Notes: generated from the letters alone by a model not told the origin. A stretch of DNA of 64,000 nt from Actinomycetota bacterium (GCA_963169665.1 CAUJET010000159.1:62001-126000); one strand, 5' to 3'; shown: positions 1 to 64,000, counted from the stretch's first letter. Made by a program: numbers and translations.

Positions 1-417
1 GCGATGTGCCGCGCGTTCGCGCCGGTGCTGGCGCGGCACCCGCAGAGCGCGATCGTGAACGTGCTGTCGGCCGGCGGACTGGTGGCCGTGCCGGCGATGG
101 GCGGCTACAGCCCGTCGAAGTTCGCGGCGCGGGCGATGACGACCTGCGTCCGGGCCGAGCTCGCACCGCAGGGCACCGCCGTCAGCGCGCTCATCGTCGG
201 CTCGGTCGACACCCGCATGGCGGCCGACGTGGTGGGCTGGAAGGAGACCCCGGCCAACATCGCCGCCCACGGCGTGCGCGCGATCCGCAAGAGCATCGAC
301 GAGATCGACACCGACCTGATGGCAGTCGAGGTGCGTGCGCATCTCGCCCGCGACCCGAAGGGCCTCGAGGCGCAGATGGCCCGCGGCCTCGGTCGCGGCC
401 TCTCGACCGGCAGATGA
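1..417 (+). CDS. SDR family oxidoreductase, C-terminal part (cut by window start)
   Basis: The open frame enters from the left edge, so only the last 138 codons are visible. They contain the catalytic Y-x-x-x-K of short-chain dehydrogenases as YSPSK (codons 36-40 of the visible part), preceded by the usual strand with Ser-Ala-Gly and followed by a helix and a GSVDT-like segment that packs on the nicotinamide. The Rossmann nucleotide motif lies outside the window, so cofactor preference cannot be judged. The substrate is unknown. Two SnoaL-like genes follow on the same strand and may form an operon with it. Confidence 0.8.
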   Translation, partial: AMCRAFAPVLARHPQSAIVNVLSAGGLVAVPAMGGYSPSKFAARAMTTCVRAELAPQGTAVSALIVGSVDTRMAADVVGWKETPANIAAHGVRAIRKSIDEIDTDLMAVEVRAHLARDPKGLEAQMARGLGRGLSTGR

Positions 418-475
418 ACCAGAGCGACACCGACCGCATGGCCTCCCGGCCACGCACCGAACCAAGGAGTGACGG

Positions 476-874
476 ATGAGCGACACGGACATGATCGAGC
501 TGGCCCGCCGGTTCGTCGGCGCGATCGAACGCGGCGATGTCGACGAGGTGCGGGCCTGCTACCACCCCGACGCACAGGTGTGGCACAACAACGACGGTAT
601 CGAGCAGACCGTCGACGAGAACATGAAGGTGCTGACCTGGATGGCCCGCACGCTCGCGACCCGCCGCTACCGGGTGATCCGGCTGGAGGCGCTGCCGGAC
701 GGCTTCCTGCAGCAGCACGTGCTGGAGGCCGACCTGCCCGGCGGCGGGACGTGGTCGCTCGACGCGTGCGTGATCGTGCGCGTGCTCGACGGCCTCATCG
801 TCCGTCTCGACGAGTACCTCGACTCAGGTCAGGTCGCGAAGCTGACGGCCGCGCTCACCGGCTCGGGATCGTGA
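476..874 (+). CDS. SnoaL/NTF2-like protein
   Basis: A 132-residue protein with the alpha+beta cone layout of the SnoaL-like/NTF2 superfamily: an N-terminal helix with ARRFVGAIERGDVDEVRACYHPDAQVWHN, the typical helix followed by a W-H strand, and paired C-terminal strands. Members are small cyclases, isomerases or ligand-binding proteins, often acting on polyketides or steroids. No substrate can be assigned. The start is set by a good ribosome binding site (AAGGAG about 8 nt upstream). The stop overlaps the GTG start of the next gene (GTGA), so translation is probably coupled. Confidence 0.75.
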   Translation: MSDTDMIELARRFVGAIERGDVDEVRACYHPDAQVWHNNDGIEQTVDENMKVLTWMARTLATRRYRVIRLEALPDGFLQQHVLEADLPGGGTWSLDACVIVRVLDGLIVRLDEYLDSGQVAKLTAALTGSGS

Positions 875-1299
875 CCACGCGGCTCGACCTCATGCGCCAG
901 GTGATGGGTGCCTGGGCGGCCGGCGACGTCGACGGCGTGGTCGGCCGCATGACCGACGACATCGTGTGGCACTACGCCGCGGCCACCCATCCGCCGGTGC
1001 GCGGCACCGCGCAGGTGCGCAAGCTGCTGGCCGTGCTCCAGGCGGAGATGCGCGATGTGGTGTGGTCGGTGTTCGCCTCGGCCGAGACCGACGACCGCCT
1101 GTTCATCGAAGGCGTCGACTCGTACACCGCGGCCAACGGTGCTCGCATCGCGACGCCCTACATGGGCATCGTCGAGTTCCGGGGCGACCTGATCTGCGGG
1201 TGGCGCGACTACGTCGATCTCGGCGTGGCTGCCGCGCAGCGCGCAGGCGAACCGAACCCGCCGCACGTCCAGGAGCTGCTCGACCGTCCGACGACCTGA
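871..1299 (+). CDS. SnoaL/NTF2-like protein, second copy
   Basis: A 142-residue NTF2-like protein beginning at a GTG that overlaps the stop of the preceding SnoaL-like gene by 4 nt. The helix LMRQVMGAWAAGDVDGVV, the D-D-I-V-W-H strand and the C-terminal I-C-G-W-R-D-Y-V-D strand are typical of SnoaL-like and limonene epoxide hydrolase-like proteins. Both neighbours belong to the same superfamily but are not close copies, so they may form a heteromeric enzyme or act on successive intermediates with the upstream SDR. The substrate is unknown. Confidence 0.75.
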   Translation: MTTRLDLMRQVMGAWAAGDVDGVVGRMTDDIVWHYAAATHPPVRGTAQVRKLLAVLQAEMRDVVWSVFASAETDDRLFIEGVDSYTAANGARIATPYMGIVEFRGDLICGWRDYVDLGVAAAQRAGEPNPPHVQELLDRPTT

Positions 1300-1311
1300 C
1301 CCTCGGGCCGG

Positions 1312-2265
1312 TCAGCCCTGTGGCGATCGTCCGGCCGACAGCGCGGACCAGATCGCGCGGTACGAGGGGTACTCGAACGTCGCGTCGACGTAGCCCGCCT
1401 CGCGCAGCGCGCGGTGGTACGACGGCAGGTGTCGGAACGGCACACCCGAATCGACGTGGTGGGCGAGGTGCCACCCGATGCAGTACGGGACCAGGAACAG
1501 GCGGGCCGTGATCGACTGCGCCACCGAGTGCGTGGTCTCGCGCCGGTCGGACGACATCTGCATGCCGCCGTGCTCGGCGATCGATCGCAGCCGGTTGATC
1601 ACCCGCCACACGGTGAGGAACGGGCCGAGCCACAGCACCGGGTACACCCACCAGTGCCCGCTCGCGACGGCGGCCGCGATCATCACGGCCTGCACCGCGT
1701 CGATCTTCCAGGTGGTGCGGCGGACCTTGGGGTCGGGTGACCGCCAGCCGAGGAGCACACCGCGGAACAGCTTGATGCCGGTGCGTCCCGTGGCGTCGCG
1801 CACGAGCTTGCGGCGGAGGCTGTCCTTGGCGATCGGGTACCCGCGGTAGAGGGGGATGTCGGGTTCGTCGGGACCGAACTCCTGGCGGTGGTGGGCCATG
1901 TGCACGCGCCGGTAGGCGTCGGTGGAGGTGTACTGCGGGAACCCGAGGAGCCACCGGCCGACCAGATCGTTCGCCCGCCGGTTCGAGAAGAGCAGCCGGT
2001 GCGCCGCCTCGTGCATCAGCGAGGCGAACTGGGCGTGGGCCCGACCCATCAGCAGGAACGCCGGGATCGTGCTCCAGGGTGCCCAGCGGACGCCGAACCA
2101 GATCACGACGCCGGTCTGCAGGTACAGCGCCAGCACCGACCACGCGTTGCGCCACGACGGGATCCGCCGGAGCTCGTCGCGGAAGGCCGGTTGCGGCCGA
2201 CCGTCGTCGCGTACGAGCTCGGTCGCGTGAGCCGTCGGCAGGTGGCTCGGGACCATGGTGTGCAC
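1312..2265 (-). CDS. membrane fatty acid desaturase
   Basis: An integral membrane di-iron desaturase of the FA_desaturase family, which would insert a double bond into acyl chains. The histidine boxes that bind the iron pair are HEAAH (residues 85-89), HMAHH (122-126) and HLAHH (266-270), with an extra EHGG near 231. Hydrophobic segments lie between the boxes. I chose the GTG at 2265 because a TTGACA/TCAGAT promoter lies upstream with the -10 box 7 nt from it. An in-frame ATG at 2289 would add 8 residues but lies inside that promoter. It stands alone and faces away from the pilin gene. Confidence 0.85.
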   Translation of the reverse strand: MHTMVPSHLPTAHATELVRDDGRPQPAFRDELRRIPSWRNAWSVLALYLQTGVVIWFGVRWAPWSTIPAFLLMGRAHAQFASLMHEAAHRLLFSNRRANDLVGRWLLGFPQYTSTDAYRRVHMAHHRQEFGPDEPDIPLYRGYPIAKDSLRRKLVRDATGRTGIKLFRGVLLGWRSPDPKVRRTTWKIDAVQAVMIAAAVASGHWWVYPVLWLGPFLTVWRVINRLRSIAEHGGMQMSSDRRETTHSVAQSITARLFLVPYCIGWHLAHHVDSGVPFRHLPSYHRALREAGYVDATFEYPSYRAIWSALSAGRSPQG

Positions 2266-2272
2266 GAGGTCC

Positions 2273-2302
2273 ATCTGACCAACGGGCATCGCCCGATGTC
2301 AA
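2273..2302 (-). promoter_or_regulatory. candidate leaderless promoter of the desaturase
   Basis: On the minus strand TTGACA (2297-2302) is followed after 18 nt by TCAGAT (2273-2278), and the GTG start comes 7 nt later. Confidence 0.5.
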
Positions 2303-2316
2303 CCGCGGACGCATCA

Positions 2317-2372
2317 CCCCTGATCGAGGGGTCTGTGCGCGCGGTGCTCAGGTCGAGGGCTGCGACGACCGA
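2317..2372 (+). promoter_or_regulatory. inverted repeat plus FliA/WhiG-like promoter before the pilin gene
   Basis: CCCC (2317-2320) and GGGG (2328-2331) flank TGATCGA. After 16 nt comes TCAGG (2348) and 21 nt after its first base CCGA (2369). The same arrangement occurs at 12749-12803 and 58602-58655. TCAAG/CCGATA-like elements resemble sigma-28 class promoters. Confidence 0.4.
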
Positions 2373-2383
2373 GGTATGCGGTC

Positions 2384-3103
2384 ATGCATCGTCATCCCTC
2401 TGCATCCCGCCGCTCCGACGACGGGTTCACCCTCGTGGAACTCCTGATCGTGATCGTCATCCTGGGCGTCCTCGCGACGGTCACCGTGTTCGCCGTGCGC
2501 GGTATCACCGACCAGGGCACGGCATCGGCGACCGATGCCGACGAGCGCACCCTCGAGAGCGCGCAGGAGGCGCACATGGCCAAGGAGGGCGAGTACGCCA
2601 CCGAGGCCGATCTCGTGGCCGCCGGCCTGCTCCGCGGCGAGTCGACGCTGCACGACATCGATCTCGCCGTCGACGGCCAGAGCTACCAGATCGTCGCCCA
2701 GGGTGGCGGCGGCGGCCCGGTCGCTCCGGTGCCGACCGGCACGCCGATCACCTTCGGTGGCGTTCCTGCCGTGGCTGTCGGCTCGGGCCCGGCGTTCATC
2801 GTCATCGGCGGTGCCACGGCCATCACCGAGTGGAACTTGCTCGTGGCCGCATCGCAGTCGACCAACAGCAAGACGATGGTCTTCGTCGACATCGCCGACA
2901 TCGACACCACCACGAAGGCTGAGGACCTGCACGACGCCTCGGTCGCGTTCGCTCGGGTCTTCTCGCTGGCCGACGACGTCGCCAACTTCAGTGGCGCCCA
3001 GCCCTTGTCGCTGTACATGGAACTCTCGAACGGCGCTCCTCAGACGTACACCAAGATCAACGACGGCTCGGGAAGGACCGTCGTGTGGGGCTTCGACTAC
3101 TGA
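2384..3103 (+). CDS. type IV pilin-like protein with prepilin cleavage site
   Basis: A 239-residue protein with a class III signal: a short basic leader, then G14/F15 in GFTLVELL with the conserved Glu at +5, and a hydrophobic helix of about 20 residues (VIVILGVLATVTVFAV). A prepilin peptidase should cut after G14 and methylate F15. Residues 40-75 carry a pilin-like alpha-helical spine. The rest is a glycine-rich and beta-rich domain of unknown fold. No pilus assembly genes lie nearby, so it would rely on machinery encoded elsewhere. It is a minor pilin or pseudopilin rather than a recognised major pilin. Confidence 0.8.
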   Translation: MHRHPSASRRSDDGFTLVELLIVIVILGVLATVTVFAVRGITDQGTASATDADERTLESAQEAHMAKEGEYATEADLVAAGLLRGESTLHDIDLAVDGQSYQIVAQGGGGGPVAPVPTGTPITFGGVPAVAVGSGPAFIVIGGATAITEWNLLVAASQSTNSKTMVFVDIADIDTTTKAEDLHDASVAFARVFSLADDVANFSGAQPLSLYMELSNGAPQTYTKINDGSGRTVVWGFDY

Positions 3104-3151
3104 GTCGATCTGGTCCACCGTCCGCACCTCGCGACGTCGGGCTCCCCTGGG

Positions 3152-3544
3152 TCAGTCCTGGGAGGTCCGACCGAGCAGGTCTTCCTTCCAGCTGCGGAAC
3201 CTCGTGTGGTGGCTGCCGCTCGGACCCGTGCCGTCGCCGGCGTTGTCGGGGAACAGCCGGAAGGTGTGCTGCACGGCGAGGTCGTCGCGGTGGCACGCCC
3301 AGTACCTCGCATCGCCGCCCGAGGCCGGCCCGGCGCGCCACAACAGCCAGTCGCCGATGCGCCGCTTGTAGGTGGCCACCGGCGTGCCCGGTAGGTCGAC
3401 ACCCAGCCGGAGCAGTTCCGGCGGCGCCTCGATCCACGCGCCGGCGACGATGTTGCGGTCGCGCGTGGGCGTGTCGGGCAGGCCGGCGGTGTGGACCGGG
3501 GTGTCGTCGTCGGGGCGCTGGTCGTAGCGGAGGGGTTCGCTCAT
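3152..3544 (-). CDS. conserved hypothetical protein, last gene of an MBL/acyltransferase operon
   Basis: A 130-residue soluble protein rich in Asp, Arg and Trp, with segments such as RRIGDWLLWRAGPA and ARYWACHRDD. There is no signal peptide or membrane segment. I do not recognise the family. Its ATG overlaps the stop of the acyltransferase gene by 4 nt (ATGA), so it is translated from the same message, and the frame has normal high-GC codon use. Confidence 0.65.
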   Translation of the reverse strand: MSEPLRYDQRPDDDTPVHTAGLPDTPTRDRNIVAGAWIEAPPELLRLGVDLPGTPVATYKRRIGDWLLWRAGPASGGDARYWACHRDDLAVQHTFRLFPDNAGDGTGPSGSHHTRFRSWKEDLLGRTSQD

Positions 3545-4704
3545 CGTGCCCGCCAGCGTCGCACGGCCGGCCGCTCCACGCCGTACCAGCTGCCTGCCGC
3601 GAGCACGAGGGTGATCACGGTGGCGATCAGCACGAACACCGCAGCTCGATCCGTGACGTCGTACATCGCGAGGAGTTGCTGCACCGGCCAGGCGTAGAGG
3701 TAGAGGCCGTAGGAGAGGTCGACACCGCGTAGGCGAGCGCCGATCGGGGCCAGGGCGAACGCCACCGGCGGGAGCGCGAGTGCGAGTGCGGCTCCGCCGA
3801 GGTGTTCGGAGAGGAACAGCGAGGTCCGGCCGCCGACGAGGGCGACCGTCAACGCGGCGAGGGGCATCCAACCGAGCAGCCGGATGTGATCGGCGAACGC
3901 TCCGGCGAGGGTGCCGGACAGGAACACGAACAGCAGCATCACCAGGGTCTTGTCGGCCAGCGAGCCGACGACGAACCCGGTGAGCTCCGGTACCTGGTGG
4001 TAGCCGACGGCGAGAACGCCCGTGAGCGTCCACGCCACGGTGACGGTGCGGCGCTCACCCCAGCGGTGGATCACCAGACCGAGCAGACCGACCACGACGT
4101 AGCAGCGGAGCTCGTACGGCAGGGTCCAGAGGGACCCGTTGACGAAGCTCTCGCCGGTCGCTGTGCCGTAGGGGGTCGAGGAGGCGAAGACGCCGCGCAC
4201 GTTGTAGGACATCTCCGTCGGGAAGACGAGGGCACGCCCGATGTACCCGATCGGGCTGTCGGGTCCGGTGCTGAAGAAGCCGCTGAGTCCGCCGTGCTCG
4301 TGTACCCACGCCAGCATCGCGACCGGTAGGGCGCTGCACACGACGGCCACGGCATAGCCCGGCACGATGCGGAGTGCTCGAGCGCGGGTGAACGCCCCGA
4401 ACGGTCGGCGCGCTGCGGACCGGCCGACGAGCATCCCGCTCATGGCGAAGAAGCCGGCGACGGCGAACCCGCCGAGCGTCAGATAGTGCGGCGCGAGCGG
4501 CGAACTGGGTTCGGGGCCGAAGCCGCCGAGCGGCCACGTGTGGCTGACGAGCACCAAGAACGCAAGGATCAGCCGCAACGCGTCGAAGCCCGGTGAGCGG
4601 CCGTCGATGAGGTCGGCCACGGTGACGGATCGAGCGGCGACCGGGGTGCGCTGCGGCCGTCCGTCGCCGGCGTCGTTCCGTCCCGATCGGGCGGTGGAGG
4701 TCAC
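3541..4704 (-). CDS. acyltransferase 3 family membrane protein
   Basis: A 387-residue polytopic protein of the acyltransferase 3 (OafA/NodX-like) family, which transfers acyl groups, usually acetyl, to surface sugars or other exported molecules. The family signature is visible near the N-terminus: FDALRLILAFLVLVSHTW, with the catalytic-type His in the first helix, then GFFAMSGMLVGRS. About ten hydrophobic helices follow. The GTG at 4704 overlaps the stop of the MBL hydrolase gene as GTGA, which fixes this start over the internal GTG at 4620. The substrate is unknown. Confidence 0.85.
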   Translation of the reverse strand: MTSTARSGRNDAGDGRPQRTPVAARSVTVADLIDGRSPGFDALRLILAFLVLVSHTWPLGGFGPEPSSPLAPHYLTLGGFAVAGFFAMSGMLVGRSAARRPFGAFTRARALRIVPGYAVAVVCSALPVAMLAWVHEHGGLSGFFSTGPDSPIGYIGRALVFPTEMSYNVRGVFASSTPYGTATGESFVNGSLWTLPYELRCYVVVGLLGLVIHRWGERRTVTVAWTLTGVLAVGYHQVPELTGFVVGSLADKTLVMLLFVFLSGTLAGAFADHIRLLGWMPLAALTVALVGGRTSLFLSEHLGGAALALALPPVAFALAPIGARLRGVDLSYGLYLYAWPVQQLLAMYDVTDRAAVFVLIATVITLVLAAGSWYGVERPAVRRWRAR

Positions 4705-5315
4705 CAGCCCCGGGCCACCCACTCGGCGAGGGCTGGCCGTTCGTTGCCGATGGTGGTGTCGACGCCGTGTCCGGGCATCACGACCGTGTTCGCCGGCAGC
4801 GTGAACAGCTTGTTGTCGATCGAGTCGATGATGGTCGCGAAGTCGCCGCCCTCGAACGAGGTGTTGCCCGGTCCGCCGGGGAAGAGCGTGTCGCCGGAGA
4901 AGAGCACCGGCGACCCTTCGACGAGGAACGAGATCGACCCTGGCGTGTGGCCCGGGTTGTGGATGGCGTGCAACCGGAGCTTGCCAACCTCGATCACCTC
5001 GGCGTCGTCGAGGAACACGTCGTAGCCGCAGTCCTTCAGCATCGGTGCGTCCTGACTGGTGACGGCGACCTCGTAGCCCGCTTCGCGCATCTGGGTGACG
5101 GCGCCGATGTGGTCCCAGTGGCCGTGGGTCTCGAGCACGCGCTTCACGTCGAGGCGCTGGCACAGTTCGAGCAGGCGTTCGTGCTCGTTGGCAGCGTCGA
5201 TCAGGACCGACTCGCCCGTGTGTCGGCACCGCAGCACGAACACGTTGTTCGCATAGGGACCCACCACCACGCGATGGATCTCGAGTCGCCCGTCGGCCCA
5301 GTGCAGCGTCGTCAT
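4701..5315 (-). CDS. metallo-beta-lactamase fold hydrolase (glyoxalase II-like)
   Basis: A 204-residue MBL-fold enzyme. Metal ligands are THGHWDH (63-69), H123 in NPGHTPGS, D142 in SGDTLFPGGPG and H183 in MPGHG. The order and spacing match small glyoxalase II-like hydrolases that cleave thioesters such as S-acyl glutathione or mycothiol analogues. The thiol used cannot be told from sequence. First gene of a three-gene operon with an acyltransferase and a hypothetical protein. An AAGACT box lies 6 nt before the ATG. Confidence 0.88.
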   Translation of the reverse strand: MTTLHWADGRLEIHRVVVGPYANNVFVLRCRHTGESVLIDAANEHERLLELCQRLDVKRVLETHGHWDHIGAVTQMREAGYEVAVTSQDAPMLKDCGYDVFLDDAEVIEVGKLRLHAIHNPGHTPGSISFLVEGSPVLFSGDTLFPGGPGNTSFEGGDFATIIDSIDNKLFTLPANTVVMPGHGVDTTIGNERPALAEWVARGW

Positions 5316-5321
5316 GGCGTC

Positions 5322-5327
5322 AGTCTT
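5322..5327 (-). promoter_or_regulatory. candidate -10 box of the MBL operon
   Basis: AAGACT on the minus strand, 6 nt before the ATG at 5315, is the spacing expected for a leaderless start. The first base departs from TANNNT. Confidence 0.3.
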
Positions 5328-5355
5328 GCACCGGCGCCACGCCGGGACGGCCAGC

Positions 5356-5760
5356 TCAGCTGGAGACGACGTCGTAGCCGAGCGAGAGGGCCACCATGAT
5401 CTGCGCCGGATCGAAGGTGACGAAGCGGACGGGCCGGGGCAGGCGGTCGGCGGCGGCGAGGTGCAGCGCGTCGCTCAACCGCAGCGGTTGCTCGCGCATG
5501 AGTGCAGCGGCCCGGTCGAGGCAGCGTTGGTCGACGGGCACGACGGCGACACGGTCCCACGTGAGCCGCACCAGATCCTCCAGGTCGTTGCGCAGCACGG
5601 GCTCGTCGACCACTCGGTCGATGAGCGCGAGGGACTCCATCAAGGTGAGCCCGCTCGAGCACCAGTCGGGGTCGTCGCGCATCGCGTCGAGCACGACGGT
5701 TCGGATCGGCTGGTCGAGGTGGGCGGCCACCAGCGCGCTGGCGTCGAGGTAGACGGTCAT
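5356..5760 (-). CDS. PIN domain ribonuclease toxin (VapC-like)
   Basis: A 134-residue PIN domain protein, the endoribonuclease toxin of a type II toxin-antitoxin pair. The four acidic active-site residues fit D6 (YLDASAL), E42 (TLMESLALI), D97 (LRLSDALHLA) and D117 (VTFDPAQ). They would hold Mg for RNA cleavage. It follows the antitoxin gene by 17 nt on the same strand, the usual antitoxin-first order. The target RNA cannot be predicted. Confidence 0.88.
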   Translation of the reverse strand: MTVYLDASALVAAHLDQPIRTVVLDAMRDDPDWCSSGLTLMESLALIDRVVDEPVLRNDLEDLVRLTWDRVAVVPVDQRCLDRAAALMREQPLRLSDALHLAAADRLPRPVRFVTFDPAQIMVALSLGYDVVSS

Positions 5761-5777
5761 CGGCGTCCGGTCATCGG

Positions 5778-6077
5778 TCAGCCGCGGATCTCGCGCAGGA
5801 GCCGGTCGAGCCGGGCGTTGCCCCACACCGTCACGTACCTCTCGGGCACCGAACGGTCGGCCCGCCGCGGCGGGATGAGCGCGCCCGACGACACCAGCGA
5901 TGAGAGATGAGCGGCCGTGGAGCGCTCATCGCTCATCGCGGTCTGGGGTTCGACGGCCGACAGGGGGACGATCGCGGCGGCGGGGCGCCCTGCGATGGAC
6001 ACGAGCGTCGGCTCGCCGCCGGCCGCGCGGCGCACGTGGGCAGCGAGATCGGCGCGCAGCTCGCGGATCCCGATCAC
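5778..6077 (-). CDS. Phd/YefM-family antitoxin
   Basis: A 99-residue protein whose first 45 residues (GIRELRADLAAHVRRAAGG then RPAAAIVPL) are the N-terminal DNA-binding fold of prevent-host-death antitoxins. The C-terminal half is charged and should wrap around the toxin. The start is GTG at 6077, with GGAG about 8 nt upstream. It pairs with the PIN toxin gene downstream. A palindrome with paired TGTAC cores just upstream is a likely autoregulatory operator. Confidence 0.85.
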   Translation of the reverse strand: MIGIRELRADLAAHVRRAAGGEPTLVSIAGRPAAAIVPLSAVEPQTAMSDERSTAAHLSSLVSSGALIPPRRADRSVPERYVTVWGNARLDRLLREIRG

Positions 6078-6107
6078 GGTCGGCTCCTGGTCGGGTGGCG
6101 CTGGTTC

Positions 6108-6129
6108 ATGTGTACGCGAGTGTACACAT
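6108..6129. promoter_or_regulatory. palindromic operator, YefM-type TGTACA cores
   Basis: ATGTGTAC-N6-GTACACAT is a perfect 8-bp inverted repeat around a 6-nt centre. It contains TGTACG (6111-6116) and TGTACA (6121-6126), centres 10 bp apart. YefM-family antitoxins are known to bind paired TGTACA cores, so autoregulation of the adjacent antitoxin gene is likely. It lies 42 nt before the acyl-CoA dehydrogenase start and could affect that gene too. Confidence 0.6.
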
Positions 6130-6159
6130 CTCGATTTCGCCATGCCCGCTCGCCCTCGC

Positions 6160-6165
6160 CAGACT
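6160..6165 (+). promoter_or_regulatory. candidate -10 box of the acyl-CoA dehydrogenase
   Basis: CAGACT, 6 nt before the ATG at 6172. The same hexamer stands 7 nt before the Wzz-like gene start. Confidence 0.3.
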
Positions 6166-6171
6166 GCCCGC

Positions 6172-7287
6172 ATGAACTTTGCCTTCACCGAAGAACAGGA
6201 AGAGCTGCGCAAGACCGTGCGCCAGTTCCTCGACGCCAAGAGCCCCGAGACCGCCGTGCGCGAGCAGATGGAGACCGACAACGGTTTCGATCCCGCCGTG
6301 TGGAGCCAGGCCGGCGAGCAGCTCGGCCTGCAGGGTCTGATCATCCCCGAGGAGTTCGGTGGCTCGGGCTACAGCTACGTCGAGCTCGGCATCGTGCTCG
6401 AGGAGATGGGCCGGGCCCTGCTGTGTGCCCCGTTCTTCTCGACCGTCGTGCTCGCCGCCAACACGCTGATCCACAGCGGTGACGACGCCGCCAAGGCAGC
6501 GCACCTGCCCGGCATCGCCGCCGGCACCACGATCGCGACCCTCGCCTTCACCGAGCCCTCGGGCAAGTGGGACGAGAGCGGCATCACCACCCAGGCCTCC
6601 GGCTCGGGCGACAGCTGGACCCTCAACGGCACGAAGATGTTCGTGCTCGACGGCCACACCGCCGACCTCATCATCGTCGCGGCTCGCACCGACAAGGGCG
6701 TCAGCCTGTTCACCGTCGACGGCGGCGCAGCCGGCCTCACCCGCACGGCGCTCAGCACGATGGACCAGACCCGCAAGCAGGCCAAGCTCGAGTTCGCCAA
6801 CACCCCGGCGACGCTCATCGGCACCGAGGGCGAGGGCTGGAAGGTCCTCGACCGCGTGCTCGACCTCGCCGCCGTCGGCCTCGCCGCCGAGCAGGTCGGT
6901 GGCGCCCAGAAGGTGCTCGAGATGGCCGTCGACTACGCCAAGGTGCGCGTGCAGTTCGGCCGCCCGATCGGTTCGTTCCAGGCGATCAAGCACAAGTGCG
7001 CCGACATGCTGCTCGAGGTCGAGTCGGCCAAGAGCGCGGCGTACTACGGCATGTGGTGCGCGGCTGAGCTCAACGACGAGCTGCCCTCGGTGGCGTCGCT
7101 GGCCAAGGCCTACTGCTCGGAGGCGTACTTCCACGCCACGGCCGAGAACATCCAGATCCACGGTGGCATCGGCTTCACCTGGGAGCACCCGGCGCACCTG
7201 TACTTCAAGCGTGCGAAGTCGAGCGAGCTGCTCTTCGGTGACCCGACCTACCACCGCGAGCTGCTGGCGCAGCGCATCGGCATCTGA
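6172..7287 (+). CDS. acyl-CoA dehydrogenase
   Basis: A 371-residue FAD enzyme of the acyl-CoA dehydrogenase family, oxidising an acyl-CoA to the 2-enoyl-CoA. In order it has the N-terminal helical domain (FTEEQEELRKTVRQFL), the EFGGSGYSYVELGIVLEEMGRA helix pair, the middle beta domain with LAFTEPSG and LNGTKMFVLDG, and the C-terminal domain with RVQFGRPIGSFQAIKHK and IHGGIGFTWEH. The short, actinobacterial-type form is often active on branched or sterol side-chain substrates, which remains inference. An upstream ATG at 6142 is possible, but the start at 6172 matches the family N-terminus. Confidence 0.93.
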   Translation: MNFAFTEEQEELRKTVRQFLDAKSPETAVREQMETDNGFDPAVWSQAGEQLGLQGLIIPEEFGGSGYSYVELGIVLEEMGRALLCAPFFSTVVLAANTLIHSGDDAAKAAHLPGIAAGTTIATLAFTEPSGKWDESGITTQASGSGDSWTLNGTKMFVLDGHTADLIIVAARTDKGVSLFTVDGGAAGLTRTALSTMDQTRKQAKLEFANTPATLIGTEGEGWKVLDRVLDLAAVGLAAEQVGGAQKVLEMAVDYAKVRVQFGRPIGSFQAIKHKCADMLLEVESAKSAAYYGMWCAAELNDELPSVASLAKAYCSEAYFHATAENIQIHGGIGFTWEHPAHLYFKRAKSSELLFGDPTYHRELLAQRIGI

Positions 7288-7331
7288 TCCGTCGGCGGGC
7301 CTCGCCCGCCGTGTGATCGCATCGATCCAGA

Positions 7332-7361
7332 CGAACGGCCCGGGGCGACCCGGGTCGTTCG
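7332..7361 (+). terminator. intrinsic-type terminator after the acyl-CoA dehydrogenase
   Basis: A 13-bp stem (7332-7344 with 7349-7361, one G-U pair) closes a GCGA loop and is followed by CCGTTTT. Confidence 0.7.
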
Positions 7362-7405
7362 CCGTTTTCGGCAGCAGGCCCATGCCCACGTCGGCGGCTC
7401 GCCGA

Positions 7406-7411
7406 TAGCGT
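7406..7411 (+). promoter_or_regulatory. candidate leaderless -10 box
   Basis: TAGCGT, 7 nt before GTG 7419. This spacing favours 7419 over the in-frame GTG at 7410, which would lie within the box. Confidence 0.4.
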
Positions 7412-7418
7412 GCCCGAC

Positions 7419-7871
7419 GTGGAGCCGATCACCTGGGTGTTCCTCGCCGCCGCCACGGTGTGCACGTTCGTCATCGCCGCCGTCGTCATCGGTCGCGAGG
7501 CGCACCGTCTCGACGCCGTCGCGCCCCGATCCGTGTACATGATCGACGAGGTGGTCGAGTTCGTCGCCGAGTATCTCCCGGCAGACACCCAGGCGCGGCT
7601 CACGCCGAACGAGCTCGAGCAACTGCTCACGTTCCACATGCGGTGGCTGCACGCCAAAGGCCTGCAACCCACGAACGTCGTCGACCGGCGCCAGGACATC
7701 GACGACCTCGTGATCGTCGGTGAGGACGACCTCACGGCGTATCTCTTGGTCGAGGCCGACCGTGCCGGGATCGACATCCTCGACGACGTCGACGTCGTCC
7801 ATGTGGTCGATGCACACCTCGCCTACTTCGAGGCGATCGGCGCCGTCGGCCCGAAGGCGATCGACCTGTGA
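7419..7871 (+). CDS. small membrane-anchored hypothetical protein
   Basis: A 150-residue protein with one N-terminal transmembrane helix (ITWVFLAAATVCTFVIAAVVIG) and a soluble mixed alpha/beta domain rich in acidic residues (EYLPADTQARLTPNELEQLL, DDLVIVGEDDLTAYL). I know similar uncharacterised proteins from actinobacteria but cannot assign a role. It is monocistronic, between a terminator and a non-coding stretch. Confidence 0.7.
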   Translation: MEPITWVFLAAATVCTFVIAAVVIGREAHRLDAVAPRSVYMIDEVVEFVAEYLPADTQARLTPNELEQLLTFHMRWLHAKGLQPTNVVDRRQDIDDLVIVGEDDLTAYLLVEADRAGIDILDDVDVVHVVDAHLAYFEAIGAVGPKAIDL

Positions 7872-7900
7872 CGAGCCGTCTCGAGCCGGTGCCGACCTCG

Positions 7901-7945
7901 CTCGCGCTCGATCGTCTCGCGCCCGATCGTCTCGCGCCCGATCGT
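7901..7945 (+). repeat. 15-bp tandem repeat, three copies
   Basis: CTCGCGCYCGATCGT at 7901-7915, 7916-7930 and 7931-7945. Copies two and three are identical and the first differs at one base. Confidence 0.85.
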
Positions 7946-7973
7946 GGTGTCACACGCCGTTCATGAAAATCCG

Positions 7974-8078
7974 ATGGCCAACCCGTCGGCAGCCGTGATT
8001 GACTTTCCTCACCAGAGAGAGGAGGTGGTCCAACTGAACAGCAATTGTCATGGGACTCTGGAGGTGGTTGGCCGCTAG
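7974..8078 (+). CDS. possible 34-residue micropeptide
   Basis: ATG to TAG, spelling a peptide with repeated EVV motifs (REEVVQL and TLEVVGR). The codons for both motifs are the GGAGGTGGT segments, so the apparent coding may simply reflect a conserved RNA motif. No clear ribosome binding site precedes the ATG. Confidence 0.25.
   Translation: MANPSAAVIDFPHQREEVVQLNSNCHGTLEVVGR
8016..8031 (+). promoter_or_regulatory. extended Shine-Dalgarno-like sequence
   Basis: AGAGAGGAGGTGGTCC matches the complement of the usual bacterial 16S 3' end (AGAAAGGAGGTGATCC) at 14 of 16 positions. The two differences are G-U compatible. No ATG or GTG lies at normal distance downstream. Confidence 0.5.
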
Positions 8079-8186
8079 GCCTTCAGGCTGGACCGCCTGG
8101 CGAATCCACGCCAACCTCTGCTGATCTCCCTGCCGGAGCTGGTCCCGTCGGCGCATGTGTGGGAGTTCGGTCTCGTACCAGTCAGG

Positions 8187-8220
8187 AACAGGGCAGCGGC
8201 CTTCGGGTCGCTGCCCTGTT
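8187..8220 (+). terminator. strong hairpin terminator
   Basis: A 15-bp stem (8187-8201 with 8206-8220, one G-U pair) closes a TTCG tetraloop, and the stem ends in TGTT. It lies before the -10 box of the next gene, so it ends an upstream short transcript. Confidence 0.75.
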
Positions 8221-8243
8221 CGCGTCCCGGGCTCGACGCCCGC

Positions 8244-8249
8244 TAGGTT
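8244..8249 (+). promoter_or_regulatory. candidate leaderless -10 box
   Basis: TAGGTT, 8 nt before the ATG at 8258 and just after the hairpin terminator. Confidence 0.4.
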
Positions 8250-8257
8250 GCAGCGTC

Positions 8258-8482
8258 ATGGAACGGCCGTCCCGCTTCGAACACACGCGATTCCTCGGCG
8301 ACAAGCGCACCCAGCTGGTGTACGACCTCGACGAGTGGACCGACGAGGCCGTGATCGACGAGATCGTGGCGGCCGAGACGGGCCTGTGCTTCGGGCCCGA
8401 CACGCTCGTCGAGGCCCGCAACCGCGGCTACACCCTGGCCACGCCGGGCAAGCGCCGCCGTCACCGCAAGCCGCGCGCCTGA
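8258..8482 (+). CDS. small conserved hypothetical protein
   Basis: A 74-residue soluble protein with an acidic middle (DLDEWTDEAVIDEIVAAE) and a strongly basic tail (GKRRRHRKPRA) that could bind nucleic acid. I do not recognise the family. The frame stays open upstream to a TTG at 8045, but that extension would run through the hairpin terminator, so the ATG is preferred. Confidence 0.6.
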   Translation: MERPSRFEHTRFLGDKRTQLVYDLDEWTDEAVIDEIVAAETGLCFGPDTLVEARNRGYTLATPGKRRRHRKPRA

Positions 8483-8531
8483 GCCCGCCCCGGTCGTTGC
8501 TGGGCTGGTCGCTGCTGGTCGGGGCGTCGGT

Positions 8532-9284
8532 GTGAACGGCAGCTTCACCTCCGGAGGCCTGCAGCTCTCGCGCTACCTCGCCCGCCCTGCGGGGCGTACC
8601 GACGCGCTGCCCGGCCTCATCCTGTGTCACGGTTTCCCGGTGGGACCGCTCGATGCCCGTCAGAGCGCGCTCACGTTCCCCGAGCTCATCGATCGCATCG
8701 CCAACGAGCAGCGCTGGGCGGCGATGACGTTCACGTTCCGCGGGTGCGGTACCAGCGAGGGCGACTTCTCGCTGCAGGGGTGGGTCGACGATCTGCGCAA
8801 TGCGATCGATCATCTGATCGCCGAAGCGAACCCCACCGGCATTTGGCTGATCGGCACCAACACGGGTGGCTCGATCGCCACGTGCGTGGCCGCGGACGAC
8901 CCGCGCATCCGCGGCGCCGCGCTGCTCAGCCCCAGGGCAGACTTCGACGACTGGGCGGCCCAGCCGCGCCGGTTCCTCGAACACGCCAGGGAGATCGGCG
9001 CGGTGCGCACGGCCGGCTACCCCCGGGCCTTCGACGAGTGGGCTCGCGAGCTGCGCCGGTTCCGCCCGGTCGACGCTGCCCGTCGGTTCGCGCCGCGGCC
9101 CATGCTCGTGATGCACGGTGAGGACGACGAGAGCGTGCCCGTGAGCGACGCCCGCCGTCTGGCGGACGCCCATGGGTCGGCAGAGCTGCGGATCATCAAC
9201 GGGGCAGGGCACCGGTTGCGTCACGACCCGCGTGCGGTCGCGGTGCTGCTCGGCTGGCTCGACCGCCAGAAGTCGACCCTCTAG
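8532..9284 (+). CDS. alpha/beta hydrolase-fold protein with altered nucleophile elbow
   Basis: A 250-residue alpha/beta hydrolase-fold protein. The oxyanion-type HGFP loop (33-36), RGCGTSEG (70-77), a likely acid (D198 or D199 in HGEDD) and H227 (GAGH) are all present. The elbow that normally reads G-x-S-x-G is GTNTG at 108-112, putting Asn at the nucleophile position. Either T109 or T111 serves, or the protein is not a classical serine hydrolase. The GTG start lacks an obvious strong ribosome binding site. The substrate is unknown. Confidence 0.75.
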   Translation: MNGSFTSGGLQLSRYLARPAGRTDALPGLILCHGFPVGPLDARQSALTFPELIDRIANEQRWAAMTFTFRGCGTSEGDFSLQGWVDDLRNAIDHLIAEANPTGIWLIGTNTGGSIATCVAADDPRIRGAALLSPRADFDDWAAQPRRFLEHAREIGAVRTAGYPRAFDEWARELRRFRPVDAARRFAPRPMLVMHGEDDESVPVSDARRLADAHGSAELRIINGAGHRLRHDPRAVAVLLGWLDRQKSTL

Positions 9285-9295
9285 ACCCGCCCGGC

Positions 9296-9313
9296 CGGCG
9301 GCGTCAGCCGCCG
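9296..9313. terminator. hairpin between convergent genes
   Basis: CGGCGGC (9296-9302) and GCCGCCG (9307-9313) form a 7-bp stem. The right arm covers the galE stop region. There is no T run, so it is weak as an intrinsic terminator. Confidence 0.3.
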
Positions 9314-10287
9314 TAGCCGTCGAGGTGGGTGCTGTGCCAGCGCCAGGCGCTGTCGACGATCTGGTCGAGCGTCTTGGTCGACGCCCAACCCAGCACCGCA
9401 TGGATCCTGGTGGGATCGGCGAAGGTGGAGACCGGATCGCCGGCGCGCCGGGCCACGATCTCGTAGGGCACCGCTCGACCCGACACCCGCTCGGCGGCGT
9501 GGATCACGTCGAGGACGCTGCTGCCGATGCCGGTGCCGACGTTGAGCGACACGGTGGCCCCGCCCTCGGACAGATGATCGAGGGCGCGGATGTGGGCGTC
9601 CGCGAGATCGTCGACGTGGATGTAGTCGCGGATGCACGTGCCGTCGGGCGTGGGGTAGTCGTCGCCGAACACCTGCACTGCCGGCCGCTTGCCGAGCATG
9701 GCCTTCATCACCAACGGAATCAGGTTGAGCGACTGGGTCCAGTCCTCGCCGATACGGCTGTCCTCGCTCGCGCCCGCGGCGTTGAAGTAGCGCAGGTTCA
9801 CCGCGGTGAGGCCGTTGGTGGCGCCGTACCAGCCGAGGATCTTCTCGACCATCGCCTTCGACTCGGCGTACACGCTCTCGGGTGCGATCGGCGCGTCCTC
9901 GGTGACGGGCACGGCGGGCGGGGTGCCGTTCACCGAACAGCTCGAGGAGAACACGATGTTGCGCACGTCGGCCGCCAGCATCGCCTCGACGAGGTCGACC
10001 GTGCCGGCGACGTTGTTGAGCCAGTACTTCTCGGGGCGGATCATCGACTCGCCGACGTTCTTGTAGGCGGCGAAGTGGACGACCTGGGTGACTCCTCGGG
10101 AGCGGCACAGCTCGGTGACGAGCGGCCGGTCGTGGATGTCGCCGACGACGAGCTCGGCGCCGAGCAGCGCGTCGCGATGGCCGAGCTCGAGGGTGTCGAG
10201 CACGACCACGTCGCGGCCTCGATCGCGCAGCATGCGCACGGTGTGGGAGCCGATGTAGCCGGCTCCGCCGGTGACGAGGATGGTCAT
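9304..10287 (-). CDS. galE: UDP-glucose 4-epimerase
   Basis: A 327-residue extended SDR enzyme that interconverts UDP-glucose and UDP-galactose. NAD motif GGAGYIG (7-13), catalytic Y140-x-x-x-K144 (YAESK) with the Ser-rich strand SSSCSVNG just before, and the GalE-like NLRYFNAAGA segment. The length is typical. GGAGGA sits just upstream of the ATG. It is the last gene after ugd and the UDP-glucuronate decarboxylase, so galactose and pentose supply are coordinated. A relaxed epimerase acting on GlcNAc sugars is possible. Confidence 0.93.
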   Translation of the reverse strand: MTILVTGGAGYIGSHTVRMLRDRGRDVVVLDTLELGHRDALLGAELVVGDIHDRPLVTELCRSRGVTQVVHFAAYKNVGESMIRPEKYWLNNVAGTVDLVEAMLAADVRNIVFSSSCSVNGTPPAVPVTEDAPIAPESVYAESKAMVEKILGWYGATNGLTAVNLRYFNAAGASEDSRIGEDWTQSLNLIPLVMKAMLGKRPAVQVFGDDYPTPDGTCIRDYIHVDDLADAHIRALDHLSEGGATVSLNVGTGIGSSVLDVIHAAERVSGRAVPYEIVARRAGDPVSTFADPTRIHAVLGWASTKTLDQIVDSAWRWHSTHLDGYGG

Positions 10288-10352
10288 GGTTCCTCCGGGA
10301 ACGTGGTGGTGGTTGTGCTGCGTCGGCGCTCCCGCCGCAACAGCCGTCGGGA

Positions 10353-11309
10353 TCAGATGGACTCGTGGGCGCGGAAGAAGTCGATCATCAGGGCCAGGCC
10401 GTCGCGGAGTGACACCGTCGGCGTCCAGCCGTAGGTCGACCTCGCGAGGGTGATGTCGGGTTGGCGCTGGTGTGGGTCGCCCTCGCGCTCGTCGGGGAGC
10501 GGCACGGTCACGAGCTCGCTCGTGGCTCCGGTGAGCTCGACGACCGCCTGAGCGAGCTCGCGCATCGTGTACTCGCCAGGGTTGCCCACGTTGACGGGCC
10601 CGGTGATGGGTCCCTCGAGCACCGCGATGAGACCGGCGACTTCGTCACTGACGTGGCAGAAGCTCCGGGTCTGGGTGCCGTCGCCGTGGAGGGTGATCGG
10701 CTCGTTGCGTAGCGCTTGCATCACGAAGGTGTTCACGACCCGGCCGTCGTCGGGGCGCATGCGCTCGCCGTAGGTGTTGAAGATCCGGACGATGCGCACG
10801 TCGAGGCCGTGGACACGGTGGTAGGCCATGGTGATGGCCTCGCTGAAGCGCTTCGCCTCGTCGTAGCAGCTGCGCGGCCCGATGCAGCTCACGTTGCCGA
10901 GGTAGCTCTCGGGCTGGGGGTGCACGAGCGGATCGCCGTACACCTCGCTCGTGGAGGCGAGGAAGAACCGGGCCCGCTGCGCGACGGCGAGGTCGAGCAG
11001 GTGGCGCGTGCCTGTCGATCCGACTGCGAGGATCTCGAGCGGCATCGTCGCGAAGTCGAGCGGTGATGCCGGGCTGGCGAAGTCGAGGACGGTGTCGAAG
11101 CTGCCCGACGTGATCTCGTCCGGCAGGGGTTCGGTGATGTCGTGTTCGATCAGGGCGCAGCCGGGATGTCCGGCCAGGTGGGCCAGGTTCGTGCGCCGGC
11201 CGGTGACGAAGTTGTCGACGATCGTGACTCGGTCGCCCCGCGCCAGGAACACGTCGGTCATGTGGGACCCGATGAATCCGCCGCCGCCCGCGAGCAGATG
11301 ATGGGCCAT
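10353..11309 (-). CDS. UDP-glucuronate decarboxylase (UDP-xylose synthase-like)
   Basis: A 318-residue SDR of the UXS type, expected to oxidise C4 of UDP-glucuronate, lose CO2 and yield UDP-xylose. NAD motif GGGGFIG (8-14), STSEVYGDP (119-127), catalytic Y149 and K153 (YDEAKR), and RIFNTYGERMRPDDGRV, which is typical of this family. It overlaps ugd by one base (TGATG), so the product of UDP-glucose dehydrogenase passes straight to it. A dTDP-glucose dehydratase is a less likely alternative because the segment after RIFNTYG fits UXS better. Confidence 0.88.
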   Translation of the reverse strand: MAHHLLAGGGGFIGSHMTDVFLARGDRVTIVDNFVTGRRTNLAHLAGHPGCALIEHDITEPLPDEITSGSFDTVLDFASPASPLDFATMPLEILAVGSTGTRHLLDLAVAQRARFFLASTSEVYGDPLVHPQPESYLGNVSCIGPRSCYDEAKRFSEAITMAYHRVHGLDVRIVRIFNTYGERMRPDDGRVVNTFVMQALRNEPITLHGDGTQTRSFCHVSDEVAGLIAVLEGPITGPVNVGNPGEYTMRELAQAVVELTGATSELVTVPLPDEREGDPHQRQPDITLARSTYGWTPTVSLRDGLALMIDFFRAHESI

Positions 11310-12589
11310 CAGCGTCCGATGCCGAGATGGGTGAAACCGGCGTGGCTCCAGGACGCGCGCTCGAGCAGGTTGCGGCCATCGACCACGGTGCGACCGGGCA
11401 TGCCGGCCGCGACGACCTTCGGGTCGAGCCAACGGAAGTCGTCCCACTCGGTGAGCACGGTCAGCACGTCGGCATCCTTGGCGGCGTCGTAGGCATCGGC
11501 ACAGATTGCCACGTCGGCAGGTACACCAGGCTTCGGAGCGTGGACGGTCGGGTCGAACGCCCGCACCGTGGCGCCCGACGCGAGCAGCCGCTCGATGATC
11601 GAGATCGACGGCGAGTCGCGCAGATCGTCGGTGCGCGCCTTGAAGGTGAGGCCCCACACGGCGACGGTCTTGCCCTCGAGCGAACCGCCGGCGGCGACGC
11701 GGATCTTGTCGGCGACGCGGTCGAACTGCTCGTCGTTGGCGGTGATGACGCCGGCCAGGAGGTCGAACCGATAGCCCGATTCGTTCGCGATCTTCAGGAG
11801 CGCCCGCGAGTCCTTGGGGAAGCAACTGCCGCCCCAGCCGGGTCCGGGGCGCAGGAACTCGGTGCCGATGCGCTTGTCATAGCCCATCCCGACGACGACG
11901 TCGTTGACGTCGGCCCCCACACCTTCACACACCGCTGCGATCGCGTTGATGAAGCTGAGCTTGGTGGCGAGGAAGGCGTTCGCGGCGTACTTGATGGTCT
12001 CGGCCGACGCCGGGTCGGTGACGATCACCTGGGCGCGCACCTTCTCGTACAGGTGGCCGACGGCGATCGCGGCTGACCGGTCGTCGCAGCCCACCACGAC
12101 ACGGTCGGGTCGGAGGAAGTCGTCGACGGCAGAACCTTCGCGGAGGAACTCGGGGTTGCTGACCACCCGTACGTCGGGCCGCTTCAGCACCCGTTCGACC
12201 ACCTTGGTGCTGCCGACCGGCACGGTGCTCTTGTTCACCACGATCGCCTCGTACGGCAGCACCGAAGCGATCTCGCGAGCGGCACCTTCCACATAGCTCA
12301 GGTCGGCGGAGCCGTCCTCACCCTGTGGCGTGGGCACGCACAAGAAGGCGATCTCGCAGTCCTTCACGGCCTCGGCAGCCCCGACGACGAAGCTGAGGTT
12401 GCCCTTCCGCAGGCCATCGGCGACCAGTTCGTCGAGGCGGTGCTCGACGATCGGGATCTCGCCGCGCGTCAGACGCTCGACCTTCGCAGCGTCGATGTCG
12501 GCGCACACCACGTCGTGACCGAGATGGGCGAAGCATGCTCCGGTGGTGAGACCGACGTACCCGGTCCCGATGATGGCGAGGCGTGTCAC
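11309..12589 (-). CDS. ugd: UDP-glucose 6-dehydrogenase
   Basis: A 426-residue enzyme that makes UDP-glucuronate by two NAD-dependent oxidations. It starts at GTG with the NAD motif IIGTGYVGLTTG, and carries NKSTVPVGST, NPEFLREGSA and the catalytic Cys C256 in GWGGSCFPKD. The C-terminal domain has AVWGLTFKARTDDLRDSPS. A TAGCCT box lies 7 nt before the GTG. First gene of the ugd-uxs-galE operon. Confidence 0.95.
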   Translation of the reverse strand: MTRLAIIGTGYVGLTTGACFAHLGHDVVCADIDAAKVERLTRGEIPIVEHRLDELVADGLRKGNLSFVVGAAEAVKDCEIAFLCVPTPQGEDGSADLSYVEGAAREIASVLPYEAIVVNKSTVPVGSTKVVERVLKRPDVRVVSNPEFLREGSAVDDFLRPDRVVVGCDDRSAAIAVGHLYEKVRAQVIVTDPASAETIKYAANAFLATKLSFINAIAAVCEGVGADVNDVVVGMGYDKRIGTEFLRPGPGWGGSCFPKDSRALLKIANESGYRFDLLAGVITANDEQFDRVADKIRVAAGGSLEGKTVAVWGLTFKARTDDLRDSPSISIIERLLASGATVRAFDPTVHAPKPGVPADVAICADAYDAAKDADVLTVLTEWDDFRWLDPKVVAAGMPGRTVVDGRNLLERASWSHAGFTHLGIGR

Positions 12590-12596
12590 GGCGCCG

Positions 12597-12602
12597 AGGC
12601 TA
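12597..12602 (-). promoter_or_regulatory. candidate leaderless -10 box of ugd
   Basis: TAGCCT on the minus strand, 7 nt before the GTG at 12589. Confidence 0.45.
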
Positions 12603-12748
12603 TCCAGCGGGTGCTCTCGGTTCCGTGGCCGTCTTCCGTCCATCCGTCGTCGGAGCGGGTTCGTTCGTCGGGCGTACCTCGGGCGTACGTCGATCGGGTC
12701 ACCCGACGCACGGCACTGCTCCCGTTCGAGTTCGCGATGAGCCGGCCT

Positions 12749-12803
12749 CCCCTGATCGAGGGGTTGGGCCCGAATCGGTCACCCTCGACCGTGGGGGTGC
12801 CGA
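12749..12803 (+). promoter_or_regulatory. inverted repeat plus FliA/WhiG-like promoter before a small ORF
   Basis: CCCC (12749-12752) and GGGG (12760-12763) flank TGATCGA, the same 7-mer as at the pilin gene. After 15 nt comes TCACC (12779), and 21 nt after its first base CCGA (12800). Confidence 0.4.
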
Positions 12804-12877
12804 AGAACGGGGAGGACGGGTGTACGGCGCCTCGCTCGTCCGGCAGGACCAGCGTCGATCGGAAGGGCGGTCTCAGG

Positions 12878-13114
12878 ATGACGAGGATGCACCACGTGAG
12901 TTCTGGCAGCAGATCATTCGACCGATGGAGCCGCGCGCTCGGAGCCCTGTGCTGGCTCGGTTGGATCCCGGCCGCTCTGCACGCAGGAACGGCCGGGCCC
13001 CGACTCAAGTCGCTGGTGCTGATGTGTGCATGGATGGCCGGTTCCGTCGTCGCGCTCGTGGCGTTCGCTCCGGTCGTGACGGATGCGCCGGAGCCAGGTG
13101 ACCGAGAGGTCTGA
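12878..13114 (+). CDS. possible 78-residue membrane protein
   Basis: A small ORF with a basic N-terminus, a short hydrophobic stretch (ALGALCWLGWIPAALHAG), a second, clearer transmembrane helix (LVLMCAWMAGSVVALVAFAPVV) and an acidic tail. The start is the ATG at 12878 with GGAAGGG upstream. It lies about 75 bases after the shared promoter element at 12749-12803, which supports its being a gene. No family recognised. Confidence 0.45.
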   Translation: MTRMHHVSSGSRSFDRWSRALGALCWLGWIPAALHAGTAGPRLKSLVLMCAWMAGSVVALVAFAPVVTDAPEPGDREV

Positions 13115-13139
13115 CGTCCAGTCGACGGGAACGCGAGCG

Positions 13140-13892
13140 TCAGCTCCGGTCCGCCGAGGCCGGCGGGTCGTCGACCGGCGCGCGGCTCGGCAGATCGAAC
13201 GTGGTGCCCGTCAGCAGGATGGTGCATGCCCGAGCCATCGCCTGCCCCAGTGCCATGACATCGGCGGAAGGCCGGCCGCCCTGACGTGGTCTCATCACGA
13301 CGGGGACTTCACCGATCCGGTAGCCCCGACGGGCAGACACGAGGATCGCCTCGAAGGTGTCGCCGAGGTAGTGGTGTGGGAAGTCGGCCGCGAAGGCATC
13401 GAGGAGTGGCGACCTGATCGCGCGGAACCCAGACGTGGGATCGGTCAGCTCCACGTGACCCGAACGTGCGATCACCCACGAGAGCAGTCGGATGCACCAT
13501 CGGCGCACTCGTGAGATGTCGTAGTCCGATCCACCCGAGAATCGGCTGCCCACCACCATGTCGAGATGTGCGCCATCGTCCGCGAGCGCAGCGATGAGTT
13601 CGTCGACATGGCTGGCGACATGCTGGCCGTCGGCATCGACCTGCACGACGATCGAGTAGCCATGATCGACGGCATATCGGAAGCCGGCGCGCAGTGCGCC
13701 ACCGACGCCCAGGTTGATGGGCAGTGCGAGGACCGGGACGCCGGTGGCGCGGGCGACGGCCAGCGTGTGGTCGGTGCTCCCGTCGTCGACCACGAGACAG
13801 TCGTGACCAGCCGCGGTGACCTCTCGCACCACCTCGCCGATGCAGTCCTGCTCGTTGAACGCAGGGATGACGACGAGGGGGTCATTCGGCAC
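13140..13892 (-). CDS. glycosyltransferase family 2 (polyprenol-phosphate sugar synthase-like)
   Basis: A 250-residue GT-A glycosyltransferase: VVIPAFNEQDCIGEVV at the start, VVDDGSTDHT, QVDADGQH (D-x-D) and the TDPTSGFRAI segment seen in dolichol-phosphate-type enzymes. It probably transfers a sugar to polyprenyl phosphate at the membrane. I chose GTG 13892, which overlaps the DUF2304 gene by 11 nt. An ATG at 13931 would lengthen the overlap to 50 nt. A DUF2304 membrane partner directly upstream is a common pairing. Confidence 0.85.
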   Translation of the reverse strand: MPNDPLVVIPAFNEQDCIGEVVREVTAAGHDCLVVDDGSTDHTLAVARATGVPVLALPINLGVGGALRAGFRYAVDHGYSIVVQVDADGQHVASHVDELIAALADDGAHLDMVVGSRFSGGSDYDISRVRRWCIRLLSWVIARSGHVELTDPTSGFRAIRSPLLDAFAADFPHHYLGDTFEAILVSARRGYRIGEVPVVMRPRQGGRPSADVMALGQAMARACTILLTGTTFDLPSRAPVDDPPASADRS

Positions 13893-14241
13893 GTCGTTCG
13901 ACCTCGTCGAGTCGGCGGGCGAGCAGTGCATGCGCCTCGGCAGTGGTCCGGAGACGTTCTTGGAGCTGCGACACGCTGATCGACAGCTGGACCGAGATGA
14001 CCAGCAGCAGGACCGAACTCATCGCGAGCAGTACCGCCGTCGGACTCATGTTCGCGAGCTTGCCGATCCGGCCGACGAACGGCATGATGCCCGCGGCCAG
14101 GGCGACCATCGCCCCGACGGCCAGCCAGCCGATGGCGTACCGCGTGCTGAGGAGTCGCCGGCGGGCGAGGCGGAGTACGACGGTCATGATCAGCGCGCCG
14201 CCGGCCGCCATCACGATTGCCTGTCGGGCTGTGGTGGACAT
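13882..14241 (-). CDS. DUF2304 family membrane protein
   Basis: A 119-residue protein with three hydrophobic helices (AIVMAAGGALIMTVVL, IGWLAVGAMVALAAGIMPF, AVLLAMSSVLLLVISVQLSI) and a C-terminal amphipathic coiled coil (SQLQERLRTTAEAHALLARRLDEVE). DUF2304 proteins usually accompany GT2 polyprenol-phosphate glycosyltransferases, as here. The exact job, perhaps membrane docking, is unproven. The start at 14241 is supported by TACGCT 6 nt upstream. Confidence 0.8.
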   Translation of the reverse strand: MSTTARQAIVMAAGGALIMTVVLRLARRRLLSTRYAIGWLAVGAMVALAAGIMPFVGRIGKLANMSPTAVLLAMSSVLLLVISVQLSISVSQLQERLRTTAEAHALLARRLDEVERRAE

Positions 14242-14247
14242 GCCGCG

Positions 14248-14253
14248 AGCGTA
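14248..14253 (-). promoter_or_regulatory. candidate leaderless -10 box of the DUF2304/GT2 operon
   Basis: TACGCT on the minus strand, 6 nt before the ATG at 14241. Confidence 0.4.
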
Positions 14254-14324
14254 GGGCACGCCCCTCGGTCACGCCCGGCCTCGTCGCACCTGCGCTCGCT
14301 CTGAACGTCCCGTTCGGACGTCGC

Positions 14325-14330
14325 TATGGT
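14325..14330 (+). promoter_or_regulatory. candidate -10 box
   Basis: TATGGT, 9 nt before the ATG at 14340 and facing away from the DUF2304 promoter. Confidence 0.35.
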
Positions 14331-14339
14331 GGACCCGCG

Positions 14340-15239
14340 ATGAACGGGCAGGACGAGTTCGCGGTGATGGTGCCGTTCTACGCGGACGTCGACCTGCTCC
14401 GGGGTGCCCTGGCCAGTGTGCAACGGCAGACGGATCCCGACTGGCGCTGCATCGTGGTCGACGATGGTGCGACCGACGTCGGTGTCGGCGTGTTGGTCGC
14501 GGCCTTCGCTGATCCACGGTTCGAGTACGTGAAGAACGAGGGCAACCTCGGCGTTGCCGCGACCTTCAACCGATGCTTCGAACTGGCGGTGCAGATCGGT
14601 GCCGCGCTGGTCGTGGTGCTCCACGCCGACGACGAACTCGAACCGTGTTACGTCGCGACCATGCGCGCGGCGCATGCACATCGGCCCGAGGTGGCATGCC
14701 TCGCGCCTCGTGTCACCGTGATCGACGCCGCGGGGGAGGTGGCGACACCGCTGCCCGACATGGTGAAGGCTGCGTTGCGACCTCGCCGCCTCGGCGAGCT
14801 GCGCGGCGAGCGTGGATTGCGGATCCTGCTCCGTGGACAGTTCTTCTATTGTCCGGCCGTGTCGTTCCGGCTGGCGGAGATCGATCGTCCCGCCTGGGAC
14901 GAGCGATGGCGGCAGGTGATGGACCTGCAGCTGTTCGCGACCGTGTTGCTCGACGGAGGCGCGATCGGGCTGGAGACGGCCAGGGTGTACCGATACCGCC
15001 GTCACGCTGCCTCGGTGACCCAGGTGAACTCGGTGGAGTTGTTGCGCACCGTGGAAGAGACCGAGCTGTCGCGAGAGCTCGCACTGCTCGCACGAGGGCG
15101 TGGGTGGCGACGTGCGGCGAGATCCGCTCGCTGTCGGTGGACGGTGCGAGCGCAGGCGATGGTCTGTGCAGCGACGTTGTTGGTGGGCCGCAGATGGCGC
15201 CCCGCTCGACGGGCGATCGCGCTCGCCACACGGCCCTGA
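14340..15239 (+). CDS. glycosyltransferase family 2
   Basis: A 299-residue GT2 enzyme: MVPFYADVDLLRGALASVQRQT at the nucleotide-binding start, IVVDDGATD, NEGNLGVAATFNRCFELA and the metal-binding motif LHADDELEP. The C-terminal 60 residues are Arg-rich and helical and may lie on the membrane. It should add one sugar of the surface glycan. Donor and acceptor cannot be read from the sequence. Confidence 0.85.
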   Translation: MNGQDEFAVMVPFYADVDLLRGALASVQRQTDPDWRCIVVDDGATDVGVGVLVAAFADPRFEYVKNEGNLGVAATFNRCFELAVQIGAALVVVLHADDELEPCYVATMRAAHAHRPEVACLAPRVTVIDAAGEVATPLPDMVKAALRPRRLGELRGERGLRILLRGQFFYCPAVSFRLAEIDRPAWDERWRQVMDLQLFATVLLDGGAIGLETARVYRYRRHAASVTQVNSVELLRTVEETELSRELALLARGRGWRRAARSARCRWTVRAQAMVCAATLLVGRRWRPARRAIALATRP

Positions 15240-15258
15240 CACACCGTGCAGCGCGCCG

Positions 15259-15264
15259 TACACT
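15259..15264 (+). promoter_or_regulatory. candidate leaderless -10 box
   Basis: TACACT, 7 nt before the ATG at 15272. Confidence 0.4.
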
Positions 15265-15271
15265 GCCTCGA

Positions 15272-16051
15272 ATGACCGGCCCGACCCCCTGCCTGAGCGT
15301 GGTGATCCCGTGTTACAACGAGGAGCAAACGGTCGAAACAGTCATCAGGACTGTTCTCGAGAGCCCGTACGTCGGCGAGGTGATCGTGGTCGACGACGGT
15401 TCGACCGACGGCAGCCGGGCGGTCCTGGCCGATCTCCTCGACGTCGATCCGCGGCTCGAGGTCGTACTGCAGGCGCGCAATCAGGGCAAGGGCGCGGCGC
15501 TTCGCACCGGGTTCGCTCGCGCTCGATGTGACTACGTCGTCGTCCAGGATGCCGACCTCGAGTACGACCCCAAGGAGTTCGGTGTCCTGCTCGAGCCGTT
15601 GCTCGAGGACAAGGCCGACGTCGTCTATGGGTCACGGTTCGTCAGCAGCAGGCCGCACCGAGTCCTCTACTTCTGGCACTCGCTCGGCAACCGTCTGCTG
15701 ACGCTCGCGTCGAACGTGTTCACCGACCTGAACCTCACCGACATGGAGACGTGCTACAAGGTCTTCCGCCGTGAGGTGATCCAGAGCATCGAGATCGAGG
15801 AGGATCGGTTCGGTTTCGAGCCGGAGGTGACAGCGAAGATCGCCCGCGGAGGCTGGCGGGTCTACGAAGTGGGCATCTCCTATGCCGGCCGAACCTATGC
15901 GGAGGGCAAGAAGATCGGCTGGCGTGACGGCTTTCGCGCGTTGTACTGCATCATCCGCTACTCCCGTGTCGGGGAGCGTCTCCGGTGGGGCTCGAGCGTG
16001 TCAGCGCCGCGCGAGCGCGAAGATCGTGCGGAACATCCACGCGATGTCTGA
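15272..16051 (+). CDS. glycosyltransferase family 2 (DPM1/GtrB-like)
   Basis: A 259-residue GT2 enzyme close to dolichol-phosphate mannosyltransferases: VVIPCYNEEQTVETVI, VVDDGSTDGS, QARNQGKGAALRTGFARA, VVQDADLEYDP (D-x-D) and GSRF. The late segment ETCYKVFRREVIQ and the FGFEPEVTAKIARGGWRVYEV end match the family. It most likely makes a polyprenyl-phosphate-linked sugar. Its 3' end overlaps the convergent sugar transferase gene by 51 bp. Confidence 0.9.
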   Translation: MTGPTPCLSVVIPCYNEEQTVETVIRTVLESPYVGEVIVVDDGSTDGSRAVLADLLDVDPRLEVVLQARNQGKGAALRTGFARARCDYVVVQDADLEYDPKEFGVLLEPLLEDKADVVYGSRFVSSRPHRVLYFWHSLGNRLLTLASNVFTDLNLTDMETCYKVFRREVIQSIEIEEDRFGFEPEVTAKIARGGWRVYEVGISYAGRTYAEGKKIGWRDGFRALYCIIRYSRVGERLRWGSSVSAPREREDRAEHPRDV

Positions 16052-16597
16052 CCGGTTGGAACGCACGTCGAAGTACCCGAGGTCGATCGCAGCCTTCTCT
16101 GCCAAGACCGACTTGTAGGCTTCTTCGAGCGATCGTCCATCGGCGAGCAGCGTGGCCAGACGGGTCTCCTCGTCACGGAAGGCGATGCTGCCGGGAGACG
16201 TGATTCCCGGCCGCCACTCGAACAGTCGTCGTTGGCCGCTGTCGTACCATGGCAGATACCGCGGGTCCTCGGGCCTGGGCCCGACGATGCTCATGTCGCC
16301 TCGCAGGACGTTCCAGAGCTGTGGCAGCTCGTCGAGCTTGGATCGCCGGAGCAGGCGGCCGACCGGCGTGATCCGGTGGTCGCCTCCCACCGTGATCCCT
16401 GGCCCGTCGTTGTCGATGTACATCGACCGGAACTTGAGCAGGACGAACGGGTTCCCGCCGGCGCCGACACGCGTCGCTCGGTACAGGATGGGTCCGGGAG
16501 AGGTCAATGCGACGGTGGTGGCGGCGATGACCATCACGGGCGACGTCACCACCAGCAGCACGGACGCGACCAGGACGTCGAGGAAACGTTGCCTCAC
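16001..16597 (-). CDS. priming sugar-phosphate transferase (PglC-like)
   Basis: A 198-residue monotopic phosphoglycosyltransferase that moves a sugar-1-phosphate from a UDP-sugar to undecaprenyl phosphate, the first membrane step of glycan assembly. One N-terminal hydrophobic segment (VLVASVLLVVTSPVMVIAA), SPGP (33-36), LLKFRSM (53-59), the LDELPQLWNVLRGDMSIVGPRP core and GITSPGSI. Its small size is PglC-like, without the extra N-terminal helices of WbaP. GTG start overlapping the aminotransferase stop by 4 nt. Pairing with PglE- and PglF-like genes suggests an amino-sugar substrate. Confidence 0.9.
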   Translation of the reverse strand: MRQRFLDVLVASVLLVVTSPVMVIAATTVALTSPGPILYRATRVGAGGNPFVLLKFRSMYIDNDGPGITVGGDHRITPVGRLLRRSKLDELPQLWNVLRGDMSIVGPRPEDPRYLPWYDSGQRRLFEWRPGITSPGSIAFRDEETRLATLLADGRSLEEAYKSVLAEKAAIDLGYFDVRSNRSDIAWMFRTIFALARR

Positions 16598-17790
16598 GCC
16601 CGAAAGTGTCGCACGATCTCGACCACTGCCTCGATCACATCGTCGACATCGTTCTCGGTGAGTCGGGGATTGAGCGGCAGGCTGACCAAGCGCTGGTACT
16701 GGGCCCACGCCACGGGGAAGTCCTCGGGGGCCAGATCGAAGCGATCGCGGTAGTAGGGGTGAAGGTGCAGCGGGATGAAGTGGACGCTGGCGCCGATGTT
16801 GCGTTCGGCCATCCGATCCATGAAGCCGGCACGGTCGATGGTCAGCCGATCGAGATGCAGTCTGATCGGAAAGAGATGGCGGGCGGAGGTGATGCCGGCG
16901 CGTTCGGTCGGGAGCTCGATCTCCGACAACTCCCCAAGACCCTCGCGGTACCTCGCCACGACCTCGCCACGTCGTTGCTGGAACCCGTCGAGGCGCGGCA
17001 GTTGGCGAAGACCGATCGACGCCTGGATGTCGGTCATGTTGCACTTGAAGCCGGGCCGAACGACCTCGTAGAACCACGAGCCACCCTTGCCGTACCGCTT
17101 CCACGCGTCTCGACTCATGCCGTGCAGGGCCCACAGTCGAGCCTCGTCGATGAAGTCCGACGGGCCCGTGAGCATGCCGCCCTCGGCGGTCGCGATGTTC
17201 TTGGTGGCGTAGAAGCTGAACGCGGTCGCGCGTACGAGTCCGCTCGGCGCCGTCGGGTCGCCGATCGTGCGATCCTCGAGGGCGGCCGGAAAGGCATGAG
17301 CTGCATCTTCGACGATGTGCAGACCGAACTCCGCGGCGATCGCGTCGATCGCGACCATGTCGCAGGGATGGCCGGCGTAGTGCACGGGCATGATCACCTT
17401 CGGGCGGAGCTGGCCGTCGGCGAGCGTCCGTTCGATGGCGACCCGCAGCGCCGATGGGTCGAGGTTCAAGGTGTCGGGTTCGACGTCGACCAGCACCGGC
17501 GTGGCACCGAGATGAACCGCCACGTGCGCAGTGGCACAGAAGGTGAAGGTGGTGGTGAACACGGCGTCGCCCGGGCCGACCCCGAGCGCGGCGAGCGCCA
17601 CCTGCATCGCGTCGGTACAGCTGAACACGGCCAATGCATCGGGGGCGTCGACCTTGGCGGCGAACTCCTGCTCGAATCTCCGCGTCTTCGGCCCGGTCGT
17701 GATCCAGTCGGAGCGCAGCGTGTCGATCACTTCGTCGATCTCGTCGTCGCCGAGCATCGGGGGTGAGAACGGCAGGAAGGTGTCGCGCAC
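16594..17790 (-). CDS. DegT/DnrJ/EryC1-type sugar aminotransferase (PglE-like)
   Basis: A 398-residue PLP-dependent aminotransferase. K198 in SFYATKNI is the Schiff-base lysine. DAAH (162-165) binds the pyridine nitrogen, and VFSCTDAMQVAL starts the phosphate-binding region. In this context it should aminate C4 of the 4-keto sugar made by the divergent PglF-like dehydratase. A PglC-like transferase follows with a 4-nt overlap. No PglD-type acetyltransferase lies next to it, so the amino group may stay free or be acylated by an enzyme elsewhere. Confidence 0.9.
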   Translation of the reverse strand: MRDTFLPFSPPMLGDDEIDEVIDTLRSDWITTGPKTRRFEQEFAAKVDAPDALAVFSCTDAMQVALAALGVGPGDAVFTTTFTFCATAHVAVHLGATPVLVDVEPDTLNLDPSALRVAIERTLADGQLRPKVIMPVHYAGHPCDMVAIDAIAAEFGLHIVEDAAHAFPAALEDRTIGDPTAPSGLVRATAFSFYATKNIATAEGGMLTGPSDFIDEARLWALHGMSRDAWKRYGKGGSWFYEVVRPGFKCNMTDIQASIGLRQLPRLDGFQQRRGEVVARYREGLGELSEIELPTERAGITSARHLFPIRLHLDRLTIDRAGFMDRMAERNIGASVHFIPLHLHPYYRDRFDLAPEDFPVAWAQYQRLVSLPLNPRLTENDVDDVIEAVVEIVRHFRA

Positions 17791-17796
17791 GCGAAC

Positions 17797-17802
17797 ATTG
17801 TG
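17797..17802 (-). promoter_or_regulatory. candidate -10 box of the PglE/PglC operon
   Basis: CACAAT on the minus strand, 6 nt before the GTG at 17790. It departs from TANNNT at the first base. Confidence 0.3.
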
Positions 17803-17894
17803 GCCGTCTCAGTGGGCTACACCAACTCGGACGACACTTCTGATCGCCCAGGTCCGGCATCGTGAGCGGCCCCCGCCAGAGGGTCGGCTTCCCA

Positions 17895-17900
17895 TAGAAT
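17895..17900 (+). promoter_or_regulatory. candidate leaderless -10 box of the PglF-like gene
   Basis: TAGAAT, 7 nt before the GTG at 17908. Confidence 0.5.
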
Positions 17901-17907
17901 CCATGCC

Positions 17908-19722
17908 GTGACGGATCGCTTTGAACTCCAGGAGCGGGTCCTGCGCGTCGTGCGATGGCTCTACCCGCTCGCGACGCCGATGCGAATCCTCATGGACGTT
18001 CTGGCCTGGTCGCTCGCTGCAGGCCTCGCGATCTACCTGCGGTTCGGTCTCACCTTCGACGGCGAGAGCGGTCGCGGGTTCTGGCAGGTGCTGCCCCTGG
18101 TCGCCGTGTTGCAGGTCTTGGCGGGGTACGCCGTCGGCCTGTATCGGCGCCGGTGGAGGTACGGCTCCTACGACGAGGTCGCCGCCCTGGCGGTGACAGC
18201 CGCGATCGTCACCGGTGGGCTGTTCCTGTTGAACGAGCGGTACTTCTTCGTGCGACCGATCCCGCAGAGTGCGGTGCTGGTCGGCGGCGTGTTCGGGCTG
18301 ATGCTGATGGGTGCGATTCGCTACGTCTGGCGTCTCGTGCTGGAGTGGTTGCGGCGACCGACCGAGCGCACGGCGGAGAAGATGATCGTCTTCGGTGCGG
18401 GTGAAGGTGGTCTCCAGGTGATCACGGCGCTGCTGCGGAGTCGCTCGTCGCCGTTCGTGCCGGTCGCCCTCCTCGACGACGACTCCGGCAAGCAGCGCCT
18501 GTCGATCATGGGTGTGAACGTCCTCGGCGATCGGCACGCGATGGCGAAGGCCGTCGAGCGCACGGGTGCGACGACGTTGCTGATCGCCGTTCCATCGGCG
18601 TCGTCGCGCACCATCGGCGAGATCGCCGACCTGGCCGTCGAGTGCGGGTTGGAGGTCAAGGTTCTGCCCGCCGCCGACGAGCTCTTCTCGACCGAGGTCG
18701 GGGTGACCGACATCCGTGACATGACCGAGGCCGACCTGCTCGGCCGACACCAGATCGAGACCGACGTCGAGGAGATCGCCCACTACCTGACCGGCAAGCG
18801 CGTGCTCGTCACCGGAGCTGGGGGCAGTATCGGCAGTGAGCTGTGTCGTCAGCTGGCGAGGTTCCGCCCCGCCGACCTGATGATGTTGGATCGGGACGAG
18901 AGCGCCCTCCATCAGGTGCAGCTGTCGATGCATGGCCGGGCCCTGCTCGACACGCCCGACACGGTCCTCGCGGACATCCGCGATGCGGACAATCTCGTGG
19001 CGCTGTTCATGGCGCGACGACCCCACGTCGTGTTCCACGCTGCGGCCTTGAAGCACCTCCCGCTGCTCGAGCAGTACCCGGCCGAGGCGTACAAGTCGAA
19101 CGTCGTCGGCACGTTGAACGTGCTCCGAGCGGCGCAGGCATCGGGTGTGGACGTGTTCGTCAACATCTCGACCGACAAGGCCGCGAACCCGATCAGCGTC
19201 CTGGGCTGGTCCAAGCGCGTCGCCGAGCGACTCACCTCGTACTTCGGCCAGGACCGGTCGACGAACGGCACGTACCTGTCCGTTCGCTTCGGCAACGTGC
19301 TCGGCTCCCGCGGCAGTGTGCTCACGACGTTCCGTGACCAGATCGCCAACGGTGGCCCCGTCACGGTGACCGACCGCGACGTGACACGGTTCTTCATGAC
19401 GATCCCCGAAGCGGTCCAGCTCGTGATCCAGGCGGGGGCGATCGGCTCATCGGGCGAGGTGCTGGTCCTCGACATGGGCGATCCGGTCCGGATCCACGAT
19501 GTGGCACGCCGTCTGATCGCTCAGTCCAAACGCGACGTGCCGATCGTGTTCACCGGACTCCGCCCGGGCGAGAAGCTCCACGAGGAACTGTTCGGGGACG
19601 ACGAGGTGGACGAGCGGCCGCATCACAAGTTGGTGTCGCACGCCGCCGTGCCGCCGCTCGATCCGGCGGAGGTCGGAGCAACCCCTGGCGATGCCAGTGG
19701 GTGGATGCGGTCCATGGCGTGA
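17908..19722 (+). CDS. membrane-bound UDP-GlcNAc 4,6-dehydratase (PglF/WbpM-like)
   Basis: A 604-residue protein with hydrophobic N-terminal helices (about residues 20-145), a CoA-binding-like Rossmann domain (160-280) and a C-terminal extended SDR domain with GAGGSIG (303-309), the catalytic-type STDKA (421-425) and SK (435-436). Members dehydrate UDP-GlcNAc to the 4-keto-6-deoxy sugar, with Thr-Asp-Lys replacing the usual Tyr. The length and three-part layout match PglF/WbpM. The product should feed the divergent PglE-like aminotransferase. The next gene overlaps its stop (GTGA). Confidence 0.92.
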   Translation: MTDRFELQERVLRVVRWLYPLATPMRILMDVLAWSLAAGLAIYLRFGLTFDGESGRGFWQVLPLVAVLQVLAGYAVGLYRRRWRYGSYDEVAALAVTAAIVTGGLFLLNERYFFVRPIPQSAVLVGGVFGLMLMGAIRYVWRLVLEWLRRPTERTAEKMIVFGAGEGGLQVITALLRSRSSPFVPVALLDDDSGKQRLSIMGVNVLGDRHAMAKAVERTGATTLLIAVPSASSRTIGEIADLAVECGLEVKVLPAADELFSTEVGVTDIRDMTEADLLGRHQIETDVEEIAHYLTGKRVLVTGAGGSIGSELCRQLARFRPADLMMLDRDESALHQVQLSMHGRALLDTPDTVLADIRDADNLVALFMARRPHVVFHAAALKHLPLLEQYPAEAYKSNVVGTLNVLRAAQASGVDVFVNISTDKAANPISVLGWSKRVAERLTSYFGQDRSTNGTYLSVRFGNVLGSRGSVLTTFRDQIANGGPVTVTDRDVTRFFMTIPEAVQLVIQAGAIGSSGEVLVLDMGDPVRIHDVARRLIAQSKRDVPIVFTGLRPGEKLHEELFGDDEVDERPHHKLVSHAAVPPLDPAEVGATPGDASGWMRSMA

Positions 19723-21626
19723 ACGCGACCGGCGCCGGTCCGCTGGGCACGTCCGGGAGACCGTCCGATGCTGTTGGACCGACCGCTCCGACCACCACCC
19801 CGGGGGCGATCTCCGCGCGTCCAGCGCGAGACGGACAGGTCGTGCATGTGGCCCTCGCTTGCGTCGCGCTGATCGGAGCGGTGGCATCGGGACGATGGAT
19901 CGTGACGATCCTCCGCTTCCGCTCGACGGGGTTCGACGTGTCCGACGAGGCCTACTACCTGGTCGCATCGACGCACCCGGATGCGTACGCCCACGGCCCC
20001 ACCGACTTCGGCCGGTACCTCGCGCCCGTGTGGCGGGCGGTCGGCGAGGACCTGGGCCGTTTCCGCCTCGCCGGCCTCGCAGCTGTGCTCGTCACCGCCG
20101 CCGCTGCTGGTCGGGAGCTGTCGGCGTGGGTCGATGTCCGTCGCGCCCCGACGTATCGACGGGTCCACCGGGCGCTGGTGCACGTGGCCGCGTCGTCCAC
20201 GGTTCTGTCCGGACTCCTGCTCTGCTACTCGCTGTGGCTGGTCACCCCGGGGTACAACCTGATGGCCATGTGTCTGGTGTGTGGCGTCGCGATGGCCACG
20301 ATCGGTTGTGTACGCATCGGCATCTCGAGACCGACAGGAGATGGCGGTGAGCCCGGGCCCGTCTCCACGGTCGACCTCGCCGAGGTGTCGCTGGTCCCCT
20401 TCGCGAAGCTGGGCGCCCTGCTCGTGGTGCTCGCGTCGATCAAGGTGACCGCTGCCGCCGCGTCGACGGTGCTGGCCGTGACGATCCTGGCCGTGTCGGG
20501 CGGTCGGTGGCCGCGCCGTCGCGCGCTCGCGTGGACCGCCGCGGGCGCCGGTGTCGGACTCGGCCTGTACCTCGTGTTGGTCGGGGGCAGACCCTGGCGA
20601 TCGATCGTCGCGTGGCGACGTGCCTACGACATGGCCGAGCTCAGGGTCGACCACCCGGCCCGCCAAGTCTGGGAGTCGGAGTTCATCCGGGAGACGGTGG
20701 TTCCGTGGTTGCTCGTCGCCGTGCTGCTCGCTGCAGCGGGGGTCGCGGTCCTGCTCGTGGTGCGACGTCCCGCCGCGCGGATCACGGTGGGGATCGGTGG
20801 CGCCATCGTCACGACGGTGACGATGTGGGGCTCGAGGCCACGAGGCGGGGTCGGCGCCGTGGACGGCGCCGGCTGGTGGTGGGTGCGGTTCGCGATGCTC
20901 GGGTTCGGGTGGATCGTCATCGCGGCGCCCCATCGCGATCGGCGGCTGCTGCTCGGTCCGCTGGTCGGCTGCTTCGCTCTCGCGGCGACGATCGGCACCA
21001 ACAACGGCATGATCCGGATGGTGGTGGTCGTCGCCGGGCTCCTCGTGACGGCGTTGGTGTTCCATGCGCTGATCGCGACCCGCGGTGCGCCGAACCCGTG
21101 GCAACGGGTTCCCGCGCTCATCGTCGTTGCGGTCACGGCACTCGTGTCATGGGAGACCGTCGGAGGGGCGGCGTCCGATCCGTATCGACTCGGCGCTCCG
21201 CTCTCGGCCAACGACTCATCGGTCGACAGTGTGGCGGTCGGCGTGTTCACGACGACACCGGGCATCGCCGCGTACGTCGAATGGTTGGCGGGTATCCGGG
21301 CGGTGAGTCCCGAGGAGGTGACCTGCGTGGTGAACCTCGAAGGTGGCACGCCGGCCGCATCGCTGTTCCTCGGACTCGACCCGGTCGGCGGGGCCTGGCT
21401 GCTCGGTGGATACCCGGGTTCGAATGCATCGGTGCCGTACGCGCTGGAGCACGAACGGTGCTGGCAAGACCGTCCCTTCCTGCTGATCGAAGCCCCGGGC
21501 GGTCCCCGAAACATGTCGCGTCCAGCGCAGCTCGATGGCCTCTGCGCCGAACCGTTCACGTCGCTCGACTTCCGTGGCGACTACGAGACGGTCATGTACG
21601 CGTCGTGGTGCCGAGCTGGCGCCTGA
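19719..21626 (+). CDS. large polytopic membrane protein, possible GT-C glycosyltransferase
   Basis: A 635-residue protein with about 10-12 hydrophobic helices and a soluble C-terminal region of about 140 residues. A short loop after the first helix reads GFDVSDEAYYLVAS. An acidic pair at this place is the metal or catalytic site of GT-C enzymes that use polyprenyl-phosphate sugars. The GTG at 19719 overlaps the upstream stop by 4 nt. The link with two GT2 polyprenol-phosphate synthases nearby supports a GT-C role, but the family is not certain. Confidence 0.65.
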   Translation: MNATGAGPLGTSGRPSDAVGPTAPTTTPGAISARPARDGQVVHVALACVALIGAVASGRWIVTILRFRSTGFDVSDEAYYLVASTHPDAYAHGPTDFGRYLAPVWRAVGEDLGRFRLAGLAAVLVTAAAAGRELSAWVDVRRAPTYRRVHRALVHVAASSTVLSGLLLCYSLWLVTPGYNLMAMCLVCGVAMATIGCVRIGISRPTGDGGEPGPVSTVDLAEVSLVPFAKLGALLVVLASIKVTAAAASTVLAVTILAVSGGRWPRRRALAWTAAGAGVGLGLYLVLVGGRPWRSIVAWRRAYDMAELRVDHPARQVWESEFIRETVVPWLLVAVLLAAAGVAVLLVVRRPAARITVGIGGAIVTTVTMWGSRPRGGVGAVDGAGWWWVRFAMLGFGWIVIAAPHRDRRLLLGPLVGCFALAATIGTNNGMIRMVVVVAGLLVTALVFHALIATRGAPNPWQRVPALIVVAVTALVSWETVGGAASDPYRLGAPLSANDSSVDSVAVGVFTTTPGIAAYVEWLAGIRAVSPEEVTCVVNLEGGTPAASLFLGLDPVGGAWLLGGYPGSNASVPYALEHERCWQDRPFLLIEAPGGPRNMSRPAQLDGLCAEPFTSLDFRGDYETVMYASWCRAGA

Positions 21627-21662
21627 CCGATCGCCCGCCCGAGATCAGGACGCCAGGGGCGA

Positions 21663-21689
21663 CCGCAGGTGCCGCAGGTGCCGCAGGTA
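21663..21689 (+). repeat. 9-bp tandem repeat in the wbpD promoter region
   Basis: CCGCAGGTG at 21663-21671 and 21672-21680, with a third copy at 21681-21689 differing in its last base. It covers the place where a -35 element for the TATCCT box would lie. Confidence 0.8.
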
Positions 21690-21696
21690 GCGACGG

Positions 21697-21702
21697 TATC
21701 CT
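21697..21702 (+). promoter_or_regulatory. candidate leaderless -10 box of the wbpD-like gene
   Basis: TATCCT, 6 nt before the GTG at 21709. Confidence 0.45.
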
Positions 21703-21708
21703 CCTGGC

Positions 21709-22266
21709 GTGTTCGACGCTTCTCTGCACGCACATCCGACCGCGATCATCGAAGAAGGGGCCCGAATCGGCTCCGGCACGAGGGTGTGGCACCACTCCCA
21801 CGTCCGCGCCGGATCGACGGTCGGGTCGGACTGTGTGCTCGGCAAGAACGTCTACATCGACACCGAGGCCGTCGTCGGCGATCGGTGCAAGATCCAGAAC
21901 AACGTCAGCGTCTACCACGGTGTGACCATCGGTGACGACGTGTTCGTCGGCCCAGCGGCGACGTTCACCAACGATCTGGTGCCCCGTGCGTTCAACGCCG
22001 ACTGGGTGATCACCGAAACCCACGTGGACAACGGCGCGTCGATCGGTGCGAACGCGACCGTCGTCTGCGGAAATCGTCTCGGCGAGTACTCGATGGTCGC
22101 AGCCGGAGCCACCGTGACGCGCGATGTCGCTCCGCACGAACTCGTCGCCGGCACGCCGGCCCGGCGTCTGGGGTGGGTCTGCCGGTGTGGGATCGTGGTT
22201 TCGCGCGATCAGCATCCACCAGCCATGCTCATGTGTCCCTCATGTCAAGAGAAAGTTCCCGCATGA
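21709..22266 (+). CDS. wbpD: WbpD-like UDP-sugar N-acetyltransferase (left-handed beta helix)
   Basis: A 185-residue acetyltransferase built of hexapeptide repeats (ARIGSG, VWHHSH, CVLGKN, CKIQNN, VTIGDD). In the WbpD family it acetylates the 3-amino group of UDP-2-acetamido-3-amino-2,3-dideoxyglucuronate using acetyl-CoA. The VFVGPAATFTNDLVPRA loop and the C-terminal WVCRCG are characteristic. C-x-C and C-x-x-C pairs at the end may bind zinc. The stop overlaps the aminotransferase start (ATGA), giving the wbpD-wbpE-wbpB order. Confidence 0.88.
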   Translation: MFDASLHAHPTAIIEEGARIGSGTRVWHHSHVRAGSTVGSDCVLGKNVYIDTEAVVGDRCKIQNNVSVYHGVTIGDDVFVGPAATFTNDLVPRAFNADWVITETHVDNGASIGANATVVCGNRLGEYSMVAAGATVTRDVAPHELVAGTPARRLGWVCRCGIVVSRDQHPPAMLMCPSCQEKVPA

Positions 22267-23363
22267 TCCCCATCACCACGGTTCGATTCGGACCTGAGGA
22301 AGAGGCACTGGTCCTCGAGGTCCTCCGTTCCGGTCAGCTCGCCCAGGGCGCGTACGTCGAGCGGTTCGAGCGCGAATTCGCAGACCTGCACGGCGTGTCG
22401 CATGCCGTCGCGGTCAACAACGGAACCACCGCACTCGTGGTCGCGATGGAGGCGCTCGGCATCGGTCCCGGCGACGAGGTGATCACGAGCCCGTTCACCT
22501 TCGTCGCCACGCTGAACGCGATCCTCGAGGCCGGCGCGACCGCGCGGTTCGCGGACATCGGAGAGGACTTCAACATCTCCACGGAGGGGATCGAACCCCT
22601 CGTCACCGAGCGGACCAAGGCGATCATGCCCGTCCACCTCTATGGGTACATGGCCGACATGCAGCCGATCATGGACGTCGCGACGCGCCATGGCCTCCGT
22701 GTGGTCGAAGACGCCGCCCAGGCCGTGGCCGCGGAGTATCACGGTCGACGTGCCGGGAGCTACGACGTGGGCTCGTTCTCGCTGTACGCGACCAAGAACC
22801 TGAACACGGGTGAAGGAGGCGTCGTCACCACCAACGACGATGCGGTGGCCGATCGTCTCCGTCTGCTCCGGAACCAGGGCATGCGCCAGCGCTACCAGTA
22901 CGAGGTGGCGGGCCACAACTACCGGCTCACCAACCTCGCCGCAGCCGTCGGGCTGCCACAGCTCGGTCGGATCGAGGAGGTCAGCGACATCCGTCGGCGC
23001 AACGCAGCTGCGCTACGCGACGGGCTGGCGGATATCGACGGGCTCGTGCTGCCGTCGGAGCCCGCCGAGGGTCGCACCCATGTGTACCACCAGTTCACGG
23101 TCCGGGTCACCGGCGACGCGGCCATCTCGCGCGACGGGGCGATCGACGAGCTCACCCGCCGGGGCATCGGCTGCGGCATCTACTACCCGAAGGTCGTGTT
23201 CGACTACGACTGCTACCGCGACCACCCGGGCGTCGTCGCCGCCGACGTGCCGAACGCGTTCCGCGCCGCCTCGGAGGTCATCTCGCTGCCGGTGCACCCG
23301 TACCTCACCGACGCCGACCTGGACGAGATCGTGCGCACGGTGCGGGAGGTGTTCTCCGCATGA
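22263..23363 (+). CDS. wbpE: WbpE-like 3-oxo-uronate aminotransferase
   Basis: A 366-residue DegT-family PLP enzyme. K178 in SLYATKNLNTGEGG is the PLP lysine and D150 in VVEDAAQA holds the pyridine nitrogen. FTFVATLNAI and YRLTNLAAAVGL are typical. Between WbpD- and WbpB-like genes it should transaminate UDP-2-acetamido-3-keto-glucuronate, normally with glutamate as donor. Both ends overlap its neighbours by 4 nt, so the three enzymes are probably made in fixed ratio. Confidence 0.88.
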   Translation: MIPITTVRFGPEEEALVLEVLRSGQLAQGAYVERFEREFADLHGVSHAVAVNNGTTALVVAMEALGIGPGDEVITSPFTFVATLNAILEAGATARFADIGEDFNISTEGIEPLVTERTKAIMPVHLYGYMADMQPIMDVATRHGLRVVEDAAQAVAAEYHGRRAGSYDVGSFSLYATKNLNTGEGGVVTTNDDAVADRLRLLRNQGMRQRYQYEVAGHNYRLTNLAAAVGLPQLGRIEEVSDIRRRNAAALRDGLADIDGLVLPSEPAEGRTHVYHQFTVRVTGDAAISRDGAIDELTRRGIGCGIYYPKVVFDYDCYRDHPGVVAADVPNAFRAASEVISLPVHPYLTDADLDEIVRTVREVFSA

Positions 23364-24322
23364 GCGCGCCGATCCGTCTCGCCGTGGTCGGCGCCGGCAT
23401 CATGGGAACCAACCACGCCCGGGTGGCGCGCCGCCTGCCGGCGTTCGAACTGGTCGCCGTGGTCGATCCCGACGAGGCGAGGGCATCGGCGGTCGCGGGC
23501 GCGGGCGTGCAGTCGTGCGCCTCCATCGACGGCATCGTCGGTGGCATCGATGCCGCGGTGATCGCCGTGCCGACGAAGTTCCACGTCGAGACCGCCGTCG
23601 AACTGGCCCGCAGAGGCGTGCACCTCCTCGTGGAGAAGCCGCTCGCGCCGAGCGTCGCCGAGGCCCAGCAGATCATCGACGCCGCAGCTGCTGCCGGCGT
23701 GGTGCTCACCGTCGGTCACATCGAGCGGTTCAACGCCGCCGTGGTCGAGCTGCCGCGGTTGCTCGACGATCCGATCCACATCGAGGCCTCGCGCATCAGC
23801 CCGTACTCGCCGCGCATCGCCGACGGCGTGATCTTCGACCTCATGATCCACGACATCGACATCGTCTGCTCGCTGGCCGGTGCGGGTGCCGAGGTCACGA
23901 AGGTCTCCGGCGTCGCCCGGGCCATGCGCAGCGCGACCGAGGACATCGCGTCGGTGACGATGCAGTTCTCGACCGGCCTCACTGCGGCGTTCAACACCAG
24001 CCGCCTGGGGCAGCAGAAGATCCGCACCATCGAGATCACCCAGACCGAGAGCACGGTGCAGGCCGACCTCGTCCGTCAGGACGTCACGGTCCACCGGATG
24101 ACCCATCACGAATACTTGAGTGATCAGGGCACCCGCTACCGACAGTCGAGCGTCGTCGAGATCCCATTCCTCGAATCGCGCGGCGAGCCGCTCGCACTCG
24201 AACTCGAGCACTTCGGCGAATGCATCCGCTCCGGCGCGGCGCCGCGGGTGAGCGGTCTCGACGGCCTCCGGGCCATCGAAGTCGCGGTTCGTGCGACTGC
24301 GGCCGTCCGTTCGGCCGGCTGA
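23360..24322 (+). CDS. wbpB: WbpB-like Gfo/Idh/MocA oxidoreductase
   Basis: A 320-residue NAD-dependent dehydrogenase. The Rossmann motif is VVGAGIMGTNHARV (9-22), followed by the EKPLAPS motif with its catalytic Lys, and H in VGHIERFN. HDIDIVCSLAG in the second domain is also typical. It should oxidise C3 of UDP-GlcNAc-uronate to the 3-keto sugar that the WbpE-like enzyme aminates. In Pseudomonas, WbpB recycles NADH with 2-oxoglutarate. A hairpin follows its stop. Confidence 0.87.
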   Translation: MSAPIRLAVVGAGIMGTNHARVARRLPAFELVAVVDPDEARASAVAGAGVQSCASIDGIVGGIDAAVIAVPTKFHVETAVELARRGVHLLVEKPLAPSVAEAQQIIDAAAAAGVVLTVGHIERFNAAVVELPRLLDDPIHIEASRISPYSPRIADGVIFDLMIHDIDIVCSLAGAGAEVTKVSGVARAMRSATEDIASVTMQFSTGLTAAFNTSRLGQQKIRTIEITQTESTVQADLVRQDVTVHRMTHHEYLSDQGTRYRQSSVVEIPFLESRGEPLALELEHFGECIRSGAAPRVSGLDGLRAIEVAVRATAAVRSAG

Positions 24323-24337
24323 GCGCCCCGGCGCTCA
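24320..24337. terminator. hairpin between convergent genes
   Basis: TGAGCGC (24320-24326) and GCGCTCA (24331-24337) form a perfect 7-bp stem around CCCG. The left arm contains the wbpB stop. There is no T run. Confidence 0.4.
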
Positions 24338-24378
24338 CCCGGCACGCTGAGCGGAGACCCGTCTGCCGTGCGAACGGC

Positions 24379-25593
24379 CTAGATCGACGTCGACGGCGAC
24401 GCGTCGATCAGCATCGTGCCGGCGTACGTGACACCTGCAGCCTGGAATTCGTTGACGATCCGGACCACGTCGCGCTCCAACGAGCGGCCGCTGCGCACTG
24501 CGAGGACGACCAACGGAGCGGTCAGCGCAGCACTGAGGGCTTCCGACGTCCGGAGGACGTCGTCGATGGCGACGATCTCCAGCGGCCGTCCAAGGGTCGT
24601 CCCCGCCTCGGTGAGCTCGTTGCCCAGCTGGCTCAATTCACCCGAGCGCCCGAGACTCACGAGTGCGATGCGGTCGGCGCCAACGGTGGCGTGAGCGGTG
24701 TGAGCGAGCGCGGCGGCCGCCGCGACGAGACTCCGGGGCCGCCCCGAGCCGTTGACGACGGTGGCGATCACGGGTCCGGCGGCCAGCCGTTCGACGTCGC
24801 CTCGGTCGTGGACACGCCGCCGCAGCACCGCACTCACGAGGACGGCGCCAGCGCCCAGCAACAGTCCGAGGACGATGCCGAGGATCCCTCGGATCAAGAT
24901 GCTGTCGGTTCGGCGGGCCTCGGAGTCCTCGATCAGCTCGATGTTCGAGTCGACCGATGCGAGGAAGGTCTCCAAGCCGGCGATCCGCGACTCGAACCCG
25001 AGACGTTCATCGGCCCGTTTCGCTCGTTCGACCAGGAGTCCGTCGGCGAGCGGCGAGGAACGATCGGCGAGCCCGCCGACCTGTTCATCGAGCGCTGCGA
25101 TGCGCTCGTCGAGGTTGGAGATGCGGCGTTCGATACTGGTGATCGTGGCGTCGACGTCTCCACTGACACCGTCGCGGTATTCGCGGAGCAGACGAGTGAG
25201 CGCGAGCTCCATCGCCACGTCCACCGCTCCTTCGGTCGGTCCGGTGACGCTCATGTCGACGGCGAAGATGGGGCCTTGGCTGCCCGGCTTGCCCTCGACC
25301 TCGAGTTCGACGGTGGCATCGACTGCCGAGGACAGCTCGCTGTCGGCAGCCGATTCACCCAGTCGGCCGACCGGCACGAGGATCGGTGAGGTGAGGTCGA
25401 AGGCCTCGCCCTCGCTGACCGCGAGCGCTGGTGAGGTGGTGGAGAAGATCACCTGTGTGTCCCGGCGGTAGCCGCGATCCGCCGACCCTAGGAACAACAG
25501 CGTCACCAGCACCACCGCGCCGGCCACGACCCACCACCGACGGCGGAGTGCGCTCAGGTAGCGATCGAAATCAGGTTCCAGGTCGTCCGACAC
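24379..25593 (-). CDS. Wzz-like polysaccharide co-polymerase with kinase-like tail
   Basis: A 404-residue protein with a transmembrane helix near residues 19-36, an extracellular region with a long coiled coil (SIERRISNLDERIAALDEQVGGLADR and following), and a second transmembrane helix (IRGILGIVLGLLLGAGAVLVSAVL). This is the Wzz/chain-length-determinant layout. The cytoplasmic C-terminus resembles the end of BY-kinase domains (LVVLAVRSGRSLERDVVR then GVTYAGTMLIDA) but lacks a Walker A loop, so it should not bind ATP normally. GTG start, with CAGACT 7 nt upstream. It should control glycan chain length with Wzy. Confidence 0.8.
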   Translation of the reverse strand: MSDDLEPDFDRYLSALRRRWWVVAGAVVLVTLLFLGSADRGYRRDTQVIFSTTSPALAVSEGEAFDLTSPILVPVGRLGESAADSELSSAVDATVELEVEGKPGSQGPIFAVDMSVTGPTEGAVDVAMELALTRLLREYRDGVSGDVDATITSIERRISNLDERIAALDEQVGGLADRSSPLADGLLVERAKRADERLGFESRIAGLETFLASVDSNIELIEDSEARRTDSILIRGILGIVLGLLLGAGAVLVSAVLRRRVHDRGDVERLAAGPVIATVVNGSGRPRSLVAAAAALAHTAHATVGADRIALVSLGRSGELSQLGNELTEAGTTLGRPLEIVAIDDVLRTSEALSAALTAPLVVLAVRSGRSLERDVVRIVNEFQAAGVTYAGTMLIDASPSTSI

Positions 25594-25600
25594 ACGGGCA

Positions 25601-25606
25601 AGTCTG
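25601..25606 (-). promoter_or_regulatory. candidate -10 box of the Wzz-like gene
   Basis: CAGACT on the minus strand, 7 nt before the GTG at 25593. Confidence 0.3.
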
Positions 25607-25667
25607 GCACAGGCCCCCGGCAAGCCCCCGGCTCTCGTGAGGTCGATTCGGAGAAGTCCTCGGTCGG

Positions 25668-25673
25668 TAGGAT
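25668..25673 (+). promoter_or_regulatory. candidate -10 box of the hisF2-wbpG operon
   Basis: TAGGAT. Transcription should start near 25680, leaving a short leader with GAGAGAG before the ATG at 25699. The ATG at 25672 would lie within the box and is therefore disfavoured. Confidence 0.45.
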
Positions 25674-25698
25674 GCCCGCCGAGAGAGATGGTGGTCAG

Positions 25699-26469
25699 AT
25701 GTTCTTACGCCCTCGCGTCATGCCGTGCCTGCTCCTGCGTGGCGCCGGTTTGATCAAGACCGTGGAGTTCGAGGCTCCGAAATACCTCGGCGATCCGATC
25801 AATGCGGTGCGCATCTTCAACGACAAAGAGGTCGACGAGCTCATGTTGCTCGACGTCGAGGCGACGACGTCGGGCAAGGGCATCCAGTTCGACGTCGTGC
25901 AGGAGATCGTGAGCGAGGCCTTCGTTCCGGTGTGCTACGGCGGTGGCGTCCGGACCGTCGACGACGCCACCCGGCTCCTCGCCCTCGGCGTCGAGAAGAT
26001 CTCGTTGAACGCGGCGGCAGTCGCCGACCCGGCGTTGGTGACCGCGCTGTCGGAGAAGTTCGGCGCGTCGACGGTGGTGGTATCGATCGATGCCCGCAAG
26101 AAGCGACGCCGGTACGAGGTGATGGTGAAGCGGGGCAAGGTGGCCACGGGGCTGGAACCCGCCGACTGGGCGGCGCGGGCCGAGGCGCTCGGTGCCGGTG
26201 AGATCTGCATCAACTCGATCGACCGCGACGGGACCATGAAGGGCTACGACATCGAGCTCGTGTCCTCCGTGGCCGCAGCCGTCAAGGTGCCCGTCGTCGC
26301 CATGGGCGGTGCCGGTTCGGTCGACGACCTTCGCGCCGTGGTCGGTCAGGGACATGCGTCGGCGTGCGCCGCCGGAGCGATGTTCGTCTTCCAGGGCAAG
26401 CACCGGGCGGTGCTGATCAGCTTCCCGTCGCAGGACCAGCTCGACGATGCCTTCGGCGTGACGTGGTGA
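25699..26469 (+). CDS. hisF2: HisF2-like ammonia-handling subunit of an amidotransferase
   Basis: A 256-residue TIM-barrel protein related to the HisF cyclase subunit of imidazole glycerol phosphate synthase. Phosphate-binding loops are recognisable (GGGVRTVDD and GGAGSVDDL). The motif that in true HisF reads CLDV, with the catalytic Asp, is CLLL here (PRVMPCLLLRG). The second Asp (VVSIDARKK) is kept. This pattern fits the HisF2 proteins that channel ammonia from HisH2 to WbpG rather than making histidine. WbpG follows after one base. Confidence 0.88.
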   Translation: MFLRPRVMPCLLLRGAGLIKTVEFEAPKYLGDPINAVRIFNDKEVDELMLLDVEATTSGKGIQFDVVQEIVSEAFVPVCYGGGVRTVDDATRLLALGVEKISLNAAAVADPALVTALSEKFGASTVVVSIDARKKRRRYEVMVKRGKVATGLEPADWAARAEALGAGEICINSIDRDGTMKGYDIELVSSVAAAVKVPVVAMGGAGSVDDLRAVVGQGHASACAAGAMFVFQGKHRAVLISFPSQDQLDDAFGVTW

Positions 26470-26470
26470 C

Positions 26471-27619
26471 ATGGTGACGACGGCGCCCACCTCCTACCGG
26501 ATCTGCACGCGATGCGTGATGGACACGTCCGATCCGGACATCACCTTCGACGACCAGGGTCGGTGCAACCACTGCACCGAGTACGACCGGCTCGTGAAGA
26601 TCTTCGTGAGCACCGAGGCCGAGCGACAGTCGCGACTCGATCAACTCGTCGCACGCATCGCCGCCGCGGGCAAGGGTCGCGAGTACGACTGCGTCATCGG
26701 TCTGTCCGGCGGCGTCGACAGCTCGTACGTTGCCTACCTGGTCGCGCGACAGCTCGGTCTCCGGCCGCTCGCCGTCCACCTCGACAACGGCTGGAATTCG
26801 AACCTCGCTGTCAGCAACATCGAACGGATCGTCAACCACCTGTCGATCGACCTGTTCACCGAGGTACTCGACTGGGACGAGTTCCGCGACCTCCAGCTCG
26901 CGTTCCTGCGGGCCTCGACGCCCGACTCGGAGATCCCGACCGACCATGCCATCACGGCCGTGCTCATGGACCAGGCGCGCCGCCATCGCATCCGCTACAT
27001 CATCGGCGGATCGAACATCCGCACCGAGGCGATCATGCCGGCGGCATGGTCGCAGGGCATCCGCGACTGGCGGTACATCTCGTCGGTGCAGCGTCGGTTC
27101 GGCACGCAGTCGCTGACGACGTTCCCGCACTTCTCGATCTTCCAGTTCGCGCGCCGCAAACTGAGTGGGCAGCGGTGGGTGAACATCCTCGACTACGTCG
27201 ACTATCGCAAGTCGGAGGTCGTGCCCCTGCTCGAGCGTGAACTCGGCTGGGAGCCGTACGGCACCAAGCACGGTGAGTCCGTGTACACGCGCTTCTTCCA
27301 GAACTACATCCTCCCGACGAAGTTCGGCTACGACAAGCGCCGTGGGCACCTCGCGTCCCTCGTGTGCGCCGGTGAGATCTCGCGCGACGAAGCGCTCGCC
27401 ACGCTCGAACAGCCGGCGGCCACCGCCGAGCAGAACGAGCAGGACCGGCTGTTCGTCGCGAAGAAGCTCGGCGTCACGCCCGACGAGTTCGACGAGATCA
27501 TGGCCCTGCCGAAGAAGACGATGTACGACTACCCGACCTACGAGACGGCGTGGTGGCACGAGGCGATGCGCGCCGTGTACCGAGCGCCGCGCCTGCTGCG
27601 TACCCGCAGGGCGAGATGA
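26471..27619 (+). CDS. wbpG: WbpG-like N-acetyl sugar amidotransferase, copy 1
   Basis: A 382-residue PP-loop ATPase. SGGVDSS (79-85) binds ATP, and an N-terminal zinc-finger-like C-x2-C pair set lies at C12, C15, C32 and C35. With HisH2 and HisF2, WbpG converts an N-acetyl group of a UDP-uronate to an acetamidino group. Other family segments are VHLDNGWNSNLAV, EIPTDHAI and HGESVYTRFFQNYILP. A GT4 gene overlaps its stop (ATGA), followed by hisH2. A second copy lies at 34460-35599. Confidence 0.9.
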   Translation: MVTTAPTSYRICTRCVMDTSDPDITFDDQGRCNHCTEYDRLVKIFVSTEAERQSRLDQLVARIAAAGKGREYDCVIGLSGGVDSSYVAYLVARQLGLRPLAVHLDNGWNSNLAVSNIERIVNHLSIDLFTEVLDWDEFRDLQLAFLRASTPDSEIPTDHAITAVLMDQARRHRIRYIIGGSNIRTEAIMPAAWSQGIRDWRYISSVQRRFGTQSLTTFPHFSIFQFARRKLSGQRWVNILDYVDYRKSEVVPLLERELGWEPYGTKHGESVYTRFFQNYILPTKFGYDKRRGHLASLVCAGEISRDEALATLEQPAATAEQNEQDRLFVAKKLGVTPDEFDEIMALPKKTMYDYPTYETAWWHEAMRAVYRAPRLLRTRRAR

Positions 27620-28947
27620 GCGAGGCGCCCCGTGTGCTGGTGATGATGACCAGCACGATGACCAACGAGCCTCGTGTCCGCCGCGAAGCGTGGTCGCTGC
27701 ACCGGCTCGGTGTCGACGTGGTTGCGCTCGGCACGTGTGCCGACGGCACCGAGGCCAGGTCGCAGCCAGCGGCCGACATGCACATCCGTCGCATCGATCT
27801 GTGGGACGTCCGCGCCGTGCGCTGGGTGAAGCGCCGCCGTGCAGGCCGAGCGGCAGCGGGCGAACCGGCAGTTCCGGCAGCGTCGACGGGTCCGGCCGTG
27901 GCTGCGCCGGCGTCCGACGCAACACCGACGGCGACCCGCGATGTCGTCGGTGACGTTCGCAACCTCGTGCACTGGCTCGCTGCTGCGCTCCAGTTCGGGT
28001 GGCACGCATCGCGCGTGCAGACCGACGTCTACCACCCGCACGATCTGCCACCCGTGGTGCCGGCTCTCGTCCTCGGGCGCCTGCGCGGGCGGCCCGTGGT
28101 GTACGAGTCGCACGAGTACTGGGCCTCGAAGTTCCCCGACCAGCCGATCAGCCGGTGGGTTGGCGGTCGGATCGAACGTGCGGCGTGTCGCCGTGCGGCC
28201 GCCGTCTTCGTGGTCAACGACACCATCGCCGATCGGATGGTCGCCGACTTCGGCATCGACCGACCCGCCGTGGTCCCCAACGTCCCGATGGTCGCCACCG
28301 TCGACGCGGTGCATCGACGCGCCGATGCCGATCCGATCGAGGTGCTGTACCACGGCATCGTCGTGCCCGGTCGCGGCGTGGAAGTGCTCGTCGATGCCGT
28401 GGCGCAGATGCGCGCCGACGCGCGTCTGGTCGTTCGCGGGCCCGGTGAGCTGCGGCCGTGGGTACTCGCTCGGGCCGCGGAGTTGGGCATCTCGGACCGC
28501 GTCGACGTCGCCGATCCGGTCCCGCTCGATCGCCTCGTCGAGACCGCGTCGTCGTCCGACATCGGGGTCCTGCCGTTCGAGGCCAAGCTGGGCTACGAGG
28601 TGTCGCTGCCGAACAAGCTGTTCGAGTACATGGCGGCGGGGCTGGCCATCGTGGCGTCGGACATGCCCGAGCTGCGCCGGGTGGTCACCTCGGTCGACAA
28701 CGGGATCGTCGTCGAGCCGTCGTCGGTGGCGAGCCTCGCTGCGGCCCTCGACCGGTTGGCGGGCGATCGTGCCCTGCTCGACGCCCAGCGCGAGCGATCC
28801 CTGTCGGCGGCACAGCGTCTCTACACTTGGGATGTGCAACAGCAGTCCCTCGTCGACGCCTACCGACCGCTCCTGCGAACCGGATCCGCGGAGGTCGGCG
28901 CCCCCGCACGATCGGGAGCCTCGGGAGCCTCGGGAGCCTCGTCGTGA
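27616..28947 (+). CDS. glycosyltransferase family 4, partner of WbpG copy 1
   Basis: A 443-residue GT-B enzyme. The N-terminal domain opens with VLVMMTSTMTNEPRVRREA and contains HPHDLPPVV and VYESHEYW. The C-terminal nucleotide-sugar domain has LYHGIVVPGRGVEVLV and LPNKLFEYMAAGLAIVASDMPE. A low-complexity Ala/Pro/Thr insert lies at residues 85-115. The C-terminus ends in GAS repeats encoded by a 9-bp tandem repeat. Set between wbpG and hisH2 with 4-nt overlaps, it probably transfers the amidino sugar. It is similar in plan to the GT4 beside WbpG copy 2. Confidence 0.85.
   Translation: MSEAPRVLVMMTSTMTNEPRVRREAWSLHRLGVDVVALGTCADGTEARSQPAADMHIRRIDLWDVRAVRWVKRRRAGRAAAGEPAVPAASTGPAVAAPASDATPTATRDVVGDVRNLVHWLAAALQFGWHASRVQTDVYHPHDLPPVVPALVLGRLRGRPVVYESHEYWASKFPDQPISRWVGGRIERAACRRAAAVFVVNDTIADRMVADFGIDRPAVVPNVPMVATVDAVHRRADADPIEVLYHGIVVPGRGVEVLVDAVAQMRADARLVVRGPGELRPWVLARAAELGISDRVDVADPVPLDRLVETASSSDIGVLPFEAKLGYEVSLPNKLFEYMAAGLAIVASDMPELRRVVTSVDNGIVVEPSSVASLAAALDRLAGDRALLDAQRERSLSAAQRLYTWDVQQQSLVDAYRPLLRTGSAEVGAPARSGASGASGASS
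28912..28941 (+). repeat. 9-bp tandem repeat in the 3' end of a GT4 gene
   Basis: TCGGGAGCC at 28912-28920, 28921-28929 and 28930-28938, then TCG. Each copy adds three residues (Gly-Ala-Ser) to the protein end, so copy-number change keeps frame. Confidence 0.85.
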
Positions 28948-29567
28948 TCGCCATCGTCGACTACGGCATCGGCAACCTCGGGTCGGTGCTCAACATGATG
29001 AAGCGCATCGGCGCCGAGGCCGAGATCACCGCCGACCCCGATGTCGTCGCCGCGGCCGACAAGGTCATCCTCCCTGGGGTCGGCGCGTTCGACACCGGCA
29101 TGAAGAACCTCGCCGATCGTGGGCTCATCCCGGCGCTCGAGCACGCTGCTCGCGAACGGCAGGTGCCGGTGCTCGGTTTCTGCCTCGGCATGCAGCTCCT
29201 GGTGGGCGGGAGCGAAGAGGGCGATCGCGAGGGGCTCAACTGGATCCCCGGACGGTGCGAGCGTCTGCGGCCCGAGGGATCGCTCCGCGTGCCGCAGATG
29301 GGGTGGAACCGGTTGTCGGCCACCCGCGAGCACCCGTTGCTCGAGGGGATGGACGCACGCGCCCGCTTCTACTTCGTGCACTCGTTCCAGGTGGTGTGCG
29401 ACCGCCCCGAGGACGTCGTCGCCCGCACCGACTACGGCGGCCCGGTGACAGCCGTCATCGCTCGCGACAACGTGTGGGCCACCCAGTTCCACCCCGAGAA
29501 GAGCCACAAGTACGGCATGGCGCTCCTGCGCAACTTCGTGTCGCTCCCGCTACCCGCCGCCGTCTGA
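28944..29567 (+). CDS. hisH2: HisH2-like glutamine amidotransferase
   Basis: A 207-residue class I glutaminase that releases ammonia from glutamine. The catalytic triad is C80 (GFCLGMQ), H183 and E185 (QFHPEKS). The start VIAIVDYGIGNLGSV and ILPGVGAFDTGM are HisH-like. In this operon it should serve the amidination reaction with HisF2 and WbpG rather than histidine synthesis. The GTG overlaps the GT4 stop by 4 nt, and its 3' end overlaps the convergent gene by 18 bp. Confidence 0.9.
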   Translation: MIAIVDYGIGNLGSVLNMMKRIGAEAEITADPDVVAAADKVILPGVGAFDTGMKNLADRGLIPALEHAARERQVPVLGFCLGMQLLVGGSEEGDREGLNWIPGRCERLRPEGSLRVPQMGWNRLSATREHPLLEGMDARARFYFVHSFQVVCDRPEDVVARTDYGGPVTAVIARDNVWATQFHPEKSHKYGMALLRNFVSLPLPAAV

Positions 29568-30914
29568 CGGGCCGCCCAGCACCCGGCTCATCGCCGCGAT
29601 GGTGGTGGTCGCGGCAGCGGGGGCCACCGTCCAGTCGACCCCGAATCGCTCGAGGAAGTCACCCGCCTCGTAGCCACCCTCGATGAGCACGGTCGGACCG
29701 GGCAGGTAGCCGACGGTGCGGTCGCCGTAGCCACCGGGGACGAGCGTGCTCCTCCCCCCGGCGGCGGCGAGCGCCGGCGCGAGGAGATCCGAGGTGGGTT
29801 CACCCGACAGCACGAGCAGGGTCAGTTCGTCGCCGAGCCGGATCGAGCGCACCGTCGACTCCAGTCCCGCCGGTGATCCGGGGTACAGCGCATCGGTGGG
29901 GATGACCTCCGCACGGACGTCGAGGGTCAGGCGGCTCGACCTGCCAGTGGTCTGCAGGGCCGACACCTGATCGGCGAGCCGGCCGGCCCAGGCGGTCCAG
30001 GTGGGCAGATCGGACGAACGGAACCCGGGCCCGAGGTTGAGGAGGTTCTCGAGCCGAGAGGCGCGCGAGTGCCCGCGCCACCACGACGTGATGGCCGGGC
30101 GCATGTCGCCCGCGAAACCCTGGACGAACACGACGGGCAGATCGGGCCGACCGAGGTCGCGGCGCAGGCGGTCGCGAACGACGCCGGGGTACTCGGCCGA
30201 GATCTGGTGGGTCGCGGGCAACTCGGACGGATGGCAGGCGAGGCTCCACAGGACGCCCACGCACGCGGGTCGCGTCGCTGCGGCGGGACCGCCGGCGCCG
30301 TCGGGCCGGGGGTCGGCGTGGAAGCGGACGAGATGGGCATCGTGTGCGGCCGCCGGTGCACGTGAGGGTCGCCGCCAGAGGCGGCGCGACACCAACGGTG
30401 CTCCGTCGGAGCGGTCGATCACCCACGCGCGTCGTCGCCGACCGGTGGTGGCGCGGGTGGGAGCGGACGTATGTGTCGACGACGTCGCCGGCACCGACGA
30501 CAGCGAACGACGCACCGACGCCGCAATCGCCGTCACCGTCCGGTCGACGTACGCGGTGTCGACGGCACCGAGGGCGGCGATCGCCGGTTCGGTCGCCGGG
30601 GCGAAGTGGGTGTGCGACGCGCAGATCGTGATCTCGTCGGCCGCGACGAGACCCTGCAGTTCGGTGGCGAGCCGCCCGCCGAGCACGCCGCCGTACAACA
30701 GGTCGACGGCGACGACGAGGTGCCGGCGGTCGCTCGTGCGCACGAACACATGGTTGGCCTCGAGCCGGGAGTGCACGCCGTCGGAGACCCGGTGACGACC
30801 GGAGAAGCCGGCCAGCACCAGCGGCTCGTCCGGGGTGATGTCGACGACGCCGAACCAGGCACCGGACGAGTCACCGAACTCGGCGTCGTCGCCCGTGCGC
30901 GACGGCTCAGCCAC
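29550..30914 (-). CDS. neutral ceramidase-like hydrolase domain protein
   Basis: A 454-residue protein whose N-terminal half resembles neutral/alkaline non-lysosomal ceramidases: an early VVDITP and AGFSGR segment, a strand ending VVAVDLLYGG, then CASHTHFAP, where SHTH (100-103) would be a metal-binding motif. YGDRTVGYLP and EGGYEAG near the C-terminus also fit. No signal peptide is visible, unlike secreted ceramidases. It overlaps the AAC(3)-like gene by 8 nt. In a polysaccharide locus it might deacylate a sugar or lipid. Function uncertain. Confidence 0.65.
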   Translation of the reverse strand: MAEPSRTGDDAEFGDSSGAWFGVVDITPDEPLVLAGFSGRHRVSDGVHSRLEANHVFVRTSDRRHLVVAVDLLYGGVLGGRLATELQGLVAADEITICASHTHFAPATEPAIAALGAVDTAYVDRTVTAIAASVRRSLSSVPATSSTHTSAPTRATTGRRRRAWVIDRSDGAPLVSRRLWRRPSRAPAAAHDAHLVRFHADPRPDGAGGPAAATRPACVGVLWSLACHPSELPATHQISAEYPGVVRDRLRRDLGRPDLPVVFVQGFAGDMRPAITSWWRGHSRASRLENLLNLGPGFRSSDLPTWTAWAGRLADQVSALQTTGRSSRLTLDVRAEVIPTDALYPGSPAGLESTVRSIRLGDELTLLVLSGEPTSDLLAPALAAAGGRSTLVPGGYGDRTVGYLPGPTVLIEGGYEAGDFLERFGVDWTVAPAAATTTIAAMSRVLGGPSDGGG

Positions 30915-31791
30915 GTCGGAGTCGAGCGGGGAGCCGCCTGGCCAGGTGCACGGCCCGGCGCGCCACGTACCCGGGGACGTCGCGGTTGTTGTAGGTGCGC
31001 TGGAAGCGGCACGACACGCACAACGGGTCGTCGCACAGCGATGCCGTCGGGTCGGCCTCGATCACCTGGCGGTCGACCGCGTACAGGGCGGCACTGCGAC
31101 CGGCGAGGGAGTACGCACTGCCCACGTCGCCTGCGTGCAACACGCCGGCGCGGAGGTAGTGGCGGTAGAGGTTGCCGAACCCACGGCTGCACCCGGGTTC
31201 GTCGGTGCGTTCGAACCAGTGCTCCGCGCCGTCGGCGCCGGTGTAGTACGCACCGAGGCCGGGGCGGCGGCGGGTCCGGTGCACGAGCCCGAGCTCGAGC
31301 TGGGCGAAGTCGACGGTGCTGAACCCAGGGCCCGATTCGGTGCATCCGACGAGCATCATCAGCGCGTCGCGCTCGATCAGCTCCCCGACGAAGCCGAAGC
31401 AGGCGTCGCGCTCGGTGTGCGCTGCCGCGAGGCGAGCGGCGTCGGCGCCGACGGCGACGAAGCTATGGGTCGGATGGCTGCTGCGAACGGCACCTGGCGT
31501 CTGCAGGACCATGTTGGCGAGGCCGCCGATGATGGCCGGCGACGACGGGGTGAAGTGCGGCGGCGACGCTCGCCGGCGGCCGACGCCACTGTGGGCCAGG
31601 CACATGATCGTGCCGGTCGGGCCGACGACCTCGCGGAGGGAGGCGATCAGCGCGGCACCGTTGTTCGGCTCCCAGCTGCCCATCGACCGGAGCGCCGCGC
31701 GCACGAGCACCGTGTCGCCGTCGCGCAGTCCGAGGGCGCCGAGGTCGGCCACGAGTCGCGGCGGTGCCATCGGTGAGGGAGGCTGGCCCAT
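30907..31791 (-). CDS. AAC(3)-family N-acetyltransferase
   Basis: A 294-residue member of the AAC(3) acetyl-CoA family, named for aminoglycoside 3-N-acetyltransferases, but many homologues acetylate amino sugars of surface glycans. SSHPTHSFVAVG (104-115) with its conserved His is the clearest signature. Early GDTVLVRAALRSMG and GPTGTIMC also fit. A C-terminal Cys cluster (C253, C258, C261) is unusual and may bind metal. I chose the ATG at 31791, 7 nt after a TAGTCT box. A GTG at 31836 would add 15 residues. Confidence 0.8.
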   Translation of the reverse strand: MGQPPSPMAPPRLVADLGALGLRDGDTVLVRAALRSMGSWEPNNGAALIASLREVVGPTGTIMCLAHSGVGRRRASPPHFTPSSPAIIGGLANMVLQTPGAVRSSHPTHSFVAVGADAARLAAAHTERDACFGFVGELIERDALMMLVGCTESGPGFSTVDFAQLELGLVHRTRRRPGLGAYYTGADGAEHWFERTDEPGCSRGFGNLYRHYLRAGVLHAGDVGSAYSLAGRSAALYAVDRQVIEADPTASLCDDPLCVSCRFQRTYNNRDVPGYVARRAVHLARRLPARLRRG

Positions 31792-31798
31792 GGGGATG

Positions 31799-31804
31799 AG
31801 ACTA
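31799..31804 (-). promoter_or_regulatory. candidate leaderless -10 box of the AAC(3)-like gene
   Basis: TAGTCT on the minus strand, 7 nt before the ATG at 31791. Confidence 0.45.
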
Positions 31805-31860
31805 CTGGCGGGCGACACGCGAACCCGTTCGGTCACGCCGTGTCGGATGGGCGACCGGGG

Positions 31861-33297
31861 TCAACGGGCGGACGATCGTGACCGCCACGTGCGCCGCAGC
31901 AGCGGCAGTGCGGCGGGGACGAGACACGCGGTCGCGACCGCAGAGGCGCCCGCACGGCCCAACGGCACGGCGATGGCGGCGAGCCCGGCCATCGCCCCGG
32001 CGACGCCGACGAGCCGGAGCGTCGTCCGGCGCGGGACGCGGAGCGCCCGGTATCGCCACAACAGCGCTCCGATGGCGGCGGTGTAGAGCGTGTAGTGGAC
32101 GCTGAACGCGATCCCGAGTCCGTCGAGTTCTGCGATCAGCAACCCGACCGTGGTGAGCGCCACGTAGATCGCGGCCGAGACCCCTTCGGTGGCGAGGCGG
32201 GTGGCGCTGCCCATCGACGCGAGCAACGCAGTCGCGAGCACGGAGCCGGTGAGCCGCAGGAAGTCGCCGGCGAGCTGCAACCGCACGAGCTGCTCGGCGG
32301 GCCGGAACTCGTCGGTGTACAGGATCGGCATGAGCAGCGGCAGCAGGGCGGCGATGAGGAATCCGATGGGTGCGAACACCATCGCGACGAGGTCGAGCTG
32401 TTCGGTCACCACGCGCGAGAACGCAGCCCGATCGTCGGTGGTGCGGGCCACGCGAGGGAAGAAGTCCTGGGAGATGGTGGTCGTGATGACGACGAGGTAG
32501 CCCTCGGCGAGGACGGCGGCCGCGCGGTAGTACCCCGTCCCGTCCTCGCCGATCAGACGCGTGGTGAGCACCGGCACGGTGAGCACGGCCGCCGAGCCGA
32601 TCACCGAGCTGAGCGTGACCGGCAGACCGAATGCCATCAGCTCACGGCGACCCGACATCGGAAGGGCGGGATCGATCGGCACCTCGCGCTGCACGACCGA
32701 GCGCGTGACGGCGAAGACGAGCGTGATGCTGACCAGAGCGCCCGGGATGATGCCGTCGCGGTCGATGGCGAGGAAGAAGAGCAGGTTCACCACCGGGCTG
32801 ATGAAGCACGTCATGGCCGCCACGCGCGCCGTCGAGCGCACCCGGTGGTGGGCGACGAGGATGCCGATCTCGACGCTGTTCATGGCCCACACCGCGCCGG
32901 CGGCGGTGGCTGCGACGAAACCCATCGTGGTCGTGCCCTCGCCCAGGAGGACCTCACCGACGAAGGGCGACAGGGCCGCGGCGATGCAGACGACGCAGGC
33001 ACCCACGAGCAGGCTGTTGCGCCGCGCTGCCCGCACCAGCCCCGAGATCCGGGCCGGATCGTCCGCCGCTGCCCCCACCTTGGCCACGAGTGCGGTGTTG
33101 GCGCCCAATCCGGCGAGCACGCCGACCACACCGGTGTAGGCGATGACCAGACCCATCTGACCCACGCCGGCCGGGGCGAGCATGACCGCGGCGATCTTCT
33201 GCGACAGGACCCCGGCCACGATGGTGAGACCGGACGCGCTCCCGAGGACCGCCAGCGCCCGCAACGGAGACAGGGCCACCGGCGCCGGCGAGCTCAT
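31861..33297 (-). CDS. Wzx-like lipid-linked oligosaccharide flippase
   Basis: A 478-residue protein of the polysaccharide flippase (MOP/MATE-like) group with about 14 hydrophobic helices. The start LRALAVLGSASGLTIVAGVLSQKIAAVMLAPAGVG is typical of Wzx-type translocases. It should flip the undecaprenyl-diphosphate-linked repeat unit across the membrane. The ATG overlaps the upstream GT4 stop by 4 nt, so it shares a message with wzy, wbpG copy 2 and a GT4. Confidence 0.88.
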   Translation of the reverse strand: MSSPAPVALSPLRALAVLGSASGLTIVAGVLSQKIAAVMLAPAGVGQMGLVIAYTGVVGVLAGLGANTALVAKVGAAADDPARISGLVRAARRNSLLVGACVVCIAAALSPFVGEVLLGEGTTTMGFVAATAAGAVWAMNSVEIGILVAHHRVRSTARVAAMTCFISPVVNLLFFLAIDRDGIIPGALVSITLVFAVTRSVVQREVPIDPALPMSGRRELMAFGLPVTLSSVIGSAAVLTVPVLTTRLIGEDGTGYYRAAAVLAEGYLVVITTTISQDFFPRVARTTDDRAAFSRVVTEQLDLVAMVFAPIGFLIAALLPLLMPILYTDEFRPAEQLVRLQLAGDFLRLTGSVLATALLASMGSATRLATEGVSAAIYVALTTVGLLIAELDGLGIAFSVHYTLYTAAIGALLWRYRALRVPRRTTLRLVGVAGAMAGLAAIAVPLGRAGASAVATACLVPAALPLLRRTWRSRSSAR

Positions 33298-34463
33298 CGT
33301 CCGAGCCTGGAACCGATCGACCGGTACAGGTCGACCAGGGGCACCGACTCGTCCTCCCACGACAACCGCGAGCGGGCCTCGCGCGCTCGTGCTGCGGCGG
33401 CGGCGATGGCGTCGGCATCGAGCGAGCGGATGAGGGCCGCCACGGCGCCTGGTTCGACCTCGACCGTCCACCCCGCACCGGTGTCGGTGATGAAGCGGGA
33501 CATCTCCGGAAACGCGCTCGCGATGGTGGGGATGCCGGCGCTGGTGTACTCCATCAGCTTGTTCGGCAGCGACAGGTGGTAGCTCACGCACACGTTCTCG
33601 ATGAGGCAGATACCGACGTCGGCGGACGCCGTCATGGCCAGCACCTCGCCCGGTGGCACCGCGGCGACGAAATGGATGTTGCTGCGCTGCGTCGACGCGG
33701 CACGGATGGTGGGCTCGAGGTCGCCGTAGCCCATGAAAACCATGTGGCGATCGGTCGGCATGTCGACGAAGACATCGAGCAGCATCTCGGCAGCGCGCCC
33801 GCGGTGGATGCTCCCCTGGTAGAGGAAGACCAGATCTGCGTCGGGAATGGACAGCAGCGACCGGAACGCGTCGGTGCGCTCCACCGGATGGGACGTGCGG
33901 TAGGGGACATTGCGGACCACCACGACGCGCGCCGACGGATGGTGTGCGCGGTACCACTCGCCGATCGATTCGTTCACCACCACGACCGCGGTGCAGAACC
34001 TCACGAAGGACCACTCGAGCAGGCGTCCGATCCGCCGTCGCAACGCAGACGAACCGACCGTCTCGGTTTCGAGTTCGTGGGTGTCGTAGATCACCTCGGC
34101 CCGAGTGACGACCTTGGCCGCCATGGCGACCGGGAGCACCGGGAGCGAATGGGGATTGAGGAGCACCGGCCGGGCCCGCACGATCGCCACGAACGCTCGA
34201 ACCTGCCACTCGAGCAGGCGCACGACCGAGCCGATGGGCCCGGCCAGCCGGTCGCCGATGGGGGTGCGGAGACGGCGGACACGTCGATCCGCATCGACGT
34301 CCTCGCGCTCGGCCAGACCCGGCTCCCAGCGGGCGAGGATGAGCACGTCGTCGACGGCGCCGCTGGCGAGTGCCGTGGCCGTCTCCTTCAGCATCCGACT
34401 CTCGAAGCGGAACGTGCTGGGGTAGAAGTGCACGTTCGTCCTGGGTCGGACCGTTCGTGTCAT
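33294..34463 (-). CDS. glycosyltransferase family 4, partner of WbpG copy 2
   Basis: A 389-residue GT-B enzyme. VIYDTHELETETVG in the N-terminal domain parallels VYESHEYW of the GT4 beside WbpG copy 1. The donor domain carries YQGSIHRGRAAEMLL and LPNKLMEYTSAGIPTIAS. It overlaps wbpG copy 2 upstream and wzx downstream by ATGA. It probably adds the sugar amidated by the adjacent WbpG copy, which is inference from position. Confidence 0.85.
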   Translation of the reverse strand: MTRTVRPRTNVHFYPSTFRFESRMLKETATALASGAVDDVLILARWEPGLAEREDVDADRRVRRLRTPIGDRLAGPIGSVVRLLEWQVRAFVAIVRARPVLLNPHSLPVLPVAMAAKVVTRAEVIYDTHELETETVGSSALRRRIGRLLEWSFVRFCTAVVVVNESIGEWYRAHHPSARVVVVRNVPYRTSHPVERTDAFRSLLSIPDADLVFLYQGSIHRGRAAEMLLDVFVDMPTDRHMVFMGYGDLEPTIRAASTQRSNIHFVAAVPPGEVLAMTASADVGICLIENVCVSYHLSLPNKLMEYTSAGIPTIASAFPEMSRFITDTGAGWTVEVEPGAVAALIRSLDADAIAAAAARAREARSRLSWEDESVPLVDLYRSIGSRLGR

Positions 34464-35599
34464 CGAAGGGCGCGACGGCGGGCGAACGCAGCGAAGCTGC
34501 CGAACGCGCGCCGCATCCACTCGCCGTTCGGATAGTCCTGCGCCCGTCGCGGCGCAGCGCTCATGATCGCGTCGAACTCGTGGCTCGTGTACCCGAGCTT
34601 CTTGATGACGTACTCGCGATCGCGAGCCACCTCGTCTGCAGCGTAGGGCGGTACGGCGAGCTCGGCGAGCGCCTGATCGCGGGTGATCTGCCCCGACAGC
34701 ACGAGGTTGGCCAGGTGTGCCTTGCGCTTGTCGATGCCGAACTTCTCCGGGAGGATGAACCCCTGGAAGAACTTGGTGTACACCGACTCGTAGTGCTTTC
34801 CGCCGTAGTCGCGCCAGTCGAGCTCGTCGGCGAGCATCGCCTTCACCTCGGCCTTGTGGTACGGCTCGAAATTCAAGACGTTCACGAACTTGTAGCCCTG
34901 CACCCCGAGCATGAGTCCGAAGCGAACGTAGCTCAGCTTCGGGAAGCTCCGGAGGGGCACGCTGCCGAACCGCTTGTGCACCGCCTTGATGAGGCGCAGG
35001 TCGTAGGCGTCGTACATCCACGACTCCGGGAGTACCGCTTCGGTGACGAGGTTGCTCCCGGTGAGCACATGCTTGATCTTCATCGCGCGTGCGGTCTGGA
35101 ACAGCGTGGCGACGATGGAGTGATCGGTGGGGATCTCGGCGTTCGCGATGCCTGCTTCGAGGAAGCTGCGCTGCAGGTCGCGGAACTCCTCCCAGTCGAG
35201 CACGTTGGTCTGGAGATCGATGTCGAGTCGCTCGAGCGTCTGCTGGATGTTCTGCACCGCCAGCTCGCTGTTCCACCCGTTGTCGACGTGGATCGCCAGG
35301 GGGCGCAACCCGTACTTCTTCTTGGCGACGTAGGCGACGTAGGTGCTGTCGACGCCACCGCTGATGCCCACGATCGAGTCATACGGCTTGCCCTCACCTG
35401 CCCGCTTGATCTCCTCGATCAGCTCGGCGAGTCGGGCCTGGCCGGCGGCGTCGTAGCGCAACTCGGTCGCGATGCGCTCGGCGTAGCGATGGCAGAAGTT
35501 GCAGACGCCGTCGGCGTCGAAGACGATGTCCGGAACCGTGGTGTCGAGCACGCACGACGTGCAGATGCGCAGGGGCGGGGTGGGTGGGAACGAGGACAC
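34460..35599 (-). CDS. wbpG: WbpG-like N-acetyl sugar amidotransferase, copy 2
   Basis: A 379-residue PP-loop ATPase paralogous to 26471-27619: SGGVDST (80-86), Cys pairs at C13, C16, C33 and C36, VHVDNGWNSELAV, EIPTDHSIV and HYESVYTKFFQGFILP. All features expected for activity are kept, so it does not look degenerate. No second hisH2 or hisF2 lies beside it, so it would have to share the single pair or draw ammonia elsewhere. The GTG start follows the wzy stop by 3 nt. Confidence 0.9.
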   Translation of the reverse strand: MSSFPPTPPLRICTSCVLDTTVPDIVFDADGVCNFCHRYAERIATELRYDAAGQARLAELIEEIKRAGEGKPYDSIVGISGGVDSTYVAYVAKKKYGLRPLAIHVDNGWNSELAVQNIQQTLERLDIDLQTNVLDWEEFRDLQRSFLEAGIANAEIPTDHSIVATLFQTARAMKIKHVLTGSNLVTEAVLPESWMYDAYDLRLIKAVHKRFGSVPLRSFPKLSYVRFGLMLGVQGYKFVNVLNFEPYHKAEVKAMLADELDWRDYGGKHYESVYTKFFQGFILPEKFGIDKRKAHLANLVLSGQITRDQALAELAVPPYAADEVARDREYVIKKLGYTSHEFDAIMSAAPRRAQDYPNGEWMRRAFGSFAAFARRRALR

Positions 35600-35602
35600 G
35601 CG

Positions 35603-36928
35603 TCAGACCGTCACGAGGTTGGAGGAGACCCGTACAGTACGGCGTCGGCGCCTGCTGGCCAACCCGATGATCAGGAACACGCCGGCCAGGAGCCAGATCG
35701 ATCCGGGTCCGAAGGGATCGAGCATGCCGGAGAATCCCGTCGACGACAGACCCACCACTTGGTAGACGACGATGGCGCGCAATGCCACCGTCGCGGTGGT
35801 GCGCGGTGCCGTCGCGATCAGGTGCTGCAGCACGCAGACCAGCGCGCCCACCACGAACGCACCGACGAGCGCGCCGTACCAGCCGAAGTTCACCCACAGC
35901 TCGCCGAGGTATCCCGCGTTCGCGCTGCCGCTCGTGATCGCGCCCGTGCCGTAGTACTCGAGATAGATGATGTTGTCGATCGCCACCGGGCCGTCCGGGA
36001 GGTACTTGCTGACATACGGGAGGGTCCGGCCCATGAAGAAGATCCCGTGCTCGCCGGTGTAGTCGACATAGCGGAACACGACCTCGCTCGGGAGGTAGAA
36101 GATCCGCCGTCCCAACGCGAGCAGCACGTCGCCGGTGCGCTGCAGGTCGAAGCCGACCGAGCTCGACGTGACGAAGATGGGGAAGCCGATGCCGAGTGCA
36201 CCGAGGGAGGCGACGCGGCGTGGGGTCAGGTCCCTGCCCCGACCGAACAGTGCCCCGAGGAAGAGCGTGATGAGCAATGCGCCGACCGAGGACTTCTCGA
36301 GCGTGGCGGCGGCGAAGAATGCACCGACCGCAAAGGTGAGCAGGAACAGGAGCCACCATCTGACCCGTCGTCGCCGGCGCGCTTCGAGATACGTGCTGAT
36401 CGCGAGGAACGGCAGGACGATGCTGCGAGTGAGCGAGAAGACGTAGCGCACCTGACCGGGAAGCAGCTTCAACGCCTGCTCGCGGGCCAGATCGAGATCG
36501 GTGCTGGCGGAGTCGCCGCGGAGCAGCACCAGGAGAGGCACTTCCGGCACGACCACGAGGTACAGGGCGAAGATGCCGAGCGCGCCCGCGACCGCGACAG
36601 GGAGGAGCCAACTCGCGGTCGACGAGGCGGGGAGCTCGGTACGAGGCACCTCGACCCTGCCCACGAGATGGCGTGCCACCACCGTGCCGAGCGCGGTCAT
36701 CAGCATGCCGGCCGACAGCAGCGCGAGGTAGGGGTCGCGGGCCGTGCCGGGATGGCCGTCGTACACCCACGGCGCACCGACGAGGACGAAGGCGCCGAAC
36801 GACGACAGCAGCACGCCGGGAAGGGTCAACGTCGTGATGCGGAACGCCGTCGGGGCGAGGCGGACGAGCAGCGCGAGGCAGATGAGCGTGGCGACGACGA
36901 CCACGGTGGCGAACAGGAACGGCGGCAT
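35603..36928 (-). CDS. Wzy-like polysaccharide polymerase
   Basis: A 441-residue integral membrane protein with about 11-12 helices and a large loop near residues 255-320 (GRRIFYLPSEVVFRYVDYTGEHGIFFMGRTLPYVSKYLP), the plan of O-antigen/capsule polymerases that join repeat units at the outer face of the membrane. Sequence conservation in Wzy is always low, so the call rests on topology and on the wzx, wbpG and GT4 genes downstream. A 13-codon ORF ends 3 nt before its ATG and may couple translation. Confidence 0.75.
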   Translation of the reverse strand: MPPFLFATVVVVATLICLALLVRLAPTAFRITTLTLPGVLLSSFGAFVLVGAPWVYDGHPGTARDPYLALLSAGMLMTALGTVVARHLVGRVEVPRTELPASSTASWLLPVAVAGALGIFALYLVVVPEVPLLVLLRGDSASTDLDLAREQALKLLPGQVRYVFSLTRSIVLPFLAISTYLEARRRRRVRWWLLFLLTFAVGAFFAAATLEKSSVGALLITLFLGALFGRGRDLTPRRVASLGALGIGFPIFVTSSSVGFDLQRTGDVLLALGRRIFYLPSEVVFRYVDYTGEHGIFFMGRTLPYVSKYLPDGPVAIDNIIYLEYYGTGAITSGSANAGYLGELWVNFGWYGALVGAFVVGALVCVLQHLIATAPRTTATVALRAIVVYQVVGLSSTGFSGMLDPFGPGSIWLLAGVFLIIGLASRRRRRTVRVSSNLVTV

Positions 36929-36931
36929 GGG

Positions 36932-36973
36932 TCAGCGGAGACGGCCTCTTGCATCGACGGTCGAATGCGGCAC
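36932..36973 (-). CDS. 13-residue leader peptide ORF before wzy
   Basis: GTG to TGA on the minus strand, preceded by GGAGG 5 nt upstream. The stop is followed by CCC and the wzy ATG. The peptide is basic (VPHSTVDARGRLR). It is the only good ribosome binding site upstream of wzy, so it may feed ribosomes to wzy. Confidence 0.45.
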   Translation of the reverse strand: MPHSTVDARGRLR

Positions 36974-36995
36974 GGACACCTCCAAGCGAGCGCCG

Positions 36996-37001
36996 ATCCT
37001 A
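36996..37001 (-). promoter_or_regulatory. candidate -10 box of the wzy operon
   Basis: TAGGAT on the minus strand. Its start site would lie about 15 nt before the leader ORF start codon. Confidence 0.4.
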
Positions 37002-37039
37002 GTTCCTGGGATTGCCTGCGGGTCTCCACACCCAGCCGT

Positions 37040-37045
37040 TACCCT
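37040..37045 (+). promoter_or_regulatory. candidate leaderless -10 box of the WbuB-like gene
   Basis: TACCCT, 7 nt before the ATG at 37053. Confidence 0.4.
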
Positions 37046-37052
37046 CTGCCCC

Positions 37053-38291
37053 ATGCGGGTGCGGCGGCTGGTGCTCTTGACGCAATACTTCGAACCCGAG
37101 GTGGGTGCGCCGCAGGTCCGTCTCGCCGCGGTGGTGCAAGAACTCACTCGTCGTGGCGTCGAGGTCGAGGTGGTCACCGCTCTTCCCAACCATCCGGAAG
37201 GGCGAATCCGCGAGGACTATCGCCGCCGTTTGATGGTCACCGAGCACCGCCACGGAGCCAGGGTCGTGCGCGTGTGGATGTTGGCGGCGAGCGGTGCCGG
37301 CATCCGACGGATGCTGAGCTACATCTCGTTCGCGATCACCAGTGTCGTCGGTCTGCTCCGCTGTCGGCGCCCCGATGTGGTGCTGGTGGAGTCGCCACCG
37401 CCGTTCCTCTTCGCGACCGCGCGTCTGGTGGGTCTGTTCTGGCGCCGCCCGATCGTGTTCAACGTCGCCGATCTGTGGCCGGACTCGGCCGTCAAGCTGG
37501 GCCTGCTCGACGACGGTCCGCTCCTGCGCTGCATGTACTGGTTCGAGTCGTGGGTGTATCGGCGCAGCGCCAACGTGATTGCCGTCACCGAGGGTCTGCG
37601 CGACGTGCTGCTCGATGACAAGCACGTCCCGGCCGAGAAGGTGAGCTTCCTGCCGAACGGTGTCGACGTCCAACTGTTCCGGCATCGCTCACCGGACGAG
37701 GAACTGAGAACCCGGTATGCGCCGGCGGGACAGCAGATCGTCGTGTACGCAGGCACGGTCGGTCTGGCGCACGGCGTGGAGGTCGCGGTCGACGCGATGG
37801 CGCTCGTGGCACGACGCCACCCCGAGGCGGTGCTGTTGATCGTCGGAGCCGGCTCAGGGCTCGCGAGTGTGCAGGAACGGATCATCGCATCGGGGGTGTC
37901 GAACGTGGTGCTGGTGCCGCCGGTCCCGATCGAGACCGTCGCCCGGATCTACACCATTGCGGTGGCCGGCCTGTCCACGCTCAAGGACAACCCACTGTTC
38001 GAGGGCACCCGACCGTCGAAGGTCTTCCCCGTCCTCGCGGCGGAGCTCCCCGTGGTGTACAGCGGTGCCGGTGAGGGCGCCCGCCTCATCGCCGATCACG
38101 GCGTCGGGATCGTCTGCCCTCCCGAGGACGCCGCCGCTCTCGCCGCGGCCATCGAGCGCGTGTTGGAACACCCGGACGAGGCTCGCGAGATGGGGCGCCG
38201 CGGCCGGGCGCTCGTCGTCGACGCCTTCTCCTGGTCGGCGCTCGTCGACTCGTGGATCAGCCAGATGGGGTGGCAGACCGAGGCTTCGTGA
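37053..38291 (+). CDS. glycosyltransferase family 4, WbuB-like
   Basis: A 412-residue GT-B enzyme resembling WbuB/WcaI: LTQYFEPEVGAPQVRLAAVVQEL at the start, TALPNHPEGRI, VESPPPFLFATA, FNVADLWPDSAVKLG and LPNGVD, then the donor-site run GTRPSKVFPVLAAELPVVYSG. WbuB homologues transfer FucNAc-type 6-deoxy amino sugars, which would suit a PglF-derived donor, though the actual sugar is not known. Its 3' end overlaps the convergent methyltransferase gene by 35 bp. Confidence 0.9.
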   Translation: MRVRRLVLLTQYFEPEVGAPQVRLAAVVQELTRRGVEVEVVTALPNHPEGRIREDYRRRLMVTEHRHGARVVRVWMLAASGAGIRRMLSYISFAITSVVGLLRCRRPDVVLVESPPPFLFATARLVGLFWRRPIVFNVADLWPDSAVKLGLLDDGPLLRCMYWFESWVYRRSANVIAVTEGLRDVLLDDKHVPAEKVSFLPNGVDVQLFRHRSPDEELRTRYAPAGQQIVVYAGTVGLAHGVEVAVDAMALVARRHPEAVLLIVGAGSGLASVQERIIASGVSNVVLVPPVPIETVARIYTIAVAGLSTLKDNPLFEGTRPSKVFPVLAAELPVVYSGAGEGARLIADHGVGIVCPPEDAAALAAAIERVLEHPDEAREMGRRGRALVVDAFSWSALVDSWISQMGWQTEAS

Positions 38292-38970
38292 GCACCCCGA
38301 GCAGGTGGCCGCGCAGCGGCGGCAGCGCGGCGGCGATCGGGTACACGGTGGCGGTCGCCCGGCCGAGGCGCCTCGCAAGCGGGGGGACGACCGTGATCGA
38401 TCGCCACTCGGCGGCGAAGCCCGGGAACATCGCCTCCACCTGTCGTCTGGGGAACGGACGCAGCTCGCGGTTGCGCGGGTTGCGGTAGCGAAGGTCGTAC
38501 CAGAGCACTCGCCCGCCGGGTGCGAGCACCCGGTCGACCTCGCGGGCGATGGCGCGGCACGTGGTGTCGGCGCCCACGGAGGAGAACACGGTGAACAGCG
38601 TGACCAGATCGAACGTCCGGTCGCCGAAGGGCAGCGCGACGCCGTCAGCGCAGACGAGGCCGACCGCGACGCCCGGCGATGCGTGCCGCAGGCGTTCGAA
38701 CAGGAGGTCGACCGCGATACGAGTGACGTCAGGCGAGGCTGCGTCGAGCTCGGGCGTCAGCGAGGTGTTGCCGCCCGAGCCCAGGTCGAGGATCGACATC
38801 TTCCCAGAGCGCTGCGAGATGGTGCCCATCGCGAGCATGTCGCGCACACACCGCACGCGTTCGCTCAGGATCGCGCGGTTGCCGGGGTTCGACTCGCTCC
38901 ATCGTTCGATGGTGGCGTCGGTGAGCAGGGTGCCGTACACCTGCTCGAGCCGCTCGCGCTCGGACGGCAT
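38257..38970 (-). CDS. class I SAM-dependent methyltransferase
   Basis: A 237-residue methyltransferase: ILDLGSGGNTS (motif I, SAM binding), IAVDLLFERL with the acidic residue after strand 2, ADGVALPFGDRTFDLVTLF and EVDRVLAPGGRVLWYDLR. The substrate is unknown. In this locus it probably methylates a sugar hydroxyl or the glycan end. The ATG overlaps the upstream dehydrogenase stop by one base (TGATG). Confidence 0.82.
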   Translation of the reverse strand: MPSERERLEQVYGTLLTDATIERWSESNPGNRAILSERVRCVRDMLAMGTISQRSGKMSILDLGSGGNTSLTPELDAASPDVTRIAVDLLFERLRHASPGVAVGLVCADGVALPFGDRTFDLVTLFTVFSSVGADTTCRAIAREVDRVLAPGGRVLWYDLRYRNPRNRELRPFPRRQVEAMFPGFAAEWRSITVVPPLARRLGRATATVYPIAAALPPLRGHLLGVLTKPRSATPSG

Positions 38971-40268
38971 CAGCCCTTGCCGATCACGACCAGCGGGAGG
39001 TCGGCGGCGGTCCACGGGGCCGGGTCGACACAGCGCCGACCGTCGATCAGGGCTCGGACACCGGGGAGGTCCGACGGTCGCAGCGTGGCGTACTCGACGT
39101 GATCGGCCTGCACCACCGCAGCGTCGCACGCATCGCCGAGATGGTACGGCGTGAAGCCGAATGCGACCAGCTCGTCATCGCTGAACAGGGGATCGTGCAC
39201 GAGCGCCGTGGCGCCAACGGACTGCAGGGCACGGACGGTCGCGAACACCCCGGAGAACGCCGTCTCCTTCACGCCACCGCGGTAGCACGCGCCGAGGACG
39301 GCGACGGTCTGGCCCGACAACCCGCCGGGGACGACCGCCGCCAGACGGTCGACGGCGTATCGGGGCATGTCGTCGTTGAGCGCACGCCCTGCCGCCGGCA
39401 GGGTGGCCGCCGGATCGTTGGAGAGGTAGAAGCGGGGGTACACCGGGATGCAGTGACCGCCGACGGCGATGCCCGGTCGGTGGATGTGGCTGAACGGCTG
39501 GCTGTTCGACGCGTCGATGACGTCGACGATGTCGACGCCGATCTGATCGGCGTAGCGGGCGAACTCGTTGGCCAGCGCGATGTTCACGTCGCGGTAGGTG
39601 GTCTCGGCGAGCTTGGCGAACTCGGACGCCTCGGACGTCCCCATGTTCCACACGCCGTTGCCGCGCTCGAGGTCGGGCCGGTCGTCGAAGTCGAGGATCG
39701 ATCGGTAGAAGTCCATCCCGCGCTCGGCACTCGCCTCGTCGACACCGCCGACGAGCTTGGGATAGCGCCGCAGGTCGGCGAAGATCCGGCCGGAGTAGAC
39801 GCGCTCCGGCGAGAACACGACGAAGACATCGCCGCCGTCGGCCAACCCCGGCGCCGCGGTGAGCGCCGGGAGGAAGCGACTTCGGGTCGTGCCGACGGGC
39901 AGCGTCGTCTCATAGCTCACGAGCGTGCCCGGGCGCAGTCCACGTGCAATGGCGGCGGTGGCGGCGTCGAGGGCACGGAAGTCGGGCCGTGCGTCGTCGT
40001 CGACGACCAGCGGTACGACGACGATGACGGCGTCGGATCGAGACACGGCGTCGGCAGTGTCGGTCAGCGCGGTGAGCGCTCCGGCATCGATCACCTCGCG
40101 GAGGCGGCGATCGAGATCGTGCTCACCTGGGAAGGGAACCTCGCCGGCGTTCACCAGGTCGACGGTCGGCCGATGGATGTCGGCCCCCCAGACGTGATGG
40201 CCCTTCGAGGCGATCTGGACGGCGAGAGGGAGGCCGATCTTTCCGAGGCCGACGACACAGACGTTCAC
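38970..40268 (-). CDS. nucleotide-sugar 6-dehydrogenase (WecC/WbpA-like)
   Basis: A 432-residue UDP-sugar dehydrogenase distinct from ugd. NAD motif VGLGKIGLPLA (6-16), SYETTLPVGTT, FSPERVYSGR, AETTYRDVNIALANE and catalytic C273 in GGHCIPVYP. This form acts on UDP-GlcNAc or UDP-ManNAc in WbpA, WecC and Cps relatives. UDP-GlcNAc-uronate would be the substrate of the WbpB-like enzyme at 23360, so WbpA is the favoured role. ATGA overlap with the ligase-like gene upstream. Confidence 0.88.
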   Translation of the reverse strand: MNVCVVGLGKIGLPLAVQIASKGHHVWGADIHRPTVDLVNAGEVPFPGEHDLDRRLREVIDAGALTALTDTADAVSRSDAVIVVVPLVVDDDARPDFRALDAATAAIARGLRPGTLVSYETTLPVGTTRSRFLPALTAAPGLADGGDVFVVFSPERVYSGRIFADLRRYPKLVGGVDEASAERGMDFYRSILDFDDRPDLERGNGVWNMGTSEASEFAKLAETTYRDVNIALANEFARYADQIGVDIVDVIDASNSQPFSHIHRPGIAVGGHCIPVYPRFYLSNDPAATLPAAGRALNDDMPRYAVDRLAAVVPGGLSGQTVAVLGACYRGGVKETAFSGVFATVRALQSVGATALVHDPLFSDDELVAFGFTPYHLGDACDAAVVQADHVEYATLRPSDLPGVRALIDGRRCVDPAPWTAADLPLVVIGKG

Positions 40269-41599
40269 GAGGAGGAGATGCTACCTGCGCCGACCGTGTG
40301 GTCCGGGGCCACCTGCTGTGCGCCGGAGGCCCGCAGTGCGCTCACGGGTACCAAGATGGCGGTGACCAGCAGGAGCCACACGAAGTGGTTGCCGATGATG
40401 AGGCTCTCCTGGAGGTTGGCGACCAGGCAGAACGTCCCGAGAGCCAGGGGCCAGGAGGTGTACCGGCCACGCGTGAAGGCGTGGGTGACCATCGCGAGCA
40501 CGGCGGTCGCAACGACCGCCAGGATCAGCAGCCCACCGAACGCCCCCACGCCGAGCACGATCTCCAGGTAGCCGTTGTGCGCAGTGGTCACCTTCGAGAA
40601 CCAGCCGTTCACCTCCAGCGGCGCTCGGAACGTGGGGTCCCACCATGCGGCGTTGAAACCCCAACCCGTGAACGGACGCTCCCGGATCGCGTCGGTGACG
40701 AAGCGCCAGATCTGTGTCCGTGAGCTGTAGCCGTCCCCACGATCGGCTCGCTGGCTGATGCGACGGGCGAGGACGATCATGATCGTGATGCCGATCGCGC
40801 CCACCCCGAGGAAGGTGGCGGCGACGGCTTGGGGTCGGATGCGGGCCGGATTCCGCCGCGCCGTCGCGACGACGGCGACGGTCGCCGCAGCGGCCAGCAA
40901 TCCGGCGAGCGACGTGAGCGAATGCGAGCCGAGCAGGTGGAGACCAGCGTGCGCCGTACCGACGACCAGTGCGCCGGCCATCACCAGATCCCGCGTGGAG
41001 GGACGGCGCAGCCGGGGGAGCAGATCGAGCGCGAGATACGCGGCGGCAAGCACCGCGAGCGCCGCCACCGGGGCCAGGGAGTTCCGGTTGTAGTAGATGC
41101 CCGTCCAGTCCCCGTTGATGTCGCGGGCGAACGACCAGTCGCGGGCCAGCGCGATCGACGATGAGATCAGCCCGATCTGCATCGCCGCGAGGATCGCGAC
41201 GGCCTGCTGCCGCGGCGTCAGCCGGAGGCCGAACCACGCGCCGCAGACGATGACTCCGGCGAAGTTCACCGCTGACGTCCCGGTCACCGACGGCGAGGTC
41301 GACCACACCGTCGACAGCGCGACCAGCCCGGCGAGCGCGACGAGCAGGCCAGCGCGCACCGGATCGAGCCGCCGCCACGGATCGTTGCCCCGTCCGAGAT
41401 GGAACAGCGTCACGGCGTACACGGCGGAATAGGTCGACGTGATCGCCGCAGGGACGGCGAACTCGTCCCACACCGGGGCGTTTCGGCTCCAGACGCTGAT
41501 GACCGGGCCTTGCGTGAGCAACAGCAACGACATGGTCGCCCACGAGATCGCCCACGCGTCACCGGTGGGGCCGATCGGCTGCCCGTGTCCGGTGGTCAT
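40265..41599 (-). CDS. O-antigen ligase/polymerase domain membrane protein
   Basis: A 444-residue polytopic protein of the Wzy_C/WaaL-like group. It shows the family pattern NRNSLAPVAALAVLAAAYLAL, HLLGSHSLTSLAGLLAA, then a periplasmic loop with GWGFNAAWW and AHNGYLEIVLGVGAFGGLLI. The conserved His in AHNGYL is thought to be catalytic in ligases. It may attach the finished glycan to an acceptor or polymerise a second glycan. First gene of a three-gene set with a dehydrogenase and a methyltransferase. Confidence 0.82.
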   Translation of the reverse strand: MTTGHGQPIGPTGDAWAISWATMSLLLLTQGPVISVWSRNAPVWDEFAVPAAITSTYSAVYAVTLFHLGRGNDPWRRLDPVRAGLLVALAGLVALSTVWSTSPSVTGTSAVNFAGVIVCGAWFGLRLTPRQQAVAILAAMQIGLISSSIALARDWSFARDINGDWTGIYYNRNSLAPVAALAVLAAAYLALDLLPRLRRPSTRDLVMAGALVVGTAHAGLHLLGSHSLTSLAGLLAAAATVAVVATARRNPARIRPQAVAATFLGVGAIGITIMIVLARRISQRADRGDGYSSRTQIWRFVTDAIRERPFTGWGFNAAWWDPTFRAPLEVNGWFSKVTTAHNGYLEIVLGVGAFGGLLILAVVATAVLAMVTHAFTRGRYTSWPLALGTFCLVANLQESLIIGNHFVWLLLVTAILVPVSALRASGAQQVAPDHTVGAGSISSS

Positions 41600-41669
41600 C
41601 GCAGGATTCGTCGATCGAACGGGCACGCACAGAAGGTACTGCTGCCGGGGTGGGCCCGGAGTGCACGGA

Positions 41670-41675
41670 TAGTGT
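41670..41675 (+). promoter_or_regulatory. candidate leaderless -10 box
   Basis: TAGTGT, 6 nt before the ATG at 41682. Confidence 0.4.
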
Positions 41676-41681
41676 CTGACC

Positions 41682-41996
41682 ATGCCCGAGCTCGATGATG
41701 ACTTCGTCGACCAGCTCGTCGACCTCTGCGAGCAGTACGACGCGCAGACGCAGGCGCTGCGCGACCGCATCATCGAGCTGATGTCGTTCGCCGAGCACCA
41801 GGTGGCGGCCCGCGTCGAGGTCTCGTTCGAGACGCAGCGTCTGGCGTCCGAGCTCGCCGGCGTGCGCGAACGCAACGTCGAACTCGAGGCTCAGCTGCAC
41901 CTCACCGAGGACGCCCTCCACGCGATCGAGCAGTCGACGTTGTTCCGCGCTGCCGAGCCCGTGCGACGCATCTACGGCAAGGTGCGCAAGCGATGA
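41682..41996 (+). CDS. small coiled-coil protein coupled to a glycosyltransferase
   Basis: A 104-residue acidic coiled-coil protein (residues 20-85, e.g. LAGVRERNVELEAQLHLTEDALHAIE) with a basic amphipathic end, STLFRAAEPVRRIYGKVRKR. The end resembles the S-x-x-W/F-R-x-x-x-P-x-R motif I know from tails of O-antigen glycosyltransferases, where it follows a coiled coil. It overlaps the next GT gene by ATGA. It may be a detached scaffold or ruler for that enzyme. Similar small proteins are at 48829-49155 and 50233-50550. Confidence 0.7.
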   Translation: MPELDDDFVDQLVDLCEQYDAQTQALRDRIIELMSFAEHQVAARVEVSFETQRLASELAGVRERNVELEAQLHLTEDALHAIEQSTLFRAAEPVRRIYGKVRKR

Positions 41997-42700
41997 CCCA
42001 CCACGTGATCGTGAACGTGCGCGACCGGCTCGAGGCGCTCGTCGGCCTCGTCGATTGGCTCGAGCGCGCCGGCAACGCCGAGATCTGGTTGCTCGACAAC
42101 GGCTCGACGTACGAACCGCTCCTGGAGTACCTGGCTCGGTCGCCTCACCACGTGCGCCGTCTCGACGGCAACCTCTGGCACACGGCGCCATGGCTCTGCG
42201 GGTTGGTGCCCGAGCTCAACCGCACCGATCCGATCGTCGTCACCGACCCCGACGTCGTGCCCGACGAGGAGTGCCCGCTCGATGCCCTCGACTACTTCGC
42301 CGATGTGCTGGCACGGCATCCAGAGGTGCAGAAAGTGGGCTTCGGGCTACGGATCGACGATCTCCCGGCCCGGTACGCCCATCGCGACGCGGTGATCGCG
42401 TGGGAGCGGCAGTACTGGCAGGACGAGGTGGCGCCCGGATTGTTCCGTGCGCCCATCGACACGACGTTCGCGATGACCAGGCCGCGCGTGGGCTACGTGC
42501 TCGAGCCGTCATTGCGTACGGGTGCGCCGTACCTGGCCCGTCACCTCGGTTGGTACGTCGACTCGTCGCAGCCCTCGGCCGAGCTGTTGCACTATCGGGC
42601 CCACGCCGATCCGCTCACCACCAATTGGGAGGGTGAGAAGGCACCCGCTTGGAAGTTGAAGGCGTTGCTCGACCAGCTCCGCATCGATCGCGACCGCTGA
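41993..42700 (+). CDS. GT-A type glycosyltransferase
   Basis: A 235-residue GT2-like enzyme: VNVRDRLEALVGLVDWLERAG, IWLLDNGSTYEPLLEYL, and VVTDPDVVPDE as the D-x-D metal site. Later VGYVLEPSLRTGAPYLARHLGWYVD. It is compact and lacks membrane helices, so the preceding coiled-coil protein with its basic end may bring it to the membrane. Donor sugar unknown. Confidence 0.78.
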   Translation: MTHHVIVNVRDRLEALVGLVDWLERAGNAEIWLLDNGSTYEPLLEYLARSPHHVRRLDGNLWHTAPWLCGLVPELNRTDPIVVTDPDVVPDEECPLDALDYFADVLARHPEVQKVGFGLRIDDLPARYAHRDAVIAWERQYWQDEVAPGLFRAPIDTTFAMTRPRVGYVLEPSLRTGAPYLARHLGWYVDSSQPSAELLHYRAHADPLTTNWEGEKAPAWKLKALLDQLRIDRDR

Positions 42701-42739
42701 CACTCGGGACGTTGCCCGGCGCCGAGCAGCTCGCCGGTC

Positions 42740-43927
42740 TCAGGCCCTGTGCAGCGACCACTCGGGCCGCAGGCTCACCACACCGCTGCGCTCGCCCCGG
42801 TTGCCTGCGGCCACCGAGAACCGCAGGGCGGGGTGCAGGTGGTCGTAGATGTGCAGCATGTGGTGGTCGCGCATCGACGACACCACCTCGTACTGCCCGG
42901 GCAGCAAGGCCAGATCGGCCAAGCCCAGCTCGAACCACCCCTCGCCCTCGACCGTGCCGGTGTGCAGCTCCACATCGCGACTTCCGGGTCCGGTGACGAT
43001 GGCGCCGTCCATGCGCTGAACGGTGAGGCACAACGAGGGTTCCTCGACGGGTTCCTTGGCTCGGAAGTGGATGCGGAGCGCGACGTCGTCGCCGGTGTGA
43101 CACTCCGAGACGGTGCGGCCATCGCGGTCGACGAGCTCGCCCCGGGTGACCTGGATCTCACCCGAACCCCAACGGTGGGCGTCGAGCGTGCCGATCATGT
43201 CGGGCTGCGAGGCCCCTGTGTACTCGTCGATGATCCCGGCGGGGTTGCCGATGCGCCGCACCTTGCCGTCCTCGATCCATGCGACGGTGTCGCACATGGT
43301 GCGGAGCGAACCGAGCCCGTGGCTCACGATCACGACCGTGCGGCCGGCAGCGCGGTAATCGGCGAACTTCTCGAAGCACTTGCGCTGGAAGTTCTCGTCG
43401 CCCACCGCGAGCACCTCGTCGACGAACAGCACGTCGGGCCCGATGTTCATCGCGATCGCGAACCCGAGCCGCACGTACATGCCCGACGAGTAGTTGCGCA
43501 CGGGCTGGTCGATGAACTGGCTCAGGCCCGAGAACTCGACGATCTCGTCGAAGCGATGGTCGATGTCGTGACGCGAGAGACCGAGGATCGATCCGTTGAG
43601 GTACACGTTCTCGCGGCCGGAGAGGTCGGCGTGGAACCCGGCCCCGAGCTCGAGCATCGCCGAGAACGAGCCGTTGACCCGAACGCGACCGGCATCGGGG
43701 GTGAGGATGCGGGCCAGGCACTTGAGCAGCGTCGACTTCCCACAGCCGTTCTCGCCGATGATGCCGAACGTCGAGCCCTCCTCGATCTCGAACGACACGT
43801 CGCGCAGCGCCCAGTACTCCTCGACCGGGTTGCGGCGCGCGAGGAACGAGCCCTTCAGCGTCTTGTCCTTGCCGGCCTGGATGCGGAACTTCTTGGCGAG
43901 GCCCTCGATCTCGACGGCGGCGGGCAT
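42740..43927 (-). CDS. Wzt-like ABC transporter ATPase with C-terminal glycan-binding domain
   Basis: A 395-residue protein. ATPase domain: Walker A GENGCGKST (58-66), the short signature YSSGMYVRLGF (146-156) typical of polysaccharide exporters, Walker B LFVDEV (167-172) and the switch His in VSHG. Residues 250-395 form a beta-rich domain like the carbohydrate-recognition end of Wzt, which binds the modified glycan terminus. It overlaps the permease gene by one base (TGATG). It exports a lipid-linked glycan or teichoic-type polymer. Confidence 0.92.
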   Translation of the reverse strand: MPAAVEIEGLAKKFRIQAGKDKTLKGSFLARRNPVEEYWALRDVSFEIEEGSTFGIIGENGCGKSTLLKCLARILTPDAGRVRVNGSFSAMLELGAGFHADLSGRENVYLNGSILGLSRHDIDHRFDEIVEFSGLSQFIDQPVRNYSSGMYVRLGFAIAMNIGPDVLFVDEVLAVGDENFQRKCFEKFADYRAAGRTVVIVSHGLGSLRTMCDTVAWIEDGKVRRIGNPAGIIDEYTGASQPDMIGTLDAHRWGSGEIQVTRGELVDRDGRTVSECHTGDDVALRIHFRAKEPVEEPSLCLTVQRMDGAIVTGPGSRDVELHTGTVEGEGWFELGLADLALLPGQYEVVSSMRDHHMLHIYDHLHPALRFSVAAGNRGERSGVVSLRPEWSLHRA

Positions 43928-44820
43928 CAGATCTCCTCCGCGAAGCGCGGTGCGAGCCGGCGGAACACCACGGTGCCGAGGGCGAACGCGCCGGTGGACC
44001 AGCCGAGCAGGTAGAGCAGGTCGAGACCGGGAGGCATCCGCAGGTCGTAGAGCGTGTTGCGGATGGCACCGATGAAGACCGTGATCGGGTTGAACTGAAC
44101 GATGCGGTACGGGATGTTGTTCGCCTTGCCCTCGAGCAGTGCGATCGGGAAGATCACCGGCGCTGCGTAGAAGCCGGCCTGGATGACCACCCCCCAGAGA
44201 TGGCTGAGGTCGCGGAACGAGACGAACGCAGCGGCGAGGGTGAGGGTGATGCCGACCGTGAAGACGAACAGCATCGCCAGCACCAGCAGCAGGACGGGGA
44301 GCCACGGCAGCACCATGTTGCCGGCGATCAGCAAGGTGACCACGAGCAGGCCGAGCTCGATGAAGAACGTGACCTGCAGCGCGCCGACGGCGCCCACCAC
44401 CAGCACCTCACGGGGGAACCACACCTTGCGGACGAGTCCGGCGTTCTCGACGACCGAACGCATGCCGCTCGAGGTGGCCATGCTGAAGAACGCCCATGGC
44501 AACAGGCCGCAGAGCAGCCAGAGCGCGAAGCTGTCGAGACCGCTCGGGTCGCCCGGAGAGGGAGGTGCCTGGATGATGTGGCGGAAGACGGTGGCGTAGA
44601 TGAGCAGCGACGCCAACGGGTTGATGAGCGACCAGAGGATGCCGAGGGCCGATCGCTTGTATCGGCCGCGCAGGTCGCGGAGCACGAGGTTGCGCAGCAA
44701 TTCGCGGGAGGTGTAGAGATCGCGGAAGATCATCGGTCGCTGGTCGCGGGGGTCGGTACCTCGTCGCGGGCGTCGCTGGCGCGACGCCGTGCGCTCGAAG
44801 GAATCAGGCACCGCCGACAT
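43927..44820 (-). CDS. Wzm/TagG-like ABC transporter permease
   Basis: A 297-residue ABC-2 permease with six transmembrane helices. RDLRGRYKRSALGILWSLINPL at the start is the interface motif of polysaccharide exporters. FPREVLVVGA and FYAAPVIFPIAL also fit. It forms the channel for the Wzt-like ATPase encoded next. A TATGCT box lies 8 nt before the ATG. Confidence 0.92.
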   Translation of the reverse strand: MSAVPDSFERTASRQRRPRRGTDPRDQRPMIFRDLYTSRELLRNLVLRDLRGRYKRSALGILWSLINPLASLLIYATVFRHIIQAPPSPGDPSGLDSFALWLLCGLLPWAFFSMATSSGMRSVVENAGLVRKVWFPREVLVVGAVGALQVTFFIELGLLVVTLLIAGNMVLPWLPVLLLVLAMLFVFTVGITLTLAAAFVSFRDLSHLWGVVIQAGFYAAPVIFPIALLEGKANNIPYRIVQFNPITVFIGAIRNTLYDLRMPPGLDLLYLLGWSTGAFALGTVVFRRLAPRFAEEI

Positions 44821-44828
44821 GGACGTGC

Positions 44829-44834
44829 AGCATA
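44829..44834 (-). promoter_or_regulatory. candidate leaderless -10 box of the ABC exporter operon
   Basis: TATGCT on the minus strand, 8 nt before the ATG at 44820. Confidence 0.4.
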
Positions 44835-44873
44835 CGGGCCTGGCGGTTCACCCGACCGGGCACCCCGGGCGTG

Positions 44874-46916
44874 TCACTCGGCGACCGGGTCCTCGTTGGG
44901 GATGGTGCCGTAGACGAAGTACTCGCCGGGGCGGAGCGGATCGTCCGACAGTTGGTCGAGACAGGGGGCTGCGAGTGGCACGGCCGACACGACGACGCCG
45001 ATGTCGAGCAGCTCGAGTGCCGGGGCACAGGCGCCGACGGCCACACGCACCACGTCGGGGAACGGCGCGGTGAGCACGGGGGACGCATCGTCGGGGGAGA
45101 AGACGAACTCCACCCGCGAGAACCGGTTCCACACGCCGTCGTCGTCACCCTCGGGATCGAGCACGGCCCATTCGTCCTCGACCGGGTACCAGGCGAGCCC
45201 GGAGGCGAGCGGCCGACCTGATGCCGTGAGGACGCCGTAGGCATCGTTGTCGGTGCCGTTCAGCACCCATCGCCGATCGTCGTCGGGCTCGTCCGGCAGG
45301 TCCGCGATCAGCTGCTCGACGTCGGCGATCTGGGTGGTGAGGGGTGCGTCGAGCAGGGGCCCGAGTCCCACCTGCACCGGGTTGATCCGCGCCGTGCTGA
45401 AGGCGGTCATCGCCACGATCACACCGAACGCAACGGCGCCGCGCCCACGCAGCAGAGCGATCACCGCGGCGACCGACACCGCCGCGAGCACCAGTGCGCC
45501 GACGCGGGACACCGGGGCCAGATCGACCCGCATGTGCCAGGCAGCCCAGAGTGTGAGCGCTCCCATGACCGACGTGGCGATCGCCGTCGTCACCGGTGAC
45601 GGGCGTTCGTCGGGCGAGGCGGCGAACACGGCGGCGACCAACGCTGCGAGCACTGCACCGCCGACGGCGAGTGGAAGCAGCAGTCGCTCGACCGGCACCT
45701 GGTCGAACAAGGTGACCCGGCCCACGATCGCGGGCAGCGGCACGAACGCCCACAGCAGCAGCACGAGGGTGGCGCCCGCCGTCGCGGCGGCGGCCCGGCG
45801 GACCGGATCGGCCGACCGCGCCCATCGCCACAGCGAGAGATGGGAGCACTGGGCCACGAGCACCGGCAGCCACCACGCGAACCCGGACGCCGCTTCGCTC
45901 TGGTTGGTGCCGAGTACATCGGATACCGGCCGTCGTCCGGCGAACACATCGAACGGTGCCGACAGCAGCATCGTGAGATCGAGACCGCCGCTGCGTTCGG
46001 ACCGCGCTCCCGGATACACCGTCGACTGGATCGAGGCCAGCGCGTCACGATGGGCGATGACGAAGCCGGCCACCAGCGCTGCGGCGAGCACCCCCATCGG
46101 CACGAGCGTGTGCCAGGCCGGGGCTCGCTCGTCGTGCGGTCGTTCGGCGCGCACGGCCCACCACGCCACCAGTCCCGTCGGCACGAACAGCAGGCCGGTC
46201 CCGACGATCCACGGCAGGTACAGCACCACCGCCAGGCAGGCCAGCATCCACCCCGCGACCAGTGCGAGCGCCAACGACGCGCCCCGTCGTCGCACGCGGG
46301 CGGACGACACGAGCGCGCCGCAGCATGCGCCGGCGAAGCCGATCGACATGCCCATCGTGGGGATGGCCCACCAGAGCGCGGCAGGCGACAACGCCACCGC
46401 GGCGCCGGCGAGCGTAGGGAGGAGCGCTCGTCGGGTGATGGCTGCCAGCGCCCAGTAGATCCCGAGGAACGGCGCAGCCAGCACCGTCCACCACTCGATC
46501 GCGAAGGCTCGCTCGATGTCGAGCACGTGGTACACGAGCGCCTGCGGTCGCAGTACCGCGAGCCAGGTGCCCACCGGCAGATCGGTGAGGATGCCGGTCT
46601 CGTGTTCGCCGAGCCCGAGGTCGATGGTGTCGGGGAAGTCGAGTTCGACCTGGCGGACAACCAGCGGGGTGCGCTGGAGGTACTCGTCGCCACGGATGGG
46701 GCGCGCCTGGCCCGCCGCCGGTCGTCCGCCGCCGTACAGCGACACCGACGACCCGCTCACGCGCAACATGCCGAGCACGAGCACCAGGAACACGCACAGG
46801 ACCACGGGCAGCCAGAGCACCCGGGCGGAGGTGGCCGACTGATGCGCTGCCCCGGACGCCCCTGAGGTCGACGGCGCCGAGATGGTTCCCAGCGCGGCAG
46901 TCCCCTCGGGGTTCAC
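44874..46916 (-). CDS. large polytopic membrane protein
   Basis: A 680-residue protein with about 12 hydrophobic helices, a first extracytoplasmic loop containing RPIRGDEYLQRTPLVV and a soluble C-terminal region of about 150 residues. An acidic pair in the first loop is reminiscent of GT-C glycosyltransferases, but I do not recognise the family well enough to claim activity. The GTG overlaps the bifunctional GT stop by GTGA, so it belongs to the operon running down from 50045. Confidence 0.65.
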   Translation of the reverse strand: MNPEGTAALGTISAPSTSGASGAAHQSATSARVLWLPVVLCVFLVLVLGMLRVSGSSVSLYGGGRPAAGQARPIRGDEYLQRTPLVVRQVELDFPDTIDLGLGEHETGILTDLPVGTWLAVLRPQALVYHVLDIERAFAIEWWTVLAAPFLGIYWALAAITRRALLPTLAGAAVALSPAALWWAIPTMGMSIGFAGACCGALVSSARVRRRGASLALALVAGWMLACLAVVLYLPWIVGTGLLFVPTGLVAWWAVRAERPHDERAPAWHTLVPMGVLAAALVAGFVIAHRDALASIQSTVYPGARSERSGGLDLTMLLSAPFDVFAGRRPVSDVLGTNQSEAASGFAWWLPVLVAQCSHLSLWRWARSADPVRRAAAATAGATLVLLLWAFVPLPAIVGRVTLFDQVPVERLLLPLAVGGAVLAALVAAVFAASPDERPSPVTTAIATSVMGALTLWAAWHMRVDLAPVSRVGALVLAAVSVAAVIALLRGRGAVAFGVIVAMTAFSTARINPVQVGLGPLLDAPLTTQIADVEQLIADLPDEPDDDRRWVLNGTDNDAYGVLTASGRPLASGLAWYPVEDEWAVLDPEGDDDGVWNRFSRVEFVFSPDDASPVLTAPFPDVVRVAVGACAPALELLDIGVVVSAVPLAAPCLDQLSDDPLRPGEYFVYGTIPNEDPVAE

Positions 46917-48829
46917 CGCGTCGACGTCGGCCACGGCAGATCGGGGTAGCGCCGATGCATCGCGGCGATGGCGTCGTCGGTCGCCAGGTTGGTGAGCGCG
47001 ATCATCGACGACGCCTGCACGCGGTAGCGGCCGAGGATCTCCGGCACCAGGACGGCCCTGCCACCCGAGCGGGCCAACCTGAGCCAGAGGTCCCAGTCCT
47101 CCCACCCGTACACGTGCTCGTCGTCGTCCCGGTAGCCCCCGAGGCGTTCCCACGTTGCACGGCGCAGCATCGCCTGGGCGTCGATGTAGTTCGCTCGACA
47201 GAGCCGTTCGACGTCCCATGCGAGCGCGCTGCGGATGTTTCGCTGCGTGCCGAAGTCCTCGAGAATCGCGTAGGCAGCGCCGGCCCCGGGATCGGCGATG
47301 AGCGCATCGGCCAGCCGACGAAGACATGTCGGGTACACCTGGTTGTCGGCGTCCATCACCATCACCAACCCGCCGCGGGCGTGTTCGAACCCCGCGTTGC
47401 GCGCGGCGGCGAGGCCGCCGTTGACCTCTTTGCCGAGGAGCAGCATCGGCACGTCGTCGTGGTCGGCCAGGTACTCGCGCGCCACGTCGCGACTCCGGTC
47501 GGTGGCGTGGTCCTCGACGACGATCACCTCGAACGAGACGTCCTCCGACGCCAGCACGCTGTCGAGGGTGTCTGTCACGACGTCGGCGTAGTTGTACAGC
47601 GTCACGACGACGCTCACCTCCGGCACGGCGTCGGCGTATGCGGTGGTCTCCACCCGTTCGACGACATCGGGCTCGCCGTGGCGCAACAGACACTCGACCT
47701 CGTCGAGGCGGCGGAGCATCTCGATCTCGTCGAGCGCGAGCCGCTTCGCTCTCGACTGCAGCGGCAGATACGGCCGGAACGCGCCGAGGCGCACCGGCGG
47801 CGGCACGGCGGAGGCGCCGAAGCGCCACAGGCCGCGCTGGTGGGCGCCGCGGCTGACATGGTTCGCGAGCAACGGCAGTACCTCGCGTTCGATCCGGTCG
47901 AGCATCGGCGTCAGGTGGTGCTCGAGCGAACCCTCGTCGACCACGGCGCGGTGTGCTGCGGCGGCGATCGCATCGATGCGGTCGGGATCATCGAGGAGGG
48001 CCACGAGCGTGTCGGCCAGGTCGTCGATCTCCGCGCTGACGAAGTGCGTCCCTTCGACCAGTGGATCGTGGTCGTGCGATGGTTCGGTGACGACGGCGCA
48101 TCCGTTGGCCATCGCCTCCAGCATCCGTGCCCACTCGAAGTACGCCGGCGCGACGGTGCCCGGTGGCAGGTGCATCGAGCGGTCGCGGTGCACGTTCACC
48201 AGTACCTTCGCCGACGAGAGCAGGTCGTACTTCTCGCCGCCGAACACCAGCCCCGGTGTGCCAGGTGTGGCAGGGCGTTCGAACCTGAACAGCCGCAGCT
48301 CGCTGCGGCGGCGGGCGAGCACCGGAGCGAGTCCGGCCAGCACCGCGCCGCGGCGGTCGTCGAGCCCTCCCATGAACAAGACATCGATCGGCCGATCATG
48401 GGCCGGCCGAGTGGCCCCGGGCGCCGACACCGCCGGCACGGCGCCGAGCCGCAGGCGCGCCGCGTTCACACCCACCTCGCGGAGGGCATCGGTGCCGTGG
48501 CCGCTGATGTCGAGCGACATCAGCCCTCGTCGGCAGGCGTCGACCGACAGGTGGAACCACGGTGTTCCCGGTTGCTCGGTACACACCGCGATGCTCGAGG
48601 CTGCGGCGCGAGTGAGTTCGGCCTTCGTCGCGTGCATGAGTTCGTAGAACTCATGGGGTGCCACGACCAGCGCGATCGTGCCGTCAGCGGCCGGCAGGCG
48701 GTCATCGACGAGTCGGGCTGCTCGGCCGCCCGCTCGGGCCGCATCGACGAGCCAACTCGCGATGTCGCGCATGAAGCCGTTGCCGCGGGCAGCGACGAAG
48801 ACCTCCACCTCCGCCGGACGTGCGGCCAT
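46913..48829 (-). CDS. two-domain glycosyltransferase (GT-B-like plus GT2)
   Basis: A 638-residue fusion. Residues 1-330 look like a CgeB/GT4-type GT-B enzyme (DVLFMGGLDDRRG, LRLFRFERP, PPGTVAPAYFEWARMLEAMANGCAVVTEPS). Residues 395-638 are a GT2 domain with VSVVVTLYNYADVVTDTLDSVL, VVEDHATDRS, VMDADNQVYP and YGWEDWDLWLRL. Each half could add one sugar in succession. It is joined by a TGATG overlap to a coiled-coil gene upstream and by GTGA to the membrane protein downstream. Confidence 0.85.
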   Translation of the reverse strand: MAARPAEVEVFVAARGNGFMRDIASWLVDAARAGGRAARLVDDRLPAADGTIALVVAPHEFYELMHATKAELTRAAASSIAVCTEQPGTPWFHLSVDACRRGLMSLDISGHGTDALREVGVNAARLRLGAVPAVSAPGATRPAHDRPIDVLFMGGLDDRRGAVLAGLAPVLARRRSELRLFRFERPATPGTPGLVFGGEKYDLLSSAKVLVNVHRDRSMHLPPGTVAPAYFEWARMLEAMANGCAVVTEPSHDHDPLVEGTHFVSAEIDDLADTLVALLDDPDRIDAIAAAAHRAVVDEGSLEHHLTPMLDRIEREVLPLLANHVSRGAHQRGLWRFGASAVPPPVRLGAFRPYLPLQSRAKRLALDEIEMLRRLDEVECLLRHGEPDVVERVETTAYADAVPEVSVVVTLYNYADVVTDTLDSVLASEDVSFEVIVVEDHATDRSRDVAREYLADHDDVPMLLLGKEVNGGLAAARNAGFEHARGGLVMVMDADNQVYPTCLRRLADALIADPGAGAAYAILEDFGTQRNIRSALAWDVERLCRANYIDAQAMLRRATWERLGGYRDDDEHVYGWEDWDLWLRLARSGGRAVLVPEILGRYRVQASSMIALTNLATDDAIAAMHRRYPDLPWPTSTR

Positions 48830-49155
48830 CAGCGCCGCCGGAACAGCATGCGCAGCGCCTTGCGCGGCGCCCGACCGAGTTTGCGGACCGCACGGCGGGC
48901 GACGCCGGACTTGTCGGGGTGGTGGACCGCTTCGCTCATCATCGTTCGTACCACGTGCGTGCGACTGACCACGGCCGGCAACGACTCCGCGAGTTCACGG
49001 ACGTGTCGACGACGCTCGAGCGCCTCGGAGCGCAGCTCGGCGATGGCGCCCTCGGCCTGCTCGACACGACGTCGCAGCTCGGCGTTGTCGGAGCGGAGTC
49101 GTTCGAGTTCGTGGTCGGAGTCGCGGCCGGAGGACTCGTGCCCCTGTGCGGTCAT
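48829..49155 (-). CDS. small coiled-coil protein between methyltransferase and glycosyltransferase genes
   Basis: A 108-residue protein: a strong coiled coil (HELERLRSDNAELRRRVEQAEGAIAELRSEALERRRHVRELAESL in pieces over residues 15-60) followed by a very basic end (RKLGRAPRKALRMLFRRR) suited to the membrane surface. ATGA overlap with the methyltransferase upstream, TGATG with the GT downstream. Same design as the small proteins at 41682 and 50233. Confidence 0.7.
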   Translation of the reverse strand: MTAQGHESSGRDSDHELERLRSDNAELRRRVEQAEGAIAELRSEALERRRHVRELAESLPAVVSRTHVVRTMMSEAVHHPDKSGVARRAVRKLGRAPRKALRMLFRRR

Positions 49156-50045
49156 CGCTGAGTCGGCCCACCCGACGACGAGCGGACCGACGAGGGATCC
49201 GACTTCTCGGCCATCAGCATCACGCACGCACCGTTCGGGTTGTCGAGATCGTCCGCCTGCACCTCGATGCGATCGAAGCCGAGACCGGACAGCACGGCCA
49301 TGAGGCCGTCGCGTTCCATCCACATCGCAGACGACTCGGGACCGCCACAGAAGCCGGCCCACTGCAGCGACTCGAGGTAGTTGCGCCGATGCAGCACCAC
49401 CGGCGTACCCCGCCAGTCGACGGTGACCACCTCGGGCACGAACATACGCGCCTTGTTGGGGTCGGCCGCCACCACATCGGCGTGGAAGTAGTGCGTCCAG
49501 ATCGCCACGCGGGAACCCACTCGGGCGATCGCCTCGAGCAGACCGATCGGATCGGGAGAGTGGTAGAGCACGCCGCTCGCCAGCACCAGATCGAACCGAT
49601 CTTCGGTGTGCTCGAGATACGGCACGAAGTCGCCGAGCTGGAACCGAGAGCGCGACAGGCCGAGGATCTCCTTCGCGACGAGGCACTTCAGGAAGGCGCG
49701 GGTGTTGGCCTCGATCGCGAGCACCGACGCGCCGGCGGCATCGAGCATCGCGCTGTGCCCGGCTTCGAGCGGACCGAGCTCGAGCACCTGGTACCCGTCG
49801 ACGCCGCCCACCTGATCGACGACCCAGGTGATCCGAGGATCCTCGAACAGTGGTACGGCGCCGGCGGTGACGCCGGCGGACGCGGGGAACCTCGACGACC
49901 ACTCACCGGCGAAGACATCGACTGCGAGCTGTGCGCTCGGCGCGTCGCGCACGTACTGGTCGAGAATCGACACGTCGACCGATGCAGGGCCTGCAGTCGG
50001 CGCAACGGGCGGTGGTGGCGCGGCCTGGCCGCGACGGCGGAACAT
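49152..50045 (-). CDS. SAM-dependent methyltransferase
   Basis: A 297-residue protein with a class I methyltransferase core: YQVLELGPLEAGHS (motif I), VLAIEANTRAF, FQLGDFVPYLE, then RFDLVLASGVLYHSPDP (motif IV region). This type is common in surface glycan loci, where it methylates sugars or a terminal phosphate. The N-terminal 45 residues are Pro/Ala-rich. First gene of the four-gene set that ends with the membrane protein at 44874. Confidence 0.78.
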   Translation of the reverse strand: MFRRRGQAAPPPPVAPTAGPASVDVSILDQYVRDAPSAQLAVDVFAGEWSSRFPASAGVTAGAVPLFEDPRITWVVDQVGGVDGYQVLELGPLEAGHSAMLDAAGASVLAIEANTRAFLKCLVAKEILGLSRSRFQLGDFVPYLEHTEDRFDLVLASGVLYHSPDPIGLLEAIARVGSRVAIWTHYFHADVVAADPNKARMFVPEVVTVDWRGTPVVLHRRNYLESLQWAGFCGGPESSAMWMERDGLMAVLSGLGFDRIEVQADDLDNPNGACVMLMAEKSDPSSVRSSSGGPTQR

Positions 50046-50079
50046 GCTGCCGGTACTCCCATCGGGATGCTCGGCGACC

Positions 50080-50103
50080 TGGGGTGGTGGCCGGGATTCG
50101 AAC
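50080..50103 (-). other. tRNA 3'-end-like fragment
   Basis: On the minus strand the 24 nt read GTTCGAAT, CCCGG, CCACCAC, C, CCA: T-loop, T-stem 3' arm, seven acceptor bases, discriminator and CCA in the correct order. The 5' half needed to pair (CCGGG before GTTCGAAT) is absent, so this is not a whole tRNA. It could be a remnant of integration at a tRNA gene, or chance. Confidence 0.3.
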
Positions 50104-50219
50104 GAGACGACGTTAGCCCGGGGTCCCGGCGCTCATCGCTCATCGGTGGCGCCGTGCTGGTCGTGTCGAGGAGCAGGGACGTGGTCAGGAGTGCCCGGTC
50201 CGTCGGTGAGGAGGACGGA

Positions 50220-50225
50220 TAACCT
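50220..50225 (+). promoter_or_regulatory. candidate leaderless -10 box
   Basis: TAACCT, 7 nt before the ATG at 50233. Confidence 0.45.
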
Positions 50226-50232
50226 ACGGCGC

Positions 50233-50550
50233 ATGTCCCAGGACCTGGCAAGCGACCACGCCGACGTCATCGCGCTGCGAGCGGAGGTCGATCGGCTCCG
50301 GGCGCTCCTCGGTCCGAGTGAGGAGTCCTACGTGAAGCTACGGCTCGACGTGCTCGGGGCTCGCGACGCCGCGATCGGTGCCGAGGCCGAGCTCGGCCGG
50401 CTGAAGGCGTACTGCCAGGCGCTCGAGGCAGAGACGGTGCGGATGAAGCGCGACCACGAGTGGTTGCGCGGCCAGGTGCTCAACCGCATCCGACGCCTCC
50501 GGACGAAGACGCCCTCGTTCGACAAGGTCGTGGGACGTCTCAGCAGGTGA
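50233..50550 (+). CDS. small coiled-coil protein coupled to a glycosyltransferase
   Basis: A 105-residue coiled-coil protein (ADVIALRAEVDRLRALL, then AELGRLKAYCQALEAETVRMKRDHEWL) with a basic C-terminus (NRIRRLRTKTPSFDKVVGRLSR). Its stop overlaps the GTG of the following GT2 gene by 4 nt. With the similar proteins at 41682 and 48829 it suggests a shared role in organising glycosyltransferases. Confidence 0.7.
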   Translation: MSQDLASDHADVIALRAEVDRLRALLGPSEESYVKLRLDVLGARDAAIGAEAELGRLKAYCQALEAETVRMKRDHEWLRGQVLNRIRRLRTKTPSFDKVVGRLSR

Positions 50551-52145
50551 GTCGACCCCGGTTCTCCATCGTCACGCCGGTGTACGACCCGCCGGCGTGG
50601 GTGCTGCGCGAGACCATCGCGTCGGTCGTGGCCCAGACCTTCGGCGACTGGGAGCTCATCCTCGTCGACGACGCATCGCCCTCGCCGCACGTCGTGCCGA
50701 TCCTGCGTGAGGCAGCCGCCGTCGATCCTCGGGTCAAGGTGCTCGAGCGCGCCACCAACGGAGGCATCATCGCCGCGTCGAACGACGGCCTCGCCGCCGC
50801 CACCGGTGAGTTCATCGCGCTGCTCGACCACGACGACCTGCTCGAGCGCCGATCGCTCGAGGTGGTCGACACCTACGCCCGCGAGCGTCCCGAGATGGAC
50901 TACTGCTACAGCGACGAGGACCATCTCACCCCCGACGGCCGCTACGTCAACGCGTTCTACAAGCCCGACTGGTCGCCCGAGCGCCTTCGCTCGCAGAACT
51001 ACTGCTGCCACTTCTCGGTCTTCCGCGCGTCGCTGCTCGACGAGATCGGCGGGTTCCGCGAGGGCTTCGAGGGATCGCAGGACTACGACCTGATCCTGCG
51101 CGCCACCGAGCGGGCGCGCGAGGTCGTCCACATCCCGTTCGTGCTCTACCACTGGCGCGAGCTGCCCACGTCCGTCGCCGGCGACCCGGACGCGAAGCCC
51201 TACGCGTGGGACGCCGGTCGCCGTGCGATCCAGGCCCAGTGCGACCGGCTCGGCATCCGTGCCTCGGTGGAAGCGAGCACCCCGCAGGGCACCTACCGCG
51301 TGCGTCGCGACGTGGTGGGCGACCCGCTCGTGAGCATCATCATCCCGACGTGCGGCTCCACCGGACGGCCGTGGGGTGTCGAGCGCTGCTACGCCGTCGC
51401 TGCGATCGAGTCGGTGCGTCGGCACACCACCCGCAACATCGAGTTCGTCCTGGTGGTCGACGACTGGACCCCGCCGCACCACGTCGAGGCCATGCGTCGC
51501 GCTGCTGGCGAGACGCCGTGTCAGGTCGTGTACTTCGACCGACGATTCAACTTCAGCGAGAAGGTGAACCTCGGTTCGGTACACGCCACTGGCGACCTGT
51601 TGTTGCTGCTCAACGACGACGTCGAGGTGATCACCGACGAGTTCCTCGATCCGATGATTCCCTTGGCGCTCGAGGAGGGCGTGGGCGCGGTCGGGTGCAA
51701 GCTCTACTTCGAGGACGGCCGCCTGCAGCACGCTGGCCATGTGTACAACGGCGATCCGTATCACATCATGTTCCGGCGCGGCGGTGACGAGCTGGGGCCG
51801 AGTGCGCTGCTCGCCGTGCAGCGCGAGTGCATCGGCGTCACCGCGGCGTGCATGCTCGTGCGACGGGCGGTGTTCGAGCAGGTCGGCGGCCTGTGCACCC
51901 TCTTCGCCGGCAACTTCAACGACGTCGACCTGAACCTCAAGCTCCACGTGCACGGCTTCCGCCAGGTGTTCACACCGTTCACCGAGCTCTATCACTTCGA
52001 ATCGGCGACTCGTGATCCGACCATCACCGTGGAGGAGCACGAGCTGATCAAGATGCGTTGGGCGGAACGACTTCGCCACGATCCGTACTACAACCCCAAC
52101 CTCGCTCCGTTCCGAGACGACTGGGTCGAGAACGGGCTTCGTTGA
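50547..52145 (+). CDS. tandem GT2 glycosyltransferase
   Basis: A 532-residue protein with two GT-A domains. The first (residues 4-240) has FSIVTPVYDPPAWVLRETI, ILVDDASPS, LLDHDDLLE and GSQDYDLILRATE. The second (from about residue 257) has VSIIIPTCGSTG, VLVVDDWTPP, FNFSEKVNLG and LLNDDVEVI, with NFNDVDLNLKLHVHGFR near its end. This layout is seen in O-antigen rhamnosyltransferase-like enzymes that add two residues. GTG start coupled to the coiled-coil gene. Confidence 0.88.
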   Translation: MSRPRFSIVTPVYDPPAWVLRETIASVVAQTFGDWELILVDDASPSPHVVPILREAAAVDPRVKVLERATNGGIIAASNDGLAAATGEFIALLDHDDLLERRSLEVVDTYARERPEMDYCYSDEDHLTPDGRYVNAFYKPDWSPERLRSQNYCCHFSVFRASLLDEIGGFREGFEGSQDYDLILRATERAREVVHIPFVLYHWRELPTSVAGDPDAKPYAWDAGRRAIQAQCDRLGIRASVEASTPQGTYRVRRDVVGDPLVSIIIPTCGSTGRPWGVERCYAVAAIESVRRHTTRNIEFVLVVDDWTPPHHVEAMRRAAGETPCQVVYFDRRFNFSEKVNLGSVHATGDLLLLLNDDVEVITDEFLDPMIPLALEEGVGAVGCKLYFEDGRLQHAGHVYNGDPYHIMFRRGGDELGPSALLAVQRECIGVTAACMLVRRAVFEQVGGLCTLFAGNFNDVDLNLKLHVHGFRQVFTPFTELYHFESATRDPTITVEEHELIKMRWAERLRHDPYYNPNLAPFRDDWVENGLR

Positions 52146-52246
52146 CGTCGACCTGACCCCGACGACCAACCCGGGACAGGCTCCGGTACGGTCCAGGGAC
52201 GAACTGAAACGGCGGGCGGCCTCAAGATTCCTTCAAGGAGGAGCCC

Positions 52247-54991
52247 GTGGCCCACAGAACCGTGCCGCACGTGCCGATGTATCCGGCGATGTCACACACG
52301 TTTGGATCCCGACCGCGAGCAGTCCGGCGCCCCAGCCTCCGGGTTGCCCTGGTGTCCGCAGTGCTGATGTCGTCCATCGGATCCGTTGGCGGCGCCCTGA
52401 CGGTGTCGCCGGCCGTGGCGGCGCCCGGCGAACAGGTGAGCACGTCTCCGGAGGTGTCGCCGACGTCGGCGCTGTCCACCTCGGGCGACTTCGCGACCGA
52501 CGCCTTCAGCGACCCGTGGGACTTCGACAACGCCGAGGATCTCATCACCGTCGACGAAGTCGGAACGCAGTACACGAGTGGCGTCTCCATCGCCGACGGG
52601 CTGTTGAACGTGAACACGCGAGTCGGGTCGACCATCCGGCTGCTGTTCGACTGGCCGGGTGTCCTGCCCTGGGGACGAGACGGTCGGGCGAACCCGATCG
52701 ACGCCGAGCGGTACACCCAGACCACGTTCCGGATCTGCACCGGCGCGGCAGGTCTGGGGATGGCCGTGCGATTCGAGACGTCGACCGGTCAGGAAGGCTT
52801 CCTCCCGTTCAACCCTCCGGCCGGTTGCTCGGTGCAACACTTCGATCTGACCTACCAAGGTCCGGTGCCCGACTTCTCGCTGCAATACCCCGTCCCCGGG
52901 ATGCAGGGGCCGTGGGCAGGCTCGATCGTTCGGTTCGAGATCCACCGCGGTGGCGTCGGTGGCGCCGCGCTCGTGCAGCTGGACTGGGTGCGTGTCCATC
53001 GCGCCGACGCCTCCCAAACGCCGGTGACAACGCCCGTGCCGAGAGTGCTGACGCCGAACATCGAAGGCGGAGCGGACTACGCGACCGTCGAGCGCGGCGA
53101 CCCCTGGGACATGTCATCGGGCTCCGATGTGGCATCGACCCACCAAGTGACCAACCTCTCCTTCCCGTACGGGGACCTGTCGGGCACCACGGTCGGCAAC
53201 GACCCCTTCGTGGAGCTGGCGCTCGGTCCCGAGCTCAACACCGACAGGTATCGGCGGCTCACGCTCGATGCCTGCTACGAAGGGCCGTTCGGTCTGACCG
53301 ACACGGCTGGTGGGGGCATGAACGGTCGAATGGCCTGGATGCCCCGAGGTGCGGCCTCGTGGACCGAGACCCAGGACTTCGTCGTGTTTCCGGGGTGCCA
53401 TCGGATGACCATCGACATGGCGACCACTCCGCCCGATGCGATTCATGACGAGGCCTCCCAGCTCATCAGCGGTTGGCGAGGCATGCGCCCGGCCAAGCTG
53501 CGGTTCGATGTCACGGAGGATCGAGGACTGCGCAACTTCGCGGTCCGCGAGGTCCGGTTGGCCGACGATGCCGCGTTCTCGACGTCGTACCCGATCACCT
53601 TCCTCGATGCCGCCGGCGCGTACGGCGCGACGGCTGACATCTACGTGACGACCTCGGGGCGCGGGCGTTTCGACGGCGTGCGCATCGCCCGGAACCTCCC
53701 GGTGGCCGACGGGGTGAACACCTTCACGTGGAACGGCACGACCGACGGTGGCGTCCCGCTCGGGAACGGCACCTACTGGGTGTACATCGTGATGCGGACC
53801 AGCAACGCCATCGGGACCGGATCCTCGACCGGCCCCGTCCGGGTGGAGAAGCCGGTGCCCTCGAGCCCTGGCTCCTTCGTGCCGCTCACACCGGCGCGCC
53901 TGCTCGACACGCGCACGGGGATCGGCGGGAACATCACATCGCTCGGGCCACAGGTGCACACCGAGCTCGACGTCACGGGCGTGGGCGGCGTGCCCGAGGT
54001 CGGGGCGACAGCGGTCGTGTTGAACGTCACCGTCGATGGGCCGACACTTCCCGGCTACGTGTCCGTCTGGCCATCCGGCGAGGAACGCCCGATCGTCTCG
54101 AACCTCAACTATCTGCCAGGCCAGACCGTGCCCAACCTCGTGACCGTGAAGGTGGGGGCCAACGGTCGGGTCAACCTGTTCAACTCGAACGGGAACTCCC
54201 ATCTGATCGCCGACGTCGTCGGCTACTACACGCCCGTCGCGGTTTCAGGGAGCGGACGGTTCACATCGCTCGCGCCGTCCCGGGTGCTCGACACGCGCGA
54301 TGGCGTCGGCGTCGGGAGTGCCGGTCCGCTCGCCCCCGACAGCGTCCTCGATCTCAAGGTCACCGGCGTGGGTGGTGTGCCGTCGAGCGGGGTCCAAGCG
54401 GTGGTGCTCAACATCACGGTCGACCAACCGACCGCATCTGGGTTCGTGACCGCCTGGCCCACCGGTGAACCGTTCCCCACCGCCTCGACCCACAACTTCA
54501 CGCCCGGCCTGACCATCGCGAGCCTCGTGATCGCGAAGGTGGGGGCGGGCGGGATGGTGTCGCTGTACAACTCGAACGGGAACACGCATCTCGTCGCGGA
54601 CGTGGTCGGCTATCTCTCGGGGTCGGGCGGGCGATTCGTCCCGGTGGCACCGGACCGGGCGGTCGACACCCGCGACGGCACCGGCGGTGTGCTCGGTGCT
54701 GTCGGCGAGGGCGGCTCGATTCGAGTCACGTTGGCCGGCCGATCGTCGATCCCGGCGAATGCGACGGCTGTCGTCGTCAACATCACCGCTGCAGACAGCA
54801 CGTCGCCGTCCTATCTCACGGCGTGGCCGTCGGGCTCGGCTCGGCCGACGGCTTCGATCGCCAACCCGCGTCCTGGCGTCCCGGTCCCGAACCAGGCATA
54901 CCTGAAGCTCGGACCCGGCGGGCAGCTCGACATCTACAACAACTCGGGATCGACGCACGTCGTCGTCGACGTCTTCGGCTACGTGGTCTGA
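52247..54991 (+). CDS. secreted protein with FlgD-like Ig domain and three DTR repeats
   Basis: A 914-residue exported protein. The signal region has RRPSLRVALVSAVLMSSIGSVGG and a likely cut near VAAPG. Residues 60-450 are beta-rich with no known domain. About 455-540 resembles the FlgD immunoglobulin-like fold (FTWNGTTDGGVPLGNGTYWVYI). Three repeats of about 120 residues follow (544-664, 671-794, 796-914), each starting F-x-x-L-x-P-x-R-x-x-DTR and ending H-x-x-x-DVxGY. Strong ribosome binding site AAGGAGG before the GTG. Likely cell-surface or matrix protein. Shares the repeat with 58695-60725. Confidence 0.85.
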   Translation: MAHRTVPHVPMYPAMSHTFGSRPRAVRRPSLRVALVSAVLMSSIGSVGGALTVSPAVAAPGEQVSTSPEVSPTSALSTSGDFATDAFSDPWDFDNAEDLITVDEVGTQYTSGVSIADGLLNVNTRVGSTIRLLFDWPGVLPWGRDGRANPIDAERYTQTTFRICTGAAGLGMAVRFETSTGQEGFLPFNPPAGCSVQHFDLTYQGPVPDFSLQYPVPGMQGPWAGSIVRFEIHRGGVGGAALVQLDWVRVHRADASQTPVTTPVPRVLTPNIEGGADYATVERGDPWDMSSGSDVASTHQVTNLSFPYGDLSGTTVGNDPFVELALGPELNTDRYRRLTLDACYEGPFGLTDTAGGGMNGRMAWMPRGAASWTETQDFVVFPGCHRMTIDMATTPPDAIHDEASQLISGWRGMRPAKLRFDVTEDRGLRNFAVREVRLADDAAFSTSYPITFLDAAGAYGATADIYVTTSGRGRFDGVRIARNLPVADGVNTFTWNGTTDGGVPLGNGTYWVYIVMRTSNAIGTGSSTGPVRVEKPVPSSPGSFVPLTPARLLDTRTGIGGNITSLGPQVHTELDVTGVGGVPEVGATAVVLNVTVDGPTLPGYVSVWPSGEERPIVSNLNYLPGQTVPNLVTVKVGANGRVNLFNSNGNSHLIADVVGYYTPVAVSGSGRFTSLAPSRVLDTRDGVGVGSAGPLAPDSVLDLKVTGVGGVPSSGVQAVVLNITVDQPTASGFVTAWPTGEPFPTASTHNFTPGLTIASLVIAKVGAGGMVSLYNSNGNTHLVADVVGYLSGSGGRFVPVAPDRAVDTRDGTGGVLGAVGEGGSIRVTLAGRSSIPANATAVVVNITAADSTSPSYLTAWPSGSARPTASIANPRPGVPVPNQAYLKLGPGGQLDIYNNSGSTHVVVDVFGYVV

Positions 54992-56430
54992 CCAGTTCGG
55001 GGCTCGCCGGTCGACCCCCGCGCGAGGAGGCCGACGAGCAACACCACGACGGCGGTGTGCACGATCACCCAGCTGCCCGGCGCCAACCATCTCGTGGTGC
55101 GATCCGCGCCGTGGAACCACCATGAGCCATCGACGCCCACGGCGTATCGCCGCGCCATCGCCCAGAACGTGACGATCACCGCACAGGCGGAGATCCCGGC
55201 AATCGTTCCGGCGACGAAACGGGACACCCGGTGGGGAGCGGACCGATCGGAGGTCAACGCGAGGACGATGGCGATCGCAGCGACCGGGAGGCTGTATCTC
55301 CCTTGCCAGATATGCCCGACTCGTTCGTGCAGCACCACCTCGAACGACACGGGCACCAGGATCAGTGCGGAACCGACCGTCATCCAGGTCCCGCTGGCCG
55401 CGTGAGGGCGCGTGGCCGCCGTCACGGCGGCGGCCGCTGCCCAGGCGGCCACCGCGAACCACGGCGCCCAGTACTCGAGCCACCCCATCGAGGCCACCAG
55501 CTCCAGACCCGTTCGGGGGAGACCCCCGATCGACACCCCGATCGCGGCCGACCACGAACCGGAGCTGGCCGTCCTCGCGTCGTCGACGACGAGACCGACC
55601 CACGCGCTCCACGCCACGACGGCGAGCGTGGCGGCGGCCACCGGGCCCCACAGCACCGATCGACGGCGACGTGCTGCGGCCGGCCCGCCCGTCGTTCGAG
55701 GACGCTGATGGAGTTCGACGAGGACGAGAACGGTCAGTGCCCACAGGAACGCAATCGGACGGATCGCCACGGCCATCGCCAGCGGAAGAGAGACCCACCA
55801 CGCCGACGACCGACGTGCCACCAGCTCTCCGCTGCCGCTGCTCGCGATGCCCGTCGCGGCGAGTGCAACGAGCGCGATCTCGAGTGCATTCGGGTTGACC
55901 ACGCTCCAGAGGAACCAACACGACGGTGGTACCAGCGCTGGCACGACGAGCGCGCCGTGGCCGCGCGGTCGGAGACGCGCGACGACCATGCCCAGGACAC
56001 CGGCGACGAGTGCCACTGCGGACAGCCGGTACGCGAGTGGGTCGTCGGCCCGGCCGAGCATGCGCGGCGGGAGCCCGACGAGCGCGTAGTACAGCGGCGG
56101 GTTCGTCCCCGCCGACGTCGCGACCGAGACGTCTCGCTCCTGATCCTCGGGGACGGCACAACCGCTCGAACGTGCAGGATCGTGTCGGTAGCACGCCGGG
56201 TCGCCGGTCCCCAGTCCCGGAGGAACGGTGACGGTGCGGTACCCCGGTGGCAGGCCGCTCGCGGGGGCACCGAGCAGGTCGCCATGAGCGACGGCGTGTG
56301 CGCGCAGCACATGTGCAGGTTCGTCCGGCCCGCCGTAGCGTCCGATCGCGGCCGCCCAGCACACGAGGACGAGGCAGACGCCGGCGAACGCGATGATCCC
56401 TGTGGCCGATCGGTGACGACGCTGAGGCAT
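54979..56430 (-). CDS. DUF2142 family membrane protein
   Basis: A 483-residue polytopic protein. The GGPDEPAHVLRA motif after the first helix is the hallmark of DUF2142, a family related to GT-C glycosyltransferases. TNPPLYYALVGLP and FLWSVVNPNALEIALVAL also fit. It probably transfers a sugar from a polyprenyl carrier at the outer membrane face, but this is unproven for the family. TGATG overlap with the upstream methyltransferase. It overlaps the convergent secreted-protein gene by 13 bp. Confidence 0.82.
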   Translation of the reverse strand: MPQRRHRSATGIIAFAGVCLVLVCWAAAIGRYGGPDEPAHVLRAHAVAHGDLLGAPASGLPPGYRTVTVPPGLGTGDPACYRHDPARSSGCAVPEDQERDVSVATSAGTNPPLYYALVGLPPRMLGRADDPLAYRLSAVALVAGVLGMVVARLRPRGHGALVVPALVPPSCWFLWSVVNPNALEIALVALAATGIASSGSGELVARRSSAWWVSLPLAMAVAIRPIAFLWALTVLVLVELHQRPRTTGGPAAARRRRSVLWGPVAAATLAVVAWSAWVGLVVDDARTASSGSWSAAIGVSIGGLPRTGLELVASMGWLEYWAPWFAVAAWAAAAAVTAATRPHAASGTWMTVGSALILVPVSFEVVLHERVGHIWQGRYSLPVAAIAIVLALTSDRSAPHRVSRFVAGTIAGISACAVIVTFWAMARRYAVGVDGSWWFHGADRTTRWLAPGSWVIVHTAVVVLLVGLLARGSTGEPRTGQTT

Positions 56431-57068
56431 CAGGTGCTCGGCGCTGTCCATCTCCCGATCACGATCGTCTCGTTGTGCGTGAACACGCGCCCGGCCGCCC
56501 TCGGCAGCGGGAACGAGAGCGATCGCTCGGCCGACACGCCCGCGTCGGCGAGGATCGCGGTGATCGCCGCGGCATCGAGGAAGGTGACGTGGGTCGCGTC
56601 GGATGCCTGCCCCCGCTGCTGCGGGCAGATGACGGCGACCCGGCCGCCGGGCACGAGATATCGCAGGTGCGCGCGGACCAACTCGGTCGCCTCGCGCGGC
56701 GTCATGTGCTCGAGGACGTGGGCGATCAGCAGCGAGTCGAAGCTCGCCGCACGGTCGTCGGGGCTGCCGGCGAAGGTGTCGACGGTGTAGGCGGTCAGGC
56801 CGCGCGACACGGCGATCCGGACGGACTCGGCGTTGTGGTCGATCCCGACACCGTTGCCGTCGAGGTGTGCGAGGTTGCGGCCGACGCCGCACCCGATGTC
56901 GAGGACGCGGCCGAGGCGTAACCGGCGGACGTTCCAGCGGTAGGGGCGCTGTGGGTCGAGCAGAGCTCGCCACCCCGAGCGGGGCGCCACCGATGCGGCG
57001 AGTCGCGCCGCATAGGCAGCGTCGGTCGTGTCGGGACCGTCGGACCGCCGGCGGGCCGCGTCGTCCAT
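56430..57068 (-). CDS. class I SAM-dependent methyltransferase
   Basis: A 212-residue methyltransferase: RVLDIGCGVGRNLAHL (motif I), VGIDHNAESV, FDSLLIAHVLEHM (motif IV) and LVPGGRVAVICPQQRG. Substrate unknown. The ATG at 57068 overlaps the HhH-GPD gene stop by one base and is preferred over upstream starts that would extend into that gene. Confidence 0.85.
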   Translation of the reverse strand: MDDAARRRSDGPDTTDAAYAARLAASVAPRSGWRALLDPQRPYRWNVRRLRLGRVLDIGCGVGRNLAHLDGNGVGIDHNAESVRIAVSRGLTAYTVDTFAGSPDDRAASFDSLLIAHVLEHMTPREATELVRAHLRYLVPGGRVAVICPQQRGQASDATHVTFLDAAAITAILADAGVSAERSLSFPLPRAAGRVFTHNETIVIGRWTAPST

Positions 57069-57655
57069 CACGCGACCGGGCGGTCCTGCTTGTCGCGCTT
57101 GGCCGCCTTCGCCGCCTTCTTCCACTCACGCACCTTCGCGAGCGAGTCGGTGTCGTGGATGTCGGCGACGCTCCTCGGTGTGGCGTCGCCGAACTTGCCG
57201 GCCGCCGCCTCCCATCCCTCGGGCTGCACCCCCATCCGCTTGCCGAGCAGCGCGACGAAGATCTTGGCCTTCTCGTCGCCGTAGCCGGGCAGTGTGCGCA
57301 GGCGCGCGTAGAGGTCGGCGCCGGTCGTCACCCCGTCCCACACCCCCTCGCCGCGGCCGCCGAAGTCGCTGGTGAGCACGGCGCACATCTCGTGGATCCG
57401 CCGACCCATCGAGGCCGGGAAGCGGTGGACGGCAGGTTTGTCGCAGCACACCGTCACGAACGACTCCTGGTCCATCGCCGCGATCCTCGCTGCGTCGAGG
57501 TGGCCGAGGCGCTGCTGCAGGGTGGCCGGACCCGCGAACGCCCACTCCATGGGCACCTGCTGGTCGAGCAGCATGCCGATCAGCAGCGCGGTCCCGTCGA
57601 CGTTCAGCAGACGGTCGGCAGCGGCATCGCCGGTGATGTAGAGGGTGCCGGTCAT
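57068..57655 (-). CDS. HhH-GPD base excision repair glycosylase-like protein
   Basis: A 195-residue protein of the HhH-GPD superfamily. LLIGMLLDQQVPMEWAF matches the first helices of the fold, and LPGYGDEKAKIFVALLGKRMGV is the helix-hairpin-helix with the following helix. The catalytic Asp position after the hairpin is not obvious (QPEGWEAAAGKFGDAT), and no four-Cys iron-sulfur cluster is present. This is a known actinobacterial type of repair protein. Its joining with a methyltransferase and a DUF2142 gene is positional only. Confidence 0.8.
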   Translation of the reverse strand: MTGTLYITGDAAADRLLNVDGTALLIGMLLDQQVPMEWAFAGPATLQQRLGHLDAARIAAMDQESFVTVCCDKPAVHRFPASMGRRIHEMCAVLTSDFGGRGEGVWDGVTTGADLYARLRTLPGYGDEKAKIFVALLGKRMGVQPEGWEAAAGKFGDATPRSVADIHDTDSLAKVREWKKAAKAAKRDKQDRPVA

Positions 57656-57662
57656 GTCCGGC

Positions 57663-57668
57663 ACGCTA
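57663..57668 (-). promoter_or_regulatory. candidate leaderless -10 box of the HhH-GPD operon
   Basis: TAGCGT on the minus strand, 7 nt before the ATG at 57655. Confidence 0.45.
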
Positions 57669-57694
57669 GCCGTGGCACCTGTGGCAGGGGGTTC

Positions 57695-57700
57695 TAGTGT
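57695..57700 (+). promoter_or_regulatory. candidate leaderless -10 box
   Basis: TAGTGT, 7 nt before the GTG at 57708. This spacing favours 57708 over the in-frame GTG at 57699. Confidence 0.45.
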
Positions 57701-57707
57701 GCCCGTC

Positions 57708-58574
57708 GTGATCGCCGCCGTCGTGCTGACGTACGACCCCCCGCCGGGGATGCTGGAGGACTGCCTCGCCGCCCTGCAGGCGGGCGGCGACGTCGAGGTG
57801 ATCCTGGTCGACAACGGCGGCCGTGCCGGTCGGCTGCCGTCGGCGTTGCTGGCCGGGGTCGACGTGGTCGCTCCCGGACGGAACCTCGGCTTCGCCGCCG
57901 GCATGAACCTCGGCATCCGCCGGGCGCTCGAGCGCGGGGCGACCGAGGTGATGATCCTCAACGACGACGTGGTGGTGGAACCGGGATGGCTCGCACCGCT
58001 GGTCGCGGAGCTCGCGGGTGACCGCGTCGGCGCGGTACAACCGAAGCTCCTGTTCGCCGACGAACCGCCCACGATCAACAGCCTCGGCGTGGCGCTCGGA
58101 CGCGACGGGGCGGGCACCGACGTCGACATGCACGAGCCCGACGACCCGACCGACCTCGCCCCGCGCGAACTGGCGGTCTTCACCGGAGGTGCCGTGCTGT
58201 TCGCTGCCGACTTCCTGCGCCACACGGGCGGGTTCGACGAGCGATTCTTCCTCTACTACGAAGACGTCGACCTGGCGCTGCGCGGCACCGAGCTCGGCTG
58301 GCGGTTTCGCCTCGCTCCGGCGAGCCGCGTGCGCCATCGCGGCAGCGCCACCATGGCCTCGATCGGCACCCGGTCGGCGTACTACCGCGAGCGCAACAGA
58401 ATCTGGGTCCTGGTCCGCCACCGGCCGTGGAGCGACGTCGGTCGCGGGGTGTGGCTGTCGGTCCGACGGCTCCGGTGGGCGCCGCGCGGTGCGCATGCGA
58501 AGGCCCTGCTCGCAGGCCTCGGCGCCGCGCCGCGGCTGCTTCGTGCCCGGCGTCACGCCAGCAACTCTCTCTGA
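57708..58574 (+). CDS. glycosyltransferase family 2 (rhamnosyltransferase-like)
   Basis: A 288-residue GT2 enzyme: AAVVLTYDPPPGMLEDCLAAL, ILVDNGG, RNLGFAAGMNLGIRRAL, MILNDDVVVEPGW (D-x-D) and GFDERFFLYYEDVDLALR, the acidic pair that activates the acceptor. These are the motifs of WbbL-like rhamnosyltransferases. The C-terminus is Arg-rich. It could act in the surface glycan or in arabinogalactan-type linkage. Confidence 0.88.
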   Translation: MIAAVVLTYDPPPGMLEDCLAALQAGGDVEVILVDNGGRAGRLPSALLAGVDVVAPGRNLGFAAGMNLGIRRALERGATEVMILNDDVVVEPGWLAPLVAELAGDRVGAVQPKLLFADEPPTINSLGVALGRDGAGTDVDMHEPDDPTDLAPRELAVFTGGAVLFAADFLRHTGGFDERFFLYYEDVDLALRGTELGWRFRLAPASRVRHRGSATMASIGTRSAYYRERNRIWVLVRHRPWSDVGRGVWLSVRRLRWAPRGAHAKALLAGLGAAPRLLRARRHASNSL

Positions 58575-58601
58575 CCCTTCAAGACTTCGTCTGATCGTCA
58601 G

Positions 58602-58655
58602 CCCCCGGTGGGGGTCTGCGGAATCCGTCTCAAGAGATTCCGGCGAAAGGTCCGA
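58602..58655 (+). promoter_or_regulatory. inverted repeat plus FliA/WhiG-like promoter before the CAP-domain protein
   Basis: CCCCC (58602-58606), GGT, GGGGG (58610-58614), then 15 nt to TCAAG (58630), and CCGATA starting 22 nt after its first base (58652). A second inverted repeat (CGGAATC 58619-58625, GATTCCG 58636-58642) brackets the TCAAG. The best match of the three copies to a sigma-28 promoter, though its spacer is about 2 nt long. Confidence 0.45.
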
Positions 58656-58694
58656 TACCTCCTTGACAACGCAAGCGGACCACGGAGCGGGACA

Positions 58695-60725
58695 ATGGCG
58701 AGAGCACGGAGGATTGCAGGAGGAGTGGTGTGGTGCGCCTTGGCGCTGACCACCTTCCTGCCGAGCCAGGGAGTGGCGGCGGACGCCACCCCCACCTTCA
58801 TCCCCCCGGATGCCGACTGGCTCACCACCGTCAACTACTTCCGTGAGATGGCCGGCCTCGGCCCCGTGAGCGAGGACGCCACCCTGTCGGACGGCGCGTA
58901 CAAGCACTCGTGCTACATGCTGCAGAACGACATCGCCCACGACGAGATCCCCGGACGTCCGGGCTACACCGCCGAGGGCGACGCGGCCGGCAACAACGGC
59001 AACGTCGCCGTGTCGAGCGTGGCCGGCACCAGCGCCCGCAGCCACATCGAACTGTGGATGACCGGCCCGTTCCACGCCGTCGGCGTGCTGCGCCCGAACC
59101 TGCAGCGGGTGGGCTTCGGCAAGTGCGACAACCCCTCGACCCCCAAATGGCGCTCCGGTGCCACCCTCGACGTGTTGCGCGGCCTCGGTCCGTCGGCACC
59201 GCGCACCCAGCCCGTGCTGTTCCCGGGCAACGGCACCACGACCAGCCTCAACAAGTTCGTCGTCGAGACGCCCGACCCGCGCACGTACTGTGGCTGGAGC
59301 ACGAGCCAGGCGACCGGTCTGCCGGTGATCGCCCTCATGCCCGAGGCCGTCAACGGCAACGTCACCGCCACGGTGAGCGGGCCGACGGGCGTGCTCGAGA
59401 CCTGTGCGATCTCACGCCTCAACACCGACGGCACTGCCCAGGCGATCCTGGCGGCCGACAACGCCATCGTCGCCATCCCGCGCAACCCGCTGGCCGAGGG
59501 CACCTACACCGTCACGGTCACCAGCCAGGCCCGCTCGGTCAGCTGGAGCTTCACCGTCGACCCCGATGCTGCCTTCGGCACGGTCGCCCCAGCGCCCACG
59601 GCGTCACCCTCCGGACCGGCCGTCGGCTTCCAGCCGCTCAGCCCGGCCCGCGTCGTCGACACCCGTGAGAACCTCGGTGGCGTGCGCCTCGAGGCCGGCG
59701 TCTCCACGACCCTCCAGATCAGCGGGCGCGGCGGGGTGCCGGCCGGCGCCAACGCTGTCAGCGCCAACTTCACGATCGTCGGCCAGCAGGGCGGCGGCTA
59801 CCTGACCGTGTGGAACTGCAGCCCGACTCGGCCCGTGGTCTCGACCGTGAACTTCTCCGGGGGAGAGGTGGCACCCAACGCGGCCACCGTGCCGCTCGAC
59901 AGCGGCGGGCGACTGTGTGTGTTCTCCACCACCGCCACCGACCTCGTGATCGACGTGAACGGCTACTACGGCACTGCCGGTGCGGCGAAGTTCACGCCGA
60001 TCGCCCCGGTTCGGGTGATGGACAGCCGTGAGCACCTCGGCGCCACCGGGCCGCTGGCCTCCGGCCAGACCGTGGAGTTGCAGATCGGCGGCACCAACGG
60101 CGTGCCCGCCGGCATCAGCGCCGTCACCTTGAACGTGACGAGCACCGACGCCGAGACGCTCGGCTACGTCACCGTCTACGCCTGCGGCGGCGAGCGCCCC
60201 ACCGTGTCGAACCTCAACCCGACGCCCGATCGGGTGCGTCCGAACCTCGTCGTCACCCCGGTGTCTGCAGGCGGCAAGGTCTGCCTCTACACCCTCGGCC
60301 AGACCGATCTCGTGGTCGACGTGACCGGCTACCTCAGCGCTGGCTCGTTGCGTCGGTTCACGCCGTCGGAGCCGTTCCGGTTCGTCGACACCCGCGACCG
60401 TCAGCGCCCGGAGCTGCACATCGGCACGGGCGGCAATCAGCTGCAGGCGGGACAGACCCTGGTCGTGCCCATCGCCGGTGTGCGCGGCGTGCCGGCCGGA
60501 GCGAAGGCCGTGTCGCTCAACCTCACGGTCACCAACGCCAACGGCCCCGGCTACATCACGGCGTGGCCGTGCGGCGCCCGGCCGGTCGTGTCGACCGCGA
60601 ACTACCAGGCGAACACCCCGGTGTCCAACGGCGCCCAGCTGCCGCTGGCGGCCGATGGTTCGCTGTGCATCTTCTCCCTCCAGAGCACTCACGTCGTGAT
60701 CGACGTGAACGGCTGGTGGAGCTGA
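58695..60725 (+). CDS. secreted CAP-domain protein with three DTR repeats
   Basis: A 676-residue exported protein: signal sequence (RRIAGGVVWCALALTTFLPSQGVAA), a CAP/SCP domain at about 35-170 (LTTVNYFREMAGLGPVSED, YKHSCYMLQNDIAHDE, HIELWMTGPFHAVGVL), a beta linker to about 300, then three repeats (312-430, 432-552, 555-676) starting with P-x-R-x-x-D-T/S-R and ending DVNGYY or DVNGWW. In each, V-x-V-x-x-C motifs may form disulfides. CAP domains occur in secreted proteins of uncertain function. Paired in design with 52247-54991. Confidence 0.88.
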   Translation: MARARRIAGGVVWCALALTTFLPSQGVAADATPTFIPPDADWLTTVNYFREMAGLGPVSEDATLSDGAYKHSCYMLQNDIAHDEIPGRPGYTAEGDAAGNNGNVAVSSVAGTSARSHIELWMTGPFHAVGVLRPNLQRVGFGKCDNPSTPKWRSGATLDVLRGLGPSAPRTQPVLFPGNGTTTSLNKFVVETPDPRTYCGWSTSQATGLPVIALMPEAVNGNVTATVSGPTGVLETCAISRLNTDGTAQAILAADNAIVAIPRNPLAEGTYTVTVTSQARSVSWSFTVDPDAAFGTVAPAPTASPSGPAVGFQPLSPARVVDTRENLGGVRLEAGVSTTLQISGRGGVPAGANAVSANFTIVGQQGGGYLTVWNCSPTRPVVSTVNFSGGEVAPNAATVPLDSGGRLCVFSTTATDLVIDVNGYYGTAGAAKFTPIAPVRVMDSREHLGATGPLASGQTVELQIGGTNGVPAGISAVTLNVTSTDAETLGYVTVYACGGERPTVSNLNPTPDRVRPNLVVTPVSAGGKVCLYTLGQTDLVVDVTGYLSAGSLRRFTPSEPFRFVDTRDRQRPELHIGTGGNQLQAGQTLVVPIAGVRGVPAGAKAVSLNLTVTNANGPGYITAWPCGARPVVSTANYQANTPVSNGAQLPLAADGSLCIFSLQSTHVVIDVNGWWS

Positions 60726-60741
60726 TCCCGAGGTCGTGACC

Positions 60742-60766
60742 GCGGCCCGCCCGACGGGCGGGCCGC
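60742..60766. terminator. bidirectional hairpin between convergent genes
   Basis: A perfect 11-bp GC stem (60742-60752 with 60756-60766) around a GAC loop sits between the CAP protein and aceE 3' ends. Confidence 0.65.
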
Positions 60767-60770
60767 CCGA

Positions 60771-63494
60771 TCAGAACTCGAAGCCGTACGGGTCCATGCC
60801 CTCGGGATCGATGCCGTAGTCGGCGATGGCCTTGGCCACCAGGTCGGCGTCGACCTGGCCCTGACCGGCGAGCGCCTGCAGCACGGCGACGACCACGTGG
60901 CCCTCGTCGACCTCGAAGAAGCGTCGCAGCGCCTCACGCGTGTCGGAACGGCCCATGCCGTCGGTGCCGAGCGGCGTGAAGTTGCGGCCGGGCAGCCAGC
61001 GGGCCACCTGCTCGGGCACGATCTTCATGAAGTCGGTGACGGCGACGATCGGACCGGGGGTGCCGGCCATCAGCTCGGTGACGAGCGGTGTGCGCGGCGT
61101 CTGCGTGGGGTGCAACCGGTTCCAACGCTCGGCGGCGAGCGCGTTCTCGCGCAGCGCCTTGTACGACGTCGCCGACCACAGCTCGACACCGACGTCGTAC
61201 CGCTCGCGGAGCGCGGCGGCCGCGGCCTGGGCCGCACCGTGCGCCGAACCGCTGAACAGCAGCGTCGCCGTGCGGCTCGCGTCCGGCGCCTCGGCGAAGC
61301 GGTAGAGGCCGCGCATGATCTGCGCCGTCAGGTCGGGCACGTCCGGTGCGACCGGCATCGGGTAGTTCTCGTTGTAGAGCGTGAGGTAGTAGAAGACGTC
61401 GGGGTCGACCTCGGTCTGGCCGTACATGCGGTGCAGACCTGCCTCGACGATCGCGGCGACCTCGTAGGCGAACGCCGGGTCGTAGGCCTGCACCGGCGGC
61501 ACGGTGCTCGCCAGCACGAGCGAGTGACCGTCCTGGTGCTGGAGGCCCTCGCCCAACAGGGTGGTGCGGCCGGCGGTGGCCGCCATCAGGAAGCCGCGGG
61601 CGCGGCAGTCGGCCGCCTGCCAGATGAGGTCGCCCACGCGCTGGAAGCCGAACATCGAATAGAACGTGTAGAACGGCACGGTCGGGAATCCGCGGTGCGA
61701 GTACGACGTGGCCGAGGCGATGAAGCTCGACATCGCGCCCGCCTCGGTGATGCCCTCCTCGAGGATCTGCCCGTTGTTGGCCTCGGTGTAGCTGAGCAGC
61801 AGGTCGTGGTCGACGGGCTCGTACTTCTGTCCCTGCGAGGCGTAGATCTTCAGCTCGCGGAACAGCGCGTCCATGCCGAACGTGCGGGCCTCGTCGGGGA
61901 TGATCGGCACGACATGGCGACCGAAGTCGTCGTCGCGGGCGAGGTTGCGCAGCAGGCGGGTGAAGCCCATGGTGGTGCTGACGGCCTGGCCGCCCGACCC
62001 CTTCTGCAGCTCGGCGAACGCACTCGGCGACGGCAGCGGCAGCGGCTTGGTGGGCTGGGTGCGGCGCTTCGGGATGCTGCCGCCGAGGGCACGGCGACGG
62101 CCCATCATGTACTGGTACTCGACGCTGTCCTCGCGGGGACGGAAGTACGGCGGCAGGTCGCCGTCGAGCGCCGACTCGGGGATCTCGTCGTGCAGGTACA
62201 GCCGGTCGCGAAGGGCGAGCAACTGGTCCTTGTTCATCTTCTTGATCTGGTGGGTGGCGTTGCGGCCCTCGATCTCGGGGCCGAGGGTCCAGCCCTTCAC
62301 CGTCTTGGCCAGGATCACCGTCGGTGCGCCCGAACCCAGGTTCTCCATCGCCGCCTTGTAGGCCGCGTACAGCTTGCGGTAGTCGTGACCGCCGCGGGGC
62401 AGGTTCACCAGGTCGTCGTCGCTGAGGTGCTGCACCATCGCCCGCAACCGCGGGTCGGGCCCGAAGAAGTTGTCGCGGATGTACGCACCCTTCTCGATCG
62501 TGTAGCGCTGGAACTCGCCGTCGACGGTGGTGTTCAGCTTGTTCAGCAGCACGCCGTCCTTGTCCTTCGACAGCAGCTCGTCCCACTTCGACCCGTGGAT
62601 GACCTTGATCACGTTCCAGCCCGCACCGCGGAAGACCGCCTCGAGCTCCTGGATGATCTTGCCGTTGCCGCGCACCGGACCGTCGAGGCGCTGCAGGTTG
62701 CAGTTGACGACGAAGATCAGGTTGTCGAGCTTCTCGCGGCTGGCGAGCGAGATGGCGCCGAGCGTCTCGGGCTCGTCGGTCTCGCCGTCGCCGAGGAACG
62801 CCCACACCCGGCTCTGGCTGGTGTCGTCGAGCTGGCGGTTGAGCAGGTAGCGGTTGAAGCGGGCGTGATAGAGCGCGGTGATGGGGCCGAGGCCCATCGA
62901 CACCGTGGGGAACTCCCAGAACTCGGGCATGAGCCGCGGGTGCGGGTAGCTCGACAGGCCGCGGCCGCCGCGGCCGATCTCGCGGCGGAAGTGGTCGAGG
63001 TCGTCCTCGGTGAGGCGACCCTCCATGAACGCACGGGCGTAGGCGCCCGGTGCCGCGTGGCCCTGCATGTACACGTGGTCGCCGGCGTTGCCGTCGTCCT
63101 TGCCGCGGAAGAAGTGGTTGAAGCCGATCTCGTAGAGGCTGGCCGACGACGCGAACGTGCTCAGGTGGCCACCGATGCCCTCGGCCGCCTTGTTCGCGCG
63201 CACCACCATGGCCGCCGCGTTCCAACGGACGAAGGCACGGATGCGGCGCTCGATGTACTCGTCGCCTGGGAACCACGGCTCGGCCTCGCGAGGGATGGTG
63301 TTGATGTAGGGCGTGGAGACCGTGGCCGGGAAGCTGACCTGGCTCTCACGCGCTCGCTCGAGCAACTTCGAGAGCAGGAAACGGGCACGGGGCTTGCCGT
63401 GGGACTCGATGACGGCGTCGAGGCTGTCGAGCCACTCGGACGTTTCACCAGGGTCGGAGTCGGGGAGCTGATTGACGTAGCCGTCGAAGATCAT
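60771..63494 (-). CDS. aceE: pyruvate dehydrogenase E1, homodimeric type
   Basis: A 907-residue thiamine diphosphate enzyme of the AceE type, which decarboxylates pyruvate and acetylates the lipoyl domain of E2. The N-terminal half has FFRGKDDGNAGDHVYMQGHAAPG in pieces. The TPP/Mg motif is FLGDGETDEPETLG, followed by NCNLQRLDGPVRGNGK. The pyrimidine domain has EEGITEAGAMSSF and VPFYTFYSMFGFQR, and the transketolase C-terminal domain ends with TDGMGRSDTREALRRFF. Length and order match actinobacterial AceE. It stands alone. ATG 63494 with GAGACT 7 nt upstream. Confidence 0.96.
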   Translation of the reverse strand: MIFDGYVNQLPDSDPGETSEWLDSLDAVIESHGKPRARFLLSKLLERARESQVSFPATVSTPYINTIPREAEPWFPGDEYIERRIRAFVRWNAAAMVVRANKAAEGIGGHLSTFASSASLYEIGFNHFFRGKDDGNAGDHVYMQGHAAPGAYARAFMEGRLTEDDLDHFRREIGRGGRGLSSYPHPRLMPEFWEFPTVSMGLGPITALYHARFNRYLLNRQLDDTSQSRVWAFLGDGETDEPETLGAISLASREKLDNLIFVVNCNLQRLDGPVRGNGKIIQELEAVFRGAGWNVIKVIHGSKWDELLSKDKDGVLLNKLNTTVDGEFQRYTIEKGAYIRDNFFGPDPRLRAMVQHLSDDDLVNLPRGGHDYRKLYAAYKAAMENLGSGAPTVILAKTVKGWTLGPEIEGRNATHQIKKMNKDQLLALRDRLYLHDEIPESALDGDLPPYFRPREDSVEYQYMMGRRRALGGSIPKRRTQPTKPLPLPSPSAFAELQKGSGGQAVSTTMGFTRLLRNLARDDDFGRHVVPIIPDEARTFGMDALFRELKIYASQGQKYEPVDHDLLLSYTEANNGQILEEGITEAGAMSSFIASATSYSHRGFPTVPFYTFYSMFGFQRVGDLIWQAADCRARGFLMAATAGRTTLLGEGLQHQDGHSLVLASTVPPVQAYDPAFAYEVAAIVEAGLHRMYGQTEVDPDVFYYLTLYNENYPMPVAPDVPDLTAQIMRGLYRFAEAPDASRTATLLFSGSAHGAAQAAAAALRERYDVGVELWSATSYKALRENALAAERWNRLHPTQTPRTPLVTELMAGTPGPIVAVTDFMKIVPEQVARWLPGRNFTPLGTDGMGRSDTREALRRFFEVDEGHVVVAVLQALAGQGQVDADLVAKAIADYGIDPEGMDPYGFEF

Positions 63495-63501
63495 GGTCTC
63501 T

Positions 63502-63507
63502 AGTCTC
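63502..63507 (-). promoter_or_regulatory. candidate -10 box of aceE
   Basis: GAGACT on the minus strand, 7 nt before the ATG at 63494. The first base departs from TANNNT. An inverted repeat TTACC-GGCA-GGTAA (63514-63527) lies just upstream and could be an operator. Confidence 0.3.
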
Positions 63508-63541
63508 GCACCATTACCGGCAGGTAACCGTGGGCTGTCCC

Positions 63542-63547
63542 TACAGT
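63542..63547 (+). promoter_or_regulatory. candidate -10 box of rnhA
   Basis: TACAGT, 7 nt before the ATG of a 17-codon ORF at 63555 and 53 nt before the rnhA ATG. Confidence 0.4.
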
Positions 63548-63554
63548 GTTCGAG

Positions 63555-63608
63555 ATGCCCGACATCACCTTCTCTCATGTCTCGCCCATGATCTGCCCCC
63601 ATGTCTGA
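63555..63608 (+). CDS. 17-residue leader ORF overlapping the rnhA start
   Basis: ATG to TGA, placed for leaderless initiation. The stop lies within the first three codons of rnhA in another frame, so ribosomes ending here could restart on rnhA. The peptide has no notable composition. Confidence 0.3.
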   Translation: MPDITFSHVSPMICPHV

Positions 63609-64000
63609 CCTCGTCATCTACACCGACGGCGCCTGTCAGGGGAACCCCGGTCCGGGCGGATGGGCCTGGGCGATCGCGCCCGAGGGGGCCGTGCACGGTT
63701 CCGGCGGCGCGGCACACACCACCAACCAGCGGATGGAGGTCATGGCCGTCGTCGAGGCGCTGCGGGCCCACACCTCGTCGCCGCAGGGCTCGATCACCAT
63801 CGTGAGCGACTCGACCTATGTCGTGAACTGTTTCCGCGACCGGTGGTGGGTGCGCTGGCAGCAGAACGGGTGGAAGAACTCGAAGAAGGAACCGGTGGCC
63901 AACACCGACCTGTGGAAGCCGCTGATCGAACTGGTCCAGCGCACCCAGCCGTCGTTCCGGTGGGTGAAGGGCCACTCGGGCGATCGGATGAACGACCTGG
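63601..64000 (+). CDS. rnhA: ribonuclease HI (cut by window end)
   Basis: The first 133 codons are visible. It begins LVIYTDGACQGNPGPGGW. Catalytic acids fit D9 (YTDGA), E46 (RMEVMAV), D70 (VSDSTYV) and D132 (MND), with the active-site loop His in VKGHSGD. All four metal-binding acids are therefore inside the window. The enzyme degrades RNA in RNA/DNA hybrids. No good ribosome binding site precedes the ATG at 63601, which fits re-initiation from the short upstream ORF. The C-terminus is outside the window. Confidence 0.92.
   Translation, partial: MSDLVIYTDGACQGNPGPGGWAWAIAPEGAVHGSGGAAHTTNQRMEVMAVVEALRAHTSSPQGSITIVSDSTYVVNCFRDRWWVRWQQNGWKNSKKEPVANTDLWKPLIELVQRTQPSFRWVKGHSGDRMNDL

Follow-up and report, generated by a model that had tools for sequence, protein, structure and literature searches.

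The window, a 64,000-nucleotide stretch of DNA from an Actinomycetota genome that was analysed at its full length, encodes exactly two intact N-acetyl sugar amidotransferases of the WbpG/WbuX type (WbpG1 and WbpG2). These are the only two in the genome, and they share it with a single dedicated HisF2/HisH2 pair. With a probability of about 0.6, I read this as one HisH2-HisF2 module common to two old, diverged amidotransferases, each of which would modify a different acetamido sugar within a single Wzx/Wzy-type polysaccharide. A preliminary description of this DNA had reported two WbpG and one pair, and genome-wide profile counts bear it out. Its inference that WbpG2 has no ammonia-supplying partner is not supported, since loci with two or more WbpG to a single dedicated HisH recur elsewhere and Campylobacter provides a precedent in gene content (PMC12102941).

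Two amidotransferases and one glutaminase-channel pair

The genes for amidination and their neighbouring glycosyltransferases are as follows.

25672-26469, plus strand: HisF2, ammonia-channel partner (NF038364, 341.7 bits, cut-off 310; Leu in place of D11, D130 kept)
26471-27619, plus strand: WbpG1, N-acetyl sugar amidotransferase (TIGR03573; CTRC...GRCNHC, SGGVDS, loop PYGTKHGES)
27550-28947, plus strand: GT4 glycosyltransferase, real start probably after WbpG1
28944-29567, plus strand: HisH2 glutaminase (TIGR01855, 232.4 bits against a cut-off of 105.4; motifs GFCLGM and QFHPEKS)
33294-34469 (end approximate), minus strand: GT4b glycosyltransferase, directly after WbpG2
34460-35599, minus strand: WbpG2, N-acetyl sugar amidotransferase (TIGR03573; CTSC...GVCNFC, SGGVDS, canonical loop DYGGKHYES)

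Against the TIGR03573 WbuX model the two WbpG score 277.6 and 276.5 bits (cut-off 203.2). From the solved Legionella enzyme, the hallmarks of the family are a zinc-binding tetracysteine, CXXC...[GN]XCXXC, and an SGGXDS PP-loop (PMC10607449). Both motifs are full in WbpG1 and in WbpG2, and the second copy is intact, as had been proposed. Of 59 positions that hardly vary among 57 HisFH-adjacent WbpG, WbpG2 keeps 58 and WbpG1 keeps 55. Three of the four departures in WbpG1 fall within PYGTKHGES, a loop that reads DYGGKHYES in nearly all relatives, and they could mean changed or weak activity. Judged by their residues, both enzymes look active.

The two copies are 49% identical, and a tree that makes them sisters is rejected (p-AU 0.0115), which rules out a recent duplication. 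WbpG1 groups with the HisFH-linked WbpG of a myxobacterial locus (L024; support 99/95) and WbpG2 is placed, with moderate support, in a different branch. A joint clade of the window's extra WbpG with those of L024 and an Achromobacter locus (L019) is not shown by the tree, nor is it rejected (p-AU 0.318). WbpG1 and WbpG2 are thus old, diverged copies and not sisters. The putative substrate segment near the pocket was no more divergent than in WbpG pairs matched for overall identity (mean difference about 0), and an argument for different substrates from this variable segment was dropped.

The WbpG2-GT4b pair is found in three phyla: a comparison of 111 WbpG frames showed an extra WbpG followed, at a gap of 4 bases, by a GT4b in L019 and L024 alone, and the GT4 there is 38-39% identical to the window's GT4b. 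This conservation bears on the possibility that WbpG2 is redundant, or that one of the two enzymes is inactive, so that only one acetamidino group would be made. The altered loop of WbpG1 and the membership of both copies in one family at 49% identity lend that possibility some weight, as does the fact that surface-glycan clusters of this kind are often shuffled. I consider it unlikely, given two intact frames with full PP-loop and zinc motifs, copies that are old and not sisters, and a WbpG2-GT4b pair kept in three phyla.

HisF2 passes NF038364, the NCBIfam model for AglZ/HisF2 acetamidino modification. Aligned with the HisF encoded on another contig of the genome (C222), it reads PCLLL against PCLDV, and thus the catalytic aspartate D11 is gone whereas the second, D130, is kept. 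The same Leu/Asp state is present in 95 HisF sequences aligned from WbpG loci, and the loss of D11 is a feature of nearly all WbpG-linked HisF2. This pattern fits a barrel retained as ammonia conduit and docking partner. HisH2 starts with a GTG at 28944, overlapping the 3' end of the upstream GT4 gene, and its motifs comprise the cysteine and the His/Glu of the triad.

That HisF2 and HisH2 serve histidine synthesis is a reading that their homology to HisF and HisH alone would permit. Strong PF00977 matches besides HisF2 are confined to C222, which has two (290 and 229 bits) with a HisH adjoining; a match on C150 is marginal. HisH itself has two strong matches genome-wide (window and C222) and one weak, sub-cut-off match on C48. 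Since the HisH of C222 adjoins two genes of the HisA/HisF family and its HisF keeps the cyclase aspartate, I read C222 as the canonical hisH-hisA-hisF set, apart from the window pair, which is therefore not needed for histidine. Together with the lost D11 and the acetamidino-specific model, this leaves a histidine role for the window genes very improbable indeed. The preliminary description had held that the amidination module is distinct from histidine synthesis and that a genome with no other hisH/hisF would refute this; C222 supplies those other genes. The C-terminal half of a HisF lies at the end of contig C38 (L126, 11870-12163). I rejected it as a second HisF2, as it resembles the canonical HisF C-terminal half fused to a foreign frame, probably through a chimeric assembly join or contamination. 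In a draft of 230 contigs that is 98% complete, an assembly gap could hide part of the dedicated pair.

An alternative is that WbpG2 relies on free ammonia in solution or on the histidine HisF/HisH of C222. In its favour, some WbpG loci (L020, L057, L079 and L085) have no HisH/HisF within the stretch read. The HisF of C222 is nevertheless of the histidine type with its cyclase residues kept, and WbpG2 retains almost every residue that is conserved among HisFH-linked WbpG, which makes another ammonia source quite improbable and favours supply from HisH2-HisF2.

The diacetamido-sugar pathway

The preliminary description named WbpB, WbpE and WbpD homologues and a WbpA/WecC-like dehydrogenase, and profile searches show all four to be real. 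The first three are in the order wbpD-wbpE-wbpB across 21709-24322, and a Wzz-like gene of opposite orientation parts them from hisF2-wbpG1-GT4-hisH2.

21709-22266, plus strand: WbpD-type hexapeptide-repeat N-acetyltransferase, first of the three (best family NeuD/PglD, below cut-off)
22173-23363, plus strand: WbpE-type DegT aminotransferase (PDB relatives include WbpE 3nu7/3nyu)
23360-24322, plus strand: WbpB-type Gfo/Idh dehydrogenase, nearest to UDP-GlcNAc 3-dehydrogenase (NF040723, 217.5 bits, below the cut-off of 450)
38257-39129, minus strand: methyltransferase, adjoining the dehydrogenase as in locus L172 of the same family
38970-40268, minus strand: WbpA/WecC-like UDP-N-acetylhexosamine 6-dehydrogenase (TIGR03026 over cut-off; WecC and archaeal ManNAc-DH families below theirs)

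The WbpE-type frame overlaps WbpD, and so its real start is probably downstream of 22173; perosamine synthase outscores 3nu7/3nyu as its PDB relative.

As had been noted from the window, no WbpI-type 2-epimerase is visible: the PF02350 profile, positive in 11 of 14 control genomes, has no match in the 98%-complete draft genome. Because no 2-epimerase was found anywhere in this draft, the natural reading is that the WbpB/E/D product keeps the gluco configuration, in line with the earlier proposal. Such products have precedents in marine O-antigens, which contain derivatives of 2,3-diamino-2,3-dideoxyglucuronic acid and 2-acetimidoyl uronic acids (PMC3210612), and in the WbpA/B/E/D route of Porphyromonas to 2,3-di-N-acetylglucuronic acid (PMC7468200). 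A Campylobacter-like nonulosonic acid pathway was ruled out, as NeuB (PF03102, positive in 9 of 14 controls) likewise has no match in the draft genome.

Host and type of locus

The window covers positions 62001-126000 of contig C159. The source genome comprises 5.84 Mb and carries 11 WhiB genes, which confirms an actinobacterial host; among the 14 control genomes only Corynebacterium has matches to the WhiB family. The remaining genes of the locus are listed here.

16001-16600, minus strand: PglC/WcaJ-type initiating sugar-phosphate transferase
16594-17790, minus strand: ArnB/PseC-like 4-aminotransferase, which might make a second amino sugar
17908-19722, plus strand: PglF/WbpM-like UDP-HexNAc 4,6-dehydratase
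24379-25623, minus strand: Wzz-like chain-length determinant, weak (TIGR01005/TIGR03017, below cut-off)
29550-30914, minus strand: ceramidase-like protein, role unassigned (PF04734, E=0.0048, below the gathering score)
30907-31836, minus strand: AAC(3)-like (PF02522) N-acetyltransferase
31861-33285, minus strand: Wzx flippase, start approximate
35603-36928, minus strand: Wzy-like oligosaccharide repeat polymerase (TIGR04370, 32.6 bits, below the cut-off of 40)
40265-41875, minus strand: Wzy_C O-antigen ligase-type protein

With a PglC-type transferase, Wzz-like, Wzx and Wzy-like proteins, an O-antigen-ligase-type protein and several GT4 enzymes around the amidination genes, this is a Wzx/Wzy-type surface polysaccharide locus, in which WbpG2 lies between the Wzy-like polymerase and GT4b. 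The PF02522 protein could acetylate an amino sugar. A link between it and WbpG2 by co-occurrence was tried and given up, with a single weak match among loci outside the source genome. Besides Wzx/Wzy the locus seems to include an ABC-type export gene, to judge by a Wzt-type ABC ATPase (42740-44305) and the large DUF7657/DUF7654 protein (44874-47828) next to it.

Several WbpG per HisH

Two or more WbpG occur within the stretch in 12 of 79 named WbpG loci. The 12 genomes concerned have 2-4 WbpG each, and 11 of them have at most two HisH in all (five of them have a single one; in G759 three matches were counted as two genes, one of them split), while the remaining genome has three. In genus g355, of the same family as the source genome, six genomes (L161-L166, that is, G704, G748, G619, G712, G675 and G756) share the order WbpG-HisH-HisF2-WbpG'-HisF', and the four whose HisH were counted have two each. 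Since the arrangement recurs in the named loci, in g355, in L019/L024 and in the gene content of Campylobacter, it is nothing out of the ordinary for a WbpG to lack a HisH/HisF neighbour of its own. Each WbpG of g355 does have its own HisF-like partner, however, and thus the sharing of HisF is not universal.

Other arrangements were seen alongside these. The HisF' of g355 keeps D11 and has Glu at D130, possibly as a different HisF subfamily, and the paired WbpG' is about 436-443 residues long. L172 (G635, same family) has one WbpG with HisF2/HisH2; its Wzt, initiating transferase and methyltransferase, its ArnB-like aminotransferase (65%) and its dehydrogenase (71%) are shared with the window. 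Elsewhere in the order to which the source genome belongs, about eleven genomes (L093-L103) show a WbuX-like match of roughly 100 bits in open frames of 1400-3089 residues, which may encode a large multidomain protein that includes an amidotransferase-like domain.

Proposed mechanism

From gene content and conservation I infer the following scheme. HisH2 would split glutamine, and the ammonia released would pass through the HisF2 barrel, its cyclase role lost, to the WbpG-type PP-loop enzymes, where ATP would activate an N-acetyl group whose oxygen is then replaced by NH. As the hisF2-wbpG1 operon adjoins wbpD-wbpE-wbpB, the substrate of WbpG1 is most likely their product (with the 6-dehydrogenase), a UDP-GlcNAc(3NAc)A-type sugar in the gluco configuration. 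WbpG2 would draw on the same HisH2-HisF2 and most likely modify another acetamido group, on a different sugar of the repeat unit such as a 4-acetamido or 2-acetamido sugar; a second amino-sugar route is present in the dehydratase and the ArnB/PseC-like aminotransferase. The polysaccharide would then carry one or more acetamidino sugars, and double amidination is plausible.

Both WbpG might instead act on the C2 and C3 acetamido groups of the same diacetamido sugar to give a doubly amidinated residue. One diacetamido-sugar pathway is evident, and both positions are chemically precedented in C2 acetimidoyl uronic acids and in 3-acetamidino sugars made by WbpG (PMC3210612, PMC10607449). However, the PglF-like dehydratase and the ArnB/PseC-like aminotransferase could make a second acetamido sugar, and the acetamidino glycans encountered in the literature carry one amidino group per sugar. 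Action on one sugar therefore seems improbable, and a second sugar is the favoured target of WbpG2.

Acetamidino groups give surface sugars a positive charge, and the locus and its relatives suggest that several amidotransferases can be supplied by one glutaminase-channel pair. The fullest version of the proposal, two different acetamidino modifications on an actinobacterial polysaccharide, one of them on a gluco 2,3-diacetamido uronic acid, installed by separate WbpG with shared HisH2-HisF2 ammonia, is offered only tentatively and is more doubtful than the reading given at the outset.

Distribution

At E<1e-40, a phylum-wide sample of 396 genomes contained WbpG in 9, with two copies in the source genome only. 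Two WbpG are thus rare in the phylum, but the case is not unique: WbpG occurs in 21 of 200 genomes of the family, and several g355 members have two to five copies. In the window's own genus, the four other members examined contained no WbpG; the cluster is accessory and was probably in part acquired horizontally. Acetamidino groups were encountered in literature on proteobacterial and Flavobacterium glycans, and a search of a limited set of papers for an actinobacterial case found none. The locus is a rare phyletic occurrence of an already known arrangement and is not exceptional.

Comparison with known systems

Pseudomonas aeruginosa O5, with WbpG-HisH-HisF and WbpA/B/D/E/I, resembles the window in having dedicated HisH and HisF beside WbpB/E/D-type genes and a 6-dehydrogenase. 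It differs in that the window has two WbpG and an actinobacterial host, and that no WbpI was found in the source genome, so that a manno product is not expected. Campylobacter jejuni has the same gene content as the window, with a single hisH/hisF pair alongside two N-acetyl sugar amidotransferases. Its PseA (Cj1316c), HisH (Cj1315c) and HisF (Cj1314c) are adjacent by locus tag and PtmG is Cj1324 (PMC12102941), although that study itself takes HisH/HisF as histidine genes. PseA and PtmG (for the function of PtmG, see PMC3766260) act on nonulosonic acids, whereas the genome of the window has no NeuB match. In g355 two WbpG accompany one HisH, as in the window, but there the second WbpG has a HisF-like protein of its own, with D11 kept and D130 changed to E. 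Finally, Achromobacter marplatensis (L019) and a Myxococcota MAG (L024) have, like the window, two WbpG, one HisH-HisF, WbpD/WbpE, a PglF-like protein and the WbpG-GT4b pair, although the HisFH-adjacent WbpG of A. marplatensis, unlike that of the window, sits in another branch of the WbpG tree.
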